A stretch of DNA of 64,000 nt. It comes from Hydrogenophilus thiooxidans. Its GTDB lineage: Bacteria; Pseudomonadota; Gammaproteobacteria; Burkholderiales; Rhodocyclaceae. Each line of letters starts with the position of its first letter. Positions within the stretch are counted from its first letter, which is position 1. Under the pieces are notes generated by a model. That model did not search any database, was not told the DNA's origin, and was given only the letters and a program-made list of their open reading frames with translations. The DNA is taken from assembly GCF_019049855.1 (NCBI RefSeq), contig NZ_JAHLSY010000013.1:1-64000 (forward strand), written 5' to 3'. The position numbers and the translations under genes were made by a program. Positions 1 to 64,000 of this stretch are shown piece after piece.

Positions 1-194
1 GTTTCGCGTTCCTTTTGCAGTGCCCTGAGGTTCGAGACCCCGTGGCGACGCAGGCAGCGATCGAGCGCCGAGCGGCTCAGATTGGGGTTGAGGAAGGTCA
101 GGGCAAGCTCGCGGTGACTGACCGAAGCCGGTGCTTTTTGGATCTCGAGACGAATCCGCGGTGTCGTTCGGGCGTTGGCATGAATGCGCGGCAT
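1..194 (-). pseudogene. IS481-like transposase remnant (N-terminus, runs off window)
   Basis: The ATG at 192-194 is preceded by a good ribosome binding site (GAAGGAG). The first residues, MPRIHANARTTPRIRLEIQ, look like the start of IS481-type transposases. They run almost directly into LSRSALDRCLRRHGVSNL, a block that normally follows the helix-turn-helix region and a linker. About 60-80 residues therefore seem to be missing in frame between residue ~30 and the LSRSALD block. The catalytic DDE core would lie beyond the window edge. A DNA-binding-defective, inactive transposase is the inference; the family call rests on these two motifs only. Confidence 0.6.
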
Positions 195-302
195 GGCTAT
201 GCTCCTTCGTTCAATGCTTTCCAGCCTTGGAACAAGCGCTCAAGGAGTCGGTACGCTTCGAAAAGTTTAGCACGACTTCGTATAATGATATGGGATCTGA
301 CA
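1..302. mobile_element. Edge of an IS481-like insertion sequence (partial)
   Basis: The first 194 bases encode an IS481-like transposase N-terminus on the minus strand, and about 108 bases of non-coding leader follow up to 302. Read on the minus strand, the sequence beginning at 302 starts TGTCAG, and many IS481-family ends begin with TGT. This would place the element's end one base past the TAG stop of the neighbouring glycosyltransferase (304-306). The other end lies outside the window, so neither the inverted-repeat pair nor a target duplication can be checked. The element marks the left border of the AT-rich glycan island. Confidence 0.5.
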
Positions 303-303
303 G

Positions 304-3300
304 CTAAGCTGATAGGAAATTTTTGCCAGATACCAAAATATCATTCCACAAATATATAATATTATCAATTGAAAAATTGTTGGCAACCCAGCTGTTAAAT
401 TTTTCAGCATCTTCGACAAGAGAGTAACGATCATTGAAATAATGAAGGATTTCGATTATCCAAATATTGATTTCTTTAGGAAGAAATTTAATGGGTGAAT
501 TTTCTAAATACTGTGAAATTGAGTCTGAGGAAAGTAAAGGAGTACCAATGGCGGCGAATTCAATCATCAAAGGCAAGAATTTAGGTAAATCATCAGGGGA
601 AATGTCTGGTAAAATTACTAATTGCAAGTCGAGTTCGAATAATTCTTCAGGATTATTATCGCAGGGTTTCAAAAAACAATAATGTACATTTTCTAGATTA
701 TATTGAGTAGTAATTTTTTCTTTAAAATCGTCGAGAAACAAAAAAGTCCAATCTACAAATTCGCATGTTCTTTTTACAATTTCTAAGATAACTTGTATCG
801 AAGCTTCATTTATCAAAAGACAGCCGCTTTTTAATTTATAGGTTGAAAGAAAGTTTTGTGTTTTTATTTTTTTTTCATAAAAAAAACACCATTTTTGGTA
901 GTCAATAGCATCAGGAATTGTATAGATTGGAATTTTTTTTGAAATATTTATGAGTTTTTGTGAAATGTAAGAGTGATTGGTAATAATTCCATCGATGTAT
1001 TCTTGTTGATACTCGTATAAAACTGTGGCAAGTTGTCTGGAGAAAATTATACTGATATCAGAAATGCTTATATAGATTTTTAGATTTGAGTGTATTCTTT
1101 TCCAAGCCATTACTCTTTTGTGCAAATCTGTTTCAAGACAATGGTGAAGTAAAATAGTATCAGGTTGCATTTTCATAACTTCAGTGACGCTTGGAAGACG
1201 AACTTTATAGAGTATTTTTGCTTGGACCCAACCATTATCAACAAGTTTTTTAAATGGTAAATAGATTCGGCTGTTGTGACATTTGTCATCGTTTGAAAAA
1301 GCAAGAATTTTTAAACGGTTTTTTTGGTAGTGTTGCCAAGAGATTGGAAATGTTAGATCAAGATCTGGCGTGGTTTTAGAAAAGTCGAAATGTATGGATG
1401 AGGAGATACAGAATTGAAAGTTGTCTCTATGAATGGAGAGAAGTGTTTGATGGTTTCTTTCAATTTCTTCATAGTGTTTTTCTTGAGCAACATATGTATT
1501 TAATAATTCCGATAAAATAGCATTGTCATAATGTTTAATTTTACTTAGCGGTTCAACAAGTACATCAAGACCTGATTTTTTAGCTTTTAGACAATAGTCA
1601 ATCTCAAAATCAGCAATTGGAAAACTGCTGAAGTTGAAACCGCCAAGTGACTCAAAAACAGTTCTTTTTGTGCAAAAACATACTGAGGTAATTGCGTCTA
1701 CTTTATGTAAAAAATCCAATTCATTGTAAAAGCCTTTTTCGGTAATCGGCTGGTTAGCATAGGCTGGTCTTGCAACATCCCACAATCTGCTTGATCCAAG
1801 CCAAACTCCAGCAGACTCTATTAAGTGGTAATTTCTTTGAACAATTAAAGGGCCAACTGCAGCAATGTTTTGTCTAATAGCTGCAGAAACCAGTTGGGAT
1901 AGCCAGTTAGATTGACAAATTTCAACGTCAGCGTGTAGAAAAACGAGAATATCTCCTTTAGCGTGCTGAGCACCGACCATGTAAAGGCGAGACAATGAAT
2001 ACTCAAGGTCGTCAGTAATTATTTTTGTATTTTTATGAAGTTCAGTAATAGTATTAATAAACTCAATAATTCTAATGTCAGAAATCTTATGCAATACAAG
2101 CACTAATTCATAGTTAGGGTATCGAGTTTCATGAATAAGTTTTGGAACAGTATTAATGATCAAATCGAAAAGATTTGGAATAGGCATTACAATGCTGACA
2201 AAAGGTTCAATAACTAATTGGTCTTTTGTTAGTTTTGGACTACAAACATCGTTATCTACTTTATTGCAGTAAGGAATACTAACCAAAACTTCAGGAATAT
2301 GCAATATTTCACCTAATTCATTGTAGTGAAGAACTGCTTGAATAAAAGAAAGCAAAGGTGTAAATCTGATCTGGCTAATAAGTAATGTTTTAAACCAGAT
2401 TGTCTGGTCAATATAGGTAAACTCTTCAAAAAAGATTCTATCAAAATCCGGCTTAAATTTCGGATTTTTTCGTATACCAGAAGTAACGTAATCATGATCA
2501 CAATAGATTGCTGCAGCGTTCTTGTTTGCAATAAAATAATCACAAATGAGATACAAAGATTCTGGAGATAGTTTAAATCCTGGGGGAAGTATTGAAAAAA
2601 AATCGCCTATCAGATCTGTTGGTAAATTTTGTACAACAAATTGAAACGCATTTTCTGGATTAAATGTATTAACATGAATCCATCTTAGAAAATCAGTTGA
2701 ATTAAAAAGTGGATTTGGAGGTGGTATGTCAGAAACCACGATCCATCTCCAATTCGAATATAGCTGATCTCTTAGAGAATCAGAGCTATCTGCTAGTAGA
2801 TCTAAATCTTTTGATGAGGCAAAGGTTATTATTGCGACCAATGGTTTTTTCTCCCAAGTAAAAATCCGCTCAGCTATTACCTCAGCATCTACAAGCTGCA
2901 ATGATCGCATTTCTAACCACTTATGATATTGATCGAGTTTTATTTTCCTTTTTGCATCTTCTGCAATATTTTCCCATTTTTTAATTTCAGATTCTATATA
3001 TTTTGAAAGATCATTACGACAAAAAATTTCTGCATCGATTTTTCTTTGTTTTAATGTGTCTAAGGTGGAAATCGCAATACGCCATTCATACTGTGTTTTA
3101 TTTTCAGGTGATGTTGAGATTCCTCCACCAAAACGATATTTTAGAAGTGGCTCAAACCAGTAAATTAATGATTTTTTTAAATAGGCTCTGAAAGTAATAG
3201 TCTGATCATCATAGATATTTGGGAAGATGTATGGTGATTCCAAAATTAGCGACGGAGTAAATGCGGCTGATCCTCCAATTACAAGTCCGTGTGAAGTAGG

Positions 3301-3783
3301 ATTAAGCGCTATCGATTTTTCATCAAGAATCCTCTGATTAATCGGCGGAAACCAAATCCCCTTACTGCGATTTTCGTTATCAATGATTTCAACTGGTGTA
3401 TGGATCAGTGCGAATTTATTGCAGCCAAGTTTTGTCCATATTTCAGTTAATACAGATACTCTGTTGGGCAGAGAGATATCGTCACCGCCTTGAGGAACAA
3501 TAAAATCAACCAGTTTAGAAAGTTCCTGTACTGCAATGAGACCGTGTTTGGTCACACCAAGGTTCTTTTTTCTTCTTATTATTTTATAGTCGTGTTTGCA
3601 TTTTTTTTTCAAAAAGAAATTTTTGATTATTTCAAATGAGGAATCAGTGGATGCGTCGTCAGTAACATAAATTAGTAGGTTCGGGTAGTTTTGTGAAATG
3701 GCGGACTCTAATGCGTCTTCGATGAACTTTTCATGATTGTAAACTGAAATGTACAAAGCGACGCGCGGATATTGCTTACTCAT
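304..3783 (-). CDS. Giant multidomain glycosyltransferase (GT2 + GT2-like + GT2 + GT4-like), AT-rich
   Basis: This protein of about 1159 residues probably assembles a surface polysaccharide or a glycan on a cell-surface protein. Residues 1-230 form a GT2 domain (YISVYNHEKFIEDAL, then TDDAS). Residues ~305-500 form a GT2-like module. Residues ~528-790 form a second clear GT2 domain with FLHADVE in place of the DxD motif. Residues ~823 to the end are GT4/GT1-like. I chose the second ATG (3783), which has GGAAG upstream; the ATG at 3795 has no clear ribosome binding site. From residue ~300 onward it aligns by eye with the glycosyltransferase at 9706-13617, but its codon use is extremely AT-rich. 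It is the last gene of the operon and ends next to the IS element. Acceptor and sugar are unknown. Confidence 0.85.
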   Translation of the reverse strand: MSKQYPRVALYISVYNHEKFIEDALESAISQNYPNLLIYVTDDASTDSSFEIIKNFFLKKKCKHDYKIIRRKKNLGVTKHGLIAVQELSKLVDFIVPQGGDDISLPNRVSVLTEIWTKLGCNKFALIHTPVEIIDNENRSKGIWFPPINQRILDEKSIALNPTSHGLVIGGSAAFTPSLILESPYIFPNIYDDQTITFRAYLKKSLIYWFEPLLKYRFGGGISTSPENKTQYEWRIAISTLDTLKQRKIDAEIFCRNDLSKYIESEIKKWENIAEDAKRKIKLDQYHKWLEMRSLQLVDAEVIAERIFTWEKKPLVAIITFASSKDLDLLADSSDSLRDQLYSNWRWIVVSDIPPPNPLFNSTDFLRWIHVNTFNPENAFQFVVQNLPTDLIGDFFSILPPGFKLSPESLYLICDYFIANKNAAAIYCDHDYVTSGIRKNPKFKPDFDRIFFEEFTYIDQTIWFKTLLISQIRFTPLLSFIQAVLHYNELGEILHIPEVLVSIPYCNKVDNDVCSPKLTKDQLVIEPFVSIVMPIPNLFDLIINTVPKLIHETRYPNYELVLVLHKISDIRIIEFINTITELHKNTKIITDDLEYSLSRLYMVGAQHAKGDILVFLHADVEICQSNWLSQLVSAAIRQNIAAVGPLIVQRNYHLIESAGVWLGSSRLWDVARPAYANQPITEKGFYNELDFLHKVDAITSVCFCTKRTVFESLGGFNFSSFPIADFEIDYCLKAKKSGLDVLVEPLSKIKHYDNAILSELLNTYVAQEKHYEEIERNHQTLLSIHRDNFQFCISSSIHFDFSKTTPDLDLTFPISWQHYQKNRLKILAFSNDDKCHNSRIYLPFKKLVDNGWVQAKILYKVRLPSVTEVMKMQPDTILLHHCLETDLHKRVMAWKRIHSNLKIYISISDISIIFSRQLATVLYEYQQEYIDGIITNHSYISQKLINISKKIPIYTIPDAIDYQKWCFFYEKKIKTQNFLSTYKLKSGCLLINEASIQVILEIVKRTCEFVDWTFLFLDDFKEKITTQYNLENVHYCFLKPCDNNPEELFELDLQLVILPDISPDDLPKFLPLMIEFAAIGTPLLSSDSISQYLENSPIKFLPKEINIWIIEILHYFNDRYSLVEDAEKFNSWVANNFSIDNIIYLWNDILVSGKNFLSA

Positions 3784-3820
3784 CACAACTTCCATACTTC
3801 ATAAATTAACTATTTATTAA

Positions 3821-4915
3821 CTATTTTTGAATAAAATACATCACTGACTCAGTTATTGATTCGCTATAATGTCTCAATTTGATTTCATAATTATTTTTAA
3901 AATCTAAAACTAGGCGAGGAATTTTCCAAAAGTCGCCAGGTCGATGATAAACAGAAATAGCTAATCTACAGTTGGAATTTGTAATCGTTTTTTTTGCTCC
4001 CCTTAATGCATTTAGTTCCGCCCCTTCAATATCCATTTTTATGTATGTAGGTTTTTCAATCAAAATGTTATCGAGTAAGTCCAAATCCACTATGGCATTT
4101 CCATTATTTGATAAATGAGATGATGAGCCATTTCTAAAAAATTTAGCTTTGGTCGATTTATCATATAATCCAAAAGGATAACAATAAATATTTGGAAATG
4201 ATTTCAAATTCTCAAGACATTTTTGATAGTTTTCAAGACATGGTTCAAATAGATGGATAGATCGGTAGTGAGAACACTTTTCTGCAAATAAACGGGAAGT
4301 TTCTCCTTGATAGGCACCAGCATCAATAAAAACCTCATCATATTTTTTTAATTTCAAAAAATCTTCAAAATATTGTTTATTACGATTCACTTTGACTTTT
4401 TCTATAAGCGTCAGATCATATGTCAACCTAAAGATTATTAAATAATACAAAATTTCTCTAGATTCTTGTTCATCGATTATGTTGAAAAGCCATTGATAAT
4501 TTTGAACGTTTTCCAAAAATTCATTCTCAAATTCTTCATTAAAATTGATTTCCGGAAGTTCTAATTTTGTAACTTTTAAAAAACAAAAATAATCAATGTT
4601 TTCTATGCCAAGAGCATCTAATTTTTTTTTCGCTTGAATAGGCCGTTCTCCTGCAGCATTTAAAACAATAGCATTTCTTGGCAATTCATGAGTTTTAAAT
4701 ATAGGAAGATTGCAATATGATGTTTCTGTTGTGAAATCGTCAACAACGCCGTTTATTTTAAGTTTTGAACAAATCTTTTCAGTATATTTATTTCTGCCAA
4801 GAACAAATTTCGGTAGATTTGATTCATATAGAAATCTTTTGCAGGAGTTCTCTTTTTCACTAGGAAAACGATGATTAATAGCTGCTTTATAAATATCAAA
4901 CGTATTAAATCTCAT
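3821..4915 (-). CDS. FkbM-family methyltransferase with N-terminal Rossmann-like domain
   Basis: This 364-residue protein is probably an O-methyltransferase acting on a sugar of the glycan made by this operon. The SAM-binding motif FIDAGAYQGETS (~residue 195), the LFEPCLENY acidic loop and KMDIEGAEL (~295) are the hallmark FkbM sequence. Residues ~30-115 (VLGRNKYTEKICSKL, then GVVDDF) look like the small nucleotide/sugar-binding Rossmann module often fused to FkbM enzymes; a similar module begins the radical SAM protein at 7267-8529. The start overlaps the stop of the upstream Gfo/Idh gene by four bases (ATGA), which suggests translational coupling. Base composition is AT-rich like its neighbours. 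The exact methyl acceptor cannot be read from sequence. Confidence 0.85.
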   Translation of the reverse strand: MRFNTFDIYKAAINHRFPSEKENSCKRFLYESNLPKFVLGRNKYTEKICSKLKINGVVDDFTTETSYCNLPIFKTHELPRNAIVLNAAGERPIQAKKKLDALGIENIDYFCFLKVTKLELPEINFNEEFENEFLENVQNYQWLFNIIDEQESREILYYLIIFRLTYDLTLIEKVKVNRNKQYFEDFLKLKKYDEVFIDAGAYQGETSRLFAEKCSHYRSIHLFEPCLENYQKCLENLKSFPNIYCYPFGLYDKSTKAKFFRNGSSSHLSNNGNAIVDLDLLDNILIEKPTYIKMDIEGAELNALRGAKKTITNSNCRLAISVYHRPGDFWKIPRLVLDFKNNYEIKLRHYSESITESVMYFIQK

Positions 4916-6069
4916 AATACTTTCTCCACTGTTCCTTTTTTTGCAGATCTTGCTATGGCTTCAAGAAAACGCAAACCATCTATTGAGTGTTCAATACCGA
5001 ATATATATTTGTTAGAATGTTTTTTTTGTAATTTGAATTGACGTAATGAAATGGCGATGTCATAATAATAATTAGCCAATGCCTCTATGAATCCCGATGG
5101 ATGGCCAGCTTTAAATCTTTGATATCTTTCATGATTTGCGACCGATACGATTGGGGAAGCTCGATCTACCCGGATCGTATTTCCGTGCAGATCTGTTAAA
5201 AATAAGTACTCTGGATTTTCTTGTATCCATTCTGCACTTCCTTTAGATCCGAAGATTCTAATTTTAAGTCCATTTCTGTAACCTAATGCGGTTTTCGTGT
5301 ACCAAAAGTTACCTATAATATTTTTTTCAAATTTTGATATGCAATGTATCGTGTCTGTAATTTTGAAATTGCCGAAATTTTCGGCAATTGCAAATAACTC
5401 AATAGGTTGCGAGTTAGTTAAAAAATAGGTAATCATGTATAAATGAATTCCTAAGTCAAGTGAAATAGTTGGAATTTCACGATCAATGAGTCTCCAGTTT
5501 TGTGGAGTTAGTGGTTGGTTATTGTTTAATAATCGTACAAAAGAATCCTGCGGCATTTCACAAAGTATTTGATTAATTTTTCCTAACTTACCTTCCATTA
5601 TTTTTGCCTGTAATTCGCGTACCATTGGGTATCCAGTATAGTTATTTATTACGACTAAAAAACCACTATTTTCTTCTAAGATTTTATTGAGTTCGATTGC
5701 TTCGTTAGTGGTTGATGTAAGTGTTTTTTCACATATTACTGGAATTTTATTTTTGATGCACATTTTTATATGGCTGAAATGTTGATGTTGCGGTGTTAAG
5801 ATAACTATCGCATCTATATTTTCCAACTCATTTTCGATTAATTTTTCAATGTCGTCATATGCTTTGTCTATAGGTATACCATATGCTTTCGCCGTTTCTT
5901 TTGAAATTTCAATATTTCGACTAAAGCATCCTGCTGTCAGTTTAAACTTACCATCGAGTTCTATCGCTATTTTATGTGCTCTGCCAACTGCAGAGTTAAT
6001 TCCACCACCAATAAATGCAACTCGTAAACTATCGAATTTAGACACTTTTGGTCCTTTCTTCAATGACAC
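4912..6069 (-). CDS. Gfo/Idh/MocA-family NAD(P)-dependent sugar oxidoreductase
   Basis: This 385-residue dehydrogenase probably oxidises or reduces a (nucleotide-)sugar for the glycan. A Rossmann glycine motif (AFIGGGINSAVGRAH) lies at residues ~18-32. EKTLTST at ~111 corresponds to the family EKP motif with its catalytic lysine, with Thr in place of Pro. The C-terminal half has the usual substrate-binding domain, including a DLGIHLYM stretch that carries the family's active-site His. The start codon lies inside the 3' end of the ATP-grasp gene (32-base overlap), and the stop overlaps the FkbM start, so all three are probably co-translated. The substrate is not predictable from sequence. Confidence 0.85.
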   Translation of the reverse strand: MSLKKGPKVSKFDSLRVAFIGGGINSAVGRAHKIAIELDGKFKLTAGCFSRNIEISKETAKAYGIPIDKAYDDIEKLIENELENIDAIVILTPQHQHFSHIKMCIKNKIPVICEKTLTSTTNEAIELNKILEENSGFLVVINNYTGYPMVRELQAKIMEGKLGKINQILCEMPQDSFVRLLNNNQPLTPQNWRLIDREIPTISLDLGIHLYMITYFLTNSQPIELFAIAENFGNFKITDTIHCISKFEKNIIGNFWYTKTALGYRNGLKIRIFGSKGSAEWIQENPEYLFLTDLHGNTIRVDRASPIVSVANHERYQRFKAGHPSGFIEALANYYYDIAISLRQFKLQKKHSNKYIFGIEHSIDGLRFLEAIARSAKKGTVEKVL

Positions 6070-7219
6070 TAATTCTTTTTTTAATTATCGGCATCAATTC
6101 GCGCATTTGTTTTGAACTATCAAATTCAATAAAAACAATGCCAAACTTATCATGTGGTGCTGGATTTAAAAATTCTCCACTTTTCTTTAATGGAAAAAAA
6201 TCAACTTTACTAAATGGTATATTTTTAAATGAAACACCGTAAATTGATAATTTCTTGTTAGCTGTTATTGTATATCTGCCTACATGTTTAGTTTTTCGAT
6301 TTCTAAAAAACTGAAAATTTTCATTTATAAATGGCTTTAAAAAACTTTCATAGTAATTGAAACCGGTAGCCTTTTCTAATAGCAAACCAAATAAGTCTCC
6401 TGGACACCTTCTCATTATTTCAATAAATGTGATATAGTTCCCGTTTGATATAAACTGAGTATGTATTAAGCCATCTGTTAGGTTAAGACTTTTTGCAAGC
6501 AAGTTTATATTTTCTCTTACAATTTTTTTTGCAGTTTTAGAGAGTGTTGAAGGGTAGTATGAAGAGTTAACTTGATATGGATATGTTGTACAAAATTCAT
6601 CGACGAAAAAATCTAAAGCAATAGCTTTGTTTTCTAAAAAAGCAGAATGGCTATGAAGTTTACCCTCTATAAATTTCTCTGCAATTAAGATTTTTGTGTT
6701 GTACTTTTTGCTAATTTTTTTAATGATAGTTTTTATTTCTTGATCATTATTCACGAACTGAATTCCGATTCCGCTAAATAGATTAATCGGTTTTATTAAA
6801 TATGGAGCATTTATATTTATTTCTATTTGGTCGATATCTTCTATATTAATAATTTGAAACTCTGGTATAGGTAATTTAAGAGTTTTTGCTATGGTTCTAA
6901 ACTCATTTTTATGGTGTAATTTTTTTGTAGTTTCGAATGTATCAAAACCAGGAAAATTATATTTTTCTGATAGTATTGATCCAGTCAAATAAGAGTAATC
7001 ATTGCATGTTGGAATAATGTAATCGAATTGTTCGTTTTCAATTATTTTAATAATGTTTTGATAATTGGAATAGTCAGCGTAATAGGATTTGTCTGCAAAT
7101 TTATGGCATGGATCATTTTTTTTGTTGCCGCATACATGAACTTTGAACCCTTTCTTTTTGAGTAAAAAGAAAAGAGGGATAGCGCTATAACTTGATCCTA
7201 ATAAAAGAGTTTTTTTCAT
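6038..7219 (-). CDS. ATP-grasp domain protein (carboxylate-amine ligase type)
   Basis: This 393-residue protein has a Rossmann-like pre-ATP-grasp domain (TLLLGSSYSAIPLFFLLKKK), then an ATP-grasp fold. The visible elements are the lysine strand APYLIKPINLFSGIG, the KILIAEKFIEG hinge and an acidic metal site in FIEIMRRCPGD. Such enzymes activate a carboxylate as an acyl phosphate and join it to an amine or thiol. Between a sugar dehydrogenase and a radical SAM gene it could attach an amino acid or similar group to a sugar, but that is inference. It is strongly AT-rich. Its 3' end overlaps the Gfo/Idh start, and 47 bases separate it from the radical SAM gene. Confidence 0.8.
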   Translation of the reverse strand: MKKTLLLGSSYSAIPLFFLLKKKGFKVHVCGNKKNDPCHKFADKSYYADYSNYQNIIKIIENEQFDYIIPTCNDYSYLTGSILSEKYNFPGFDTFETTKKLHHKNEFRTIAKTLKLPIPEFQIINIEDIDQIEININAPYLIKPINLFSGIGIQFVNNDQEIKTIIKKISKKYNTKILIAEKFIEGKLHSHSAFLENKAIALDFFVDEFCTTYPYQVNSSYYPSTLSKTAKKIVRENINLLAKSLNLTDGLIHTQFISNGNYITFIEIMRRCPGDLFGLLLEKATGFNYYESFLKPFINENFQFFRNRKTKHVGRYTITANKKLSIYGVSFKNIPFSKVDFFPLKKSGEFLNPAPHDKFGIVFIEFDSSKQMRELMPIIKKRISVIEERTKSV

Positions 7220-7266
7220 TTCTGTTAATCCTTCACAATTTTATTGGTCTGTTATATACAAACAAA

Positions 7267-8529
7267 TTAAATTCGCTCAATCGTTCGAACTCCTTCTTTT
7301 TCTACAACTTTAATTGCGACATCAAAAAACCGATGCATCCCATGTTGCATACACTTATTACAGAATCCATTTGCTTTGCGATTTTTTAGAATTTCTTCAA
7401 GCGGGATGTCTAGAAAGCTCCGTGTCAAAGTGGGCTCCATAAGATTACTGCAGTGAACTACTGATGTATCCCATCTGATTGTCGGGAAACATTTGATCAT
7501 GAAGCATGGCCGATCTTTTACAGACTGTGCGTAAGCTAACTGTTCTTCAATGGAGTAAAGAAGAAGATCATTTGCAATTTTCATCGTTTCTGGGATAGGC
7601 ACGCCATAGAGAACATGATGTAGCATTTTTTCAGGAAATACGTGGGCTAGAATAGGTTCAAAGTAGAAACCGAGCTGTTCTGCAATTTTTTTAACCTCAT
7701 CGAAATCTTTGTTTATATTGTCTTTGTAAATGTGGTACGAAATTCTGACAAAAGTAGCTGGTGAATGTTTTTCTATGTATTCTTTAAGCTTATATAGGTT
7801 TTTTTCAAACTTCTTCCATTTTCCGCCTGTTCGTGCAATTTCAAAATTTCTTCCGGTTCCTGAGCAAGGTACTATTAATACGTCTGGTTCAGTTTTAATA
7901 AGTTTTTCGAGATTTCTTATGTCCATTAAATTAGTTGAAATCTCAACAGATATTCCTTTATTATGAGAAATTTCAACAATTTTAGGTAAGTCTGGATTGA
8001 GAAGTGGTTCCCCCCATTGATACAAATATACTGAGTTTAAAAAAGGTATTTCGTTAGACAATTTATGAAGAACTAATTCGTATGTTTCTGCTGACATCAT
8101 CCCGCCGCGTTTGTTTGCTCCCGGTAATCCCATGTTGCATGTAATGCATTTCAGATTACATATTCCAGAGACTTCAATTGTTGGGTAAAAATCACAAAGA
8201 TCCGTTGATAAGAAAAACGTTTCTCCGCGAACCCACCCGTTTTTAATGCAAAATTCTTGTGCCAATCGTCTAATTTCTCTATGCTTTGCTGTGATTATAA
8301 TTATAGCTTCATTAGGTGTAAAATTCGAAAAGAAATCATCCGGGTGAATGACTGGGTATCCAAAATGCACTGAGTCTTTAAATTTTCTTGAGTCAATAAA
8401 ACCATTAACTTTGAGATTCAAAAAGTCAAGACGTCTCACAAAACCTTTGCCTTCAAGGTTGGCTGAATAGATAAATATTTTTTTTGTACGAATGATTTTT
8501 TTAAAATCTTCTGGTGTGATCATGTTCAT
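7267..8529 (-). CDS. Radical SAM/SPASM protein with N-terminal Rossmann-like domain
   Basis: The protein has 420 residues. Residues ~10-110 form a small Rossmann-like domain (IFIYSANLEGKGFVRRL, then GFIDSRKF). The radical SAM core starts at ~120 with CNLKCITC, the CxxxCxxC motif that holds the SAM-binding [4Fe-4S] cluster, followed by YLYQWGEPLLNP, the usual GGEPL-like strand. The C-terminal part (~335-405) carries further cysteines (CFMIKCFP, VVHCSN, FCNKCMQH), as expected for SPASM/twitch auxiliary Fe-S clusters. Family members do peptide modification, dehydrogenation or epimerisation. Here a sugar-modifying role is inferred from the operon. AGGA precedes the first ATG closely; an ATG two codons further in is equally possible. 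Confidence 0.85.
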   Translation of the reverse strand: MNMITPEDFKKIIRTKKIFIYSANLEGKGFVRRLDFLNLKVNGFIDSRKFKDSVHFGYPVIHPDDFFSNFTPNEAIIIITAKHREIRRLAQEFCIKNGWVRGETFFLSTDLCDFYPTIEVSGICNLKCITCNMGLPGANKRGGMMSAETYELVLHKLSNEIPFLNSVYLYQWGEPLLNPDLPKIVEISHNKGISVEISTNLMDIRNLEKLIKTEPDVLIVPCSGTGRNFEIARTGGKWKKFEKNLYKLKEYIEKHSPATFVRISYHIYKDNINKDFDEVKKIAEQLGFYFEPILAHVFPEKMLHHVLYGVPIPETMKIANDLLLYSIEEQLAYAQSVKDRPCFMIKCFPTIRWDTSVVHCSNLMEPTLTRSFLDIPLEEILKNRKANGFCNKCMQHGMHRFFDVAIKVVEKEGVRTIERI

Positions 8530-8541
8530 TTTTCCTGTAAT

Positions 8542-9702
8542 TTATGATCGAGAAAGAATTATTTCTTTGATTGCATTGATATTTATACTTCTGTTTTCTC
8601 CGAGTGGGGTAAATTCTCTTTTTGAGAGGTTGCTGATAACATCAGCTGCCACTTTTTTCGCATCGAGAGATAGAGATGAGAAACGAGTTGGTACGCCTAG
8701 GCTTTCAAAAAAATTATCTGTTTCGATAATAGCCATTTTTGCGAGTAGATCTTCATCGCCTACCATACCCCATACCCGATTAGCATATTGAGCCAACATC
8801 TTTTTTTTGTATTCAAAGTTCCACTCCCATACACCACCAAGGATTAATGCCAGTGTTTGTGCGTGGGTTAAATCGTATAGTGCTGTAATTTCATGGCCAA
8901 TGAAGTGCGTTGCCCAATCTGTGGGTACGCCTCTACTAAGTTGACCACTGGCTGCTTGTGCTGCGCACCACATCGATGTCGCTCTAAGTTCGTAGTCGTT
9001 TGGATTGGCTAGTAAATCGTGTGCAATCTCTTTTATTGTAACAAGCAGCGCCTCTCCAAGTCTGTCTTGTAATGGTGCTTTTCTGGGCCAAGTTATATAC
9101 TGCTCTAAGACATGTACAAACATGTCAACGATTCCAAACGCTGTTTGTTTTTGTGATAAAGTGAAGGTGGTTTCTGGGTCTAGAACACTGAATCTTGGAT
9201 ACAGTTTATGTGAATAGAAAGAAATTTTTAATTTTTTTGAACGATTGCTCAGTACAAATGCATTGTTAAATTCAGTGCCAGAACCAGGTACTGTTTGAAT
9301 GCATCCAAATGGTAATACTCTATTTGGTTCAGTTTCATTTTTAAGGAGAATCTGCCATGGATCCTTTTTCTCATAGTAAAATGCCAATGCAATATACTTA
9401 GCTGCATCAATAACAGAACCACCTCCGGCTGCTAAAATAAATTCAATGTTTTCTTTTCTAGCTATTTCTAATGCTTTCATGCAAGTTTCTATGTCTGGAT
9501 TTTGCTCAATACCGAAAAACTCAATAACCTCTTTATCCTGTAGAGCCTTACGTATCTGTTCAAGAACTCCGTTTTTTTTGATTGATTCTTTTCCGCATAG
9601 TAATAATATCTTTTTTTCATTTTTCATTTCGTTCCTAATAAGACTTATTGATCCTCTTCCGAAAATAATCTTTGTGGGATTATATGAGTAAAAATTATTC
9701 AT
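8542..9702 (-). CDS. Iron-containing (group III) alcohol dehydrogenase
   Basis: This 386-residue oxidoreductase interconverts an alcohol and an aldehyde or ketone with NAD(P)H. The N-terminal dinucleotide domain shows FGRGSI and the diagnostic AAGGGSVIDAAK. The C-terminal helical domain holds probable metal ligands in VDMFVHVLEQY and in TDWATHFIGHEI with DLTHAQTLAL. Within a glycan operon it may generate or reduce an intermediate that is then handled by the ATP-grasp, radical SAM and Gfo/Idh proteins. It begins three bases after the stop of the large glycosyltransferase and is the first fully AT-rich gene of the island. The true substrate is unknown. Confidence 0.87.
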   Translation of the reverse strand: MNNFYSYNPTKIIFGRGSISLIRNEMKNEKKILLLCGKESIKKNGVLEQIRKALQDKEVIEFFGIEQNPDIETCMKALEIARKENIEFILAAGGGSVIDAAKYIALAFYYEKKDPWQILLKNETEPNRVLPFGCIQTVPGSGTEFNNAFVLSNRSKKLKISFYSHKLYPRFSVLDPETTFTLSQKQTAFGIVDMFVHVLEQYITWPRKAPLQDRLGEALLVTIKEIAHDLLANPNDYELRATSMWCAAQAASGQLSRGVPTDWATHFIGHEITALYDLTHAQTLALILGGVWEWNFEYKKKMLAQYANRVWGMVGDEDLLAKMAIIETDNFFESLGVPTRFSSLSLDAKKVAADVISNLSKREFTPLGENRSININAIKEIILSRS

Positions 9703-9705
9703 AAG

Positions 9706-12700
9706 TCACCTTTTGGTTATATTTTCTAAAAACAAATCATTCCATTTTGTGATCGTTTTGTCAATTATATAGTTTAAAATGACCCAATTGTGGAGATCTT
9801 TTCCATTTAGTTTTCTATTTTTTAATTGGGATATTATTGTTTCTATCCATTCTTTTGGTTTGTTTGGAAGACGCACAATTGGGGGATTATTGGTTTGGTA
9901 TGGCCTGATATCTGTGGCAATTACCGGATATCCCAAAGCCCCATATTCGATAATTCTCAAGTTACTTTTTGCCTCATTAAATTCATTGTACTCAAGTGGT
10001 GCCAAGGCAAGATCGAGATCGAGCTCTGCCATTTTCTTGGGGTAGTCGTGAAAGTCTACCCAGCCGTGCTTTTCTGCAACCAGGTGTTCGAATTCAGGAA
10101 GCCACATGCCCATGAAAACCCAATGGACTTCGTCTTTTGTGGCTTCGATCACTGGGATCAGCAGTTCCAAATCGCCACGGTGTTGCATCGCACCGACCCA
10201 GCCAACGCGTGGTTTGCGTGTGAGTCGTTCGGGATCCTGCCGTTTCCGTTCGAGTTCTTGGTAGAGCGGCTCCCACGTCTCCCATTCAATCGCGTTGGGA
10301 ATGACATGGACCTCGGTGCCAGGGGCGATATCGGTCACCAGTTCGGCAAGAGGGTCGGTGCTAACGACGACCGCATCGGCAAGCGCAAACATTTTGCGTA
10401 GGCGCGCCCGTGCGTCTGGCGTGGTGCGGCGCGCAAGGTGGTACATACTGCTTTTTTGCGGAACAGCGTCTAAGCGATCGTCCATGCCGAAGATGAGACG
10501 CAGGTTGGGGTAGAGGCTTTTCCAGGCTTCAACGGTCTCTTCGACTGCTGGTCCGAGCCGTTGGTGGAGCAAAATCACATCCGGTTTGAGTTTGCCGAGT
10601 TCGCTTACGCTCGGCAAACGCGCTACCTCTTCGGGTACCGATTCGGCTTGTACCCATCCGGCGCGCACCAAGGCTTTCAGCGGCATGCGAACGCGGTACT
10701 GGCCGCTTCCCCCTCTGACGGGGAAGCCGAGCACTTTGATGCGGTTGGTGTGGTGGCGCTGCCAAGAGAGCGGGAAATTGAGGTCGAGCGTAGGGGTTGT
10801 GGCGGCGTAGTCGAAGTGCAAAGATGCGAACGGATCGACGACAAGCCGTTCGCCCCAGCGCGCAAAGAGCGCACGGTGGGTTTGCGTACGTGCTTCTTGG
10901 TGCTGAAGAAGCGCCAAGGGTTTGCGCAACATCCGCCCAACGACGGCGCTCTCGTGGTGGATGAGGCGGCTTAAGGGTTGGACACGGATTTCGAAGCCGG
11001 CTGCCTCGGCTTTGAGGCAATAGTCGATTTCAAAGTCGGTCAGCGCAAAGGTTTCTTGATCAAAGCCGCCGAGTTGATGAAAGAGGGTTTTACGGGTGGT
11101 AAATCCCACCGAGGAGAGGGCGCTCACCCGGTGGGGGAGTGCAAGCTGTTTGAGTGCGCCCGTGTCGTTGAGTCTCGTTCCGCGGTAGGCAGGGCGTGCC
11201 GGAGCCCAGAGGTCGCTACCGCCCAGCCAGTAGCCAGCGTTGTCGATCAGGCTGAATTCGGGCTGCACAAGGAGCGGCCCAACGGCCCCTACTTTGGGGT
11301 CGAGGGCTTCGCGCACCAGCCGCTCCAGCCAATGGGGTTCGCGAGCTTCGATGTCGCAGTGGAGAAAAACCAGGATCTCACCGTTTGCTGCCGCTGCGCC
11401 GACGTTGTAGAGGCGCGCCAGCGCGTAGGGGTTTTCGTCGCGCACGATTGTGACGTTCGGGTGGTGCGCGCCGATTTCGGCAAAGAGCGCGGCGATGTCG
11501 GGGTCTGTGGTGGCGTGATCGACCAGGATCAGTTCCCAATCGGGGTATTGGGTGTGTTCGATGAGTGAGGTCACCGCCGCTTCGGCCAGGTGGTAGACGT
11601 CGGCAACCGGCATGATCACGCTCACTTTGGGCAAGAGGCTCACTTGCCGTTCGATCCGCCAGGTGTCGGGTAGAAGCCCGGGCAGAATCGTGACCGGTTG
11701 CTGGGTACGGGCAAAATGGTCTTCGAGCGCTAAGCGGCGCGCGAGCGCCTCTGGCGATTCGGCGCTGGGTTCGGAATCGACGGGGGCAGGTCGTTGGTTC
11801 GTCGCTTCCGGAATGGAGAGGAGCGGCTCAGCGATGTGGTGGATACGCGCTTCGGGTCTTTCACTGAGGCGCAACAAGGCGTCGTACCGTTCGGCGTTCG
11901 GGTAGGGTTGCAAGCCCCCCAGCGCGATGAGGGTTTCGGTGCGAAACCATACGGCGGGGCCGATGTAGTCGAAGCCGTAGAGGAGTGTCCGATCGAAGTC
12001 GGGTTTGAACCAAGGGCTGAAGCGGGTCTCTCCTTGAAGATGGTCGTGGTCGCTATAGACCGCGGCAACTTGGGGGTGGTCGACCAACGCTTCGGCAACA
12101 AGGAGCAGCGCTTCGGGCGCGAGTTGAAAACCGGGGGGGAGCATGGCAACCGCATCCCCGCCATATTCGGGCAGTAGCGCATTGACCGCCTGCGCGACGA
12201 TTTCTGGTGCGTCGAGGGTGTCGAGTTGCAGCCAACCCAGGAAATCGGCTTGTTCGAAAATAGGATCGGGAACCGGTTGGTCTGAGACGACGATCCAGCG
12301 CCAGTGGGGGTAGAGTTGCGTTTGCAGTGAATCGGTGGTCTGCGCAAGAAGCGGGAAGTCGCTCTGCTTTGCAAAAGTGATGAGGGTGATCACTGGCCGC
12401 TGGGCCCAGCGCATCATCCGTTCTGCGAAAACCTCTGCGTCTGCTTCTTGCAGAGAGCGGCGTTTGCGCCACGCTTCGTAATGGTCTTCGGGGTTGTAGA
12501 TCGCTTCCGGTGTGGGGATGGTGACGGGGGAAATGGTCAGCTCGTGGGGCGGAGGAAGCTCTTTTTCGGGGGGTAAGACGGTGTTGAGGATCGCGGCGTA
12601 CTCGGCAGCGTGGCTTTCGAGGGTGCGGTGGTCGCGCACGTAGGCGTAGGCAGCTTCGCCCAGTTCCTTGCGCGTTGCGGGGTTTTCGATGAGGTCGATG

Positions 12701-13617
12701 AGCGTTGCGAACCAAGCTTCCGGATCGTTGGGGAGGACTTTGGCCAACCCAAGCGCTTTGGCTTCGCTAAACGGCGCGACGTCCGAGCAGACGGTGGGAA
12801 CCCCCAAGGCGCTGTATTCGACCCATTTGAGGTCCGATTTGCAGCGGTTGAACGGGGTGTCGTCGAGCGGCGCCAGCGCGATGTCGAGGTTAAATTTGGC
12901 GAGCGTGGGGAGGTAGTTCCAATAGTCGACGGGGGTTTTGATGAGGCGGACGTGTTCGCACGCTTCAAGGTCTTGGGTCCAGGCCCCCATCAGGACGATC
13001 TCCACCCGCTCCCGGTAGAGGCTGGCGATGCGCAGAAGCGCGCTTTCGATCTTTTTGAGGTCCAGTGTGTGGCTGGCGGTACCAGCAAAACCGATGCGGA
13101 TGGGGGCATCGCTCTGTTTCGCTGGCCGGGCACGGCGAGCTTCCGCGATGAACTGGGCGGGCAGGTGATTGGTGAAGAGGTGGCACGGTCGATGCGGCGC
13201 CCCCAGGGTTTCAGCAAGGGGTTGGGTGGTGGTGATGACAGGGAGTTCAGGAAAATTTTTGAGGAACTTGTCGATTGCGCCGATGATGCTTGACGCATAG
13301 TAATTGAATTCGGGGTGGTTGGGCGTCAGCGCGGAGAGGTTGTCGTCGATTTCAAAGAGGCAGGGGTAGTTAGGGACGAGCTTTTCGGTGACGAATTCGT
13401 AATGATGGACGTTGACGAAGTCGCGGTGAATGAGGTAGAGGTCACAGCCCTCCTCGAATTGACTGGGGGAGGGGATGAGGCGAAAGCGGACGTGGTGCGC
13501 CAGCGCTTTGAGCGGATTGAGGATACGCAGGTTGGGGAGGAAGTGGGAAAGCGAATGCGGCGAGCAGACGCCAACAGTGATTTTTTGCCCAAAGTTTTGG
13601 GTTTCGATAATGGGCAT
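9706..13617 (-). CDS. Giant multidomain glycosyltransferase (GT4 + GT2-like + GT2 + GT4), mosaic composition
   Basis: This 1303-residue protein is the first gene of the glycan operon. Residues 1-350 are GT4-like (IRIGFAGTASHTLDL, then LDIALAPLDDTPFN). Residues ~405-620 form a GT2-like module. Residues ~665-940 form GT2 (VSVIMPVADVYHL, FLHCDIEA). Residues ~960 to the end form a second GT4 unit (RVGWVGAMQHRGDLELLIP, LDLALAPLEYNEFNEAKS). The middle and C-terminal parts match the glycosyltransferase at 304-3783. Codon use is GC-rich down to about position 10,060 and then turns AT-rich for the last ~110 codons, which points to recombination inside the gene. It probably builds a repeating unit of a surface polysaccharide; donors and acceptors are unknown. 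Confidence 0.87.
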   Translation of the reverse strand: MPIIETQNFGQKITVGVCSPHSLSHFLPNLRILNPLKALAHHVRFRLIPSPSQFEEGCDLYLIHRDFVNVHHYEFVTEKLVPNYPCLFEIDDNLSALTPNHPEFNYYASSIIGAIDKFLKNFPELPVITTTQPLAETLGAPHRPCHLFTNHLPAQFIAEARRARPAKQSDAPIRIGFAGTASHTLDLKKIESALLRIASLYRERVEIVLMGAWTQDLEACEHVRLIKTPVDYWNYLPTLAKFNLDIALAPLDDTPFNRCKSDLKWVEYSALGVPTVCSDVAPFSEAKALGLAKVLPNDPEAWFATLIDLIENPATRKELGEAAYAYVRDHRTLESHAAEYAAILNTVLPPEKELPPPHELTISPVTIPTPEAIYNPEDHYEAWRKRRSLQEADAEVFAERMMRWAQRPVITLITFAKQSDFPLLAQTTDSLQTQLYPHWRWIVVSDQPVPDPIFEQADFLGWLQLDTLDAPEIVAQAVNALLPEYGGDAVAMLPPGFQLAPEALLLVAEALVDHPQVAAVYSDHDHLQGETRFSPWFKPDFDRTLLYGFDYIGPAVWFRTETLIALGGLQPYPNAERYDALLRLSERPEARIHHIAEPLLSIPEATNQRPAPVDSEPSAESPEALARRLALEDHFARTQQPVTILPGLLPDTWRIERQVSLLPKVSVIMPVADVYHLAEAAVTSLIEHTQYPDWELILVDHATTDPDIAALFAEIGAHHPNVTIVRDENPYALARLYNVGAAAANGEILVFLHCDIEAREPHWLERLVREALDPKVGAVGPLLVQPEFSLIDNAGYWLGGSDLWAPARPAYRGTRLNDTGALKQLALPHRVSALSSVGFTTRKTLFHQLGGFDQETFALTDFEIDYCLKAEAAGFEIRVQPLSRLIHHESAVVGRMLRKPLALLQHQEARTQTHRALFARWGERLVVDPFASLHFDYAATTPTLDLNFPLSWQRHHTNRIKVLGFPVRGGSGQYRVRMPLKALVRAGWVQAESVPEEVARLPSVSELGKLKPDVILLHQRLGPAVEETVEAWKSLYPNLRLIFGMDDRLDAVPQKSSMYHLARRTTPDARARLRKMFALADAVVVSTDPLAELVTDIAPGTEVHVIPNAIEWETWEPLYQELERKRQDPERLTRKPRVGWVGAMQHRGDLELLIPVIEATKDEVHWVFMGMWLPEFEHLVAEKHGWVDFHDYPKKMAELDLDLALAPLEYNEFNEAKSNLRIIEYGALGYPVIATDIRPYQTNNPPIVRLPNKPKEWIETIISQLKNRKLNGKDLHNWVILNYIIDKTITKWNDLFLENITKR

Positions 13618-13666
13618 TCGGGGCCTCCTCCTGCGTTTTTCTTTATTATAACGAGCCGCAACCGCG

Positions 13667-14629
13667 TTACAACCACCCTTTGCGCTTGAAGTAAAGGTAG
13701 GGTGCGATTCCCGAAATCACCATCATCAGGAGCGCCAGAGGATAGCCTAGCTCCCAATGCAGTTCTGGCATGTGATCGAAGTTCATGCCGTAGATGCTGG
13801 CAACGAGCGTGGGCGGCAGGAAAACCACCGCAGCGATCGAGAAGATTTTGATGATCTGGTTTTGCTGGATGTTGATGAACCCCTGTGCGGAGTCCATGAG
13901 AAAGTTGACTTTTTCGAAGACGAAGGTGGTGTGGCTCATCAGGGTTTCGATGTCGCGCATCGTTTCGCGGCAGTTTTCTTGCAGTTCTGGGTTGCTGTTT
14001 TTGAGTTGCCGCAGGAGGTAACCCAGCGCCCGCTGGGTATCCATTAGACAGAGCCGGATCCGTCCGTTGCTGTTTTCGATTTTGGCCAAGCGGTCGATCG
14101 CTTCTTCCAAGTCGGCATTCTCTTCTTCGAGCACCATCACGCTGACGTCCTCGAGCCGTCGGTGAAGGTCTTCGATGGTGTCGGCCAGGTTCTCGACTTT
14201 TTGTTCGAGAATGGTCACAAGTAGCGTCATCGGGTCGCTGGCCGGGATTTGTCCATGCCGGGCGCGCATGCGCAGCAGACGAAAGTCAGCAAGCTCTTCT
14301 TCGCGAAAGGTGATCAACCGCTGCGGTTGCAAAATGAATGCGACCGTTGAGGTGATGTGCCGTCCTTCTTCCTGGGCAAGGAACAGCGAGTGGATGTGCA
14401 GCCCTTGTTGGTCTTCGAAGAAGCGGGCTGAGGCTTCGATTTCTTCGACGTCGTCGACGTCGGGCAGTTCGGCGTTGATGATGCGCTCGATCTGAGCGCG
14501 CTCTTCCGGGCTTGGGTCGATCGCGTCGATCCAAAGGGCGCGGTTGAGCGAATCGGGACGCTCGGACGCGTTTTCCGAAAGGCGGAGTTCGCTGAGACAG
14601 CCGTTCTTGCTGGTGAATGCGCGGAGCAT
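13667..14629 (-). CDS. corA: CorA-family magnesium/cobalt transporter
   Basis: This 320-residue inner-membrane channel for Mg2+ (also Co2+/Ni2+) has the signature YGMNF at ~residue 278, at the end of the first C-terminal transmembrane helix (FSIAAVVFLPPTLVASIYG). The second helix (LGYPLALLMMVISGIAPYL) ends in the basic tail KRKGWL. The long N-terminal cytoplasmic part is the alpha/beta funnel with the willow helices. Length and topology match full CorA. It is divergent from the diguanylate cyclase gene and has a TATAAT -10 box 30 bases upstream. It could also supply nickel or cobalt ions, but that is speculation. Confidence 0.93.
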   Translation of the reverse strand: MLRAFTSKNGCLSELRLSENASERPDSLNRALWIDAIDPSPEERAQIERIINAELPDVDDVEEIEASARFFEDQQGLHIHSLFLAQEEGRHITSTVAFILQPQRLITFREEELADFRLLRMRARHGQIPASDPMTLLVTILEQKVENLADTIEDLHRRLEDVSVMVLEEENADLEEAIDRLAKIENSNGRIRLCLMDTQRALGYLLRQLKNSNPELQENCRETMRDIETLMSHTTFVFEKVNFLMDSAQGFINIQQNQIIKIFSIAAVVFLPPTLVASIYGMNFDHMPELHWELGYPLALLMMVISGIAPYLYFKRKGWL

Positions 14630-14658
14630 GTGGTGTGACCCTGACCTATTTTGCGGCT

Positions 14659-14664
14659 ATTATA
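14659..14664 (-). promoter_or_regulatory. Probable -10 box of corA
   Basis: TATAAT reads perfectly on the minus strand 30 bases upstream of the corA ATG, which would give a leader of about 20 bases. No good -35 hexamer is visible at 16-18 bases. The same AT-rich patch could serve the divergent diguanylate cyclase gene. Confidence 0.4.
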
Positions 14665-14700
14665 GTGTATGTCATTGACGAAACCGTGACGAAGGGTGAG

Positions 14701-17025
14701 ATGAAGCAGCGGCCGGTCCGTTTTTCCCGCTATTTGTCGCTGCGGCTTTTTGCCGTGGCGCTCTTGACCGCGCTGGTGGCGGGGGTTGGACTACTGGTAT
14801 TGGTGGTCGCGCCGCTCCTGGTGGAACGGGCAAATGCGCTTTTTGCCGCCCGGACCGCTGCGGTGGAACAACAGATGCGCGCGTCGTTCGCTCCCTTGAC
14901 GACGCTGTTGCGGGTGGCGCCCCCAGCGAATTTTGGGCCAAAGCCGTATGACGGGCTCGACCGTTTCATCGCTCGCGCCCGGACGGTCATCGAAACCGTT
15001 CCGATCGTGACTTCCATGGTTGCGGGAAACGAGGCGGGGGTGGGGTGGCTCTATCTGGCGGTACCGGAGTTGCCCCCTCTGGTTCGGTTGACCGACCGGA
15101 CGGAGTGGGGGGATCGGCACCGTTTTCTGTTCCTCGACGAGCAAGGGAAAACGGTCCGAGAGGAAATGCGTTGCCTGCCTTATGATCCCCGGGATCGCGC
15201 GTGGTATCGGTTGGCACAAGAACATCCAGGTCAGGTGGTATGGACGGAGCCGTACCGCTTTTTCACGACCAAGGAGACTGGGGTAACGGCGTCGATCGGG
15301 TGGCGGGATGACCGCGCCGGTTTTGCTGCAATGGGGTTCGACGTCCGGTTGGTCGAGTGGCAACAGGTAGCGAGGGATGCCGCCGCACAGCTGACAGGGC
15401 GGGTTGTGATCAGCGACGGCGCGGGTCGGGTGATCGCCGATTCGCAAGGGATTGCCATGGCATCTGAAGCCGGTGAGAATGACGTGTTGCCGCAATTGCC
15501 ACTGGCACAATCCCCATGGTCTGAGCTGTTGCGCCATTTTGGGAAGGCCACGCTCTTTTTCGACACCGGTACGTGGTGGGTGGGTACGGTTCACGCTTTG
15601 ACGGTTCCTGGGTTGGCGTGGCAGGTGTGGTTGTTTACGCCACTTACGCATGTGATCCCCGATTGGTACCTCTGGGCTGGCGGTTGGCTTTTGGTGGTGG
15701 CGTTCAGTTTTTTGTTGGCACGGGTGTTGAGCGTGCGTTGGGCCAAGCGGTTGGCAAAGCCGCTTCAGACGTTGGCTGCTGCGGCAGAGGCGATCGGCAA
15801 ACAGCAGTTCGATACTGCGGTGCCGCGTCAGCAAGCCGTTTGGGAACTTTATCTTTTGGCGCAAGCGCTCGACGGGCTGCGACGGCGGTTGCGGGTGGCA
15901 GTGGGGCGGTTGGAAAAGCAACGCGAGGTTCTGCATCAGCAAATAGCCGCGCTCAACGCGTTGGAAGAGCGGCTCTCGTACGTAGGGCTACATGACCCGG
16001 TCACGGATCTTCCCAACCGTCGTCTTTTCGTGGAATCGCTCAAGCAAGCAGTACTGCGCGCGGCACGGCAGCGGACACGGCTCGCGGTGCTTTTCATCGA
16101 TTTCGACCATTTCAAGACGTTGAACGACACCCATGGGCATGAGGCGGGTGATCGCTTCTTGATCGAGATGGCGGCGCGTTTGAAAGCGACGGTGCGGCGC
16201 AGCGATCTGCCGGCGCGTCTCGGTGGCGATGAGTTTGCGGTGCTGCTCGACGGTGCGAGTGAAACGGAAGCGATCGCGGTGGCGCGAATGTTGCTTAGCC
16301 GCCTCTCTGAGCCGGTCACGCTGGAACATGGCTGTTGGCATGCCAGCGCGAGTATTGGAATTGCATGCTTTCCTGAGCATGGAAGCGACCCGCAAGCACT
16401 GTTGCGTGCCGCCGACCTGGCGATGTATTGGGCAAAAGCGGCAGGGCGTGGGCAGGTGGTGTGCTATGCACCGGAAAAAGACGAAGCGTTTCATGCGCAA
16501 GAGTGGATCCGAAGCGCACTCAATGGTGCGGAGGCGCGTGGGGAGCTCTCTTTGTGGTGGCAGCCACATTTCCGTGATTCAGTTGGCGCGGGCCGATTTT
16601 GCCACGATGGTCAAGGAGGTGCTGGAGCGCTTCGATGTCCCGCCGTCGGCGCTGGAACTCGAACTGACCGAGTCGATGATGGCAGATATGCCCGTAGCGC
16701 GCACGCGATTGGCCGAGTTGGAAGCGCTTGGGGTGCGGTTGGCGATCGACGATTTCGGAACAGGCTATTCGTCGTTGGCCTATCTGAGCGCGCTGCCGTT
16801 CGACCTGTTGAAGATCGACGCGATGTTCGTTCAGGCGATCGGTTCGTCGTCGGCAGCCGATGCGCTGGTCGAAAGCTTCGTGCGGATCGCGAAAGCGCTT
16901 CAGATGGATACCGTCGCCGAAGGGGTGGAGCGTGCAGAGCAAGCCGACTTTTTGCGGCGCAACGGAGTTGCTTTTGCTCAGGGCTATTTCTTTGCCCGTC
17001 CAATGCCGTTTTCGGCTTTTCGTGA
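14701..17025 (+). CDS. Membrane sensor diguanylate cyclase with disrupted EAL domain
   Basis: The open frame gives 774 residues, starting at an ATG preceded by AAGGGTGAG. TM1 (~13-35), a large periplasmic Cache-like sensor, TM2 (~321-345) and a HAMP linker lead to a GGDEF domain with RLGGDEF at ~505. RRSD five residues before GGDEF is the inhibitory I-site, so c-di-GMP synthesis and product feedback look intact. At residue ~621 (WWQPH) the frame enters the start of an EAL domain. It then continues out of frame for about 150 meaningless residues, because roughly 215 bases of EAL sequence seem to be deleted. The product is therefore best read as a diguanylate cyclase only. The ligand of the sensor is unknown. 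Confidence 0.8.
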   Translation: MKQRPVRFSRYLSLRLFAVALLTALVAGVGLLVLVVAPLLVERANALFAARTAAVEQQMRASFAPLTTLLRVAPPANFGPKPYDGLDRFIARARTVIETVPIVTSMVAGNEAGVGWLYLAVPELPPLVRLTDRTEWGDRHRFLFLDEQGKTVREEMRCLPYDPRDRAWYRLAQEHPGQVVWTEPYRFFTTKETGVTASIGWRDDRAGFAAMGFDVRLVEWQQVARDAAAQLTGRVVISDGAGRVIADSQGIAMASEAGENDVLPQLPLAQSPWSELLRHFGKATLFFDTGTWWVGTVHALTVPGLAWQVWLFTPLTHVIPDWYLWAGGWLLVVAFSFLLARVLSVRWAKRLAKPLQTLAAAAEAIGKQQFDTAVPRQQAVWELYLLAQALDGLRRRLRVAVGRLEKQREVLHQQIAALNALEERLSYVGLHDPVTDLPNRRLFVESLKQAVLRAARQRTRLAVLFIDFDHFKTLNDTHGHEAGDRFLIEMAARLKATVRRSDLPARLGGDEFAVLLDGASETEAIAVARMLLSRLSEPVTLEHGCWHASASIGIACFPEHGSDPQALLRAADLAMYWAKAAGRGQVVCYAPEKDEAFHAQEWIRSALNGAEARGELSLWWQPHFRDSVGAGRFCHDGQGGAGALRCPAVGAGTRTDRVDDGRYARSAHAIGRVGSAWGAVGDRRFRNRLFVVGLSERAAVRPVEDRRDVRSGDRFVVGSRCAGRKLRADRESASDGYRRRRGGACRASRLFAAQRSCFCSGLFLCPSNAVFGFS

Positions 17026-17065
17026 TTGGATGTTGCGGCGCACAAGTTCTGTTAATCGCTCTTGA
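16566..17065 (+). pseudogene. EAL phosphodiesterase domain remnant, out of frame
   Basis: In the +1 frame relative to the upstream GGDEF gene the sequence resumes a good EAL domain from ISVIQLARADF onward. It includes LELELTESMM, the DDFGTGYSSL loop and VAEGVE near the C-terminus. The first third of the domain, with the EAL signature itself, is missing between WQPH and ISVIQ. The missing length is not a multiple of three, hence the frame change. No plausible independent start or ribosome binding site precedes it, and without the N-terminal catalytic glutamate it could not hydrolyse c-di-GMP. The remaining sequence is well conserved, which suggests a recent deletion. Confidence 0.75.
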
Positions 17066-17143
17066 ATTTTTTCTTATCACGTCGTAAGCTGTACGTCACT
17101 TGGTACCCCGTTTTGCGTATTCACACCAAAGAAGGAGACTTGC

Positions 17144-17617
17144 ATGTGGAAGGTTCTGGCGATTGACCCGGTGAAATGCACCGGTTGTCTGCAGTGCGAG
17201 ATGGCTTGTTCGATCGAAAACTACGGCGTGATCGCAACGAGCAAATCCCGCATCAAGGTGTTCAATTTCGAGCACGAAGGCAGAAAAGTCCCTTATACCT
17301 GTACCCAATGTGCCGAAGCGTGGTGTCTGCACGCGTGCCCGGTCGATGCGATCCGTCTGGACCAAGGCACGGGGGCCAAGGTGGTCGACGAAGGGACCTG
17401 CGTGGGATGTAAAGTGTGTACGATCGCCTGTCCGTTTGGCACGATCAATTACGTGCAGGAGACCGGCAAGGTGCAGAAGTGCGACCTCTGCGGCGGAGAT
17501 CCAGCGTGCGCCGCGGCGTGTCCTACCGGCGCGATCACCTATGTGGAGGCCGACTGGGCGGGGTTGAACAAAATGCAACAATGGGCAGCGAAAACCGCCG
17601 CTGCGGTGTTGGCGTAA
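17144..17617 (+). CDS. aorA: Four-cluster ferredoxin-like electron-transfer subunit of aldehyde oxidoreductase
   Basis: This 157-residue protein has four cysteine groups (CTGCLQCEMAC, CTQCAEAWCLHACP, CVGCKVCTIACP, CDLCGGDPACAAACP), enough for four [4Fe-4S] clusters. Such subunits carry electrons from the tungsten subunit to the FAD subunit. It starts 8 bases after AAGGAG. The next gene, 13 bases downstream, is the tungsten subunit, and an FAD protein follows. This order is that of the AorABC enzyme described from Aromatoleum aromaticum, hence the symbol. The cytoplasmic location is inferred from the absence of any signal sequence. Confidence 0.85.
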   Translation: MWKVLAIDPVKCTGCLQCEMACSIENYGVIATSKSRIKVFNFEHEGRKVPYTCTQCAEAWCLHACPVDAIRLDQGTGAKVVDEGTCVGCKVCTIACPFGTINYVQETGKVQKCDLCGGDPACAAACPTGAITYVEADWAGLNKMQQWAAKTAAAVLA

Positions 17618-17630
17618 GGAGGAGGGTGCG

Positions 17631-19481
17631 ATGGGTTACGCAAACCGCATTTTGCGCGTCAATCTGACGACGGGGACCTGCCAAGCCGAACCGCTCAACG
17701 AAAAGTGGGCGCAGTTGTACCTGGGGTCGCGGGGGTTGGCAAGCCGGTATCTGGTGGCAGAGGTCGATCCAAAGGTCGATCCGCTCTCGCCCGAAAACAA
17801 ATTGATCTTTGCTACCGGGCCCCTCACGGGGACGATTGCCTCGACCGGTGGGCGCTACACGGTGGTGACGAAAGGGCCGCTCACGGGCGCGATCGCCTGT
17901 TCCAACTCCGGGGGATTTTTCGGCGCCGAGCTGAAATTTGCCGGTTGGGACATGATCATTTTCGAAGGGCGTGCCGAAAAACCGGTCTATCTCTACGTGG
18001 AGGACGACCAGGCCGAACTGCGGGACGCCTCCGAACTGTGGGGCAAAAGCGTCTGGGAGACCGAGGAGTGGATCAAGGCGAAACACCAAGATCCGCTGAT
18101 TCGCGTCTCTTCGATTGGCCGTGCTGGGGAGAATCAGGTGCTCTTTTCGTGCATCGTCAATGACCTGCACCGCGCGGCCGGGCGTTCCGGCGTGGGCGCG
18201 GTGATGGGTTCGAAGCACCTCAAAGCGGTGGCGGTGCGCGGCACCAAAGGGGTCAAGGTCAAAGATCTCAAACGGTTCCTCGAGGCAACGAACGCCGCCA
18301 AACAGGTGCTGGCGATCAACCCGGTGACCAGCCAAGGGCTACCGAAATATGGCACCCAGGTGTTGATGAACGTGATCAACGAAGTGGGGGCGTTGCCCAC
18401 ACGCAACATGCGCGAAGTTCAGTTCGAAGGGGCCGATGCGATCTCAGGCGAAGCGATGCACCGCCCGCGGCCCAGCGACGGTAAACCGCAACTGGTGACC
18501 AACGCGGCATGCTTCGGGTGCACGATCGCGTGTGGACGGATTTCGAAGATCGACAAAAACCACTTCACGGTGAAAAACAGCCCGAAATATTGGGGGGCGT
18601 CCGGAGGTTTGGAATACGAAGCAGCCTGGGCACTGGGGGCCGACACGGGGGTCGATGACCTCGAAGCGTTGCAGTATGCGAACCTCTTGTGTAATGAACA
18701 GGGGATGGATCCGATCTCGTTCGGTTCGACCGTTGCGGCGGTGATGGAGCTCTATGAGCGCGGCGTGCTCACCGCGGAACAGATCGGTTTTCCGGCACCG
18801 TTCGGTTCGGCGGAAGCGCTTACGAAATTGGCCGAACTGACCGCGAACGGCGAAGGGTTCGGTCGCGACGTCGGGCTGGGTTCGAAGCGGCTCTGTGAGA
18901 AGTATGGCCACCCGGAACTCTCGATGACGGTCAAAGGGCAGGAGTTTCCGGCGTACGACCCGCGGGGGATCCAAGGGATGGGGTTGGCCTACGCAACCAG
19001 CAACCGCGGCGCGTGCCATCTGCGTGGCTATACCGTGGCGTCGGAAATCCTGGGTATTCCGGAGAAGACCGACCCGCTTACCACGGAAGGGAAACCGGAG
19101 CTGGTGAAGGCGTTCCAGGATGCCACCGGTGCGTTCGATTCCGCTGGGATCTGCGTGTTTACCAGTTTCGCCTGGACGGTTGCCGACATCGCGCCGCAGC
19201 TCAACGCGGCGATTCCGGGAGAATGGACACCAGAACGGCTGCTTGAAGTGGGCGAGCGGGTCTGGAACCTGGAGCGGTGGTTCAACACGCGAGCTGGCTT
19301 TTCCGCAAAGGACGACACGCTGCCGAAACGGCTGCTCGAAGAGCCGGCCTCGACTGGCCCCGCGAAAGGGATGGTGAACCGCTTGGGCGAGATGCTGCCG
19401 AAATACTACGAAGTGCGCGGCTGGACCGCAGACGGTGTGCCGAAGCCGGAAACGTTGGCCCGTTTGGGTGTCGACGTGTGA
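17631..19481 (+). CDS. aorB: Tungsten-containing aldehyde:ferredoxin oxidoreductase, catalytic subunit
   Basis: This 616-residue enzyme oxidises aldehydes to carboxylic acids at a tungsten bis-pyranopterin centre. Family features are visible: the N-terminal GYANRILRVNLTTG, the TGPLTG and YTVVTKGPLTGA strands of the pterin-binding domain, GRSGVGAVMGSKHLKA, and the Fe-S cysteines in ACFGCTIACGR with a fourth in the C-terminal domain. The length is normal for the family. GGAGG precedes the ATG. The linked tungstate transporter and MoaD-like gene support tungsten rather than molybdenum as metal. The physiological substrate is probably acetaldehyde, aromatic or other toxic aldehydes. The reverse reaction (acid reduction) is possible for this class but is not shown here. 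Confidence 0.92.
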   Translation: MGYANRILRVNLTTGTCQAEPLNEKWAQLYLGSRGLASRYLVAEVDPKVDPLSPENKLIFATGPLTGTIASTGGRYTVVTKGPLTGAIACSNSGGFFGAELKFAGWDMIIFEGRAEKPVYLYVEDDQAELRDASELWGKSVWETEEWIKAKHQDPLIRVSSIGRAGENQVLFSCIVNDLHRAAGRSGVGAVMGSKHLKAVAVRGTKGVKVKDLKRFLEATNAAKQVLAINPVTSQGLPKYGTQVLMNVINEVGALPTRNMREVQFEGADAISGEAMHRPRPSDGKPQLVTNAACFGCTIACGRISKIDKNHFTVKNSPKYWGASGGLEYEAAWALGADTGVDDLEALQYANLLCNEQGMDPISFGSTVAAVMELYERGVLTAEQIGFPAPFGSAEALTKLAELTANGEGFGRDVGLGSKRLCEKYGHPELSMTVKGQEFPAYDPRGIQGMGLAYATSNRGACHLRGYTVASEILGIPEKTDPLTTEGKPELVKAFQDATGAFDSAGICVFTSFAWTVADIAPQLNAAIPGEWTPERLLEVGERVWNLERWFNTRAGFSAKDDTLPKRLLEEPASTGPAKGMVNRLGEMLPKYYEVRGWTADGVPKPETLARLGVDV

Positions 19482-19507
19482 ACGGGGTCTTAGCGTAAAC
19501 ACCGATG

Positions 19508-19538
19508 GGGCTGTTGCGGGCATGCGACAGCCCTTTTT
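19508..19538 (+). terminator. Intra-operon Rho-independent terminator/attenuator
   Basis: GGGCTGTTGC and GCGACAGCCC form a ten-base stem (one G-T wobble) around a GGCAT-like loop, followed by TTTTT. It lies between aorB and aorC, so it would lower expression of the FAD subunit and the downstream tungstate genes relative to aorAB. Confidence 0.75.
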
Positions 19539-19556
19539 GCTGGGAGGAGTTGTGTG

Positions 19557-20858
19557 ATGCGTCATCTGATTTTGGGTAATGGCCCGGCAGGGGTTGTCGC
19601 TGCGGAGACGCTACGCCGGTATGCGCCGGAAGATGAGATCATGCTCTATGGTTGTGAGGGGGAGCCGCCCTATTCGCGGATGGCGATCCCGTACCTTCTG
19701 GAAGGGAACATCGACGAGCGTGGAACGTATCTGCGCAAACAAGAGGGGTATTTCGCGGCGCAGCGCATTACGCTGCGTGAGGGACGGGCGGTGGCGGTGG
19801 ACACGGCCGCGCGTACGGTGCTTTTCGCGGACGGACATCGCGAGCATTTCGACCGCTTGTTGGTGGCTACGGGTTCTTCGCCGATTCTGCCGCCGATTCC
19901 CGGGATCGATCTGCCCGGGGTGACTCCGTGCTGGACTTTGGCCCATGCGCGCGCGATTGCCGAGCGTTTGCAGCCGGGGGCACGGGTGGTGCAGATGGGC
20001 GCTGGTTTTATCGGTTCGATCCTGTTGGAAGCATTCGTCAAAGCGGGTGCAAAGCTCACGATCGTCGAACTCGGTGATCGGATGGTGCCGCGGATGATGA
20101 CGCCCGTGGCGGGAAACCTGATTCGCCGCTGGGTCGAGGAAAAAGGGGTGCAGGTGTTTACCGAAACGCGCATCGACGCCATTGCGCTGGGTGCGGGGCA
20201 GGGTAACGACACCGCTGCGGGACCGGATGGCGCACCGCTATTGGTGCAGCTGTCGAACGGCGAACGGTTGCCAGCTGACTTGGTGATCGTGGCGGCTGGG
20301 GTCAAGCCGAACGTGGCGTTCCTGGAAGGAACACCGGTGCATGTCGCAAGTGGCGTGCTCGTCAATGAGCGCATGGAAAGCGCAGGGGCTGGGATCTTTG
20401 CCGCCGGCGACTGCGCCGAGGCACCCGACCTGTTCACGGGTCAGCACTTGGTTGCTGCGATTCAACCCAACGCGGTGGATCAGGCACGGGTCGCTGCGGT
20501 CAATATGGCCGGAGGGCACGCTACCCTCAAAGGGGTGTTGGCGATCAACGTACTCGAAACCTTGGGGCTGGTGTCGACCTCGTTTGGTCAGTGGCAGGGG
20601 GTACCAGAGAACCAGGGCGGGAGCGGCGTCGAATGGGTGGACGAAGCGGCGTATCGCTACCTCAGCTTGCAGTTTCAAAAGGACCGGCTGATCGGGGCGA
20701 CTGCGATCGGTCTTACCGAGCATGTAGGGGTCTTGCGCGGTCTGATCCAAGGGAAGGTAGCGCTTGGGCCGTGGCACGAGCGGTTGTTGGCGAACCCATT
20801 GGCGTTCGTCGAAGCCTATCTGGCACGGGCACAATATTCGGCGTTGTTGGCTGCATAA
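19557..20858 (+). CDS. aorC: FAD/NAD(P)H-binding oxidoreductase subunit of aldehyde oxidoreductase
   Basis: About 433 residues. The FAD motif (HLILGNGPAGVVAAETL) opens the protein. The NAD(P) motif VVQMGAGFIGSILLEAF lies near residue 145. GIFAAGDCAEAPD is the second FAD contact. It belongs to the pyridine nucleotide-disulfide oxidoreductase family, close to nitrite reductase/rubredoxin reductase types, without a redox-active CxxxxC pair. In AorABC enzymes this subunit passes electrons to NAD+ (and can run with H2-derived or reduced carriers). The ATG at 19557 is preferred over the adjacent GTG because GGGAGGAG is 7 bases upstream. The attenuator at 19508-19538 separates it from aorB. Confidence 0.85.
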   Translation: MRHLILGNGPAGVVAAETLRRYAPEDEIMLYGCEGEPPYSRMAIPYLLEGNIDERGTYLRKQEGYFAAQRITLREGRAVAVDTAARTVLFADGHREHFDRLLVATGSSPILPPIPGIDLPGVTPCWTLAHARAIAERLQPGARVVQMGAGFIGSILLEAFVKAGAKLTIVELGDRMVPRMMTPVAGNLIRRWVEEKGVQVFTETRIDAIALGAGQGNDTAAGPDGAPLLVQLSNGERLPADLVIVAAGVKPNVAFLEGTPVHVASGVLVNERMESAGAGIFAAGDCAEAPDLFTGQHLVAAIQPNAVDQARVAAVNMAGGHATLKGVLAINVLETLGLVSTSFGQWQGVPENQGGSGVEWVDEAAYRYLSLQFQKDRLIGATAIGLTEHVGVLRGLIQGKVALGPWHERLLANPLAFVEAYLARAQYSALLAA

Positions 20859-20867
20859 GGAGACAGT

Positions 20868-21125
20868 GTGACCCAGGTGACGTTGAAGCTCTTCGCCTCA
20901 CTCTCCGATTATTTGCCGGCGGCAGAGCGAGTCGGCAACCGTGTCGTCGTCGAGGTGGCCCCGGATGCGACGGTGGCGCAGTTGCTCGACCGCTTTGCAG
21001 TGCCTGCCGAACAGGCCAAATTGGTATTGCGAAACGGCGTCTATCTGGCTCCGGAAGAGCGGGCCACGACGCGGCTGGCCGATGGCGACGAGATCGCGGT
21101 CTGGCCGCCGGTGGCGGGCGGGTAG
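20868..21125 (+). CDS. MoaD/ThiS-like sulfur carrier protein
   Basis: This 85-residue beta-grasp protein ends in the diagnostic GG (PPVAGG), the site that is adenylated and thiocarboxylated. MoaD-like carriers donate sulfur for the dithiolene of the pterin cofactor. A dedicated copy in AOR operons (aorD in Aromatoleum nomenclature, which I recall rather than verify) probably serves tungstopterin synthesis. It starts with GTG, seven bases after AAGGAGA and ten bases after the aorC stop. The ribosome binding site and the C-terminal Gly-Gly make both ends secure. Confidence 0.85.
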   Translation: MTQVTLKLFASLSDYLPAAERVGNRVVVEVAPDATVAQLLDRFAVPAEQAKLVLRNGVYLAPEERATTRLADGDEIAVWPPVAGG

Positions 21126-21133
21126 GGCGCGGC

Positions 21134-21433
21134 ATGCCCGAGCAGCATGGGACCGTCTGGGTTCCGCTTCAGGAACGAGAGGTGACCGCAAGCGAGGCTG
21201 AGTGGTTGCGCGCGCTTCGCACTGCGGCACCCAATATCGAGGTCGATAGGATGTCCCAAGTTGCCTGGGTCGGGTCGCTTCGCTGGCAGTGGCAGGTGGT
21301 GTCCCCGTTGCAGCTGGGCGCGTTGTCGCTCCCCCGACTTCGGGTCACCGTGTTCGCCGCGCAAGAGGTGTTCGCTGCCGCGCAGCAATTGCTGGCAACG
21401 CTGGATGCGCGCATGCGGCGCGGCGGAGGGTAA
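21134..21433 (+). CDS. Small uncharacterised protein of the aldehyde oxidoreductase operon
   Basis: This 99-residue protein is not recognised. It begins nine bases after the MoaD-like stop and ends 15 bases before the tungstate permease, so it is clearly operonic. It has no cysteines, no signal sequence and no membrane helix. A Trp-rich centre (VAWVGSLRWQWQVVSP) is followed by a hydrophobic/amphipathic strand-helix region (PRLRVTVFAAQEVF) and a tail RMRRGGG. The GGG end is reminiscent of sulfur-carrier tails but the fold is not obviously beta-grasp. Possible roles are assembly factor or cofactor chaperone for the tungsten enzyme; this is inference from position only. Confidence 0.7.
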   Translation: MPEQHGTVWVPLQEREVTASEAEWLRALRTAAPNIEVDRMSQVAWVGSLRWQWQVVSPLQLGALSLPRLRVTVFAAQEVFAAAQQLLATLDARMRRGGG

Positions 21434-21448
21434 GGGGCGCAGCCGCGC

Positions 21449-22156
21449 ATGAATCACGCGCTCGAGGCGTTGTCGCAAGCACTCACATTGGTCGTGCGCT
21501 GGGATGAGACGCTTGCGTCGATCGTCCGGCTTTCGCTCGAAGTAAGCGGCTCGGCGCTCTTTTTTGGCGCGCTGCTCGGGTTGCCGCTCGGCGCGGTACT
21601 CGGGGCGACCCAATTTCGCGGGCGTGGGTTGGTGGTTGCGTTGCTGCAAAGCCTTTTGGGGGTGCCCTCTGTCGTTGTCGGCGTGGTGGTCTTTTTGTTG
21701 CTTTCCCGCGCTGGCCCGCTGGGGTTCTTGGGATGGCTTTATGATCCAGCGGGTATGGTGGTGGCGCAAACCCTGTTGGTCGCGCCGCTCGTTGCGGCGA
21801 TTACCCGCCAGGTGGTAGAGGGGGCGCGCGAGCGGTTGGCGGAAGAGCTCACGATGATGCGGTTGGGGTTTGCCGAGCGGCTCTTCGCGCTGATCTACGA
21901 CTGCCGCTTTTCGTTGCTCTTGGCCCTCTTTTCCGGTTTTGCCCGCGCGGCGAGCGAAGTGGGGGCGGTGATGATCGTCGGCGGCAATATCGAGGGAATG
22001 ACGCGGGTGATGACCACCGCGATCGCGTTGGAGACGGCGAAGGGGGATTTGACGTTGGCGTTGGCGTTGGGCATCGTGCTGGTAGGGATCGTCGCGACGA
22101 TTCACCTGGTAGCCAGTGGTCTGGAGGCGCTGGCACGGCGGCGCGCCGAGGGGTGA
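21449..22156 (+). CDS. tupB: Tungstate ABC transporter permease
   Basis: This 235-residue inner-membrane permease has about five hydrophobic segments and the ABC-permease contact loop around EELTMMRLGFAERLF, followed by ASEVGAVMIVGGNI, typical of TupB/WtpB-like permeases. It forms an operon with an ATPase (overlapping by four bases) and a substrate-binding protein, both of Tup type. The order B-C-A is unusual only in that the binding protein comes last. Placement after AOR genes indicates tungstate rather than sulfate or phosphate as substrate. Confidence 0.88.
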   Translation: MNHALEALSQALTLVVRWDETLASIVRLSLEVSGSALFFGALLGLPLGAVLGATQFRGRGLVVALLQSLLGVPSVVVGVVVFLLLSRAGPLGFLGWLYDPAGMVVAQTLLVAPLVAAITRQVVEGARERLAEELTMMRLGFAERLFALIYDCRFSLLLALFSGFARAASEVGAVMIVGGNIEGMTRVMTTAIALETAKGDLTLALALGIVLVGIVATIHLVASGLEALARRRAEG

Positions 22157-22884
22157 GGGTGGCGGTACTCCCAGTCGATGTACAGGGGGTCTCCTGGCCC
22201 AGCGAGGCGCAACCCGTGTTGCGCAACCTCACCTGGCGCATTGCCGGTGACGGGATCACCGCGATCCTGGGGGAAAATGGTGCCGGCAAGAGTTCACTGT
22301 TACGGTTGGTGGCCGGACTCATGCGCCCAGCTGGCGGAACGGTGACCTGGGGCGGCGCGACAACGCCGCCGGCGGCGATCCGATGGGTGGCGCAGCAGCC
22401 GCAATTCTTGCGCGCGTCGGTGGCAACGAACCTCTGGTTCGCGGCGCTGCCGTTGCCGGGGCGCTGGTCGGCAAAGCGGAAACGCATCGCGGCGGTGCTC
22501 GAACGGGTGGGATTGGCCGAACGCGCTAACGAGCCCGCGCTGCGGTTGTCGGGTGGCGAGCGGCAGCGGTTGGCGCTGGCACGGGCGTGGTTGGCACAAC
22601 CCGAGTTGCTCTTGCTGGACGAACCGACGGCGAATCTCGACCCGGGGGCAACAGCGGCGGTTGAGCGACTGATCCAAGAGATGCGCAGCAGCGGGATTCG
22701 CATCGTGATGACCACCCACCATCTGGCGCAGGCGGCGCGGTTGAGCGACGAGGTGGTGTTTTTGGCCGACGGAGAGATCGCGGAACAGACGCCAACCCGG
22801 CAGTTTTTCGCCGCGCCGAAGAGCGTGGCGGCACGCCGCTTCATTCGCAGCGAAACGCCGTGGTGGTTTCGGTTGCCGGAATGA
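22153..22884 (+). CDS. tupC: Tungstate ABC transporter ATP-binding protein
   Basis: This 243-residue ATPase has Walker A GENGAGKSS, Q-loop VAQQPQF, signature LSGGERQ, Walker B LLLLDEP and switch TTHHLAQA. It energises uptake through the TupB-like permease, whose stop codon overlaps this gene's GTG start by four bases. The start is the only one that gives a full N-terminal strand before Walker A. The substrate is inferred from the neighbouring TupA-type binding protein and tungsten enzyme genes. Confidence 0.88.
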   Translation: MRVAVLPVDVQGVSWPSEAQPVLRNLTWRIAGDGITAILGENGAGKSSLLRLVAGLMRPAGGTVTWGGATTPPAAIRWVAQQPQFLRASVATNLWFAALPLPGRWSAKRKRIAAVLERVGLAERANEPALRLSGGERQRLALARAWLAQPELLLLDEPTANLDPGATAAVERLIQEMRSSGIRIVMTTHHLAQAARLSDEVVFLADGEIAEQTPTRQFFAAPKSVAARRFIRSETPWWFRLPE

Positions 22885-22950
22885 GGTGTCTTGGTGGTGA
22901 TTTTGGTTTTATCTGGTCTATGGGAAAGGTGATGAGTTATGGAGGAGATC

Positions 22951-23775
22951 ATGGTTACTTGGAGCAGACGCCGGTGGTTGGCCGCAGCTTTGACCATGGG
23001 GATGGTGTCGCGAAGCTGGGGCCAGGAAGCGCAGGTCGATGCCGTTCGGCTCGCGACGACCACTTCGGTCGATCATTCGGGGTTGTTGGCGTGGCTGGCA
23101 CCGCAGTTGCGTCGCGAGGCACAGGTGGTTTTGCAGGTGTTGGCTTTGGGTACCGGGAAGGCGCTTGCGGTGTTGGGGCGAGGGGACGCCGACTTCGGCA
23201 TCACGCACGACCCCGAAGCAGAAGCCGCATTTTTGGCGCAGCACCCTGGTTGGCTCCGAAAGCCTTGGCTGATTGGACGGTTCCTGTTGGTTGGTCCCAA
23301 AGCCGATCCGGCGGACGTGGAAGGGCGCCCGGTGACCGACGCGTTCGTTCGCATTGCGGAAACCGACGCAGCGCTTTTCGTCTCCCGTGGGGATCAGAGC
23401 GGAACCCATGCGCGCGAACGCACGTTGTGGGCGGCAGCTCAGATCGACCCACGCGCACGGTTGGGGACGCGTTACCGCTCCGTGGGACAGGGCATGGGGC
23501 CGACGCTCGTGATCGCGAACGAAATGGCCGCCTATACGCTTGTCGACGAGGGGACGTGGTTGGCGCTGCAGGGGCGGCTACCCAATCTCGAAGTGGTGAT
23601 CGCATCCGACCCTTTGCTCGACAATCCCTACGCGATTCTGGTTCGGGAAACCGCGTGGAAGAATGGCGTGCAGGATCCTGTTGGGCGCGCCGCGCGCTGG
23701 CTCTGGGAGGCACGCGAGGCGATTGCGCGCGGGTTCGAGGTGCACGGGGTGCATCCATTGCGGCCAGCGCCGTGA
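22951..23775 (+). CDS. tupA: Tungstate-binding periplasmic protein
   Basis: This 274-residue protein has a twin-arginine-like signal (WSRRRWLAAALTMGMV). The mature part begins with RLATTTSVDHSGLL, which contains the TTTS oxyanion-binding motif of TupA. FVSRGDQSGTHARE is the second anion-contacting loop. I chose the ATG at 22951 because GGAGGAG lies just upstream; the ATG at 22939 lacks one. TupA proteins bind tungstate with much higher affinity than molybdate, which fits the AOR genes upstream. The twin-arginine signal is unusual for this family and would mean export of a folded protein. Confidence 0.9.
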   Translation: MVTWSRRRWLAAALTMGMVSRSWGQEAQVDAVRLATTTSVDHSGLLAWLAPQLRREAQVVLQVLALGTGKALAVLGRGDADFGITHDPEAEAAFLAQHPGWLRKPWLIGRFLLVGPKADPADVEGRPVTDAFVRIAETDAALFVSRGDQSGTHARERTLWAAAQIDPRARLGTRYRSVGQGMGPTLVIANEMAAYTLVDEGTWLALQGRLPNLEVVIASDPLLDNPYAILVRETAWKNGVQDPVGRAARWLWEAREAIARGFEVHGVHPLRPAP

Positions 23776-23816
23776 CGCGCCGCGTGTAGTGGGCTTTTCG
23801 CGCGGATACGTGTGCG

Positions 23817-24305
23817 TCAGGGGTGCGCCGCGGATGCGCGTTGCCACGAGCCCGATTTTCCGCCGTGTTTCTCTTCGAGTTGCACCGCTTCGATCGTCAT
23901 GCCGCGGTCGATCGCTTTCACCATGTCGTAGATGGTGAGGAGCGCAACGCTTGCGGCAGTGAGTGCTTCCATTTCGACGCCGGTACGTCCGACGGTCTCT
24001 GCCCGTGCTGTACAGTGAATCGTGTTGGGGGGTTCCGGGATGAAGTCGATCGCCACATGGGTCAGCGGCAACGGATGGCAGAGGGGAATCAGTTCCCCGG
24101 TTCGCTTCGCCGCCATGATGCCGGCAACGCGCGCCACGCCCAGCACGTCCCCTTTTTTGGCGTCGCCTGCCAGGATGCGGTCGAAAGTGGCGGGCGCCAT
24201 GCGAATGCGACCGCTTGCGACCGCGACGCGATGGGTTTCCCGTTTCGCGGCCACATTGACCATGTGCGCTTCACCCTGCGCGTTGAAGTGGGTGAGATCG
24301 TTCAT
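23817..24305 (-). CDS. moaC: Cyclic pyranopterin monophosphate synthase
   Basis: This 162-residue MoaC converts the MoaA product to cyclic pyranopterin monophosphate, the second step of molybdopterin/tungstopterin synthesis. Conserved blocks include [46 protein letters not shown] and [11 protein letters not shown], with the active-site lysine near the end (EEKHGGKSG). An ATG at 24303-24305 with AAGGAC upstream gives the normal length; the longer open frame upstream is not coding. It runs convergently into the tungstate transporter genes, next to the enzyme that needs the cofactor. Confidence 0.95.
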
Positions 24306-24371
24306 TGCCGTGCCTCGTCCTTGCGCTGAAAAGCGTATCATAGTGAAAAAGCAGGATTTGAGGTAGGCGCG

Positions 24372-25904
24372 ATGGCGCACATGCGGTATGGCGAACCGGA
24401 GCGGGGCGTTGCGGCGCACAGCCACCCGTCGCATCATCGATCGATGCGCCGCCGCTTCGTGGGGTTTCTGGGACTGGCGGTGTCGGGGGTAGCCGGAGCG
24501 TTTCAATTGCCCGACTTGAGTGGTTCGAGCGCTACGGTCTTTTCGGCGCAGGAAGAGGCGGCGGTGGGGCGTGCGGCGATGCGCGAAATCCGCGAACGCG
24601 ATCCCAGCTATTGGGACGATCCTGCGCTGGCCGAATACCTCACCGGTTTGACGCAGCAGCTTGCCGCCGGTCTCACGGGACGGCTCGATGTCCCGGTTTT
24701 CACCGCGTTTCTGCTCAAAGATTGGACCATCAATGCGTTTGCGCTCCCGGGGGGGTATTTGGGCTTTCATGCCGGGTTGATCGCGGCAACCGAAAGCGAA
24801 GCGGAACTGGCCGCGGTAGCGGCGCACGAAGTGGCCCACGTGGCGCAGCACCACATCGCGCAGATGCTGGAACAGCAGAAAGGGGCGTCGCTTTGGGTGT
24901 TGGGTTCGCTCCTCATCGCGGCGCTCGTGGCGCGTTCCGGTACCGGACAGTTGCCAGAGGCGGCCGCAGCAGCGGGCTCGGCTGCAGCGGCGCAGCAGCA
25001 ATTGGCCTTTTCGCGCGCGTTCGAACGCGATGCCGACCGAGTGGGGTTGGAACTCTTGGCCCGCGCCGGTTTTGCGCCCGAAGGGGCGGTGCGTTTCTTT
25101 GGGCGGTTGCTCAACGCCACCCGCTTAGGTGAAACCGGTTTTCCCCCCTATCTGCGCACCCATCCCTTGACGATCGAACGCATTGCCGACCTCGACAACC
25201 GTATTCAGAGCGGTGAATTTCGCGCCCGTTTCGGTTCGGCGGGCAAAGAGGCGCTCGATCCGTGGGGGTTCGCGTTCGTTCGCGGCACCGTGTTGGCCGA
25301 ACGGGGAACGGCGGGAGAGGCGCTCGCTCAGGCGCGTGCGGCGGCGCAAGATCCGGTCGGGCAGGTGTGGCGCGTGCGCGCGGCACTGCGGGCCGGGGAG
25401 CGGGCTGCGGCTAAGGAGTGGCTCGTTCGCTTTGTCCAACAGTGGCCCGAGGGGCGGTGGCGTGCGCTCTGGGAGGCGGAAGCCTGGCGTGCTCTGGGCA
25501 ATTTGGCGGAGGCGCTCGCCGTTTTGCGGCGGGCGCTGTCGGCGCAGCCCGAATCGCTGGCGCTGCGTGCTGCTGCGGTGCGTACTGCGATCCCAGCAGG
25601 AGAGCGGGAATGGGCGTGGCAGCAGGCGCGTGAAGGAGTCGAGCGCTATCCGAAGCGCGATTTGGCGTGGCGCTTACTGGGTGAAGTGGCTGCGGCGCGT
25701 GGGGATCAGGCGTGGCAGCATCGGGCGCAAGGGGAGCGGTTCGCGCTCGACGAGCGATGGCAGGCGGCGCTCGATCAATTCGAAAAGGCGCGGTTGGCGC
25801 GACGGGAAGACGATATCTGGGTGGCTGAGGTGCAGGCGCGGGCGAACCGCATGCGCGAGGCGATCCGCGCCGAACAGAGAGAGCGGGGGCGTAGCGTGCG
25901 CTGA
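24372..25904 (+). CDS. M48 metalloprotease with C-terminal TPR region (BepA-like)
   Basis: This protein of about 510 residues is probably periplasmic. A signal sequence ([20 protein letters not shown]) starts at residue 25, so a later start at 24444 is possible, but only the upstream ATG has a ribosome-binding-like AGGTAGG. The zinc motif HEVAH is at residues 152-156, with the third ligand probably the Glu in [10 protein letters not shown]. Hydrophobic patches flank the active site. The C-terminal ~220 residues are alpha-helical repeats resembling TPRs. BepA-type proteases monitor assembly of outer-membrane proteins such as LptD. There is no clear functional link to the neighbours. Confidence 0.85.
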
Positions 25905-25916
25905 GGGGTGCGTGCG

Positions 25917-26072
25917 ATGGGGCGAGCAGTGGCACTGGCGTTGGGGTTGTTATGGGCGGTGAGTTACCCGTTGCTGGCGATTCCCGAAAGCGGTAGTGCG
26001 CAACTCGTCTGGGTGTTCACCGCTTGGTTGGTTGCGATCGTGTTCGCGGCGGGGACAGGGCGCGATGGCTGA
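25917..26072 (+). CDS. Small membrane protein overlapping the symporter-kinase gene (CbrX-like position)
   Basis: A 51-residue ORF begins with MGRAVALALGLLWAVSYP and carries a second hydrophobic stretch (LVWVFTAWLVAIVFAAG), so two short membrane segments are likely. Its stop overlaps the start of the symporter-type histidine kinase by eight bases, which suggests translational coupling. In Pseudomonas a small membrane ORF, cbrX, sits in the same overlapping position before cbrA; similarity here is positional and topological and was not tested by alignment. A weak ribosome binding site (GAGGGGTG) precedes the ATG. It may regulate kinase translation or stability. Confidence 0.6.
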   Translation: MGRAVALALGLLWAVSYPLLAIPESGSAQLVWVFTAWLVAIVFAAGTGRDG

Positions 26073-28794
26073 AGCGACGCGCGGTTTGGGGCTGGTGGCA
26101 CCGGGCGTTGCGGCAGCGGCGGCGTTTGGCTATCTCCTGTTGCTGTTTGCCGTGGCCTTTTGGGCCGACCGCCGCGCGGCGCAGCACCGTTCCGTGATCG
26201 ATCGCTCCTGGGTCTATTCGCTTTCGATCGGCGTCTATTGCACCGCTTGGACCTTCTTTGGCAGCGTCGGCGTTGCGGCGGAGCGGGGGCTGTGGTTCTT
26301 GCCGATCTACTTCGGACCGACCCTCGTGATGCTGGCTGCTCCTCTGGTGCTCGTTCCGATGTTGCGCGTTGCCAAATCGTTGCGGCTCACGTCACTGTCG
26401 GATCTTTTGAGCACCCGTTTCGGCCATCGCGCCCTTTTGGGGCGGTGGGTGGCGCTGGCGCTCGTCGTGGTTTCGATTCCCTATGTCGCATTGCAGTTGA
26501 AGGCGATCGCGCTGGCGTTCGAGATCGTTTCGGGCGGAGCAGGCGGTGAGGCGGCGCGAACGTTCTGGTTGGTGGTGGTGTTGGCGCTTTTTGCCGCCCT
26601 TTTCGGGACACGGCGATTGGACGTCACCGAGCGGCACGAAGGGTTGGTGGCCGCGGTGGCGTTCGAGTCGGCGGTGAAACTCGGTGCGTTTCTGCTGCTT
26701 GGGGTGGTGATCGGTGCCGTCTTGCTGGGCGACGCAGAGGGCGCACTTCGCGCCGCTTGGTGGGAGGCGTGGCAAGCGGTCCCCAAAATCGACGCGGTTG
26801 CCGCGATGGGGTACGGCGACTGGTTGGCGCTGACCGTTTTGGCCGGGGTGGCGTTTGTCTTGTTGCCGCGGCAGTTTCAGGTGTTGGTGGTCGAGAACGT
26901 CCGTGCCGAACATTTGACCCGTGCGTCATGGCAGTTTCCGCTCTACCTCTGGGCACTCAACCTCTTCGTGGTGCCGGTGGCGCTCCTCGGTAAAGTGTTG
27001 CTACCCGATGGGGTGACTTCCGACGGTTTCGTCTTGACCGTCCCCCTGGCGCTGCATGAGCACTGGTTGGCGGTGGTGGTTTTCTTGGGGGGGATTTCGG
27101 CCGCGACCAGTATGGTGATCGTGGAAAGCGTGGCGTTGGCGACGATGATTTCGAACGATTGGGTGGCGCCTTGGTGGCTTCGTCGCGGGAAAACGCTTGC
27201 AGCCGGGCATCTCTTGTGGGTGCGGCGCGCGGTGATCGTCGCGGTGATCGCAGCCGGTTACCTCTTTTTTCTCTTGGCCGGGGAGTCGCACGCGCTGATC
27301 GCGATCGGTTTGGTCAGTTTCCTGGGTGTGGCGCAGCTCGCCCCGGCGGTCGTCGCGGCGTTTCTCTGGCCAGGCGCGTCTGCGGTTGGGGTCGCGGCGG
27401 GGTTGTTCGTCGGGTTGGTGGTGTGGGGCTACACGGCGCTTTTGCCGCTTCTCATTCGCAGCGGTTGGTTTCCGGAAGCGTGGCTGACCGTTGGCCCTGC
27501 CGGTATCGCGTGGTTGCGCCCGGAAGCGCTGTTTGGGGTCGAGGGGATGGCGCCAGTCACAGCGAGCTTGGTCTGGAGTGTGTTGGCGAACGGAGTCGTG
27601 CTGATCGCCGTTTCCGTGCTCCGCCCTCCCGATGGCGCAACGCGGGCTATCGCGCGCCGTTTCGTCGCCGATCAGTTGTTCCGGGCATCGCGGAAAGGAG
27701 CGGCGACGATTGCCGATGCCTCTGTGGCTCCGGTGCGCAGCCATTGGCGGGCGAAGACGCAAAGCAGCGCCGTGCTGGAGGTGCTGGCGCGTTTCGTCTC
27801 TGCGGAGCGACTGATTGAGGCGTTACGCGCGTTTCGTGCCGAACGTGGGTTGGCAGCGGACGCCCCGCTCGTGGTCGACGAGGCGTTCGTGGCATTTGCC
27901 GAACGGTTGCTCTCCGGGGCGATCGGTGGGGTAGCGGCGCGGTTGGTGCTGGAAGGTGTGCTGGGGGAACGTGCGCCGGCGTGGGACGAGGTGATGGCGC
28001 TGGTCGACGAGGCGCGTGCGGTGCGCGAGGCGAACGAGCGGTTGCGCGAGCTCGATCGGATGAAGGACGAGTTCATCGCATCGGTGAGCCACGAACTACG
28101 CACACCGCTCGCCGCGGTGCGCGCCTATGCCGAGCTGTTGGCGGCGGACCCGGATATCGACCGAGAGACGCGGCGGAAGTTTTACCAAACGATGGTTCGT
28201 GAAAGTGAGCGGCTCACGCGGTTGGTCAATCAAGTACTCGATCTGGCGAAGCTCGATTCCGGGCATGCCGAATGGCGCCATGAGGCGGTCGATTTGCGCA
28301 CGGTGGTGCACGAGGTTGCGGAGACGATGCGTCCGGTGGTGCGCGAGCGTGGGGGGGAATTGGGTGTCGTGGTGCCACAAGAGGAAGCGATCTGTTTCGG
28401 TGACCGCGATCGGCTGGTTCAGCTTTTGCTAAATCTCGTGGGGAACGCCGTACAATTCATGAAGGCGCCCCACGGGAAAGTGGCGGTGACGTTACAACCC
28501 GACGCACAAACCTGGCGGCTTATCGTCGAGGACAATGGGCCGGGTGTGCCACCCGAAGAACGGCAGGCAATCTTCGAACGCTTTCACCGCGCGTCGAAGA
28601 CCCGCGCACACAGCACGGGAACAGGGCTGGGGTTGGCGATCGCCAAACGGATTGCCGAGCACATGGGGGGGGCGATCGCAGTCGACGAGAGTCCGTTGGG
28701 AGGGGCTCGGTTCGTGGTGACTCTGCCACGGGGAACGGTTTCACAAGAAAATCGGGAGAGGGAAGATGAGCCACAAGATCTTGGTGGTGGATGA
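26065..28794 (+). CDS. Sodium:solute symporter-type sensor histidine kinase (CbrA-like)
   Basis: This 909-residue inner-membrane protein has a ~13-helix SLC5/SSS transporter-like domain (residues ~10-520; YCTAWTFFGSVG is typical of CbrA relatives). A linker follows, then a HisKA domain with VSHELRTPL (phospho-acceptor His676) and a HATPase domain (NLVGNAVQF, VEDNGPGVPPEE, GTGLGLAIAKRI). Related kinases link transport or sensing of a solute to gene regulation. The ATG at 26065 lies inside the 51-residue ORF. The 3' end overlaps the receiver gene by 29 bases. The partner here is a stand-alone receiver rather than the NtrC-type CbrB, so the output differs from the classical system. Confidence 0.87.
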   Translation: MAEATRGLGLVAPGVAAAAAFGYLLLLFAVAFWADRRAAQHRSVIDRSWVYSLSIGVYCTAWTFFGSVGVAAERGLWFLPIYFGPTLVMLAAPLVLVPMLRVAKSLRLTSLSDLLSTRFGHRALLGRWVALALVVVSIPYVALQLKAIALAFEIVSGGAGGEAARTFWLVVVLALFAALFGTRRLDVTERHEGLVAAVAFESAVKLGAFLLLGVVIGAVLLGDAEGALRAAWWEAWQAVPKIDAVAAMGYGDWLALTVLAGVAFVLLPRQFQVLVVENVRAEHLTRASWQFPLYLWALNLFVVPVALLGKVLLPDGVTSDGFVLTVPLALHEHWLAVVVFLGGISAATSMVIVESVALATMISNDWVAPWWLRRGKTLAAGHLLWVRRAVIVAVIAAGYLFFLLAGESHALIAIGLVSFLGVAQLAPAVVAAFLWPGASAVGVAAGLFVGLVVWGYTALLPLLIRSGWFPEAWLTVGPAGIAWLRPEALFGVEGMAPVTASLVWSVLANGVVLIAVSVLRPPDGATRAIARRFVADQLFRASRKGAATIADASVAPVRSHWRAKTQSSAVLEVLARFVSAERLIEALRAFRAERGLAADAPLVVDEAFVAFAERLLSGAIGGVAARLVLEGVLGERAPAWDEVMALVDEARAVREANERLRELDRMKDEFIASVSHELRTPLAAVRAYAELLAADPDIDRETRRKFYQTMVRESERLTRLVNQVLDLAKLDSGHAEWRHEAVDLRTVVHEVAETMRPVVRERGGELGVVVPQEEAICFGDRDRLVQLLLNLVGNAVQFMKAPHGKVAVTLQPDAQTWRLIVEDNGPGVPPEERQAIFERFHRASKTRAHSTGTGLGLAIAKRIAEHMGGAIAVDESPLGGARFVVTLPRGTVSQENREREDEPQDLGGG

Positions 28795-29146
28795 CGAGGA
28801 GGCGATTTCACTCGCGTTGGAGTTCCTGCTCAAACGGGCAGGGTATGAGGTGGCCGTGGCTCGCGACGGCGTCGAGGCGCTCGAACGAATCGCGGCGTGG
28901 CGGCCTGACTTGGTGCTGCTCGATATCATGATGCCCGGAAAAGACGGTTTCGAGGTATGTCAGAGCGTGCGTGAGATGAATGACCTCACACCGCAACCCA
29001 AGATCGTCATGCTCACCGCGAAAGGGCGCGATGTCGAGCGCACGAAAGGGCTCGCGGTAGGGGCAGACGACTATGTCGTCAAACCCTTTTCCACCGACGA
29101 GCTGCTGCAACGCATCGCGCGGCATCTTGGTCAGGAGGCCGCGTGA
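28766..29146 (+). CDS. Single-domain response regulator
   Basis: This 126-residue receiver has no output domain. Asp9-Asp10 bind Mg2+, Asp53 (LVLLDIMMPG) is the phosphorylation site, and Thr84 and Lys106 (VVKPFS) complete the active site. GGGAAG precedes the ATG, which lies inside the end of the kinase gene. Its stop overlaps the next start (TGATG). It must act by protein contact, on the exonuclease fusion or on another kinase, or serve as a phosphate sink. All catalytic residues are present. Confidence 0.9.
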   Translation: MSHKILVVDDEEAISLALEFLLKRAGYEVAVARDGVEALERIAAWRPDLVLLDIMMPGKDGFEVCQSVREMNDLTPQPKIVMLTAKGRDVERTKGLAVGADDYVVKPFSTDELLQRIARHLGQEAA

Positions 29147-31344
29147 TGGCAATCGGTGCCCGCGCACGATTTTGGCTGACTTACGCCGTGGTTGCGGCGT
29201 TGGTGACGATCCCTTTTTCCGTGACGCTCTTTTTCGTCTGGTTGGATATGGACGAAGTCCAGCGCAACCTCTTGCGGATGATCGCGCCCCATTGGTTGCC
29301 GATCGGGACTGCGGTCACCGTTTTGAGTCTGGTGCTCGCCGGGGTGGCGCTCCACCGCCTCTATCGCGTCTATGTCCAGGGGTTGGCGGCGATGGCCGAA
29401 CAGCTCGACGTGATGCGCACGGCTCCGAGCGGTTTTCGTATCCCGAGTTTTGGTCCGCCAGAGGTGCGCCGGGTTGCCGAAGCGGCAAACCGTTTGGCCG
29501 AAGCGAAAGAGGCCGCAGCGGCCGAGGTGCAAGCGCGCATCGACGAAGCGAAGCGCAGTGCGGTCGCGGAACGCAATCGTCTGGCGGCGTTGATGGCGCA
29601 GCTCGACGAAGCGGTGGTCGTCTGCAACCCCGACGGGCGCGTGTTGCTCTATAACGAAGCGGCGCGGCAGCTCGTCGCAGCGTTCGTCGGCGAACAAACC
29701 GCCGTTGCCGCAACGAGTGCATTGGGTTTGGGGCGGACGGTGTTCACGTGGATCGATCCTGCGGTATTGGGGCACGCGCTCGACACCGTAAACGCGCGCC
29801 TGCAAGCGGGCGACACGGCGCCGCGCGCTCGATTCGTGATCGTCGCTCCTACGGGGCGGGTGGCACGGGTCCGTGTGGCGCCGGTTACCGCAAGCGGTGA
29901 GACGACGCTGAGCGGGTTCGTGTTGGTGATCGATGACGTGACCGAAATGCTCGAACGGGAAGCTCAGCGCAGTCAGGTGCTTTTCGAGATGACCGAAGGG
30001 AACCGAGCGTCGTTGGCAAACGTGCAGATGGCCGTAGAGATGCTCGGGCAGCCCGATTTGAGTCCCGAGTTGGGTGCACGCTTCCGTGACGTGATCGCGC
30101 GGGAGCTCACCGTGATGCGCACGCGTCTCGATCGCGCGGTGAACGAGGTGCGTGAGACACTGGCGACCCGTTGGCCAAGGGAACCGATTGCGGTGAGTGA
30201 GCTGGTGGCGCTTGCGGAGCGATTCGTTTCCGAGCGCCTCTCAGTTACGGTCCGGCTGGAATGTGACGCAGTGGCCGATCATTGGGTTGCAGCCGATGCT
30301 TTTTCTTGGCTGCGGATGGTCGCGGCACTGGTTGAGCGGCTGTGCGACGATTACGACGCCGACCCGATCCGTTTTCGGGTTCGGCCAGATGGCAAAGGGT
30401 GGATTCATTGGGACCTGGTCTGGCACGGTGGGGCGTTGAGTTCCGAGATCGTTTCCAGCTGGGAGCTGGAGCCGGTCGTCGTACGCGGCGAACGGTATCC
30501 GTTTACGGTCCGTGAGGTGTTGGAACGGCACGGTGCGGCGATGTGGTTCGATCGCGTCAAGGCGCGGCACGAAGCGTTTCTCCGCTTGGCGATCGCCGAA
30601 GAGGCCGTTGCGCCCAAACCACACGGATCGGTGGGGGAACAGCAAACGTCTGTGACGCCAGCGGGGCAGGAAAGAGAAACCGAACGGCCGCTCTTTTTCG
30701 ATTTCGACCTGTTTGCGTGGGGCGCGCATGTCGGAGACCTTGACAACCGCCGCCTTTCCGAGCTCGCGTATACGGTTTTCGATACCGAAACCACGGGACT
30801 TCGGCCCTCTGAGGGGGACGAGATCATCCAGATCGGTGCGGTGCGGATCGTCAATGGGCGGGTGTTGCGTGAAGAGGCGTTCGAGCAACTGATCGACCCG
30901 CAGCGACCGCTTGCGAAAGAGTCGATCGCGATTCATGGGATCCAACCCGAAATGCTGGTCGGGCAGCCGACTGCCGAGGTGGTGCTTCCGCTTTTTCACC
31001 GCTATGCAGAAGGGACCGTGTTGGTCGCGCACAATGCGGCGTTCGACATGCGCTTCCTGGAACTGAAAGAGGCAAAACTGGGGATTCGTTTCGATCAACC
31101 CGTGCTCGACACGCTGCTGCTTGCCTATTTCCTCTTCCCTAACCAAGATTCGAACCGCTTGGAGGCGTTGGCGGAACGGTTTGGGATTCGGATCCTCGGG
31201 CGCCATACCGCGTTGGGGGATGCGATCGTCACCGCCGAGGCGTTTGTGAAGATGATCCCATTGCTCGAGGAGCGGGGGGTGCGGACCCTCAAAGCCGCGC
31301 GAGAAGCGGCGCAGCAGACCTATCTCGCGAAATTGCGTTACTGA
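29146..31344 (+). CDS. Membrane sensor/kinase-like protein fused to DnaQ-type 3'-5' exonuclease
   Basis: The protein has 732 residues. Two transmembrane helices (~10-70), a short coiled linker, a PAS-like domain (~145-265) and a degenerate dimerisation/ATPase region precede a DEDDh exonuclease (~540-730). Where a kinase would have SHELRTPL the sequence reads EGNRASLANVQ, so there is no phospho-acceptor histidine. The nuclease site is complete: VFDTETTG, VLVAHNAAFDMRFL and GRHTALGDA. AGGAGG lies seven bases before the ATG at 29146. Similar fusions occur beside acetate-type symporters in other proteobacteria, as I recall, but their role is not established. A membrane-anchored exonuclease controlled by the adjacent two-component pair is a plausible inference. 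Confidence 0.82.
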   Translation: MAIGARARFWLTYAVVAALVTIPFSVTLFFVWLDMDEVQRNLLRMIAPHWLPIGTAVTVLSLVLAGVALHRLYRVYVQGLAAMAEQLDVMRTAPSGFRIPSFGPPEVRRVAEAANRLAEAKEAAAAEVQARIDEAKRSAVAERNRLAALMAQLDEAVVVCNPDGRVLLYNEAARQLVAAFVGEQTAVAATSALGLGRTVFTWIDPAVLGHALDTVNARLQAGDTAPRARFVIVAPTGRVARVRVAPVTASGETTLSGFVLVIDDVTEMLEREAQRSQVLFEMTEGNRASLANVQMAVEMLGQPDLSPELGARFRDVIARELTVMRTRLDRAVNEVRETLATRWPREPIAVSELVALAERFVSERLSVTVRLECDAVADHWVAADAFSWLRMVAALVERLCDDYDADPIRFRVRPDGKGWIHWDLVWHGGALSSEIVSSWELEPVVVRGERYPFTVREVLERHGAAMWFDRVKARHEAFLRLAIAEEAVAPKPHGSVGEQQTSVTPAGQERETERPLFFDFDLFAWGAHVGDLDNRRLSELAYTVFDTETTGLRPSEGDEIIQIGAVRIVNGRVLREEAFEQLIDPQRPLAKESIAIHGIQPEMLVGQPTAEVVLPLFHRYAEGTVLVAHNAAFDMRFLELKEAKLGIRFDQPVLDTLLLAYFLFPNQDSNRLEALAERFGIRILGRHTALGDAIVTAEAFVKMIPLLEERGVRTLKAAREAAQQTYLAKLRY

Positions 31345-31356
31345 CGGTGGGTTGTG

Positions 31357-33357
31357 ATGCTGTTGCCACGCACCGCCCGGTTTTTCGTGAGTTTGGCGAT
31401 TGGTATCGCCTTCTTTCTCTGTGCCGCGTGGCTGGTAGAAAAGTGGGGTGTGGCGCCGCGCGTGATCGGGTTGTGCTTTCTGGTGGCGACGATCGCGCTT
31501 TATGCCGGGATTGGTGTGGCGATGCGCACCCAGGACGTGGTCGAGTACTACGTCGCTGGGCGCCGCATCCCCGGCATCGCCAACGGGATGGCTACCGCAG
31601 CTGACTGGATGAGTGCAGCGTCGTTCATCGGGCTGGCGGGGGCGATCTACCACCAGGGGTTCGAAGGGTTGGCCTACCTCACCGGCTGGACCGGTGGGTT
31701 CGTGCTGGTGGCGCTCTTTTTCGGACCTTATTTACGCAAATTCGGGCAATTCACCGTCCCCGAGCTCGTCGGTGAACGCTACGGACCCACTGCGGAGTGG
31801 TTGGCTGTTTGCGCGGTGGTGTTGGCTTCGTTTGTCTATCTGGTCGCGCAAATCTACGCGGTCGGTCTGGTCGCAAGCCGTTTTGCTAGCGTGCCGTTCG
31901 AAATCGGGCTCTTCATCGGCTTGGCTGGTATTTTGGTCTGTTCGTTTCTGGGTGGGATGCGGGGTGTGACGTGGACGCAAGTCTCCCAGTACTTGATCCT
32001 GATCGTCGCGTACGTTGCGCCGCTCGTGGTACTTTCGCAGCAGCGGTTCGACCTCCCCATTCCCCATTTGGCGATGCCCCAATTGGCACAGGCCGAACGG
32101 GCGATCGAAGAGCGGGTGACCTTCGATCCCGCAGAGATCGCGGTGCGGGCGCAATTCCAGGCAGAGGCCGACCATTACCGCCAGTTGTTGGCTGCTTGGC
32201 CGCAGTCGGTCGAACCGGAGCGATTGCGTTTGTGGGAGCGGTGGCAGATTGCGCGCGAAGCAGGAGAGCGCCCTGAATCTTTGCGTGCGATGGAGGACGA
32301 GTTGCGCGCGCTCACGAAAGGCGCAGACAGTGCGCGTGCGTTTTGGATCGCGCGCTTAGCGGACGCGGAGCGGGCGGCGCTGCCGCTTCGCCCCTTTTTC
32401 GCCGCGTGGAGCGGCCAAAGCGAAGCGGAAAAAGACGAGAAGCGGCGCAATTTCTTGGCGCTGATGTTCGTTTTGATGGTGGGAACGGCTGCGTTGCCGC
32501 ACATCTTGATGCGCTACTACACGACGAGCACGGTCGAAGAGGCGCGCACCTCAACGGCATGGACGCTCTTTTTCGTGGCGATCCTCTACCTGTGTGCGCC
32601 ACTCTACGCGCTCTTTGCCCGTGTGGAATTGGGGCAGTGGTTCGGGACGTCGATCGAAGCGGCGAGCCATTGGTTGGCGAATTGGACCAATCTGGGGTTG
32701 GCAACCTTCACCGACCGCAATGGCGACGGTTTGATCCAAAGTGCCGAATTGCGGTTGAGTCCCGATGCGGTGGTGTTGGCGCTGCCCGAATTGAGCGCGT
32801 TGCCCTATACCATCGCGGGGTTGGTCGCGGCAGGCGCGCTGGCCTCCGCGCTCTCGACCGCCGATGGGTTACTGCTCACCATTTCCAACGCGTTGGGGCA
32901 CGATATCTATTACAAGCGTTTGATGAAAGCGCAGTCGAGCACCCATCGCCGCTTATTGGTGAATAAAACCTTGCTGTTGCTCACGGCCGTTTTCGCGGCA
33001 TGGGTTGCGGCACTCAGGCTCGATACCATTCTGCTGTTGGTGGGTCTGTCGTTTTCTCTGGCTGCAGCAACCCTTTTTCCCACGGTTTTGCTCGGAATCT
33101 TTTGGCGGCGGGCAACCCGTGTCGGGGCCGTGGTGGCGATGGTTGGCGGCTTTGCGGTGAGCGTCCTCTATTACGTCCTCAACCATCCGGTCTTTGGCTT
33201 TGCCGGCGACACCCGAATTTGGGGAATCGACCCGGTGGCTTGTGGTGTGTTCGGGGTGTTGTTCGGGTTTGGCGCTCATGCGGTGGTGGGCGCTTTCGGT
33301 TGGGGCGCGCGCGCAAGCGACGCTGCGTTTGTCGCGAGGATGCAGCAACCGGAGTGA
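31357..33357 (+). CDS. Sodium:solute symporter (acetate/ActP-like, VC_2705 type)
   Basis: This 666-residue SSS-family symporter probably imports a monocarboxylate with Na+. YYVAGRRIPGIANGMATAADWMSAASFIG is the conserved core, split here as YYVAGRRIPG and TAADWMSAASF. SALSTADGLLLTISNALGHD is the usual helix-8 sodium region. An extra charged segment of ~130 residues (~230-360) projects between helices. FTDRNGDGLIQSAEL forms an EF-hand-like loop. The ATG at 31357 follows a GTG that could also start translation. It closes the signalling block, so its expression or activity may be the target of the kinase/receiver/exonuclease genes upstream. Confidence 0.87.
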   Translation: MLLPRTARFFVSLAIGIAFFLCAAWLVEKWGVAPRVIGLCFLVATIALYAGIGVAMRTQDVVEYYVAGRRIPGIANGMATAADWMSAASFIGLAGAIYHQGFEGLAYLTGWTGGFVLVALFFGPYLRKFGQFTVPELVGERYGPTAEWLAVCAVVLASFVYLVAQIYAVGLVASRFASVPFEIGLFIGLAGILVCSFLGGMRGVTWTQVSQYLILIVAYVAPLVVLSQQRFDLPIPHLAMPQLAQAERAIEERVTFDPAEIAVRAQFQAEADHYRQLLAAWPQSVEPERLRLWERWQIAREAGERPESLRAMEDELRALTKGADSARAFWIARLADAERAALPLRPFFAAWSGQSEAEKDEKRRNFLALMFVLMVGTAALPHILMRYYTTSTVEEARTSTAWTLFFVAILYLCAPLYALFARVELGQWFGTSIEAASHWLANWTNLGLATFTDRNGDGLIQSAELRLSPDAVVLALPELSALPYTIAGLVAAGALASALSTADGLLLTISNALGHDIYYKRLMKAQSSTHRRLLVNKTLLLLTAVFAAWVAALRLDTILLLVGLSFSLAAATLFPTVLLGIFWRRATRVGAVVAMVGGFAVSVLYYVLNHPVFGFAGDTRIWGIDPVACGVFGVLFGFGAHAVVGAFGWGARASDAAFVARMQQPE

Positions 33358-33363
33358 TAAAAT
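33358..33363 (+). promoter_or_regulatory. Possible extended -10 box of alaS
   Basis: TAAAAT preceded by TG one base away (TGATAAAAT) fits an extended -10 promoter element. It lies 31 bases before the alaS ATG, directly at the symporter stop. No convincing -35 is visible. Confidence 0.35.
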
Positions 33364-33393
33364 CGATATTTAGGTCATTTTTTCGGAACCACG

Positions 33394-35997
<2,604 letters not shown>

Positions 35998-36009
35998 TGG
36001 GAGCCGCTC

Positions 36010-36048
36010 GCGCGGGGGGGCTTCCCGCGCGGTTTGCGCAGCGCGCAA
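36010..36048. other. Two GC-rich hairpins between convergent genes
   Basis: GCGCGGG/CCCGCGC (36010-36016 with 36024-36030) and TTGCGC/GCGCAA (36034-36039 with 36043-36048, loop AGC) lie between the ends of alaS and the minus-strand diguanylate cyclase. Neither is followed by a T-run, so they may be transcription barriers or Rho-assisted ends rather than classical terminators. Confidence 0.4.
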
Positions 36049-36059
36049 GCAACCCTGCC

Positions 36060-37919
36060 TCAATATTTCCCGTTTTCCTGCCACAGCTCGGGGGTAAAGC
36101 GCACGACGCGGTTGCGCCCGGTTGCCTTGGCGTGGTAGAGCGCAACGTCGGCGTATTTCACCGCCCGCCAGAAGGCGTCCGAGTCGCTCGGAAAATCGGC
36201 GATTCCCACCGAGAGCGTCTTTTGAATCGTCGTTCCATCGGGAAGGGGAATTGCGCTTGCTTCGAGGTTGCCACGAATCTTATCGGCGACCGCAACCGCC
36301 GCGTCGGCGGGTGTATCTACGAGGATCACCAAAAACTCCTCACCGCCGAAGCGGATCACCCAATCGCTCGAGCGCACCGACTCAAGCAGGAGTTTTGCCA
36401 CAAAGCGGATCACCGCATCGCCAGCGTCATGGCCGAAGGTGTCGTTTACCTGCTTGAAGTAGTCGATGTCGATCATCATGGTCGTGAGGTGGCGCTGCTC
36501 GCGAAGCGTTCGGGCGATGAGGAGTTCGACCGACTCTTCGAGGAAACGGCGGTTCCGTAGCCCCGTCAGGGGATCGCGCAGCGCGCTCTCTTTGAGTTCC
36601 GCCATCAACCGCTTCGATTCCAAAACGGGAGCCGCCTCTTTGAGATAGCGCTCAAACGCTTCAGCCCGCACAAGCGCCGTTTCCCCTGCTGCGCGCGGCA
36701 AACGCCACTGGACAATCGCGCCAACTGCTCCCGAAAAGCGGATGGGAAAGCAGAGATAGCCCCAATCGGGCCGTTCAGGGGTGACCGCTTGTGCGGAGCA
36801 CACGGTTGGGTCGGAGAGCCCATCGACCAGATGTTCGGTGCGATAGGCACGGCAGAGCTCTGGGGATTCGGCGATCGCAGCGACGCAGCCTGGGCAGCAG
36901 CGGGTCAGCGGCTGTCCCTCATCGCCAATGACCCGGATCGCTCCGTTGTGGGGTTCCAGCAGCGTCGTTTCGGGAACGGCAAACCGCTCGCGGCTCAAGT
37001 AGAGGATGCGGCGGTAGATTTCCGCAACTTCGCGATCCTCTTCGATCGACTGCTTGAAGTGGGCGATCGCCGCTAGCGTTGCCACCGCATCAACCCCTGC
37101 CTGCAACTGGTTGTTGTGACGTTGCCGCCAACCGGCGACCCGAGCGATCTGCTCGTTGATCTGCGTCAGAGCACGATCGATCGCATCGAGGAGGCGATTG
37201 ACCTCGCGGGCGATTCGCCCCGTTTCGTCGTTACTTCTCGGATGGATTCGCTGCGTGAATCGCCCCTCGACCCCTTGATGGACCACCTCGGCGATCTCGT
37301 CTGCGGTCTGGGTCACAGGACGCAACAGGCGGTTGAGCAGCCACAGGAGCGAGACCGCGAAAAGAGCAATGACCAGCACGATCGCCATCACCGTGACGAT
37401 TGCGTGCTGGCGCAGGATGTTGAGGTCGATCGTGACCGTGATCGCTCCCAACACCGACCCTTCGGCAACCTGATGGCATTGCAGGCAGTTGGGGGTGCCA
37501 TGGGCCGTGGCGATGTAGGGGATGGTGGCGCGAAAATAGGATTCGGTGAGCGTTTCGACGATCTCGAAGTGGGGGGCACCGGTACGAAGCACTGCCGCTT
37601 CGACCGGATCGGGTTCGCGCTCCCCCTTGCGGGTTTTGCCGAATTGCTCATCGACGAGATGAGAGCGCATCACATAGACATTGCGCAAGTTCTGGACGTC
37701 GCGGAGGCGCTCGAGAAAGCGCGCCCGCTCACCGATCGTGCCAAGTAGCATCGCTTCGGTGAGGTGGACCCGGACGATTTCCGCCGCCGTTTGGGCATGC
37801 GCCGTTGCCGAGGTGAGCGAGTAACTGCGAAAGGCCAACAGGGTGACCGCAGTGAGGACAACCACAAGCGCTGCGGTTGCCGCAAGGTAGAAGGCGCTGA
37901 CTTTGGTTGCAAGGCGCAC
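36060..37919 (-). CDS. Diguanylate cyclase with periplasmic CxxCH (haem c-type) sensor domain
   Basis: The protein has 619 residues. TM1 (~10-32), a periplasmic domain with NCLQCHQV at ~143-148, TM2 (~172-200), HAMP, a cytoplasmic sensor with many cysteines (RCCPGCVAA, PELCRAY, TVCSAQ, YLCF) and a GGDEF domain (FGGEEF ~525) follow in order. The CxxCH in this type of Tll0287-like domain suggests covalent haem c and redox or gas sensing. RSSD five residues before GGEEF is an intact I-site, so the enzyme should make c-di-GMP with feedback. GTG is the start. Its GGAGA ribosome binding site lies in one arm of an inverted repeat (37925-37963). The Cys-rich domain could bind a second metal or Fe-S cluster. 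Confidence 0.85.
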   Translation of the reverse strand: MRLATKVSAFYLAATAALVVVLTAVTLLAFRSYSLTSATAHAQTAAEIVRVHLTEAMLLGTIGERARFLERLRDVQNLRNVYVMRSHLVDEQFGKTRKGEREPDPVEAAVLRTGAPHFEIVETLTESYFRATIPYIATAHGTPNCLQCHQVAEGSVLGAITVTIDLNILRQHAIVTVMAIVLVIALFAVSLLWLLNRLLRPVTQTADEIAEVVHQGVEGRFTQRIHPRSNDETGRIAREVNRLLDAIDRALTQINEQIARVAGWRQRHNNQLQAGVDAVATLAAIAHFKQSIEEDREVAEIYRRILYLSRERFAVPETTLLEPHNGAIRVIGDEGQPLTRCCPGCVAAIAESPELCRAYRTEHLVDGLSDPTVCSAQAVTPERPDWGYLCFPIRFSGAVGAIVQWRLPRAAGETALVRAEAFERYLKEAAPVLESKRLMAELKESALRDPLTGLRNRRFLEESVELLIARTLREQRHLTTMMIDIDYFKQVNDTFGHDAGDAVIRFVAKLLLESVRSSDWVIRFGGEEFLVILVDTPADAAVAVADKIRGNLEASAIPLPDGTTIQKTLSVGIADFPSDSDAFWRAVKYADVALYHAKATGRNRVVRFTPELWQENGKY

Positions 37920-37924
37920 GGCCC

Positions 37925-37963
37925 GTTCTCCACCGTAGTGTGGTTATGGTTATGGCGGAGAAC
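37925..37963 (-). promoter_or_regulatory. Inverted repeat covering the ribosome binding site of the haem-sensor cyclase
   Basis: On the minus strand GTTCTCC (37963-37957) can pair with GGAGAAC (37931-37925), and two further C-G pairs are possible next to it. The 3' arm contains the GGAG Shine-Dalgarno that serves the GTG start at 37919. The loop holds a short tandem repeat (TAACCA-like). The hairpin would hide the ribosome binding site, so translation may be controlled by RNA structure. Confidence 0.45.
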
Positions 37964-37973
37964 TATAGCACAA

Positions 37974-39371
37974 TCACTGGGAGAGCTGGGTGAGGTCGAT
38001 CCCCGGCCACACGGCAGCGAGTGCCTGGGCAAAATCGCGTTGGATCCGGGCAAGCGCCGCTTCGTTCTCCGCTTCAAAGCGCAAAACGAGCACAGGCGTG
38101 GTGTTCGAGGCACGCGCAAGACCAAAGCCGTCGGGATACTCTACCCGTACGCCGTCCAGCGTGATGATTTCGGTTGCGCCGGTAAAGCCCGTGTAGTGCT
38201 GGAGTTTTTCGACGAGCTGGTGCGGTTCCCCTTCGCCCATTTTGATGTTGAGCTCAGGGGTGGCGAGGGAATCGGGCAGGTTTTCCAGGAGGGCGCTGGG
38301 GTTGTCAGCGCGGGAGAGGATCTCCAAGAGGCGGGCTGCCGCGTAGAGTCCATCGTCGAAACCGTACCAGCGCTCTTTGAAGAAGAGGTGGCCACTCATT
38401 TCGCCAGCAAGGAGCGCGCCGCTTGTTTTGAGCTTTTGTTTGATGAACGCGTGGCCCGTTTTCCACATGAGCGGCGTTCCGCCATGGTTGCGGATCCATG
38501 GGGCGAGATGGCGGGTGCATTTGACGTCGTAGAGGATCGTCGCGCCCGGATTGCGCGCCAGGAGATCCGCGGCAAAGAGCATCAATTGCCGATCGGGGAA
38601 GATCACCGCTCCCGATGGGGTGACCACCCCCAGACGGTCACCGTCGCCATCGAACGCCAAACCGAGTTCGACGTCGCCGGAAGTGACCGTCGCGATGAGG
38701 TCGCGGAGGTTTTCGAGTTTTGACGGGTCTGGGTGGTGGTTGGGGAAAGTGCCATCGACGTCACAATAGAGCGGGAGCACGTCGGCGCCGAGCGCGGTAA
38801 GGAGCTGCGGCGCAACCGCCCCAGCTACGCCATTGCCGCAGTCGATCGCGATTTTCATCGGACGCGCCAGGTGCACGTCGCTCGTGATGCGCGCAAGGTA
38901 CGCGGGGACGACGTCGATTTCCCGTTCGGTTGCTGGCTGAGCCGCGACGACCAGATCGTTTTCGTGCAGGCGGCGGCGCAGGTCGGCAATCAGCGGCCCG
39001 TAGAGGGTTTCGCCCGCCAGGACCATTTTGAAGCCGTTGTATTCGGGCGGGTTATGGCTGCCGGTGACCGAAACGCACGAGTGGGTGCCTAGGTGTTCGG
39101 CAGCGAAATAGGTGACGGGGGTTGGAACGGAGCCGATCGTGATGACACCGACGCCAGCGTGCCGGATGCCGCGCGACAGCGCGTCAGCAAGGGCTGGGCC
39201 CGATAACCGGCCGTCGCGACCGATAACGATTTCGGTAACACCGCGCGCGACCGCTTCGCTCCCCAGCGCCCAGCCGATTGCAAATGCGGCCTCCGAGGTC
39301 AGCGTGCGATCGACGATCCCCCGAATGTCATAGGCTTTGAAGATCGACGCGTCTGGGACGAACGGGGTCAT
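37974..39371 (-). CDS. Phosphomannomutase/phosphoglucomutase
   Basis: This 465-residue alpha-phosphohexomutase interconverts sugar 6- and 1-phosphates, supplying precursors for nucleotide sugars (for example GDP-mannose and UDP-glucose). It starts with FKAYDIRG. The phosphoserine loop is VSVTGSHNPPEYNG, the metal loop is AFDGDGDRLGVV, and the sugar-binding and phosphate-binding loops GEMSGHLF and RASNTTP follow. The architecture is that of AlgC/ManB-type bifunctional enzymes. It overlaps the zinc-protein gene upstream by one base (TGATG). It may feed the distant glycan operon in this window. Confidence 0.93.
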   Translation of the reverse strand: MTPFVPDASIFKAYDIRGIVDRTLTSEAAFAIGWALGSEAVARGVTEIVIGRDGRLSGPALADALSRGIRHAGVGVITIGSVPTPVTYFAAEHLGTHSCVSVTGSHNPPEYNGFKMVLAGETLYGPLIADLRRRLHENDLVVAAQPATEREIDVVPAYLARITSDVHLARPMKIAIDCGNGVAGAVAPQLLTALGADVLPLYCDVDGTFPNHHPDPSKLENLRDLIATVTSGDVELGLAFDGDGDRLGVVTPSGAVIFPDRQLMLFAADLLARNPGATILYDVKCTRHLAPWIRNHGGTPLMWKTGHAFIKQKLKTSGALLAGEMSGHLFFKERWYGFDDGLYAAARLLEILSRADNPSALLENLPDSLATPELNIKMGEGEPHQLVEKLQHYTGFTGATEIITLDGVRVEYPDGFGLARASNTTPVLVLRFEAENEAALARIQRDFAQALAAVWPGIDLTQLSQ

Positions 39372-39583
39372 CAGTGGTGGCCTTTCGGGGGTTCGCCAGT
39401 AAAGAGGAATTCGCGGCTGCAGTAGGGGCAGACCGCTTTCCCGCTCGTGACCGGGTCGAGATAGACGCGCGGATGCAGGAGCGCCACCGGTTCATCGGGT
39501 AACGGGCAGCAGAGCGGCAGATCGGCAGCGGTCACGGGGATTTGCCGCTCTTTTCGGACCGAATCGAGAGGGTTTTCGCTCAT
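39371..39583 (-). CDS. Small CHCC zinc-finger domain protein
   Basis: The protein has 70 residues. LCCPLP near the middle, HPRVYL and VCPYCSREF provide the C-H-C-C pattern of the zinc-finger CHCC domain, which is shared with the NDUFS6 subunit of complex I. Such small proteins are common in betaproteobacteria, often between ilvE and a glycosyl or sugar gene, as here. The function is not known. It lies between ilvE (10 bases upstream) and phosphomannomutase (one-base overlap). Confidence 0.85.
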   Translation of the reverse strand: MSENPLDSVRKERQIPVTAADLPLCCPLPDEPVALLHPRVYLDPVTSGKAVCPYCSREFLFTGEPPKGHH

Positions 39584-39593
39584 TTCGGGCTCC

Positions 39594-40514
39594 TTAGACG
39601 TACGCCAGCCAGTGGTCGTATTCGGGGGCGCGGCCGTTTACGATCTCAAAGTAACGCGCTTGAATCTTTTCGGTGATGGGGCCACGGCTGCCCGAGCCGA
39701 TCACACGGTCGTCAAGCTCGCGGATCGGGGTGACTTCGGCGGCAGTGCCGGTGAAAAAGGCTTCATCGGCGATGTAGACGTCGTCGCGGGTCAAACGCCG
39801 CGAAACGAGCGGAATGCCGAGCTCACGCGCGATGTGATGGACGGTGTCGCGGGTGATTCCGGTGAGCGCGCACGCGATCTCAGGTTCGATGAGTTGCCCG
39901 TTCTTCACCAGGAAGAGGTTCTCCCCAGCGCCTTCGGCAACAAAACCCATGGTGTCGAGAAGCAGCGCCTCATCGTACCCTTGGCTGGTGACCTCAAGGT
40001 TGGCGAGGATCGAGTTGGCGTAGGTGCTTGCTACTTTGGCGCGGGGCATCGTGACGTTTACGTGTTGGCGCTGAAACGACGAGGTTTTGACACGAATTCC
40101 TTTTTGCAACCCCTCTTCGCCGAGATAAGCGCCCCATGGCCACGCGGCGATGGCAACGTGCACCTTGGCCCCTCGCGGCGAAACCCCCATCTTTTCCGAG
40201 CCGTAAAAGGCGATGGGACGGATGTAGCACGAGGTGAGGTTGTTGGCGCGCACCACCGCTTTTTGCGCTTCCATCAGCGTTTCCAGCGAGTAGGGGATCG
40301 GCATCAGGTAGATCTTTGCGGAATTGAGGAGCCGTTCGGTGTGTTCGCGTAGGCGAAAGATCGCCGGGCCGCGCTCCGTTTCGTAGGCGCGTAAGCCCTC
40401 GAACACGGCCAGACCGTAGTGGAGCGAGTGGGTGAGTACATGGGTGGTCGCTTCGCGCCAGGGCACAAGTTCGCCGTCGTACCAGATGGTGCCGTCGCGA
40501 TCGGACATCGACAT
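39594..40514 (-). CDS. ilvE: Branched-chain amino acid aminotransferase
   Basis: This 306-residue PLP enzyme of fold type IV makes Ile, Leu and Val from their keto acids. The N-terminus DRDGTIWYDGELVPWREA and the HSLHYGLAVFEGLRAYET block are typical. AKVASTYANSIL holds the PLP lysine region, and GFVAEGAGENLF and ALTGITRDTV contact the cofactor phosphate. GAGGAGC lies eight bases before the ATG. It heads a three-gene operon with the zinc-finger protein and phosphomannomutase. Confidence 0.95.
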   Translation of the reverse strand: MSMSDRDGTIWYDGELVPWREATTHVLTHSLHYGLAVFEGLRAYETERGPAIFRLREHTERLLNSAKIYLMPIPYSLETLMEAQKAVVRANNLTSCYIRPIAFYGSEKMGVSPRGAKVHVAIAAWPWGAYLGEEGLQKGIRVKTSSFQRQHVNVTMPRAKVASTYANSILANLEVTSQGYDEALLLDTMGFVAEGAGENLFLVKNGQLIEPEIACALTGITRDTVHHIARELGIPLVSRRLTRDDVYIADEAFFTGTAAEVTPIRELDDRVIGSGSRGPITEKIQARYFEIVNGRAPEYDHWLAYV

Positions 40515-40589
40515 CGCCGAAGCTCCTCAAGAATGGGTGGTAATCTGCCAATTGTAGCGCAACGTCCGAACGCCAAGAAGGGGGCGGGC

Positions 40590-40994
40590 TTAGACCGTAT
40601 GGAGAATTTTCGCGATGGTGGCGATGAGGCGCGAACGGTCCAACACGCCGATCAACGTCCCATCTTCGACCACCGGATAGGCATGGTAATGGTTTTCGGC
40701 GAATGCCCGCGCGGCATCGAGGAGGGTATCCTCAGCGTCAAGGGTGACCACTGTGCGGTTCATGAAATCACCGACATTGCCGGCCAGTTCGTTGAGGTAC
40801 GCATCGGCAACGAGCGGCTTCAGCAGATCTTTTTCGGAAAAGAACCCGATCAATTTGCCGAAACGGTCGGTCACCGGCGCACCATTCACGCGATGGACGA
40901 CGAGCGCTTCCAGCGCTTCGGTGAGCGCGGTTTCTGGGTGAAAGACGAGCGGATCGCGGCGGACGAAATCGCGGACGTAGAAATCGGTTAGCAT
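40590..40994 (-). CDS. CBS-pair domain protein
   Basis: This 134-residue protein consists of two CBS domains (VRRDPLVFHPETALTEALEA, then MNRTVVTLDAEDTLLDAARA). Such pairs bind adenine nucleotides or SAM and act as energy sensors. AAGGAG precedes the ATG at 40992-40994, which overlaps the end of nqrM by seven bases. It is therefore co-transcribed with nqrM and probably with the nqr operon; nucleotide-linked control of the sodium pump would be an attractive but untested reading. Confidence 0.88.
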   Translation of the reverse strand: MLTDFYVRDFVRRDPLVFHPETALTEALEALVVHRVNGAPVTDRFGKLIGFFSEKDLLKPLVADAYLNELAGNVGDFMNRTVVTLDAEDTLLDAARAFAENHYHAYPVVEDGTLIGVLDRSRLIATIAKILHTV

Positions 40995-41185
40995 GATCGC
41001 TCCTTCTCCTCTTGCGCAGCCGCCTTGCGTGGGCACGGACGGCTGCATCCCCCGTCACAGGAAATGCCAAAACGGCCAAGACCGCCGCAAGAACCTTGGA
41101 GCGCGCGGCGCCCAAAGAGTACGCCAATTGCCGCGAAGAGGATGAAGAGGAGAAACGCGGCAAGGGTAGCGAGAAAGGTATTCAT
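40988..41185 (-). CDS. nqrM: Na+-NQR maturation factor NqrM
   Basis: This 65-residue protein has one N-terminal membrane helix (FLATLAAFLLFILFAAIGVLF), then GSCGGLGRFGISCDGGC with further cysteines. This arrangement is characteristic of NqrM (DUF539), which is required to insert the iron centre between NqrD and NqrE. It follows nqrF by 21 bases, the usual place for this gene. The C-terminal tail is longer and more charged than in Vibrio, as far as I recall. Confidence 0.9.
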   Translation of the reverse strand: MNTFLATLAAFLLFILFAAIGVLFGRRALQGSCGGLGRFGISCDGGCSRPCPRKAAAQEEKERSC

Positions 41186-41206
41186 GCGCCATGCTCCCAG
41201 TGCGAA

Positions 41207-42421
41207 TTAGCCGCCAAAATCGTCAAAGAGGATGTTTTCCCGCTCAACCCCCAGATCGAGGAGCATCCGCGTCACCGCAGCGGTCATCACGGGGGGGCCG
41301 CAGAGGTAGTATTCGCAATCCTCCGGCGCGGGGTGATCTTTGAGGTAGTGTTCGTAGAGCACATTGTGGATGAAACCGGTATAGCCCGTCCAGTTGTCTT
41401 CGGGTTGCGGGTCGGAGAGTGCGATGAACCAGCGGAAATTGGGATATTTTTCCTGCAGCCGGTTGAAGTCGTCGACGTAGAAGAGCTCTTTCTTCGACCG
41501 AGCCCCGTACCAGAAGGTGATCTTGCGCTTGCTGTGTAAACGTTCGAGTTGGTCGAAGATGTGTGAACGCATCGGCGCCATCCCTGCGCCGCCCCCGATG
41601 AAAACCATCTCGTTATCGGTATCACGGGCGAAAAATTCGCCGAACGGACCGGAAATCGTCACCTTGTCACCGGGTTTGAGGCCGAAGATGTACGACGACA
41701 TTTTCCCTGGCGGAAGCCCGGGGCGCGGCGGCGTGGCGATCCGGACGTTGAGCATGATGATCCCTTTTTCGAGGGGATAGTTCGCCATCGAGTAGGCGCG
41801 CACGATCGGCTCGTCCACTTGGGAGACCAGATCGAAGAGCCCCATCTTTTCCCAGTCACTGCGAAAGGGTTCGGGGATATCGAAATCTTTGAAGTGACGG
41901 ACATGAGGCGGTGCTTCGATCTGAATGTAGCCACCGGCGCGGAAATCGACGTTTTCCCCAGGAGGGAGTTCGAGCACCAGCTCTTTGATGAAGGTGGCGA
42001 CGCTGCGGTTGCTCTTGACGGTACATTCCCACTTCTTGACGCCAAAGACCTCTTCCGGCACTTCGATCTTCATCGGTTGTTTGACCGCGACTTGACAGGA
42101 GAGGCGGTAGCCTTCACGCGCCTGCTTTTTGTTGATGTGTGCCGCTTCGGTGGGCAGCAACGCGCCCCCACCTTCGAGCACTTTCACCTTGCACTGGCCG
42201 CACGAACCGCCCCCGCCGCACGCCGAGCTCACAAAGAGCTTCGCGTCGGCAAGCGCGCCAAGGAGTTTACTGCCCACTGGCGCTTCGATGGTTCTTTCCC
42301 CGTTGATTTCGAGGGGAACCGTACCGCTGGCAACCAACCGTTTGCGCGCGGCAAGGATGAACGCCACCAGCGCCAAAACGATCGCTACGAAGAACAATAC
42401 GCCCAAGACGACTTCAATCAT
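41207..42421 (-). CDS. nqrF: Na+-translocating NADH:quinone reductase subunit F
   Basis: This 404-residue subunit is where NADH enters the complex. One N-terminal membrane helix is followed by a plant-type [2Fe-2S] domain ([21 protein letters not shown]). The FAD domain has RAYSMANYP, and the NADH domain has [17 protein letters not shown] and YYLCGPPVM, ending in the family tail NILFDDFGG. All cluster cysteines are present. It is the last gene of nqrABCDE-F and is followed by nqrM. Confidence 0.97.
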
Positions 42422-42441
42422 GAGTCACTTCCGTTCGCGTG

Positions 42442-43047
42442 TCAGAGTTTCAGTCCAGAGAAAGCCATGAAGCCGAGCGCCATCAAGCCAGCGGTCATGA
42501 AGGCGCTGCCCAGCCCTTGGAGACCGGCCGGGATATCGGCGTATTTGAGCTTTTCCCGTACCGCAGCCATCAGCACGATCGCCAACGCCCACCCCAAACC
42601 GGAGCCGACGCCATAGACCACGCTCTCGGCAAAGGTGTAGTCGCGCTCGACCATGAAGAGCGTGCCGCCCAGAATCGCACAGTTCACGGTGATGAGGGGC
42701 AGGAAGATTCCCAGCGCGTTGTAGAGCGCGGGAACGTAGCGGTCCAGAAACATCTCGAGTACCTGCACGGCAGCGGCGATCAGCCCAATGAAGCTCAGAA
42801 AGCCAAGAAACGAGAGGTCGACATCGGGTAGTCCCGCCCAGGCGAGCGCCCCTTCGGCGAGCAGATAGTGGTTGATGAGGTTGTTGAGCGGCACGGTGAG
42901 CGATTGCACCACCACCACCGCAATCCCCAGGCCAATCGCCGTTTCGATCTTTTTCGAAATGGCCAAGAAGGTGCACATCCCCAGGAAGAAGGAGAGCGCC
43001 AGGTTTTCGATGAAGACCGCGGTGATGAAGAGGTTCAGGAGTTCCAT
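42442..43047 (-). CDS. nqrE: Na+-translocating NADH:quinone reductase subunit E
   Basis: This 201-residue integral membrane protein with six helices pairs with the homologous NqrD around the iron centre. [17 protein letters not shown] and [11 protein letters not shown] carry the two conserved cysteines that ligate the iron. It begins one base after the nqrD stop, and 20 bases separate it from nqrF. Length and sequence are typical. Confidence 0.97.
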
Positions 43048-43048
43048 C

Positions 43049-43708
43049 TCACACCCCCTCCGACTGCGGCGCCGGGCGGACGCGGAATTCTGCGGTTTCG
43101 CGCTGTTTCGGTTGCCCGGTGCGCACGGCCCAGATGATGAGTCCGATCAGGAAGAAGGCGCTTGGGGGAAGCAGCAAAAGCCCATTCGGGACGTACCAGC
43201 CGCCGTCGTTCACCGTGAGCAGCACCGGATAGCCAAAGAGCGTGCCAGAGCCGAGGAGTTCGCGGACGAAGCCGACGGTAAGGAGGATCGCGCTATACCC
43301 GAGCCCATTGCCGATACCGTCCCAGAAGCTTGCTACGGGCGGATGGCTCATCGCATAGGCCTCGGCACGTCCCATCACGATGCAGTTGGTAATGATGAGG
43401 CCGACGAAAACCGAGAGTTCTCGGCTGATCTCGAACGCGAAGGCTTTGAGGAACTGGTCGACGACGATCACAAGCGTACTGATGATCGTCATCTGGATGA
43501 TGATGCGGATCGAACCGGGGATATGCTCACGGATCAGGCTGATGAATAGGTTCGAGAATGCGGTCACGAGCGTGAGCGCGATCGCCATCGTGAGCGCGGT
43601 GGACAGTTTCGAGGTGACCGCAAGCGCCGAGCAGATCCCGAGCACCTGCAAGATGATCGGGTTGTTGGCTACGATCGGTTGTGTCAGGGTCTTTTTGATT
43701 TCGCTCAT
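43049..43708 (-). CDS. nqrD: Na+-translocating NADH:quinone reductase subunit D
   Basis: This 219-residue membrane subunit is homologous to Nqr[18 protein letters not shown] and [15 protein letters not shown] contain the iron-ligating cysteines. The true start is the ATG at 43706-43708 ([10 protein letters not shown]), which overlaps the nqrC stop by four bases; the longer open frame upstream lies within nqrC in another frame. The C-terminus ([12 protein letters not shown]) is a short cytoplasmic tail. Confidence 0.96.
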
Positions 43709-44532
43709 TGCCCATCCCCCTTGCTTCTCAATGATTGCAGGAAGGGTCCGTACGCGCGTTCGCTCAACCAGAAACGGACGGTTTGATCGACCCCTTTCGA
43801 AGTGAGCGTCGCGCCCGCCAACCCATCGACGGCGAACTGCGCTTCCGGCGTGTTGGGATCGACACGGCCTTTGACGACGTGGATCGCTACCTGACCCTGT
43901 TCGTCGAAAGCTCGTTTGCCGTGCCACAGCGCGCGCCATTTGGGGTTTTCCACCTCGCCGCCCAGACCCGGCGTTTCTGCCTGTTGGTAGAACTTGAGAC
44001 CGCGGATCGTGGTGCCATCCCCTTCCAACGCCAGGAAACCCCACATCGTCGACCAAAGACCGGAGCCGTGGATGGGGAGTACGATCACTGTGACTTTGCC
44101 GTTCGCGTCGCGCTTCAGGTAGACGGGCATCACTTTGGGCTGCCGTTTGATGCGCGCAGGGTCTTCGCTGCGCGCAAGCGGTTGCGACCAGTTGGGGTCA
44201 CGCGCGATTTTTTGCGGGTCAGCGGGTAGGGGCGGCGGCGTATCGAGAACCCGGCCCGTTCCCAGCTCCACCCACACCTGTTCGAGCGACTTGAGGGCTT
44301 CGGCGGGAGAAATCGGGCTGCCTGGCTGCCAAATGCCGGCGACTTCGACGATGTTCTTCGCCCGAAATGCTGCTTGATTGTGCTGTTGCAGTGGGCGCAG
44401 CGCCACGACCGTGGCCGAGACGAGTGCGGCGCAGAAGAAGCAGACGACGAGCGCCACGGCGACGATCTTACGCAGGTCGTCGTTGGGTAGCGCCCAGATC
44501 GCTTTCAGGTTGAAGGTTTCAGAGTTGGACAT
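43705..44532 (-). CDS. nqrC: Na+-translocating NADH:quinone reductase subunit C
   Basis: This 275-residue subunit has one N-terminal helix and a periplasmic FMN-binding domain. [15 protein letters not shown] is the flavinylation motif. The threonine that carries FMN is present, while the usual preceding Ser is Ala (AGAT instead of SGAT). [14 protein letters not shown] and the [15 protein letters not shown] motif are typical. The enzyme ApbE/Ftp, which attaches the FMN, was not found in this window. It overlaps nqrB by 14 bases. Confidence 0.96.
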
Positions 44533-45730
44533 AGCGACGCTCCCGACGCGAGAGATGCCAACGCATCACCAGATAGTCGATGAACGGGGCCCAGACGTTC
44601 GCAAAGAGGACCGCGAGCATCGCCCCTTCCGGAAAGGCGGGGTTGGCAACGCGGATCAGCACCACCATGAAGCCGATCAACAGACCGAAAATCCAGCGTC
44701 CGGCTTGGGTCATCGACGCGGAAACGGGGTCGGTGGCCATGAAAAACATCGCGAGCATCAAGCCACCCACGGCGAAGTGCCAATACCACGGCATCGCCGC
44801 CATCGGGTTGTTTGCGGGGCCGAACCAGTTGAAGAGCAGTGTAGTCACGATCACCCCGATCGCAACGCCGGCAACGATCCGCCAGGAGGCGATCTTGGTG
44901 TAGAGGAGGAACAACCCTCCGATGAGGATTGCGAGCGCCGAGGTTTCTCCCAGCGACCCAGGAATGAACCCCAGGAAGGCGTCCCACCAAGTGTAGCCGG
45001 CTTGCGCGATACCTGCCATGCCCTCGGATGCGCCGATTCCCAACGGCGTGGCGCGGGCGTATCCATCGACGGCAACCCAAACGGTGTCGCCCGACATCGC
45101 ACTCGGATACGCGAAAAAGAGGAACGCGCGGCCGGTAAGCGCTGGGTTGAGGAAGTTCTTTCCCGTGCCGCCGAAAATCTCCTTGCCGAAGACGACGCCG
45201 AAACTGATGCCCAACGCCACGAGCCACAGCGGCGCGTTCGGTGGCATCGTCAAGGTGTAGAGCATCGAGGTGACCAGGAACCCTTCATTGACTTCATGTT
45301 TGCGCACTATGGCGAAGAGGACCTCCCAGAGTCCCCCCACCACCAGCGTGGTGAGGTAGATGGGAAGGAAATGGAGGAGTCCCAGCACGAAGTTGCCGAC
45401 GACGCTTTCCGGGTCGAACGAAAAGCCGAGCGCGAGATAGAGCGCACCGCGCCAATCGCCCTTTTCGGCGCCGAACGCGCTCACGGCGAGGTTCGCTTGG
45501 TAACCCGTGTTGTAACAGGCCATGAGCACGGCGGGCAGCAGCGCGACCACGACGTAACTCATCATCCGCTTGAGGTCGATCGCGTCGCGCACGTGCGGGG
45601 CGCTCTTCGTCGGCTGGTTGGTCCAGTAGAGGAAGGTTTCGACCATCTCGTAGAGCGGGTACCACCGCTCCCATTTGCCTCCGGGCAGGAAGTGGGGCTC
45701 CCAACGGTGGAATCGGTCTCTGAGCGACAT
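44519..45730 (-). CDS. nqrB: Na+-translocating NADH:quinone reductase subunit B
   Basis: This 403-residue membrane subunit holds a covalent FMN and riboflavin and contributes to the ion pathway and quinone site. The ATG at 45728-45730 (MSLRDRFHRWEPHF) overlaps the nqrA stop by one base (TAATG). AVDGYARATPLGIG contains the FMN-carrying threonine. NFLNPALTGRAFLFFAYP and MFFMATDPVSAS are typical membrane segments. Sequence length agrees with the family. Confidence 0.96.
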   Translation of the reverse strand: MSLRDRFHRWEPHFLPGGKWERWYPLYEMVETFLYWTNQPTKSAPHVRDAIDLKRMMSYVVVALLPAVLMACYNTGYQANLAVSAFGAEKGDWRGALYLALGFSFDPESVVGNFVLGLLHFLPIYLTTLVVGGLWEVLFAIVRKHEVNEGFLVTSMLYTLTMPPNAPLWLVALGISFGVVFGKEIFGGTGKNFLNPALTGRAFLFFAYPSAMSGDTVWVAVDGYARATPLGIGASEGMAGIAQAGYTWWDAFLGFIPGSLGETSALAILIGGLFLLYTKIASWRIVAGVAIGVIVTTLLFNWFGPANNPMAAMPWYWHFAVGGLMLAMFFMATDPVSASMTQAGRWIFGLLIGFMVVLIRVANPAFPEGAMLAVLFANVWAPFIDYLVMRWHLSRRERRYVQL

Positions 45731-47088
45731 TAGCCCTCCCGTTCGATCTTTTCGAGTGCGGCGCGCAAGTAGGCGCCATAGTCGGTTTTCCCCACGCAGG
45801 CGAATGAGAAGAGCGCAACGTCTTCTTCTTCGAGCTCCAGGCAACCCAATTTCTGAGCCATGTCGGTATCCCCGACGACCAGATAGCGCAACAGTTGCGT
45901 AGGCAGGATTTCGAGCGGGCAGATCTCTTCGAAAATGCCCGTGGGGATCATCGCCCGGGGACTCCCTTGCTGGGCCGTGGTAAAGCGTGGCGCCTCGTTG
46001 CGGTTGAAGAGCACGCGAAAGAGCGAAAAGCGCGGCAGCAGCGGATTGATCCACCCGAGCAGCGGCTTATCGTCGCGTTTGGGTTCGGGTAGGACGCTCA
46101 CTTGGAGATGGTAACGCCCGAGATACGCAAGCGGCCCGACCGCGCGGCGTCCATCGAGCGGCGAACCCGAGATGGGACGGCAAGGGCCGTCGCAGAGTTC
46201 GCCTTCCAGCAGCGCTTCGATACTTGCCCCGAGCGGAACCCGCACGAGACGCGGCTGCCGCACCATCTCACCACCCAGTGCGACGACGCGCTCGGTGTCG
46301 ATGCGCCCTTCCAGAAAGAGGGTCCCGATCGCGATCACGTCCTGGTAGTTGAGATACCAGACGGTGCGTTCGAGTGAAACCGGTTCGAGGAAATGGATAT
46401 GGGTGCCTGGGAGCCCCGCCGGATGCGGACCCGCAAACGCCACGGAACGGTAACGCGCGCCTTCGGGCATCGGCAGGTGTTCGCCAGGGGCTTGGCACAG
46501 ATAGATTTTGCCGTCGGTGAGGTGTGCCAGGATGGCCATCCCGGCGCGAAACGCTTCGGGACGTTCACCGATGACGACCACTGGGTCGGCGGCAAGGGGG
46601 CGGGTATCGATCGCGGTGACGAAAATCGCGGCGGGGCGACTCGCCGGGTCAGGAATCTTGCCGAAGGGCCGAGTGCGTAGCGCCGTCCACAGACCGCTGG
46701 CGCAGAGGCGCGAAACGACCGCTTCGGTGTCGAGGTCGAGCAGAGCGTCGGGCGCAATCGGTTCGAACCGGGTTTCTTCGGCGTTCGGGTCGGCGTCGCA
46801 TTCGATCACAACGTTGAGCAACGCGCGGCGCGCGCCCCGCTCGATCGCGACAACCGTCCCGGTTGCCGGTGCGGTGAACAAGACAGTTGGGAATTTTTTG
46901 TGGGCAAAGAGCGGTGCTCCTTTCGTCACCCGGTCGCCTTCGGCAACCAGCAGCTTGGGCCGCATGCCCCGGTAATCGGGTCCCAGCAGCGCCACGTGGC
47001 GAATGGGCGCCGTGTGGCCGCTGATCTGCTGCTGGGGCGCACCGGGCAGCGGCAAGGAGAGCCCTCGCGATAGCGTCACAGTGTGCAT
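45730..47088 (-). CDS. nqrA: Na+-translocating NADH:quinone reductase subunit A
   Basis: This 452-residue peripheral subunit interacts with ubiquinone. It opens with VTLSRGLSLPLPGAPQQ and GDRVTKGAPLFAHKK, a lipoyl-like fold region, and has the central DLDTEAVVSRL and the C-terminal EICPLEILPTQLLRYLVVGDT. I chose the ATG at 47086-47088 over the upstream TTG because it gives the standard N-terminus. It is the first gene of the nqr operon; an inverted repeat lies 25-40 bases upstream. Confidence 0.96.
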   Translation of the reverse strand: MHTVTLSRGLSLPLPGAPQQQISGHTAPIRHVALLGPDYRGMRPKLLVAEGDRVTKGAPLFAHKKFPTVLFTAPATGTVVAIERGARRALLNVVIECDADPNAEETRFEPIAPDALLDLDTEAVVSRLCASGLWTALRTRPFGKIPDPASRPAAIFVTAIDTRPLAADPVVVIGERPEAFRAGMAILAHLTDGKIYLCQAPGEHLPMPEGARYRSVAFAGPHPAGLPGTHIHFLEPVSLERTVWYLNYQDVIAIGTLFLEGRIDTERVVALGGEMVRQPRLVRVPLGASIEALLEGELCDGPCRPISGSPLDGRRAVGPLAYLGRYHLQVSVLPEPKRDDKPLLGWINPLLPRFSLFRVLFNRNEAPRFTTAQQGSPRAMIPTGIFEEICPLEILPTQLLRYLVVGDTDMAQKLGCLELEEEDVALFSFACVGKTDYGAYLRAALEKIEREG

Positions 47089-47112
47089 GGTCGCGCTCTC
47101 TTTTTTCCCCGT

Positions 47113-47128
47113 ATGCAAAAAATTGCAT
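47113..47128. promoter_or_regulatory. Palindrome upstream of nqrA
   Basis: ATGCAA-AAAA-TTGCAT is a perfect six-base inverted repeat with a four-base spacer. It lies between nqrA and the divergent malic enzyme gene, 25 bases from the nqrA ATG. Its size fits a dimeric regulator operator. Two TGA(A/C)TCA heptamers spaced 11 bases apart (47143-47149, 47154-47160) lie next to it. Confidence 0.4.
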
Positions 47129-47277
47129 TATTCTATCTTTTCTGAATCAAAATTGACTCATTTTGAAGGGAGCTTCCGGTCAATTGTTTTTATCAAGGAA
47201 TTATCAAAGAAGGAGATCAGCGCGGTAAACTCGTCGGGATCCCGCTCTGATGCATCCTGAATGGAGTGATACCCACC

Positions 47278-49593
47278 ATGAGCACGCGCGACCCCGCTTT
47301 TCGTGAAGCAGCGCTCGAGTACCATCGCTACCCCACCCCGGGCAAGATCTCGGTTGTCCCGACCAAAAGTCTCTCCAACCAACGCGATCTCGCGCTTGCC
47401 TATTCACCCGGTGTGGCGTTCGCGTGCGAGGCGATCGCCAAAGACCCGTTGCAATCCTACGAACTCACCGCTCGGGGTAACCTCGTTGCGGTGATCACCA
47501 ACGGAACCGCGGTGTTGGGCTTGGGCAACATCGGACCGTACGCCGCAAAGCCGGTAATGGAGGGGAAAGGGTGTCTGTTCAAGAAGTTCGCGGGGATCGA
47601 CGTCTTCGATATTGAGCTCGACGCAAACGACCCCGACAAGGTGATCGAAATCGTTGCCGCGCTCGAACCGACCCTGGGGGGAGTGAACCTTGAAGACATC
47701 AAAGCGCCCGAATGCTTTTATATCGAGAAGAAGCTAAGGGAGCGGATGAAGATCCCGGTTTTCCACGACGATCAGCACGGCACCGCGATCATATCGGCTG
47801 CGGCGCTTCTGAATGGTTTGATCGTCGTGGGCAAGCGGATCGAAACGATCAAGCTGGTCTGCTCAGGCGCTGGCGCTGCTGCGATCGCGTGCTTGGATCT
47901 CATGTGCCAGTTGGGGTTGCGCAAAGAGAACGTCTTCGTCTGCGATTCCAAAGGGGTGATCTACGAAGGGCGTGAGCCCAACATGGAGCCCAACAAAGCG
48001 CGTTATGCGCAACGGACCACGGCGAGCACGCTCGCCGAGGTGATCGAAGGCGCAGACGTCTTCTTGGGGTTGTCGCAAGCGGGGGTGCTCAAGCCCGAGA
48101 TGGTGGCGAAGATGGCCAAGGACCCGCTGATTTTTGCGTTGGCGAACCCGACGCCGGAGATCATGCCGGAAGAGGCGAAAGCGGTTCGCCCCGACGCGAT
48201 CATCGCAACCGGCCGTTCCGATTACCCCAATCAGGTGAACAACGTCCTCTGCTTTCCCTTCATCTTCCGCGGTGCGCTCGATGTGGGCGCGACCACGATC
48301 ACCGAAGCGATGAAGATCGCGTGTGTCCATGCGATTGCCGATCTGGCGCGTGCGGAGACGAACGACGTGGTCGCAAACGCCTATGGTGGGATCGAATTGA
48401 TCTTTGGCCCCGACTACCTCATCCCGAAGCCCTTCGACCCCCGCTTGATCGTCCGAATCGCGCCCGCCGTGGCGAAGGCGGCGATGGACTCGGGCGTTGC
48501 GACACGGCCGATCGACGACTTCGACGCCTACCGAGCGCAACTGCAAAATTTCGTCTACCACTCCGGTGTGGTGATGAAACCGATCTTTACCGTGGCGCGT
48601 TCGCTGCCGATCGCGCAAAAGCGCGTGATCTTCTGCGAAGGGGAAGACGAACGGGTATTGCATGCGGCGCGCGCCGTGATCGACGAACGGCTGGCACGGC
48701 CGATTCTGATCGGTCGTCCGGCGGTGGTCGAGATGCGGCTGAAAAAATTGGGCTTATCGCTGGAACCGGAACGCGATTTCGACCTGGTCAATCCCGAGTC
48801 CGACCCGCGCTACAAGCCGTTGTGGCAACAGTACCACAAGATGATGGCGCGGCGCGGGATCACGCCGGAAATCGCCAAAGCGCGTATGCGCCGCGATACG
48901 ACGCTCATTGGGTGTATGCTGCTCAAAAATGGTGAAGCAGACGCGGTGCTCTGCGGAACCTTTGGCACATTCGAATACCACCTGCAGCACGTCCGCGACG
49001 TGATCGGTTTGGCGCCGGGTGCGAAACTCTTGGCGGCGATGAACATCGTGATGACCGGCAAGCACACGTTGGCGGTGGCCGACACCTACGTCAATTACGA
49101 CCCGACCGCCGAGCAGGTGGCGCAAATCGCGGCGATGGCAGCCGACGAGTTCGCCCGTTTTGGAGTCGAACCGCGGGTTGCGCTCCTTTCCCATTCCAAT
49201 TTCGGTTCGGCCCAAACGCCTTCGGCGCGCAAGATGCGGGAAGCACGCGATCTCCTGCATGCGTTACGCCCCGACCTCAACATGGACGGCGAGATGCACG
49301 CCGATGCAGCGCTCTCCCCGGAGATTCGCGCTCGCTTGATCGATGAGGAAGACTGCACCTTGAGCGGTGAAGCGAACGTGCTGATCATGCCAACCGTTGA
49401 CGCTGCGAATATCGCGTTCAATCTGGTGAAACAGGTCTCCGGCCAGGGGGTGTCGGTCGGGCCGATGCTGCTTGGGGCCGCGTTGCCGGTGCAGATTTTG
49501 ACGCCGTCGGCAACGGTGCGGCGATTGGTCAATATGACGGCGGTGGCGGTGGTCGACGCCAACGAATTGCGCCACCGTTTGATCAACCCGTGA
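47278..49593 (+). CDS. maeB: NADP-type malic enzyme with phosphotransacetylase-like C-terminus
   Basis: This protein of about 771 residues decarboxylates malate to pyruvate, yielding NAD(P)H. The malic domain has [32 protein letters not shown] and [10 protein letters not shown]. The NAD(P) domain has [16 protein letters not shown]. From residue ~430 the phosphotransacetylase-like domain ([15 protein letters not shown]) serves allosteric control by acetyl-CoA in MaeB enzymes. The ATG at 47278 (MSTRDPAF) is preferred over the upstream GTG. It is divergent from nqr, sharing a 189-base intergenic region. Confidence 0.95.
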
Positions 49594-49606
49594 TCAGGAG
49601 TACGCC

Positions 49607-50587
49607 ATGACGACGATTCACGCGATTCGGATCTCGAAACACGGTGGGCCCGAGGTGATGCAGTGGCAACCGGTCTCGTTGCCTCCCCCGGGACCCGGAG
49701 CGGTGCAAGTGCGTAACCGGGCCATTGGTGTCAATTTCATCGATATCTACCATCGCACTGGTCTCTATCCCGTGCCGCTGCCCTCTGGTCTCGGTCAAGA
49801 AGGGGCGGGCGAAGTCGTCGCGGTGGGAGAAGGGGTCACCGATCTACACGTGGGCGATCGGGTGGTCTATCTCACTCCCACTCCGGGTGCGTACGCGGAA
49901 GCGCTCAACATTCCCGCCGACCGCGCGGTGAAATTGCCCGATGCGGTCTCGTTCGAGGTCGCCGCAGCGATGTGGCTGAAGGGGCTCACGGCGCAGTACC
50001 TGTTGCGGCAGACCCACAAGGTACAACCAGGGGAGTGGCTGTTGGTCCATGCGGCTGCCGGCGGGGTGGGGTCGATTCTCGTGCCGTGGGCGAAGCGTCT
50101 GGGCGCACAAGTGATCGGTACGGTGGGTAATGACGAAAAAGCGGCACGGGCCAAAGCGCTCGGTTGCGACCACGTGATCGTCTATACCCGGGAGTCCTTT
50201 CCAGAACGGGTGCGTGAATGGACCGGCGGGCGCGGTGTCGACGTCGTCTATGATTCCGTGGGTGCCGCAACCTTCGAAGGCTCGCTCGATTCGTTGCGTC
50301 CGCTGGGGTTGATGGTCTCGTACGGCAACGCTTCCGGTAAGGTGCCCCCTTTCGATATCGGGTTGCTCGCCGCGAAAGGGTCACTCTTTCTCACCCGTCC
50401 GACGCTCTTTACTTATACGGCCGAGCGGGCCAACCTCCTCAAAATGGCGGAAGAGCTGTTCGCTGCGTGGCAAGCGGGGTGGTTCACGGTCGAGATCGGG
50501 CAGCGGTTTGCGTTGTCCGACGCAGCCGACGCGCATCGGGCATTGGCGTCACGGCAGACGGTAGCGAGCACGATCCTGGTGCCATGA
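49607..50587 (+). CDS. qor: Quinone oxidoreductase (zinc-free MDR family)
   Basis: This 326-residue NADPH-dependent reductase reduces quinones or enones. The N-terminal catalytic domain has VNFIDIYHRTGLYP and GQEGAGEV, and lacks the zinc-binding cysteines of alcohol dehydrogenases. The Rossmann motif is HAAAGGVGSILVPWAK. AGGAG precedes the ATG. The stop overlaps the dnaE start by four bases (ATGA), so they are probably co-transcribed, an unexpected pairing of functions. It follows maeB by 13 bases. Confidence 0.92.
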   Translation: MTTIHAIRISKHGGPEVMQWQPVSLPPPGPGAVQVRNRAIGVNFIDIYHRTGLYPVPLPSGLGQEGAGEVVAVGEGVTDLHVGDRVVYLTPTPGAYAEALNIPADRAVKLPDAVSFEVAAAMWLKGLTAQYLLRQTHKVQPGEWLLVHAAAGGVGSILVPWAKRLGAQVIGTVGNDEKAARAKALGCDHVIVYTRESFPERVREWTGGRGVDVVYDSVGAATFEGSLDSLRPLGLMVSYGNASGKVPPFDIGLLAAKGSLFLTRPTLFTYTAERANLLKMAEELFAAWQAGWFTVEIGQRFALSDAADAHRALASRQTVASTILVP

Positions 50588-53500
50588 GCACGCAGGCGCA
50601 TCCTTTCGTTCATCTTCGGTTGCATACCGAATTTTCGATTCGCGAAGGGATCGTCACAATCCCGGACGCGGTGAAACGGGCTGCCGCCGAAGGGATGCCC
50701 GCACTGGCGATCACCGACGTGATGAACGTCTTTGGGCTGGTCAAGTTTTACAAGGCGTGCCGCAGCGCTGGGGTGAAGCCGATTATCGGGGTTGACGCCC
50801 GTGTTGCCCACCCGGATGCGCCGAATGACCCCGAACGTGCCCTTGAACTGCTCTTGATCGTTCGCAACCGCGACGGCTATCGGCAGCTGTGCGAATTGGT
50901 TTCACGCGCCTGGCTCGAGAATCAGCATCGTGGCCAGGCGCTCTTGCGCCCGGAGTGGCTCACTCGTGAAACGTGTGCCGGACTCATGGCGCTTTCGGGT
51001 GGCGCCCGTGGCGTGCTGGCGCCAGCATTGTTGGCAGGAGAGACACGGGGGGCGAAAGCAGCGCTGGCCCACTGGGCCGGGTGTTTTCCCGACGGCGCGT
51101 TCTTTGTCGAGGTGCAGCGTGCGGGTCTCCCCAACGAAGCGGAATACTTGGCGGCAGCGGTCCCTTTTGCGGCAGAGTTGGGTGTACCGGTGGTCGCAAC
51201 ACATCCCATCCAGTTCCTTCGCCCAGAAGATTTCACCGCCCACGAGGTGCGGTTCTGCATCGCCGAAGGGTATGTCCTCAACGATCCCAACCGTCCGCGC
51301 CCGTTCACAGAAGCGCAGTATTTCCTCTCCGCCGAGGAGATGGCAGATCGTTTTGCCGATCTCCCGGAAGCGCTCGAGAATACGCTCCTCATTGCGCAAA
51401 AGGCGAATTTGACGATCACGTTGGGCAAGAGCTTTTTGCCGGCGTTCCCGACCCCGGAAGGGATGTCGCTCGACGAATTCTTCATCAGCGAAGCAAAGCG
51501 TGGGCTCGCGGCTCGACTCGAAGAGCGCTTTCCGGATCCGGAAGAGCGGGAGCGGGAGCGCCCCCGTTACGAGCAACGGCTGGCGTTCGAGTGCGACACC
51601 ATCATCCAGATGGGGTTTCCCGGGTACTTCTTGATCGTTGCCGACTTCATCAACTGGGCGAAACAAAACGATGTGCCGGTGGGACCGGGCCGCGGTTCGG
51701 GTGCGGGCTCGCTCGTTGCTTATGCGCTGCGGATCACCGATCTCGACCCACTCTCCTATGCGCTCCTTTTCGAACGGTTTTTGAACCCGGAACGGGTCTC
51801 GATGCCCGACTTCGACGTCGATTTTTGCCAGGAGAAGCGCTATCGGGTGATCGACTACGTGCGCCGACGCTATGGCGCCGAGGCGGTGAGCCAGATCGCC
51901 ACCTTCGGTACGATGGCCTCCAAAGCGGTGGTGCGCGACGTCGGCCGCGTGTTGGGTCTTCCCTATGGGTTGTGCGACCGCATCTCGAAGCTCATACCTA
52001 CCGAAGGGGTGAAGCCGGTTTCGCTTGCGAAAGCGCTTGAACTGGAGCCCCAGCTCCACGAGCTGATGGAAGACCCCCAAGACGGGGAGGCGATTCGCCA
52101 GTTGTTCGAATTGGCGCAACCGCTCGAGGGCCTGACGCGCAACGTCGGGATGCACGCAGGTGGGGTACTGATCGCTCCGGGGAAAATCACCGATTTTTGC
52201 CCGTTGTTCGTGCAAGAGGGCGATGACCCCAGCCCGGTGTCGCAGTTCGACAAAGACGACGTCGAGGCAGTTGGGTTGGTGAAGTTCGATTTTCTGGGAC
52301 TCAGAAACCTCACGATCATCCGCGAAGCGCTCGATCAGATCGAACGGCTGACCGGGGCACGCCCCGACTTGGCGCGCATGGGATTCGACGATCCTCACAC
52401 CTACCAGCTCCTGCGTGACGCGAATACCACCGCGGTCTTCCAGCTGGAATCGGAAGGAATGAAGAAGCTCCTCAAGAAGCTGCAGCCCGACCGCTTCGAG
52501 GACATCATCGCGGTGCTCGCGCTCTATCGCCCTGGGCCGTTGGGGTCCGGGATGGTCGATGACTTCATCCTCCGTAAGCAAGGCAAACAGACGATCGACT
52601 ACTTTCATCCAGACCTCAAAGCGTGTCTTGAGCCCACCTACGGGGTGATCGTCTATCAAGAGCAGGTGATGCAGATCGCGCAGATCATTGGGGGGTACAC
52701 GCTGGGGGCGGCCGACCTCTTACGGCGCGCGATGGGGAAGAAAAAGCCGGAGGAGATGGCGAAACACCGTGAGATCTTCCGTCAAGGGGCGATCGCGCGC
52801 GGCTACGACGAGGCGCTGGCGATGCGCCTCTTCGATTTGATGGAAAAATTTGCCGAATACGGGTTCAACAAGTCGCACACGGCGGCGTACGCGGTGGTGA
52901 CCTACCAGACCGCGTGGCTCAAGCGCCACCATCCTGCCCCTTTCTTTGCCGCGACGCTCTCCTCCGACATGGACGACACCGACGCGGTGAAGGTTTTCTA
53001 TGACGACGCCTGCGCCAATGGCCTGACCGTCTTGCCTCCGGACGTCAATCGTTCCGATTACCGCTTTCAAGCGATCGACGCGACGACCCTCCGCTACGGC
53101 CTGGGTGCGATCAAGGGGGTGGGGGAACCGGCTGCGAATGCGATCGTCGCGGAACGGCAACAACATGGCCCATTTCACGACCTGTTTGACCTGGTGCGCC
53201 GGGTCGACCGGCGGGTGGTCAACCGCCGTGTGCTTGAACAGTTGGTGCGCGCTGGAGCGCTCGATACGCTTCCGGGCCATGCCCATTTGCGCACACCGGA
53301 TGGATTCTGTGATCGGGCACGGCTACTTGCGAGTGTGGGGCTCGCGCTCGAAGTAGCGGAACAACGGGCGGCGTCTGCGCAGCAATGTGGGCTTTTCGAT
53401 GACGAGCCCGCAGCAAGCGGATCCTACACCCCCGAATTTCCGGCAGTGCGCCCGTGGACCGAACGGGAGCGGTTGAAAGAGGAGAAACTGGCGCTGGGTT

Positions 53501-54114
53501 TCTTTCTTTCCGGTCATCCTTTTACCGCGTATGCAGCGGAGTTGCGGCAAACGGTCCCCACCAAGCTCGCGCAATTGGCCCCAAGCCGCGACGCCGTTTG
53601 GGTGTGTGGCGTCGTGGTCGAGCTCAGAACCAAAATGGGGGCGCGGGGTCGGATGGCGTTCGTGACCCTTGACGATGGTAGCGAACCGTGCGAGGTGCTT
53701 TTTTATCGGGAAGTCTATGACGCGGTGCGGCAGATCGTGGTCGTGGATGAACCGCTCGTCGTGCGGGTCAAGGTTTCGCCGGATGACTATAGTGGGGGAG
53801 TGCGGGTCGTTGCCGAAGAGGCGCTTTCCCTTTCCCAATGGCGGGCGCGGCAACTCAAGGCGATCGAGATCACCATTGCCGAATCGGTGGTCGATTCTCC
53901 GGTGGCGGCGCAACGGTTGAGCGAGACGATCGAAGCGTTTCGCGTGCCGAGTGCGTCGCCCGAAGGGGCAAAAATCGAAATGCGCGTGGCGTTTTTCGAG
54001 GGCGCAGTGGTGACTCTGCGTGCCGCTCGTGACGCGATTCGGGTCAAACCCGAGGATGCGCTCCTTACGCAATTGCGCGGGTTCCCAGAGCTGCGCGTCG
54101 CGTTGCGCTACTGA
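50584..54114 (+). CDS. dnaE: DNA polymerase III alpha subunit
   Basis: The 1176-residue replicative polymerase starts at MSTQAHPFVHLRLHTEFS. The PHP domain comes first. The polymerase core has VGPGRGSGAGSLVAYAL and MPDFDVDFC with the catalytic aspartates. YQEQVMQIAQIIGGYTLG and the fingers region follow. A helix-hairpin-helix and an OB-fold (VCGVVVELRTKMGARGRMAF) form the C-terminus. The length is standard for DnaE1. The frame is open upstream as far as 50467 but that part is within qor. Confidence 0.97.
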   Translation: MSTQAHPFVHLRLHTEFSIREGIVTIPDAVKRAAAEGMPALAITDVMNVFGLVKFYKACRSAGVKPIIGVDARVAHPDAPNDPERALELLLIVRNRDGYRQLCELVSRAWLENQHRGQALLRPEWLTRETCAGLMALSGGARGVLAPALLAGETRGAKAALAHWAGCFPDGAFFVEVQRAGLPNEAEYLAAAVPFAAELGVPVVATHPIQFLRPEDFTAHEVRFCIAEGYVLNDPNRPRPFTEAQYFLSAEEMADRFADLPEALENTLLIAQKANLTITLGKSFLPAFPTPEGMSLDEFFISEAKRGLAARLEERFPDPEERERERPRYEQRLAFECDTIIQMGFPGYFLIVADFINWAKQNDVPVGPGRGSGAGSLVAYALRITDLDPLSYALLFERFLNPERVSMPDFDVDFCQEKRYRVIDYVRRRYGAEAVSQIATFGTMASKAVVRDVGRVLGLPYGLCDRISKLIPTEGVKPVSLAKALELEPQLHELMEDPQDGEAIRQLFELAQPLEGLTRNVGMHAGGVLIAPGKITDFCPLFVQEGDDPSPVSQFDKDDVEAVGLVKFDFLGLRNLTIIREALDQIERLTGARPDLARMGFDDPHTYQLLRDANTTAVFQLESEGMKKLLKKLQPDRFEDIIAVLALYRPGPLGSGMVDDFILRKQGKQTIDYFHPDLKACLEPTYGVIVYQEQVMQIAQIIGGYTLGAADLLRRAMGKKKPEEMAKHREIFRQGAIARGYDEALAMRLFDLMEKFAEYGFNKSHTAAYAVVTYQTAWLKRHHPAPFFAATLSSDMDDTDAVKVFYDDACANGLTVLPPDVNRSDYRFQAIDATTLRYGLGAIKGVGEPAANAIVAERQQHGPFHDLFDLVRRVDRRVVNRRVLEQLVRAGALDTLPGHAHLRTPDGFCDRARLLASVGLALEVAEQRAASAQQCGLFDDEPAASGSYTPEFPAVRPWTERERLKEEKLALGFFLSGHPFTAYAAELRQTVPTKLAQLAPSRDAVWVCGVVVELRTKMGARGRMAFVTLDDGSEPCEVLFYREVYDAVRQIVVVDEPLVVRVKVSPDDYSGGVRVVAEEALSLSQWRARQLKAIEITIAESVVDSPVAAQRLSETIEAFRVPSASPEGAKIEMRVAFFEGAVVTLRAARDAIRVKPEDALLTQLRGFPELRVALRY

Positions 54115-54221
54115 AGCGGCACGGCAGTCTGTCGCCCATTTGCTAGTCAAGGCAATTCAGAAGCAGGACGATGCCGCGCTTACTGAGATCGTTGCGGATC
54201 GTTTCGAGGGTCTTGGGTCGA

Positions 54222-56417
54222 TCATTTCACCCGCATACCGGGCAGTGCGCCGCTGTCGGGCGCCAGCAGAAAGAGTCCCGGTATGGTGCCCGATTCGTCG
54301 CTTGCGGCGAGCACCATCCCTTCGGAGACGCCAAAGCGCATTTGGCGCGGTGCCAGGTTTGCCACCATCACCGTGAGCCGCCCCGTGAGCGCTTCCGGTG
54401 GGTACGCAGCTTTGATTCCGGCAAAGACGGTGCGGTAGCGCGGGGTGCCGTCGGGATGGCGCTCACCGATGTCGAGCGTGAGTTTGACCAGTTTCTTGGC
54501 TTCGGGAACGGCTTCGGCTTGAACGATGCGGGCGATGCGCAGGTCAACGGCCGCAAATTGCTCGATGGTGATCTGAGGCGCAAGTTGCGGGGCAGGCAGA
54601 GCGCCCTCTGCGGCACCATGCGAAGCGGCTGACGCATCGACCGTTGCTGCGTTTGGCTGGGTGGTTTCCGGACGCGCTGCGTCGGTTGCCGAGTGCGCCG
54701 CAGCGTTTGGCGCATCGGTTTTTGTGATCGTAGCGCGGTTGGCGTCGAGCAGTTGGTCGATCAGCACGCGTTCCAGCCGGGTCATCAACGGCTCAAACGG
54801 GGCGATTGCGTGGCCTTCGGGCAGTGGCGCCCATTCGCCTTGCCATGCCAGGGGTTCCAGCGCCAAAAACCCTTCGACGCGTGCCACCGTCCGCGGCAGG
54901 ATCGGTTTCAAGAGCCGGGCGATGTCGCGGAACATCGTCAGTCCCGTGGTGCACACTTCGTGGAGCTGCTCGAGCTGCTCTGTTTTCGCCAACGCCCACG
55001 GTTTGGTTTCGTTGATGTAGGCGTTTGCTGCTTCCGCAAGTTCCATCGCCGCACGGGTTACCGCTGCGAAGTCGCCGTTTTCGAACGCCGCATGGAGCGC
55101 CGGATCACGAAAGCGCGCGGCAAAAGGGGCGAGCACTTCGGCGTTCGCTCTCCCTAAACGACCCGCGAACCGCTTGTGGATGAAACCGGCCAGACGCGAA
55201 CCGATGTTCACGAATTTGCCGACGAGGTCGCTATTGACTTTTGCGATCAGGTCGTCGAGCCCAAGGTCGACGTCTTCCATCGTGCCGTTCGATTTGGTCG
55301 CGAAGTAGTAGCGGAGCCATTCGGGGTTGAGCCCCAGATCGAGCCACGAACGCGCGGTGATGAAGGTGCCACGGCTCTTGCTCATCTTCGCGCCATCGAC
55401 GGTCAGGAAGCCGTTTACGTATTCCCGCGTTGGCGTGCGATACCCGGAAAAATGGAGCATCGCCGGCCAAAAGAGCGCGTGGAAATAGAGGATGTCTTTA
55501 CCGATGAAATGGACGAGTTCGGTTCCTTCGCGCTCGGCGGCCGCAGCGTCGAGGTAGGGCGTGGGGTCGATCCCGAGTTTTGCCGCAAGAGCTGCGAAGC
55601 TGGCGAAATAACCGATCGGCGCGTCGAGCCAGACGTAGAAATATTTGCCCGGCGCGTCGGGAATCTCGAAACCAAAATAGGGGGCATCGCGGGTAATGTC
55701 CCAGTCGGCGAGGTGGCTCTCATTCTCTTCGCCCAGCCACTCTTTGAGTTTGTTTGCCGCTTGTTGCGGCAGCCGCGCTTCGCCCCGTGCGTTGGTGCCG
55801 CGCGTCCATTCGCGCAGAAACGCCACACAGCGGGGGTCGGAGAGTTTGAAAAAGTAATGGGTCGAATGTTTCAAAACGGGTTTTGCGCCCGAAACCGCCG
55901 AGTAGGGATCGATCAACTCGGTGGGAGCGTACGCCGCACCACACGCTTCGCAGTTGTCGCCGTATTGGTCTGGTGCTTTGCAGCGCGGGCAGGTGCCTTT
56001 GACGAAGCGGTCTGGCAGGAACATCGCTTTGACCGGGTCGTAGAGCTGTTCGATCTCCCGTTCGACGATGAGGCCTGCCGCTTTGAGTTTGCGGTAGATC
56101 TCTCCGGCGAAGCGGCGGTTCTCTTCGCTGTGGGTCGAGTGGTAGTGGTCGAACGCCACCAGGAAATCGCTGAAATCGGCAAGGTGAGCTTCGCGCATTC
56201 GGGTAATCAGTGCTTCGGGAGTGATGCCCTCTTTTTCGGCGCGCAGCATCACGGGGGTGCCGTGGGTATCGTCGGCACAGACATAGTGGACGGTATGACC
56301 ACACATCCGTTGGTAACGCACCCAGATGTCGGCCTGAATGTAGCCCACCAAGTGGCCGAGGTGGATGTCGCCGTTGGCGTAGGGAAGGGCATTGGTAACG
56401 AGGATTTTTCGGCTCAT
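54222..56417 (-). CDS. metG: Methionine--tRNA ligase
   Basis: This 731-residue class I enzyme charges initiator and elongator tRNA-Met. [17 protein letters not shown] carries the HIGH motif (HLGH). Zinc is bound by [28 protein letters not shown] is the KMSKS loop. After a variable Ala/Thr-rich linker (residues ~580-630) comes a C-terminal EMAP/Trbp-like tRNA-binding domain ([15 protein letters not shown]) for dimerisation. All motifs are intact. Confidence 0.97.
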
Positions 56418-56448
56418 GGGTTCGGCAAGTATTGCAGTGCAATGAGCA

Positions 56449-56454
56449 ATTATA
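56449..56454 (-). promoter_or_regulatory. Probable -10 box of metG
   Basis: TATAAT reads on the minus strand 32 bases upstream of the metG ATG. The -35 region at 16-18 bases is weak. The P-type ATPase gene ends shortly before, so metG likely has its own promoter. Confidence 0.4.
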
Positions 56455-56484
56455 GCGTGGGATCACAGAGCATGAGGCGAGGGG

Positions 56485-59064
56485 CTACCCGCGCCGCGAC
56501 GGGCGAAAGAGCCGCAGCCGGTTGGCGTTGGTCACCACCGTAACCGAGGAGAGCGACATCGCTGCGCCGGCGATCAGAGGATTAAGAAGCCAACCGGTGA
56601 CCGGATAGAGAAGACCCGCAGCGATGGGAATCCCCAGCACGTTGTAGAGAAAGGCGCCGAAAAGATTCTGGGTGATGTTGCGCACCGTCGCGGCGGAAAT
56701 TTCGATGGCGTCGGCAACGCCGTGGAGTGAGCCCCGCATGAGGACGATATCAGCACTTTCGATCGCGACGTCGGTCCCCGTGCCGATCGCGAAGCCCACG
56801 TTCGCTTCGGCAAGCGCGGGAGCGTCGTTGATGCCGTCCCCGACCATCGCCACTTTGAGCCCCTGTGCCTTGAACCGGCGGACGTGGTTGGCCTTCTCCT
56901 GAGGCAGCACTTCGGCAATCACGTCGTCGATGCCGACTTGGCGAGCGACGGCTTCAGCGGTGGTGCGCACGTCACCGCTAAGCATCACGACCTTGAGGCC
57001 AAGCTGGTGGAGGCGGGCAATGGCGTCGCGGCTGTCTGGCTTAATCGGGTCGGCAACGGCGATGAGGCCGGCCGGTTGTCCATCGACAGCGACGAAGAGT
57101 GGGGTGGCGGCGTTGCGGGCATGAGCATCGGCCCGATCTCGCCAAGCACTGAAGTCGATTCCCTGCGCTTCAAACCAGCGCGCTTGACCAATCTGGAGCC
57201 GCTTGCCGGCAACGATCCCTTGCACCCCCTTGCCCGAGAGGGCTTCGAACTGCGCAACGGGCGGGATCCCAACTCCGCGCTCGCGGGCCGCTTCGACCAC
57301 TGCAAGGGCAAGCGGGTGTTCCGAGCTGTTTTCAATCCCGGCCGCGAGTTGGAGCAGTTCCGCGTCATCGAGCGAAGCGCTTTCGATCGCGACGACACGG
57401 GGGCGGCCTTCGGTCACGGTTCCCGTCTTGTCCACGATGACGACGTCCAGTTTGCTTGCGGTTTGCAAGGCGTCGCCGTTACGGATCAACACCCCATATT
57501 CTGCCGCTTTACCCACGCCGACGATGATCGAAATGGGGGTCGCGAGCCCAAGCGCGCACGGGCAGGCGATGATCAAGACCGAGGTGAGCGCCACGAGCGC
57601 ATGCGCAATCCGGGGTTCCGGCCCGAAGTTGAGCCAGATCAGCGCGGCGGCAATTGCGATGAGCATCACAACCGGGACGAAAACCGCTGAAACCTTGTCG
57701 GCGAGCCGCCCGATTGCCGGTTTGGCGCTTTGCGCTCGTTTCACCATCTCGATAATCTGCGCAAGCGTCGTTTCTTTGCCCACACGGGTGGCCCGGAAGA
57801 GGAAGGCGCCGGTTTTGTTGAGTGTGCCGGCCGCCACGGAATCGCCGGGGCTTTTCGCAACCGGGACCGGTTCGCCGGTGAGCATCGACTCATCCACCAG
57901 GCTCTTGCCGTCGGTCACGACGCCATCTACAGGGATCTTCTCACCGGGCCGCACCCGGATGAGGTCCCCCTTTTGCACCGCTTCGACGGGGATATCCAGC
58001 TCCGTGCCATCGCGGACCACGCGGGCAGTCTTTGCTTGCAGGTCGAGGAGTCGGCGGATCGCTTGGGAGGTTTTTCCCCGCGCGCGGGTCTCGAGCGCAA
58101 GACCCAGGTTGATGAAGCCGATGATCATCGCGGAAGCTTCGAAATAGAGGTGCCGCGCTCCTTCCGGAACGGCTTCAGGAAAGAGGGCGACGACCATCGA
58201 GTAGAGCCAAGCCACTCCTGTGCCAGAGGCGACCAGCGTATCCATGGTGGCGGTGCGCCCCTGCAACGCGCGCCATGCTCCCAAGAAAAAGTGGCGGCCG
58301 CTTTTGACGAGCACGCCGAGCGTGAGCAGACCAACGCCGATCCATCCCCATTGGGATGGGCCCGGTTGTACCGACATTTCGCCGCTAAAAAGCCCATAGA
58401 GCATAAGCGGCACCCCAAGGCTGAGCGCGACGATCATGTCCCGTAGGCGGGCCTTGTAGAACGCGTGTTCGGCAGCGGCGCGCTCGTCCAATGCCGAGGC
58501 GTCGTCCTCGATCACCTGCGCACCGTACCCTGCGGCTTGCACGGCGCTGACGAGCGCCTTGGGGTCTGCGTCTCCTTCAATCCGCGCGGTCCGTTCGGCG
58601 AAGTTCACGCTTGCGCGCGTTACGCCGGGGACGCGCTTCAGCGCTTCCTCAACTTTGGCGACGCATGCGGCACATTTCACCCCGGTCAGGATGAGCTGGC
58701 AGCTTGGACCAGAGGCGGGTTCGGTGGTGGCAAAGGCATGCTCGGCTTGATCTCTTGCCACCTGCTCAGTCGTGGACGGGGCACGGGGACCTTCGGTGTC
58801 CGGCGCAAGGGGAGTTGGCGGAAAGTGCCCCTCTGCTTCTGCCGTCAGCGCAGTGACCTGGTAGCCCAGTTCGGTGACGATGGCGGCGATCGCTGCCGCG
58901 GACAACGTCCCGGTGACGGCCATCCGCTTTGCGTCGAGATCAATGGCAACCTCCTCAACACCCGGCTGCGCTTTGAGTGCGTTCGTGATCTTCTTGACAC
59001 AATTTTGACAACCCATCCCTTCGACACGAAAGTGCCGTCGGTTGCCACGCACCAGTTCGTTCAT
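56485..59064 (-). CDS. copA: Copper-exporting P1B-type ATPase with two N-terminal HMA domains
   Basis: This 859-residue ATPase exports Cu+. Two heavy-metal-associated domains carry GMGCQNC (~residue 17) and [10 protein letters not shown] (~130). [10 protein letters not shown] marks the transmembrane metal site, DKTGTVTEG the phosphorylated Asp, [10 protein letters not shown] the HP motif and [11 protein letters not shown] the hinge. [17 protein letters not shown] in the last helix is typical of Cu+ pumps. The start [18 protein letters not shown] at 59064 is the only sensible one; the longer open frame runs through tRNA-Leu. Confidence 0.93.
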
Positions 59065-59114
59065 TGGGATCGCTCCAGGGAATCGCCCTCTTTTTCGCGA
59101 GATGGCATTTGGGG

Positions 59115-59120
59115 TAGAAT
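59115..59120 (+). promoter_or_regulatory. Possible -10 box of tRNA-Leu
   Basis: TAGAAT lies 37 bases before the mature 5' end of the tRNA, leaving a leader of about 30 bases. The -35 at 17 bases (TTTTCG) is poor. Confidence 0.35.
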
Positions 59121-59156
59121 ATACACCGTTTAGCTCCAGCGCGGTTTGCGCTTCGT

Positions 59157-59241
59157 GCCCAGGTGGCGGAATTGGTAGACGCACTGGATTTAGGTTCCAG
59201 CGCCGCAAGGCGTGGAGGTTCGAGTCCTCTCCTGGGCACCA
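59157..59241 (+). tRNA. tRNA-Leu (anticodon UAG)
   Basis: The 85-base gene folds as a class II tRNA. The acceptor stem GCCCAGG pairs with CCTGGGC, and the D arm is GCGGAATTGGTAGACGC. The anticodon stem CTGGA/TCCAG closes the loop TTTAGGT, giving anticodon TAG. The long variable arm is CGCCGCAAGGCG, and the T arm contains GGTTCGAGTCC. CCA is encoded at the 3' end (59239-59241). It is divergent from copA. Confidence 0.97.
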
Positions 59242-59275
59242 CCCCCTTGTCGTTTGACGGCTAAGGCGTACGGTC

Positions 59276-59806
59276 TCAGCGCTGGGCCCGTAACGCCTTG
59301 GCTTCGCTCTGTAGCCCCTTGATCCGGGTTTCGAGCACGCGCACTTCGGCCCGATAGCGCCGTTCACGTTCGCGAATCTGCGTCTCTCTCGCTTGGTGAG
59401 CCGCTTTTTTGCTACGAGGATCGTCAGGAAGCGGTGCAATGCGAAGCGCTGCGAGATCGGCTTCGAGTTGCGCTTTGAGCGCACGTTGCTCGGCAAGAAG
59501 CTGCGCGATCTCGTGCTCGATCTCCTGAAGGCGCACCCGTGTGGCTGGGTCAAGCGGCGGCGCGTCTGCGCGTTTTTGTCGGGATTGTGCGGGCACAGAG
59601 GGCGTTTCGCGGGCAGAAGGGGGCGGCGCGCTGCGGTCGATGAAAGGCTGCGGCGCCACCGTGACTGCCTGCCCGTGCGGACAGGGGCGTTCTTGCCACG
59701 TCTCAGTACCGTTTGCTCCTAGGCAGCGGTAGAGGGTCGTCGCGTGGCTGGAACCGTTCGCAAGCGCAAGCGTCAGCGAAAAAAGGAGCGCGGTGTTTCG
59801 GCACAT
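59276..59806 (-). CDS. Exported DUF4124-like protein with C-terminal coiled coil
   Basis: The protein has 176 residues. A signal peptide ([22 protein letters not shown]) leads to a short domain [20 protein letters not shown], which resembles DUF4124 (an aromatic-Arg-Cys, Gly, Gln, Pro-Cys pattern). A proline-rich linker and then a charged heptad-rich helix from ~85 to the end follow. The two Cys likely form a disulfide in the periplasm. The start lies within the 3' end of hoxW (34-base overlap), so it is translated with the hydrogenase operon, but similar proteins occur in many unrelated contexts. The function is unknown. Confidence 0.75.
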
Positions 59807-60369
59807 ACGGTTTGCGCACCGATCCAGGGCCAGAACCAGTCGAGCGTTGCGGCAAGCGCGCAGGTGGCGAGCGGTGAAAGGGGGGCACCCAGGGCAAAGT
59901 GAGCGCCAGGAATCGCAATCTGCCAGATCGATTCGGGAAGCGGCACGCCCAACAACAGGGCGGAAGCAAGGAGTGCGACGGGCGAGACCTGGTGGGTGCC
60001 AACGCTTGCAAGAAGCGGCGTTAGATCCCCCGTTGGGGGTTCAAGTCGCGTGGCGACGAAGGGCAATGCAGCGGTTCCCACGTCGTTGGGTTTTGCGGTG
60101 CAGGGGGGTGGGCACGCGTCGACCAGGCAGACGAGCTGGCGGTTTGCCAGAAGGAGCGCCGTTTCGGGGCCCCATTGCAATTGCCAATGGGTGCTGATCG
60201 CCTCCCGCCAAGCAGGGGGAAGGGCCTGCTTTGCTTTTTCGATTTCGGCAACGAAACAGGCACCCAGCGCGTCATCGCCCCGTAGGTCGTTGCCACAGGC
60301 GAGGATGAGGATCGCCCCTGGGGGTGGCGCGGGGGGAGGGGGGCTGCCCAACGGCTGCCAAGCCCTCAT
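59773..60369 (-). CDS. hoxW: Hydrogenase maturation endopeptidase HoxW
   Basis: This 198-residue protease cleaves the C-terminal extension of HoxH after nickel insertion. LACGNDLRGDDALG is the family signature, with an Asp in place of the HybD nickel ligand Glu16. VDACPP holds the second acidic ligand and GTHQVSP the His. The N-terminus has a proline-rich stretch (GSPPPPAPPPG). The start overlaps the hoxH stop by four bases. Assignment to HoxW follows from its place at the end of hoxFUYH. Confidence 0.88.
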   Translation of the reverse strand: MRAWQPLGSPPPPAPPPGAILILACGNDLRGDDALGACFVAEIEKAKQALPPAWREAISTHWQLQWGPETALLLANRQLVCLVDACPPPCTAKPNDVGTAALPFVATRLEPPTGDLTPLLASVGTHQVSPVALLASALLLGVPLPESIWQIAIPGAHFALGAPLSPLATCALAATLDWFWPWIGAQTVCAETPRSFFR

Positions 60370-61907
60370 GTCCTGTTCCCTCCAGGCGAAAGGGTGTGTG
60401 CGGGACGTTCGAGGGTGCCGTCGCTATGGCGGACGAGCCGATCGATCGGGGTAGGGGAATCTTTGTGGTGGAGCGAAACCTCAAACGGCATCTGCCCGAG
60501 CGCATGGGTGGCGCAGGAGAGGCACGGGTCGAACGCGCGCACCGCCACTTCGATGTGGTTGAGGAGCGCTTCGGTGATCGTTGCGCCAGAGAGGAAGGTT
60601 TTGGCGACGGTGGTGACCGCCTGGTTCATTACCGCGTTGTTGTGGGTGGTGGAGACGATGAGGTTGCAGTAGGTGATGAGGTCGTCGTCACCCACTTCGT
60701 AATGGTGAATGAGGGTGCCGCGGGGGGCTTCGATCACGCCAACGCCCCGGTGTTGGCGCGCGCCGCTGGCGCGCAATGCTCCCCCCTCCAGATCGGGATC
60801 GGTGAGGAGCGTTTCGATTAGTTCGGCGCAGTGGAGCATTTCGATGAGCCGCGCCCAATGATAGCCGAGCGTCGTGTGTGCCACAGCGCCTTGGTCGAAT
60901 GCCAGGAAGCGCTGGCGTGCCGCTTCCGCGCGCGGGGTGGTGAGCCGTGCGCAGTTGATGAGCCGCGCCGAAGGGCCGACGCGGTAGAAGCCGTCGGGTT
61001 CGCCGTAGGCCTTGAGGTAGGGGAATTTCATGTAGCTCCACGGCCGCACTGCTTCGACAAGGAGTTGGTCGTAAGCGCTGGGGTCGAAGTGGTCGATGAG
61101 GAGGGCGCCGTTTGCCTCTTTGACGCGAAACGCACCGTCGTAGAGGTCAAGGCTGCCGTCGGCGGCAACGAGCGAAAAGGTCTTCGTCTGCAGCGAACCA
61201 AACTGGGCGAAGAAGGGGGCGTGCTCGGCGAACAGCTGCTCGATGAGTGCCACTGCCTCTTCACACCAGGTCCGGATCTCTGGCGCGCGCGCCAGAAGGG
61301 CCATCCGTTCGCGGCGGCTCAGATTCTTGTGGACGCCGCCGGGCACCGCGCTCGTGCCATGGATCCGTTTGCCCGCTGTGGCTTCGATGCATTCTTGGCC
61401 GAATTGGCGCACTAAGATCCCTTTGCGTGCCAGCTCCGGTTGCTGGGCGGCCAAGCCGACGACGTTGCGCTGCGCGGGGTCGGCGCCAAACCCCAAGAGG
61501 AGGTCGGGTGCAGCGAGGTAGAAAAAGTGCAACGCGTGCGATTGCAACACCTGGCCGTAGTGCATCAGCCGCCGCAATTTTTCGGCGGTGGGGGGTAACT
61601 GCTCGACCCCAACCAGCCGGTCGAGCGCTTTGGCCGCGGCCAGGTGGTGCGAAACGGGGCAGATCCCACAGAGACGCTGCACCACCACGGGGGCTTCCCA
61701 ATAGGGACGGCCGACGATGAACGCCTCGAAACCACGAAATTCGACGATATGCAGCCGCGCTTCGACGACTTGACCGTCGTCGTCGAGCCAGATGGTGACT
61801 TTGCCGTGCCCTTCGACGCGAGAGAGCGGGTCGATTGCAACCCGCCGCGTGGCGTTGGCAGGTAGCGACGGATGGCCAGAGACGGTTTGGGGGACGAGCT
61901 CGGTCAT
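60366..61907 (-). CDS. hoxH: NAD-reducing [NiFe] hydrogenase large subunit
   Basis: This 513-residue subunit holds the Ni-Fe active site. The N-terminal motif VVQRLCGICPVSHH and the C-terminal motif FDPCLSCATHALG supply the four ligating cysteines. A ~40-residue tail after the last motif (QMPFEVSLHHKDSP and onward) is the peptide removed by HoxW. The start at 61907 has GAGAAG seven bases upstream and gives the conserved VAIDPLSRVEGHGKV at ~24-38. It is cytoplasmic, in complex with HoxY and HoxFU. It is slightly longer at both ends than the Ralstonia homologue, as I recall. Confidence 0.96.
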   Translation of the reverse strand: MTELVPQTVSGHPSLPANATRRVAIDPLSRVEGHGKVTIWLDDDGQVVEARLHIVEFRGFEAFIVGRPYWEAPVVVQRLCGICPVSHHLAAAKALDRLVGVEQLPPTAEKLRRLMHYGQVLQSHALHFFYLAAPDLLLGFGADPAQRNVVGLAAQQPELARKGILVRQFGQECIEATAGKRIHGTSAVPGGVHKNLSRRERMALLARAPEIRTWCEEAVALIEQLFAEHAPFFAQFGSLQTKTFSLVAADGSLDLYDGAFRVKEANGALLIDHFDPSAYDQLLVEAVRPWSYMKFPYLKAYGEPDGFYRVGPSARLINCARLTTPRAEAARQRFLAFDQGAVAHTTLGYHWARLIEMLHCAELIETLLTDPDLEGGALRASGARQHRGVGVIEAPRGTLIHHYEVGDDDLITYCNLIVSTTHNNAVMNQAVTTVAKTFLSGATITEALLNHIEVAVRAFDPCLSCATHALGQMPFEVSLHHKDSPTPIDRLVRHSDGTLERPAHTLSPGGNRT

Positions 61908-61915
61908 GGTGCTTC

Positions 61916-62485
61916 TCAATCGTAGCGCAGCATCGGGTAGGGAAAGTGGGGTTCGCGACCAGCGAGGAGGTCCATGAGGAAGGTCCAGATCACTTCCGCG
62001 GTGGGGGGGCAACCGGGAAGGTAGTAGTCGACCCGGACGATTTCGTGGATCGGATGAACGTGCTCAAGAAGAAGCGGCAGCTCCGGGTCGTTGGGCACGC
62101 GGCTGCCGGGGGCAAGGTGGCGATCGGTTTCAAAAACGTGGGTGAGGAGCGCTTCCACCCGATGGTGGTTGCGCTGCGCCGGAAGCCCGCCGTTGATCGC
62201 GCAGGCACCCACCGCGACCAGGATCCGCGCGGCACGACGAAAGGCACGCAACACCTCGACGTTTTCGGCGTTACACACCCCCCCTTCGATGAGCGCGATG
62301 TCGCATTCGCCCACGGTTTTCCAGTCGGTGAGGGGTGAGCGGTCGAACGTGACCCACTCACTAAGCGCAAGGAGGCGGGTGTCGATGTCGGCAAACGACA
62401 TGTGGCAACCGAAGCAACCCGCAAGCGACGCGGTGGCGATGCGGATTTTACGAGGTGGCGTGGTTGTTGGCGCCGTAGCGGTCAT
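61916..62485 (-). CDS. hoxY: NAD-reducing [NiFe] hydrogenase small subunit
   Basis: This 189-residue subunit carries the proximal [4Fe-4S] cluster. TASLAGCFGCHMSFADID provides the first two cysteines, VAVGACAINGG the third and YLPGCPPTAEVIW the fourth. No Tat signal is present, as expected for a soluble bidirectional or NAD-reducing hydrogenase. The start overlaps the hoxU stop by four bases, and the stop lies eight bases before hoxH. Confidence 0.96.
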   Translation of the reverse strand: MTATAPTTTPPRKIRIATASLAGCFGCHMSFADIDTRLLALSEWVTFDRSPLTDWKTVGECDIALIEGGVCNAENVEVLRAFRRAARILVAVGACAINGGLPAQRNHHRVEALLTHVFETDRHLAPGSRVPNDPELPLLLEHVHPIHEIVRVDYYLPGCPPTAEVIWTFLMDLLAGREPHFPYPMLRYD

Positions 62486-63210
62486 GTGTAGCGCTCCTTG
62501 TCGCTCATCGCCTCAGGCGGGCGGTGGTCGAAACGCCGTTTGCCGATCGGGGAGGCGAATCCCACCTCCTTGAAGTTGAGGGCGCCCACTGGGCAGATCC
62601 GGGCGGCGCGGTCGGTTGCGGCAAGCGCGGTGTCGCCCAAGAGCCCGCTTGGGCTCGTTGCCAGAAGGCGCGACGCGATGCCGCGTCCGCCGATCACGAG
62701 CGCCTCTTTCCCTTCGGCAAGACTTGCGCGCACGCAAAGCCCACAGAGAATGCAGCGGTTGGGGTCGAGCCAGAGGTCGGGGTGGCTTGCGTCGATTCGG
62801 CGCTGCGGGTAGAAGGGGTCGAAGTGCGACGCGGTCATCCCATGGGCGTAGGCGAGCGCTTGCAGCAGACAATCGCCGCTCTTTTCGCAACCGGGGCAGA
62901 AGTGGTTGCCTTCGGCAAAGAGCATTTCCAGAAGCGTGCGCCGCACCCGGGTCAGCGTCTCGCTTTTGCTCACCACCTGGAGTCCCGGTTGCGCCGGGAG
63001 GGCGCAGCTTGCGTGGATGCGGCCGTTTGCTTCGACCACACAGAGACGGCAGGAGCCGTGGTTTCCCATCTCAGGGTGCCAGCAGAGGTGGGGGATGTAG
63101 TGGCCGGCGGCAAGCGCTGCTTCGAGCACCGTTTGCCCCGGGGCGAACGGGGTTGGTTTGCCGTCCAGGGTGAATGTTTCGCTGGCAAAAGGGGAGGTCA
63201 TTGGGGCCAT
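62482..63210 (-). CDS. hoxU: NAD-reducing hydrogenase diaphorase subunit HoxU
   Basis: This 242-residue iron-sulfur subunit connects HoxY to the NADH module. The N-terminal [2Fe-2S] domain has IPHLCWHPEMGNHGSCRLC, followed by the His-Cys3 cluster region HFCPGCEKSGDC and a further [4Fe-4S] site CILCGLCVRAS. It is homologous to the N-terminal part of NuoG. GGAG lies eight bases before the ATG at 63210. An alternative ATG three codons later is less well placed. It is 43 bases downstream of hoxF. Confidence 0.94.
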   Translation of the reverse strand: MAPMTSPFASETFTLDGKPTPFAPGQTVLEAALAAGHYIPHLCWHPEMGNHGSCRLCVVEANGRIHASCALPAQPGLQVVSKSETLTRVRRTLLEMLFAEGNHFCPGCEKSGDCLLQALAYAHGMTASHFDPFYPQRRIDASHPDLWLDPNRCILCGLCVRASLAEGKEALVIGGRGIASRLLATSPSGLLGDTALAATDRAARICPVGALNFKEVGFASPIGKRRFDHRPPEAMSDKERYT

Positions 63211-63253
63211 CGGCAGCGCTCCAGAGAGGTGGTGTCGTGCGTGTGGAAAGGGG

Positions 63254-64000
63254 TCATCGCGCCGCCTCCGGTTGTTCGAATTGCGCCAAGTGGGCGTGGG
63301 TATCGTCGCGGCCGGTGAGTCGGCGCGTTGCGGCTAGCTCCGCATCGAGCGAGAACGCCGGAAGGAAGTCGTGCGGTTGGAGGTGGGCGTCAAGACGCGG
63401 GCGGAAGTACGCGATGAGGTCGCGCACCGGGTTGCCGGCAGAAAGGCCGAATCCGCAGTTACTCGCGAGCCGCATCGCTTCCAGCGCCGGGGCAAGCCGC
63501 TCCAAGTCGAACCGGGTGGCGTAGCCTGCGGCGATTTTGGCGAAGGTTTTGGCGATGAGCTGGGTGCCCACCCGGCAGGGGGTGCAAAAGCCGCAGCTTT
63601 CATGGGCGAAGAAACGGGCGAAGTGGCGCACGATCGCCACCGGGTCACGGCGCTCGTCAAAAACCATCACCGTGCCGTTACAGGGAAGCGCTTCGAACGC
63701 GAGCGGCCGCGCCAACTGTTCGGGGGTGGCCGGTAGCAGCGTCCCTGACGGTCCGGAAACCTGAATGGCGTACGGGGTGCCGAGCGGGCGCGCAGCGGTG
63801 ATCAGGTCGCCCAGCGCAACGCCGTAGGGAAATTCGTAGAGACCGGGCCGGGCGACGTCACCACTCACGCAAAAGAGTTTCGGGCCACTGGAGTCAGGTG
63901 TTCCCATCGAGCGCCACCACTGGGGGCCGTTCCCCACGATCGCGGCAACCGCAACGAGCGTTTCGACGTTATTGACCACCGTAGGTTGACCCAAATACCC
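63254..64000 (-). CDS. hoxF: NAD-reducing hydrogenase diaphorase subunit HoxF, C-terminal part
   Basis: About 249 residues of the FMN- and NAD-binding subunit are present; the gene is cut at the window's right edge (GYLGQPTVVNNVETL is the first visible stretch). The conserved ESCGFCTPCRVGTQL holds three cysteines of the [4Fe-4S] cluster, and a fourth Cys lies in RLASNCGFGLSA. The protein is homologous to NuoF. It heads hoxFUYHW, the arrangement known from Hydrogenophilus thermoluteolus and Ralstonia soluble hydrogenases. Confidence 0.93.
   Translation of the reverse strand, partial: GYLGQPTVVNNVETLVAVAAIVGNGPQWWRSMGTPDSSGPKLFCVSGDVARPGLYEFPYGVALGDLITAARPLGTPYAIQVSGPSGTLLPATPEQLARPLAFEALPCNGTVMVFDERRDPVAIVRHFARFFAHESCGFCTPCRVGTQLIAKTFAKIAAGYATRFDLERLAPALEAMRLASNCGFGLSAGNPVRDLIAYFRPRLDAHLQPHDFLPAFSLDAELAATRRLTGRDDTHAHLAQFEQPEAAR

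Follow-up and report, generated by a model that had tools for sequence, protein, structure and literature searches.

A low-G+C gene cassette encoding a radical SAM enzyme in a predicted flagellin glycosylation island of Hydrogenophilus thiooxidans

Described systems and gene content of the locus

Judged by gene descriptions, the closest characterised analogue of the cassette analysed here appears to be the type B flagellin locus of C. difficile (CDR20291_0241-0247), where Fuc3N is acylated by a Gly-Ala-taurine unit forming an amide-linked peptidyl cap and the terminal unit is missing from mutants in 0245 and in 0246, according to the available descriptions (PMC5207245, PMC5207246). As far as these go, the two loci share PF00535 glycosyltransferases downstream of fliC and an FdtB-like aminotransferase, in the C. 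difficile arrangement, as well as an ATP-grasp gene (PF13535 in C. difficile) with a neighbouring dehydrogenase-like gene. The latter is described as ornithine-cyclodeaminase/alanine-dehydrogenase-like in C. difficile, whereas ours is of the Gfo/Idh type, and a FemAB-like acyltransferase is described in C. difficile, unlike here. The radical SAM enzyme (rSAM), iron-containing alcohol dehydrogenase (Fe-ADH) and FkbM methyltransferase of our locus are not named in the same descriptions. By analogy with this system, the ATP-grasp amide ligation and methylation that a sequence-only reading of our locus had proposed are plausible.

Flagellin glycosylation islands of enterobacteria are described as variable, low in G+C and exchangeable, lie at the fliDC/AZ locus and carry DegT/FdtB, FkbM and glycosyltransferases (De Maayer & Cowan 2016, PMC4875605). 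The island described below resembles them in those traits and, relative to them as described, adds an rSAM and an Fe-ADH. One locus in our comparison (L059), by strain name Dickeya 2B12 (FGI type 9, listed without FkbM in PMC4875605), holds DegT-ATP-grasp-Gfo, also without FkbM. The words 'ATP-grasp', 'carbamoyl' and 'dehydrogenase' are absent from the main text of that paper.

By profile, the rSAM core of our enzyme is similar to those of BtrN, DesII and BlsE. These three enzymes have sugar substrates, and BtrN carries a single auxiliary cluster with four cysteines, as ours appears to do. Unlike them, our enzyme carries a Rossmann module as an additional N-terminal part, is encoded in a cell-surface glycan locus and has some relatives that pair with an Fe-ADH and a paralogue lacking CxxxCxxC. 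In pyrrolysine synthesis an rSAM, an ATP-grasp enzyme and a dehydrogenase are used jointly (PylB-PylC-PylD); only the ATP-grasp protein was matched in the searches made (PylC, 2.4e-9, NCBIfam/family search; 4ffl, 8e-7, profile).

The window is the whole 64,000-nucleotide stretch that was analysed. Its features relevant here are:

1..300, minus strand: repeated sequence at the contig end, probable mobile-element fragment
304..3795, minus strand: giant GT2-type glycosyltransferase B (Pfam), inside the variable AT-rich part
3821..4915, minus strand: FkbM-family methyltransferase with N-terminal extension domain (Pfam Methyltransf_21, 1.3e-12)
4912..6069, minus strand: Gfo/Idh/MocA NAD(P)-dependent dehydrogenase, GTG start (Pfam GFO_IDH_MocA, 7.5e-18)
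6038..7219, minus strand: ATP-grasp carboxylate-amine ligase (Pfam ATP-grasp_4, 1.9e-9, above curated cut-off)
7267..8529, minus strand: rSAM (Pfam Radical_SAM, 1.8e-10, above curated cut-off)
8542..9702, minus strand: Fe-ADH, YqhD-like (Pfam, 2.6e-42, above curated cut-off)
9706..13617, minus strand: giant GT2/GT1-type glycosyltransferase A, GT_A (Pfam), conserved flank

Five genes between two glycosyltransferases, as had been proposed, were thus recovered as open reading frames at these positions with Pfam matches above curated cut-offs. Along the direction of transcription from GT_A to glycosyltransferase B the spacing is 3, 12 and 47 bp, then overlaps of 32 bp (Gfo/Idh with ATP-grasp) and 4 bp (FkbM with Gfo/Idh), then 25 bp. 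Because the spacing is this tight, the five genes are operon-like.

A variable island and its flagellin neighbourhood

The G+C content is 32.7% in 304-9836 versus 62.1% in 13618-64000. Glycosyltransferase B is 34% identical to GT_A over about 930 aa, and GT_A has a 94% identical ortholog in a genome of the same genus (G002). The variable region starts in the last 131 bp of GT_A, the nucleotide match to G002 ending at window position 9836. The region is an island: glycosyltransferases stand with sugar-modifying genes, its G+C is below that of the genome and it varies between close strains. Within it, the five genes are most likely an imported cassette.

Phage and plasmid origins were considered and rejected. 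The rSAM protein had no match among phages and matched four plasmid records, below 60% identity; at the DNA level, the five genes matched no plasmid. A scan of viral contigs returned distant rSAMs only (10 loci, 20-27% identity), and a first scan of genome contigs with the single rSAM as query found no relative. The contig-end repeat has 14 matches in its own genome including this site, several of them at contig ends; its reading frame at 194-3 has no Pfam match.

A second contig of the same genome, C32, begins with FdtA and a DegT (FdtB-like) aminotransferase, followed by GGDEF-fliC-flaG-fliD-fliS, with families taken from Pfam. FdtA matched PF05523 at 2.8e-58 and the aminotransferase PF01041 at 4.2e-119; they are 71% and 60% identical to their counterparts in another locus with all five genes, L028. 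At family level the pair corresponds to the predicted 3,4-ketoisomerase and 3-aminotransferase for dTDP-Fuc3N/Qui3N (FdtA-FdtB). The aminotransferase matched no FdtB model in NCBIfam, its best match being PseC below the cut-off, so we infer the position of the amino group from the FdtA neighbour.

In G002 a single contig carries CorA-GT_A-different sugar cassette-GGDEF-fliC-flaG-fliD-fliS (Pfam named GGDEF, fliC and fliD; flaG and fliS were recognised from their position and by eye). Gene names without a family call, such as FliZ, DcyD and FliY, were assigned by eye. This contig matches, at the nucleotide level, both window 9836-16432 (94%) and C32 1706-8790 (84%). Since G002 joins the two flanks around a different cassette, the island most likely serves flagellin glycosylation and contains a cassette that can be exchanged. 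The five genes are most likely that exchangeable part, and their glycan is predicted to be carried on flagellin. By synteny with G002 and C32, the island would physically adjoin the flagellin operon. In L044, which also has all five genes, these lie with FdtA, DegT and a giant glycosyltransferase beside flgL-flgK-flgJ.

The C32-to-window join rests on synteny, and the contig-end repeat has several copies. A gene at 11636-12751 in G002 (L132) resembles an ATP-grasp by eye only; Pfam gives nothing for it.

The sequence-only reading had remarked on a lack of nucleotide-sugar genes. That is true within the window but not genome-wide, FdtA and the FdtB-like aminotransferase being on C32, next door by synteny. 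The apparent lack is most likely due to a break in the assembly, at the contig end that bounds the window. Such a break can make an ordinary island look like an unprecedented pathway.

The rSAM enzyme, its partners and their distribution

The rSAM consists of an N-terminal Rossmann module (about residues 1-115), CxxxCxxC at 124/128/131 and a four-Cys C-terminus; C124/128/131 and C342/360/390/393 were invariant in an alignment of 13 sequences. SPASM enzymes are defined by a seven-Cys motif binding two auxiliary clusters, and twitch (BtrN-type) enzymes by CxxxCxxC plus four Cys for one. The SPASM label previously given to this enzyme does not fit, only four C-terminal Cys being invariant in the homologues, enough for one auxiliary cluster. 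It belongs instead with the twitch (BtrN-like) enzymes, its cluster content predicted from the Cys alone. Among solved structures its profile matched the sugar enzymes BtrN (7.1e-7, limited to residues 120-191), BlsE (5e-5) and DesII (1e-4). The top PDB match was a lipid enzyme, 7tol (5.4e-10), and 5wgg, which we take to be a peptide-modifying enzyme, was also matched (2.7e-6). The best NCBIfam match was a tungsten-cofactor maturase family, at 74 bits versus a cut-off of 380.

The N-terminus matched 3nkl, VioB and PerB by profile. Its predicted fold, after VIA re-alignment of the Foldseek list, matched FkbM 2py6 (Z 10.3), WbaP (10.0), PglB (9.3) and 3nkl (8.5), with succinyl-CoA synthetase (Z 8.6) and Rex repressors (Z 7.5-8.4) close behind these sugar enzymes; Foldseek alone gave zero matches at E <= 0.001. 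The modelled domain thus shares its Rossmann fold with several sugar enzymes, and it may bind NAD or be purely structural. Prediction of the full-length structure was poor (pLDDT 55). Six N-terminal pieces were compared with Pfam at E 10: five had no match, and the sixth, from L029, had a weak XdhC_C Rossmann match (0.15). With hhalign, the rSAM profile aligned weakly to the FkbM N-terminal domain (probability 8) and more strongly to a C-methyltransferase C-terminal domain (probability 79.5, E 1.5e-5). In L044 (Methylococcaceae) the rSAM has a neighbour lacking CxxxCxxC. A search of our genome for such a pseudo-rSAM, run without a positive control, gave no match.

The nearest solved structure to the Fe-ADH is YqhD (4qgs, 9.6e-104), and the protein falls below the YqhD-type equivalog cut-off (NCBIfam NF011717, 394.9 versus 645 bits). 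D193, H197, H266 and H280, presumably the metal ligands, are invariant in the alignment of three loci. YqhD-like enzymes usually reduce small aldehydes. The gene adjoins that of the rSAM in the window, L028, L044 and L143, despite divergence of the Fe-ADHs.

By profile, the ATP-grasp protein is nearest to 4dim, carbamoyl-phosphate synthase and the L-amino acid ligase 3vot. The nearest solved structure to the Gfo/Idh protein is 3v5n (1.1e-55), and FkbM matched TIGR01444 (1.1e-19) and structure 2py6 (3.3e-21). Distribution was counted in the fetched stretches of 76 related ATP-grasp loci. In 57 of the 76 the ATP-grasp gene had a Gfo of at least 40% identity no more than 1.5 kb away, FkbM at 120 bits or more occurred in 31, a DegT aminotransferase in 69 and FdtA in 16. 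ATP-grasp and Gfo/Idh, with or without FkbM, thus form a widespread unit predicted to decorate sugars, for which, despite its presence in many flagellin and polysaccharide loci, no assigned role was found in the literature searched. Mantel correlations between the core families were high (0/500 permutations), and shared ancestry alone could yield them.

We also considered whether the five genes form one conserved pathway and rejected this part of the earlier claim. Neighbourhood comparison found the complete set in three genomes only (window, L028 and L044) among the loci examined, ATP-grasp-Gfo(-FkbM) being common, and the window Fe-ADH is merely 26-27% identical to those of the other two. 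The rSAM and Fe-ADH are better described, from these neighbourhoods, as an optional pair, a rare add-on to a widespread core.

Proposed pathway and alternatives

The scheme we propose builds on the genes, their operon-like spacing, site, synteny, conserved neighbourhoods and domain similarities; the reactions, their order and the joining of the two contigs are all inferred. Putative RmlA/RmlB would provide dTDP-4-keto-6-deoxyglucose, which FdtA and the FdtB-like aminotransferase of C32 would convert to a dTDP-3-amino-3,6-dideoxyhexose of the Fuc3N/Qui3N type. The rSAM, holding the (NDP-)sugar partly by its N-terminal Rossmann domain, may abstract hydrogen from it to give a carbonyl, by dehydrogenation or dehydration. 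Reduction of a carbonyl by the Fe-ADH would make the net result epimerisation or deoxygenation. The ATP-grasp enzyme would link the sugar amino group, through an amide, to a carboxylic acid or an amino acid, with the Gfo/Idh enzyme making or adjusting the acyl unit or the sugar by NAD(P) chemistry. FkbM would O-methylate the product and the giant glycosyltransferases would transfer it to flagellin. We consider this whole reading, a flagellin cassette for radical editing of an amino-dideoxyhexose with amide acylation and O-methylation, to be rather probable. If it is true, radical chemistry produces a sugar of flagellin glycans, and the ATP-grasp and Gfo/Idh unit gains a testable role in amide decoration of amino-dideoxyhexoses.

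More tentatively, and with somewhat less than an even chance in our estimation, the rSAM may represent an undescribed carbohydrate class: twitch-type enzymes that contain a Rossmann module like those of FkbM, PglB and 3nkl, edit nucleotide-linked amino sugars destined for flagellin and O-antigens and, in part of the family, stand beside an Fe-ADH and a paralogue keeping only the auxiliary-cluster Cys. Within the literature searched, such a class would be the first to bring a radical step to the biosynthesis of flagellin glycans.

The radical step could also take place off the sugar, the rSAM and Fe-ADH making a small acid or aldehyde precursor that the ATP-grasp enzyme attaches to the amino sugar, much as PylB makes 3-methylornithine for PylC. 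The PylC and 4ffl matches and the kinship of the Fe-ADH with YqhD, of an aldehyde reductase family, speak for such a route. We nevertheless regard it as unlikely, at perhaps one chance in a few, since the core unit mostly occurs without this rSAM (a close homologue was within the fetched stretch only at L044 among the 76 loci), the rSAM family occurs at loci where no match to this ATP-grasp was found (L143-L145, L029, L024, L030-L032 and L160), and the N-terminal domain is of a type known from sugar enzymes. At L024, an edge gene is annotated carbamoyl phosphate synthase. Adjacent rSAM and ATP-grasp genes are common in RiPP clusters, and this adjacency, together with the 5wgg match, would suit a system in which the two act on a ribosomal peptide. 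No precursor gene lies between the five genes and gaps of at most 47 bp leave no room for one, the auxiliary Cys number only four, and the other five-gene sets are accompanied by FdtA and an aminotransferase, at loci for flagella or polysaccharides. We therefore reject the RiPP reading as very improbable. Sugar modification, which the sequence-only reading had preferred, is favoured by the same gaps, by the BtrN, BlsE and DesII matches of the rSAM core and by its sugar-enzyme-like N-terminal fold.

A further alternative is that the cassette decorates a surface polysaccharide (O-antigen or EPS) rather than flagellin, its place beside fliC being incidental. In L028 the cluster around the five genes encodes glycosyltransferases, a bacterial sugar transferase and an ABC transporter protein, and eleven flagellar queries matched nothing in its 20 kb; the pathway is therefore not flagellin-specific. 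Furthermore, in 54 of the 76 ATP-grasp loci the stretch that was fetched contains no flagellar gene. Against a polysaccharide role here, the variable site is flanked immediately by GT_A on one side and the fliC operon on the other in G002 and, as judged by synteny, in our genome, and all 12 of the 76 loci with giant-glycosyltransferase homologues have flagellar genes, compared with 10 of the 64 others. We thus hold incidental placement to be improbable, though less so than the peptide reading. In total 22 loci have flagellar genes, reduced from 23 when a fliA match in L093 (7136-7726) was dropped because L034, the same region (Limnobacter litoralis), has there an 849-aa open reading frame that is by eye a primary sigma factor.

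Chromosomal site of the five genes

ORF calling and family searches confirmed the strand, order and families of the five ORFs described in a sequence-only reading:

9702-8542, minus strand, Fe-ADH
8529-7267, minus strand, radical SAM enzyme (rSAM)
7219-6038, minus strand, ATP-grasp
6069-4912, minus strand, Gfo/Idh/MocA dehydrogenase (Gfo)
4915-3821, minus strand, FkbM

In the order of transcription from the giant glycosyltransferase GT_A (13617-9706), gaps of 3, 12 and 47 bp are followed by overlaps of 32 and 4 bp, and a second giant glycosyltransferase starts 25 bp after the set. The G+C content of 304-9836 is 32.7%, compared with 62.1% for 13618-64000.

The window forms the left end of contig C5 in a genome of 2.31 Mb in 71 contigs, and its bases 1-300 are a repeat with 14 copies in the genome including this one, several of them at contig ends. 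Another contig, C32 (9,824 bp), begins with FdtA and then carries, in order, an FdtB-like aminotransferase, a GGDEF protein, flagellin, FlaG, FliD and FliS. Pfam matched FdtA (2.8e-58), DegT (4.2e-119) and Flagellin_N (2e-46) on it, as well as the GGDEF, FlaG, FliD and FliS families. Its FdtA and aminotransferase are 71% and 60% identical to those of L028, a locus in genome G209 of the same order. In the same-genus genome G002, a single contig holds CorA, GT_A (94% identical), GT2, a DesI-like aminotransferase (468 bits, under the model cut-off of 650) and other genes, and then GGDEF, fliC, flaG, fliD and fliS. Nucleotide matches to G002 cover 9836-16432 of the window (94%) and 1706-8790 of C32 (84%, up to the point where the compared stretch of G002 runs out); the variable part starts within the last 131 bp of GT_A. 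Since the flanks on both contigs match G002 and the middle differs, the flanks are common and the middle has been swapped, which most likely makes this an island for flagellin glycosylation whose cassette can be exchanged. From this synteny, and not from one contig, we infer that C5 and C32 are probably adjacent. At the same chromosomal site, G002 has an alternative cassette (L132, 8028-12751) with the DesI-like aminotransferase and two proteins that lack a Pfam match.

The radical SAM enzyme and its partners

Across thirteen rSAM homologues, drawn from six genomes or plasmids, the invariant residues are CxxxCxxC (124, 128, 131), C342, W353-D354, C360, C390, C393 and H399. A SPASM motif has seven Cys, and the twitch arrangement has one four-Cys auxiliary cluster. 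The seven-Cys motif is absent, and the earlier label of SPASM goes too far; the four C-terminal Cys kept in the 13 homologues would suffice for a single auxiliary cluster of the twitch kind. A profile built from the 13 matched tetraether synthase (5.4e-10), BtrN (7.1e-7) and two further radical SAM proteins (8wm2, 2.4e-6; 5wgg, 2.7e-6), as well as cytosylglucuronate decarboxylase (5e-5) and DesII (1.3e-4).

The N-terminal stretch of the profile matched UDP-D-quinovosamine 4-dehydrogenase (1.5e-4), VioB (0.0095) and perosamine N-acetyltransferase (0.019). A model predicted from the N-terminal 115 residues alone was fair (pLDDT 82), and Foldseek found no match to it at E <= 0.001. VIA-align placed it best on residues 31-150 of FkbM 2py6 (Z 10.3, 110 aligned, 3.5 A), followed by WbaP (10.0), the PglB acetyltransferase domain (9.3), succinyl-CoA synthetase (8.6), 3nkl (8.5), a Rex repressor (8.4) and, at 8.0, an N-acetyltransferase whose structure was determined with UDP. 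From the profile and VIA-align matches, the predicted N-terminal module is a Rossmann domain like those of several sugar enzymes, with putative sugar-nucleotide binding.

An Fe-ADH gene adjoins the rSAM gene in the window, L028, L044 (Methylococcaceae) and L143 (genome G545), and no Fe-ADH match was found in the 13-31 kb stretches of the other eight rSAM loci (L024, L029, L030, L031, L032, L144, L145, L160). The Fe-ADHs of L028, L044 and L143 are only 26-33% identical to that of the window; since such diverged enzymes still lie beside rSAM, their placement suggests that Fe-ADH activity may be needed there repeatedly. The same three loci also encode an rSAM paralogue that lacks CxxxCxxC and keeps the four auxiliary-cluster Cys:

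L028, 10865-11953
L044, 5893-6891
L143, 8414-9694

This gene adjoins the active rSAM gene in L028 and L044 and is one gene away, beyond Fe-ADH, in L143; a search run without a positive control did not find it in the window's genome.

Two loci in genomes of different families (G100, G983), L029 (8576-12356) and L160 (10255-14084), keep three tandem radical SAM enzymes of this family near genes for an epimerase of the SDR type, a B12-binding radical SAM protein and C-methyltransferase-like proteins; in L160 the first two of these neighbours were assigned by Pfam. This is a second uncharacterised glycan radical cassette. L024 (1683-24582), on a 65-kb plasmid (CP026658.1, Deltaproteobacteria bacterium Smac51), has six paralogous radical SAM genes of this family, all annotated as hypothetical; annotated neighbours include asnB, a perosamine synthetase and a carbamoyl phosphate synthase.

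Distribution of the gene set

Single-sequence searches with rSAM gave hits in 12/61 relatives, mostly distant (E <= 1e-3), and in 5/398 genomes of the phylum (E <= 1e-20); a three-sequence profile gave hits in 7/399 genomes of the order (1e-30) and 2/369 of the class (1e-40). The window's own genome is counted each time. All five genes occur in L028 (identities: ATP-grasp 42%, Gfo 42%, FkbM 43%, Fe-ADH 29%, rSAM 43%), a locus that also encodes glycosyltransferases, FdtA, an aminotransferase of the DegT family and a bacterial sugar transferase.

A search of 84,980 species genomes with a profile built from four ATP-grasp proteins yielded 76 loci from 103 candidate stretches. Because two short ATP-grasp patterns served to choose these loci, and each was trimmed to ~10 kb per side, the counts hold only for that subfamily and span. 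Gfo at least 40% identical was present in 58 of the 76 (57 within 1.5 kb) and only a weaker Gfo in 8; FkbM scored 120 bits or more in 31, a DegT aminotransferase of any kind occurred in 69, FdtA in 16 and flagellar genes in 22 (one cross-hit dropped). The complete five were found only in L044 (UBA2780), together with FdtA, an aminotransferase and a giant glycosyltransferase, and the end of this cassette adjoins flgL-flgK-flgJ. Flagellar genes accompany 12/12 loci with giant-glycosyltransferase homologues versus 10/64 others (Fisher p 2e-8), or 7/7 versus 8/62 when seven related enterobacterial loci were thinned (p 6e-6).

Among the loci examined, the complete set recurs in L028 and L044 but is not conserved as five, the ATP-grasp-Gfo pair being common without rSAM. 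Rather than an undescribed pathway standing by itself, the set is most likely a cassette for flagellin glycosylation, with a common core for which we found no assigned role. The rare rSAM and Fe-ADH module is its genuinely unusual part.

Proposed reactions and variants

By best score, the aminotransferases of 15 of the 76 loci are nearer the FdtB-like enzyme of L028 and those of 54 nearer the DesI-like enzyme of G002; 7 loci have none. Since the ATP-grasp-Gfo unit occurs with enzymes of both 3-amino and probably 4-amino sugars, it most likely acts on the amino group or on what that group carries. The closest characterised analogue, likened by published description, is the C. difficile type B flagellin system. 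Its locus combines FdtB with a ligase of the ATP-grasp_4 family and an adjacent dehydrogenase-like gene, its glycan is Fuc3N bearing a Gly-Ala-taurine unit as the acyl group on N-3, and ligase and dehydrogenase-like mutants lose the terminal unit (PMC5207245, PMC5207246). Likened in the same way, SfmE of Shewanella oneidensis is another ATP-grasp_4 flagellin-modification protein, and deleting it shifts the mass of flagellin, by slightly less than deletions of its neighbours do (PMC3765264).

Genes, neighbourhoods and domain similarities were observed, and from these all reactions are inferred. FdtA and FdtB would yield a dTDP-3-amino-3,6-dideoxyhexose, which ATP-grasp would acylate by an amide, while Gfo/Idh would shape either the sugar itself or the acyl unit. 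FkbM may O-methylate, rSAM may dehydrogenate or dehydrate the sugar by radical chemistry, Fe-ADH may reduce a carbonyl, and the giant glycosyltransferases would transfer the product onto flagellin. Islands for flagellin glycosylation that carry DegT/FdtB and FkbM are already well described (PMC4875605, PMC5109656). We found no report linking a radical SAM enzyme to flagellin glycosylation or a flagellin glycan, with or without FkbM, in open-licence literature judged by titles and abstract starts; one may exist elsewhere.

Five ATP-grasp loci (L051, L056, L058, L072, L095) encode a different protein family of ~790 aa; in its L058 member, Pfam assigns the N-terminus to GT2 and also finds a Radical_SAM domain. 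Near the ATP-grasp gene of L035, L046, L047, L049, L050, L053, L067, L078, L082 and L083 lie genes for a methyltransferase-like protein and a fatty-acid-desaturase-family protein, the latter assigned by Pfam in L035; these loci may make a hydroxylated form of the decoration.
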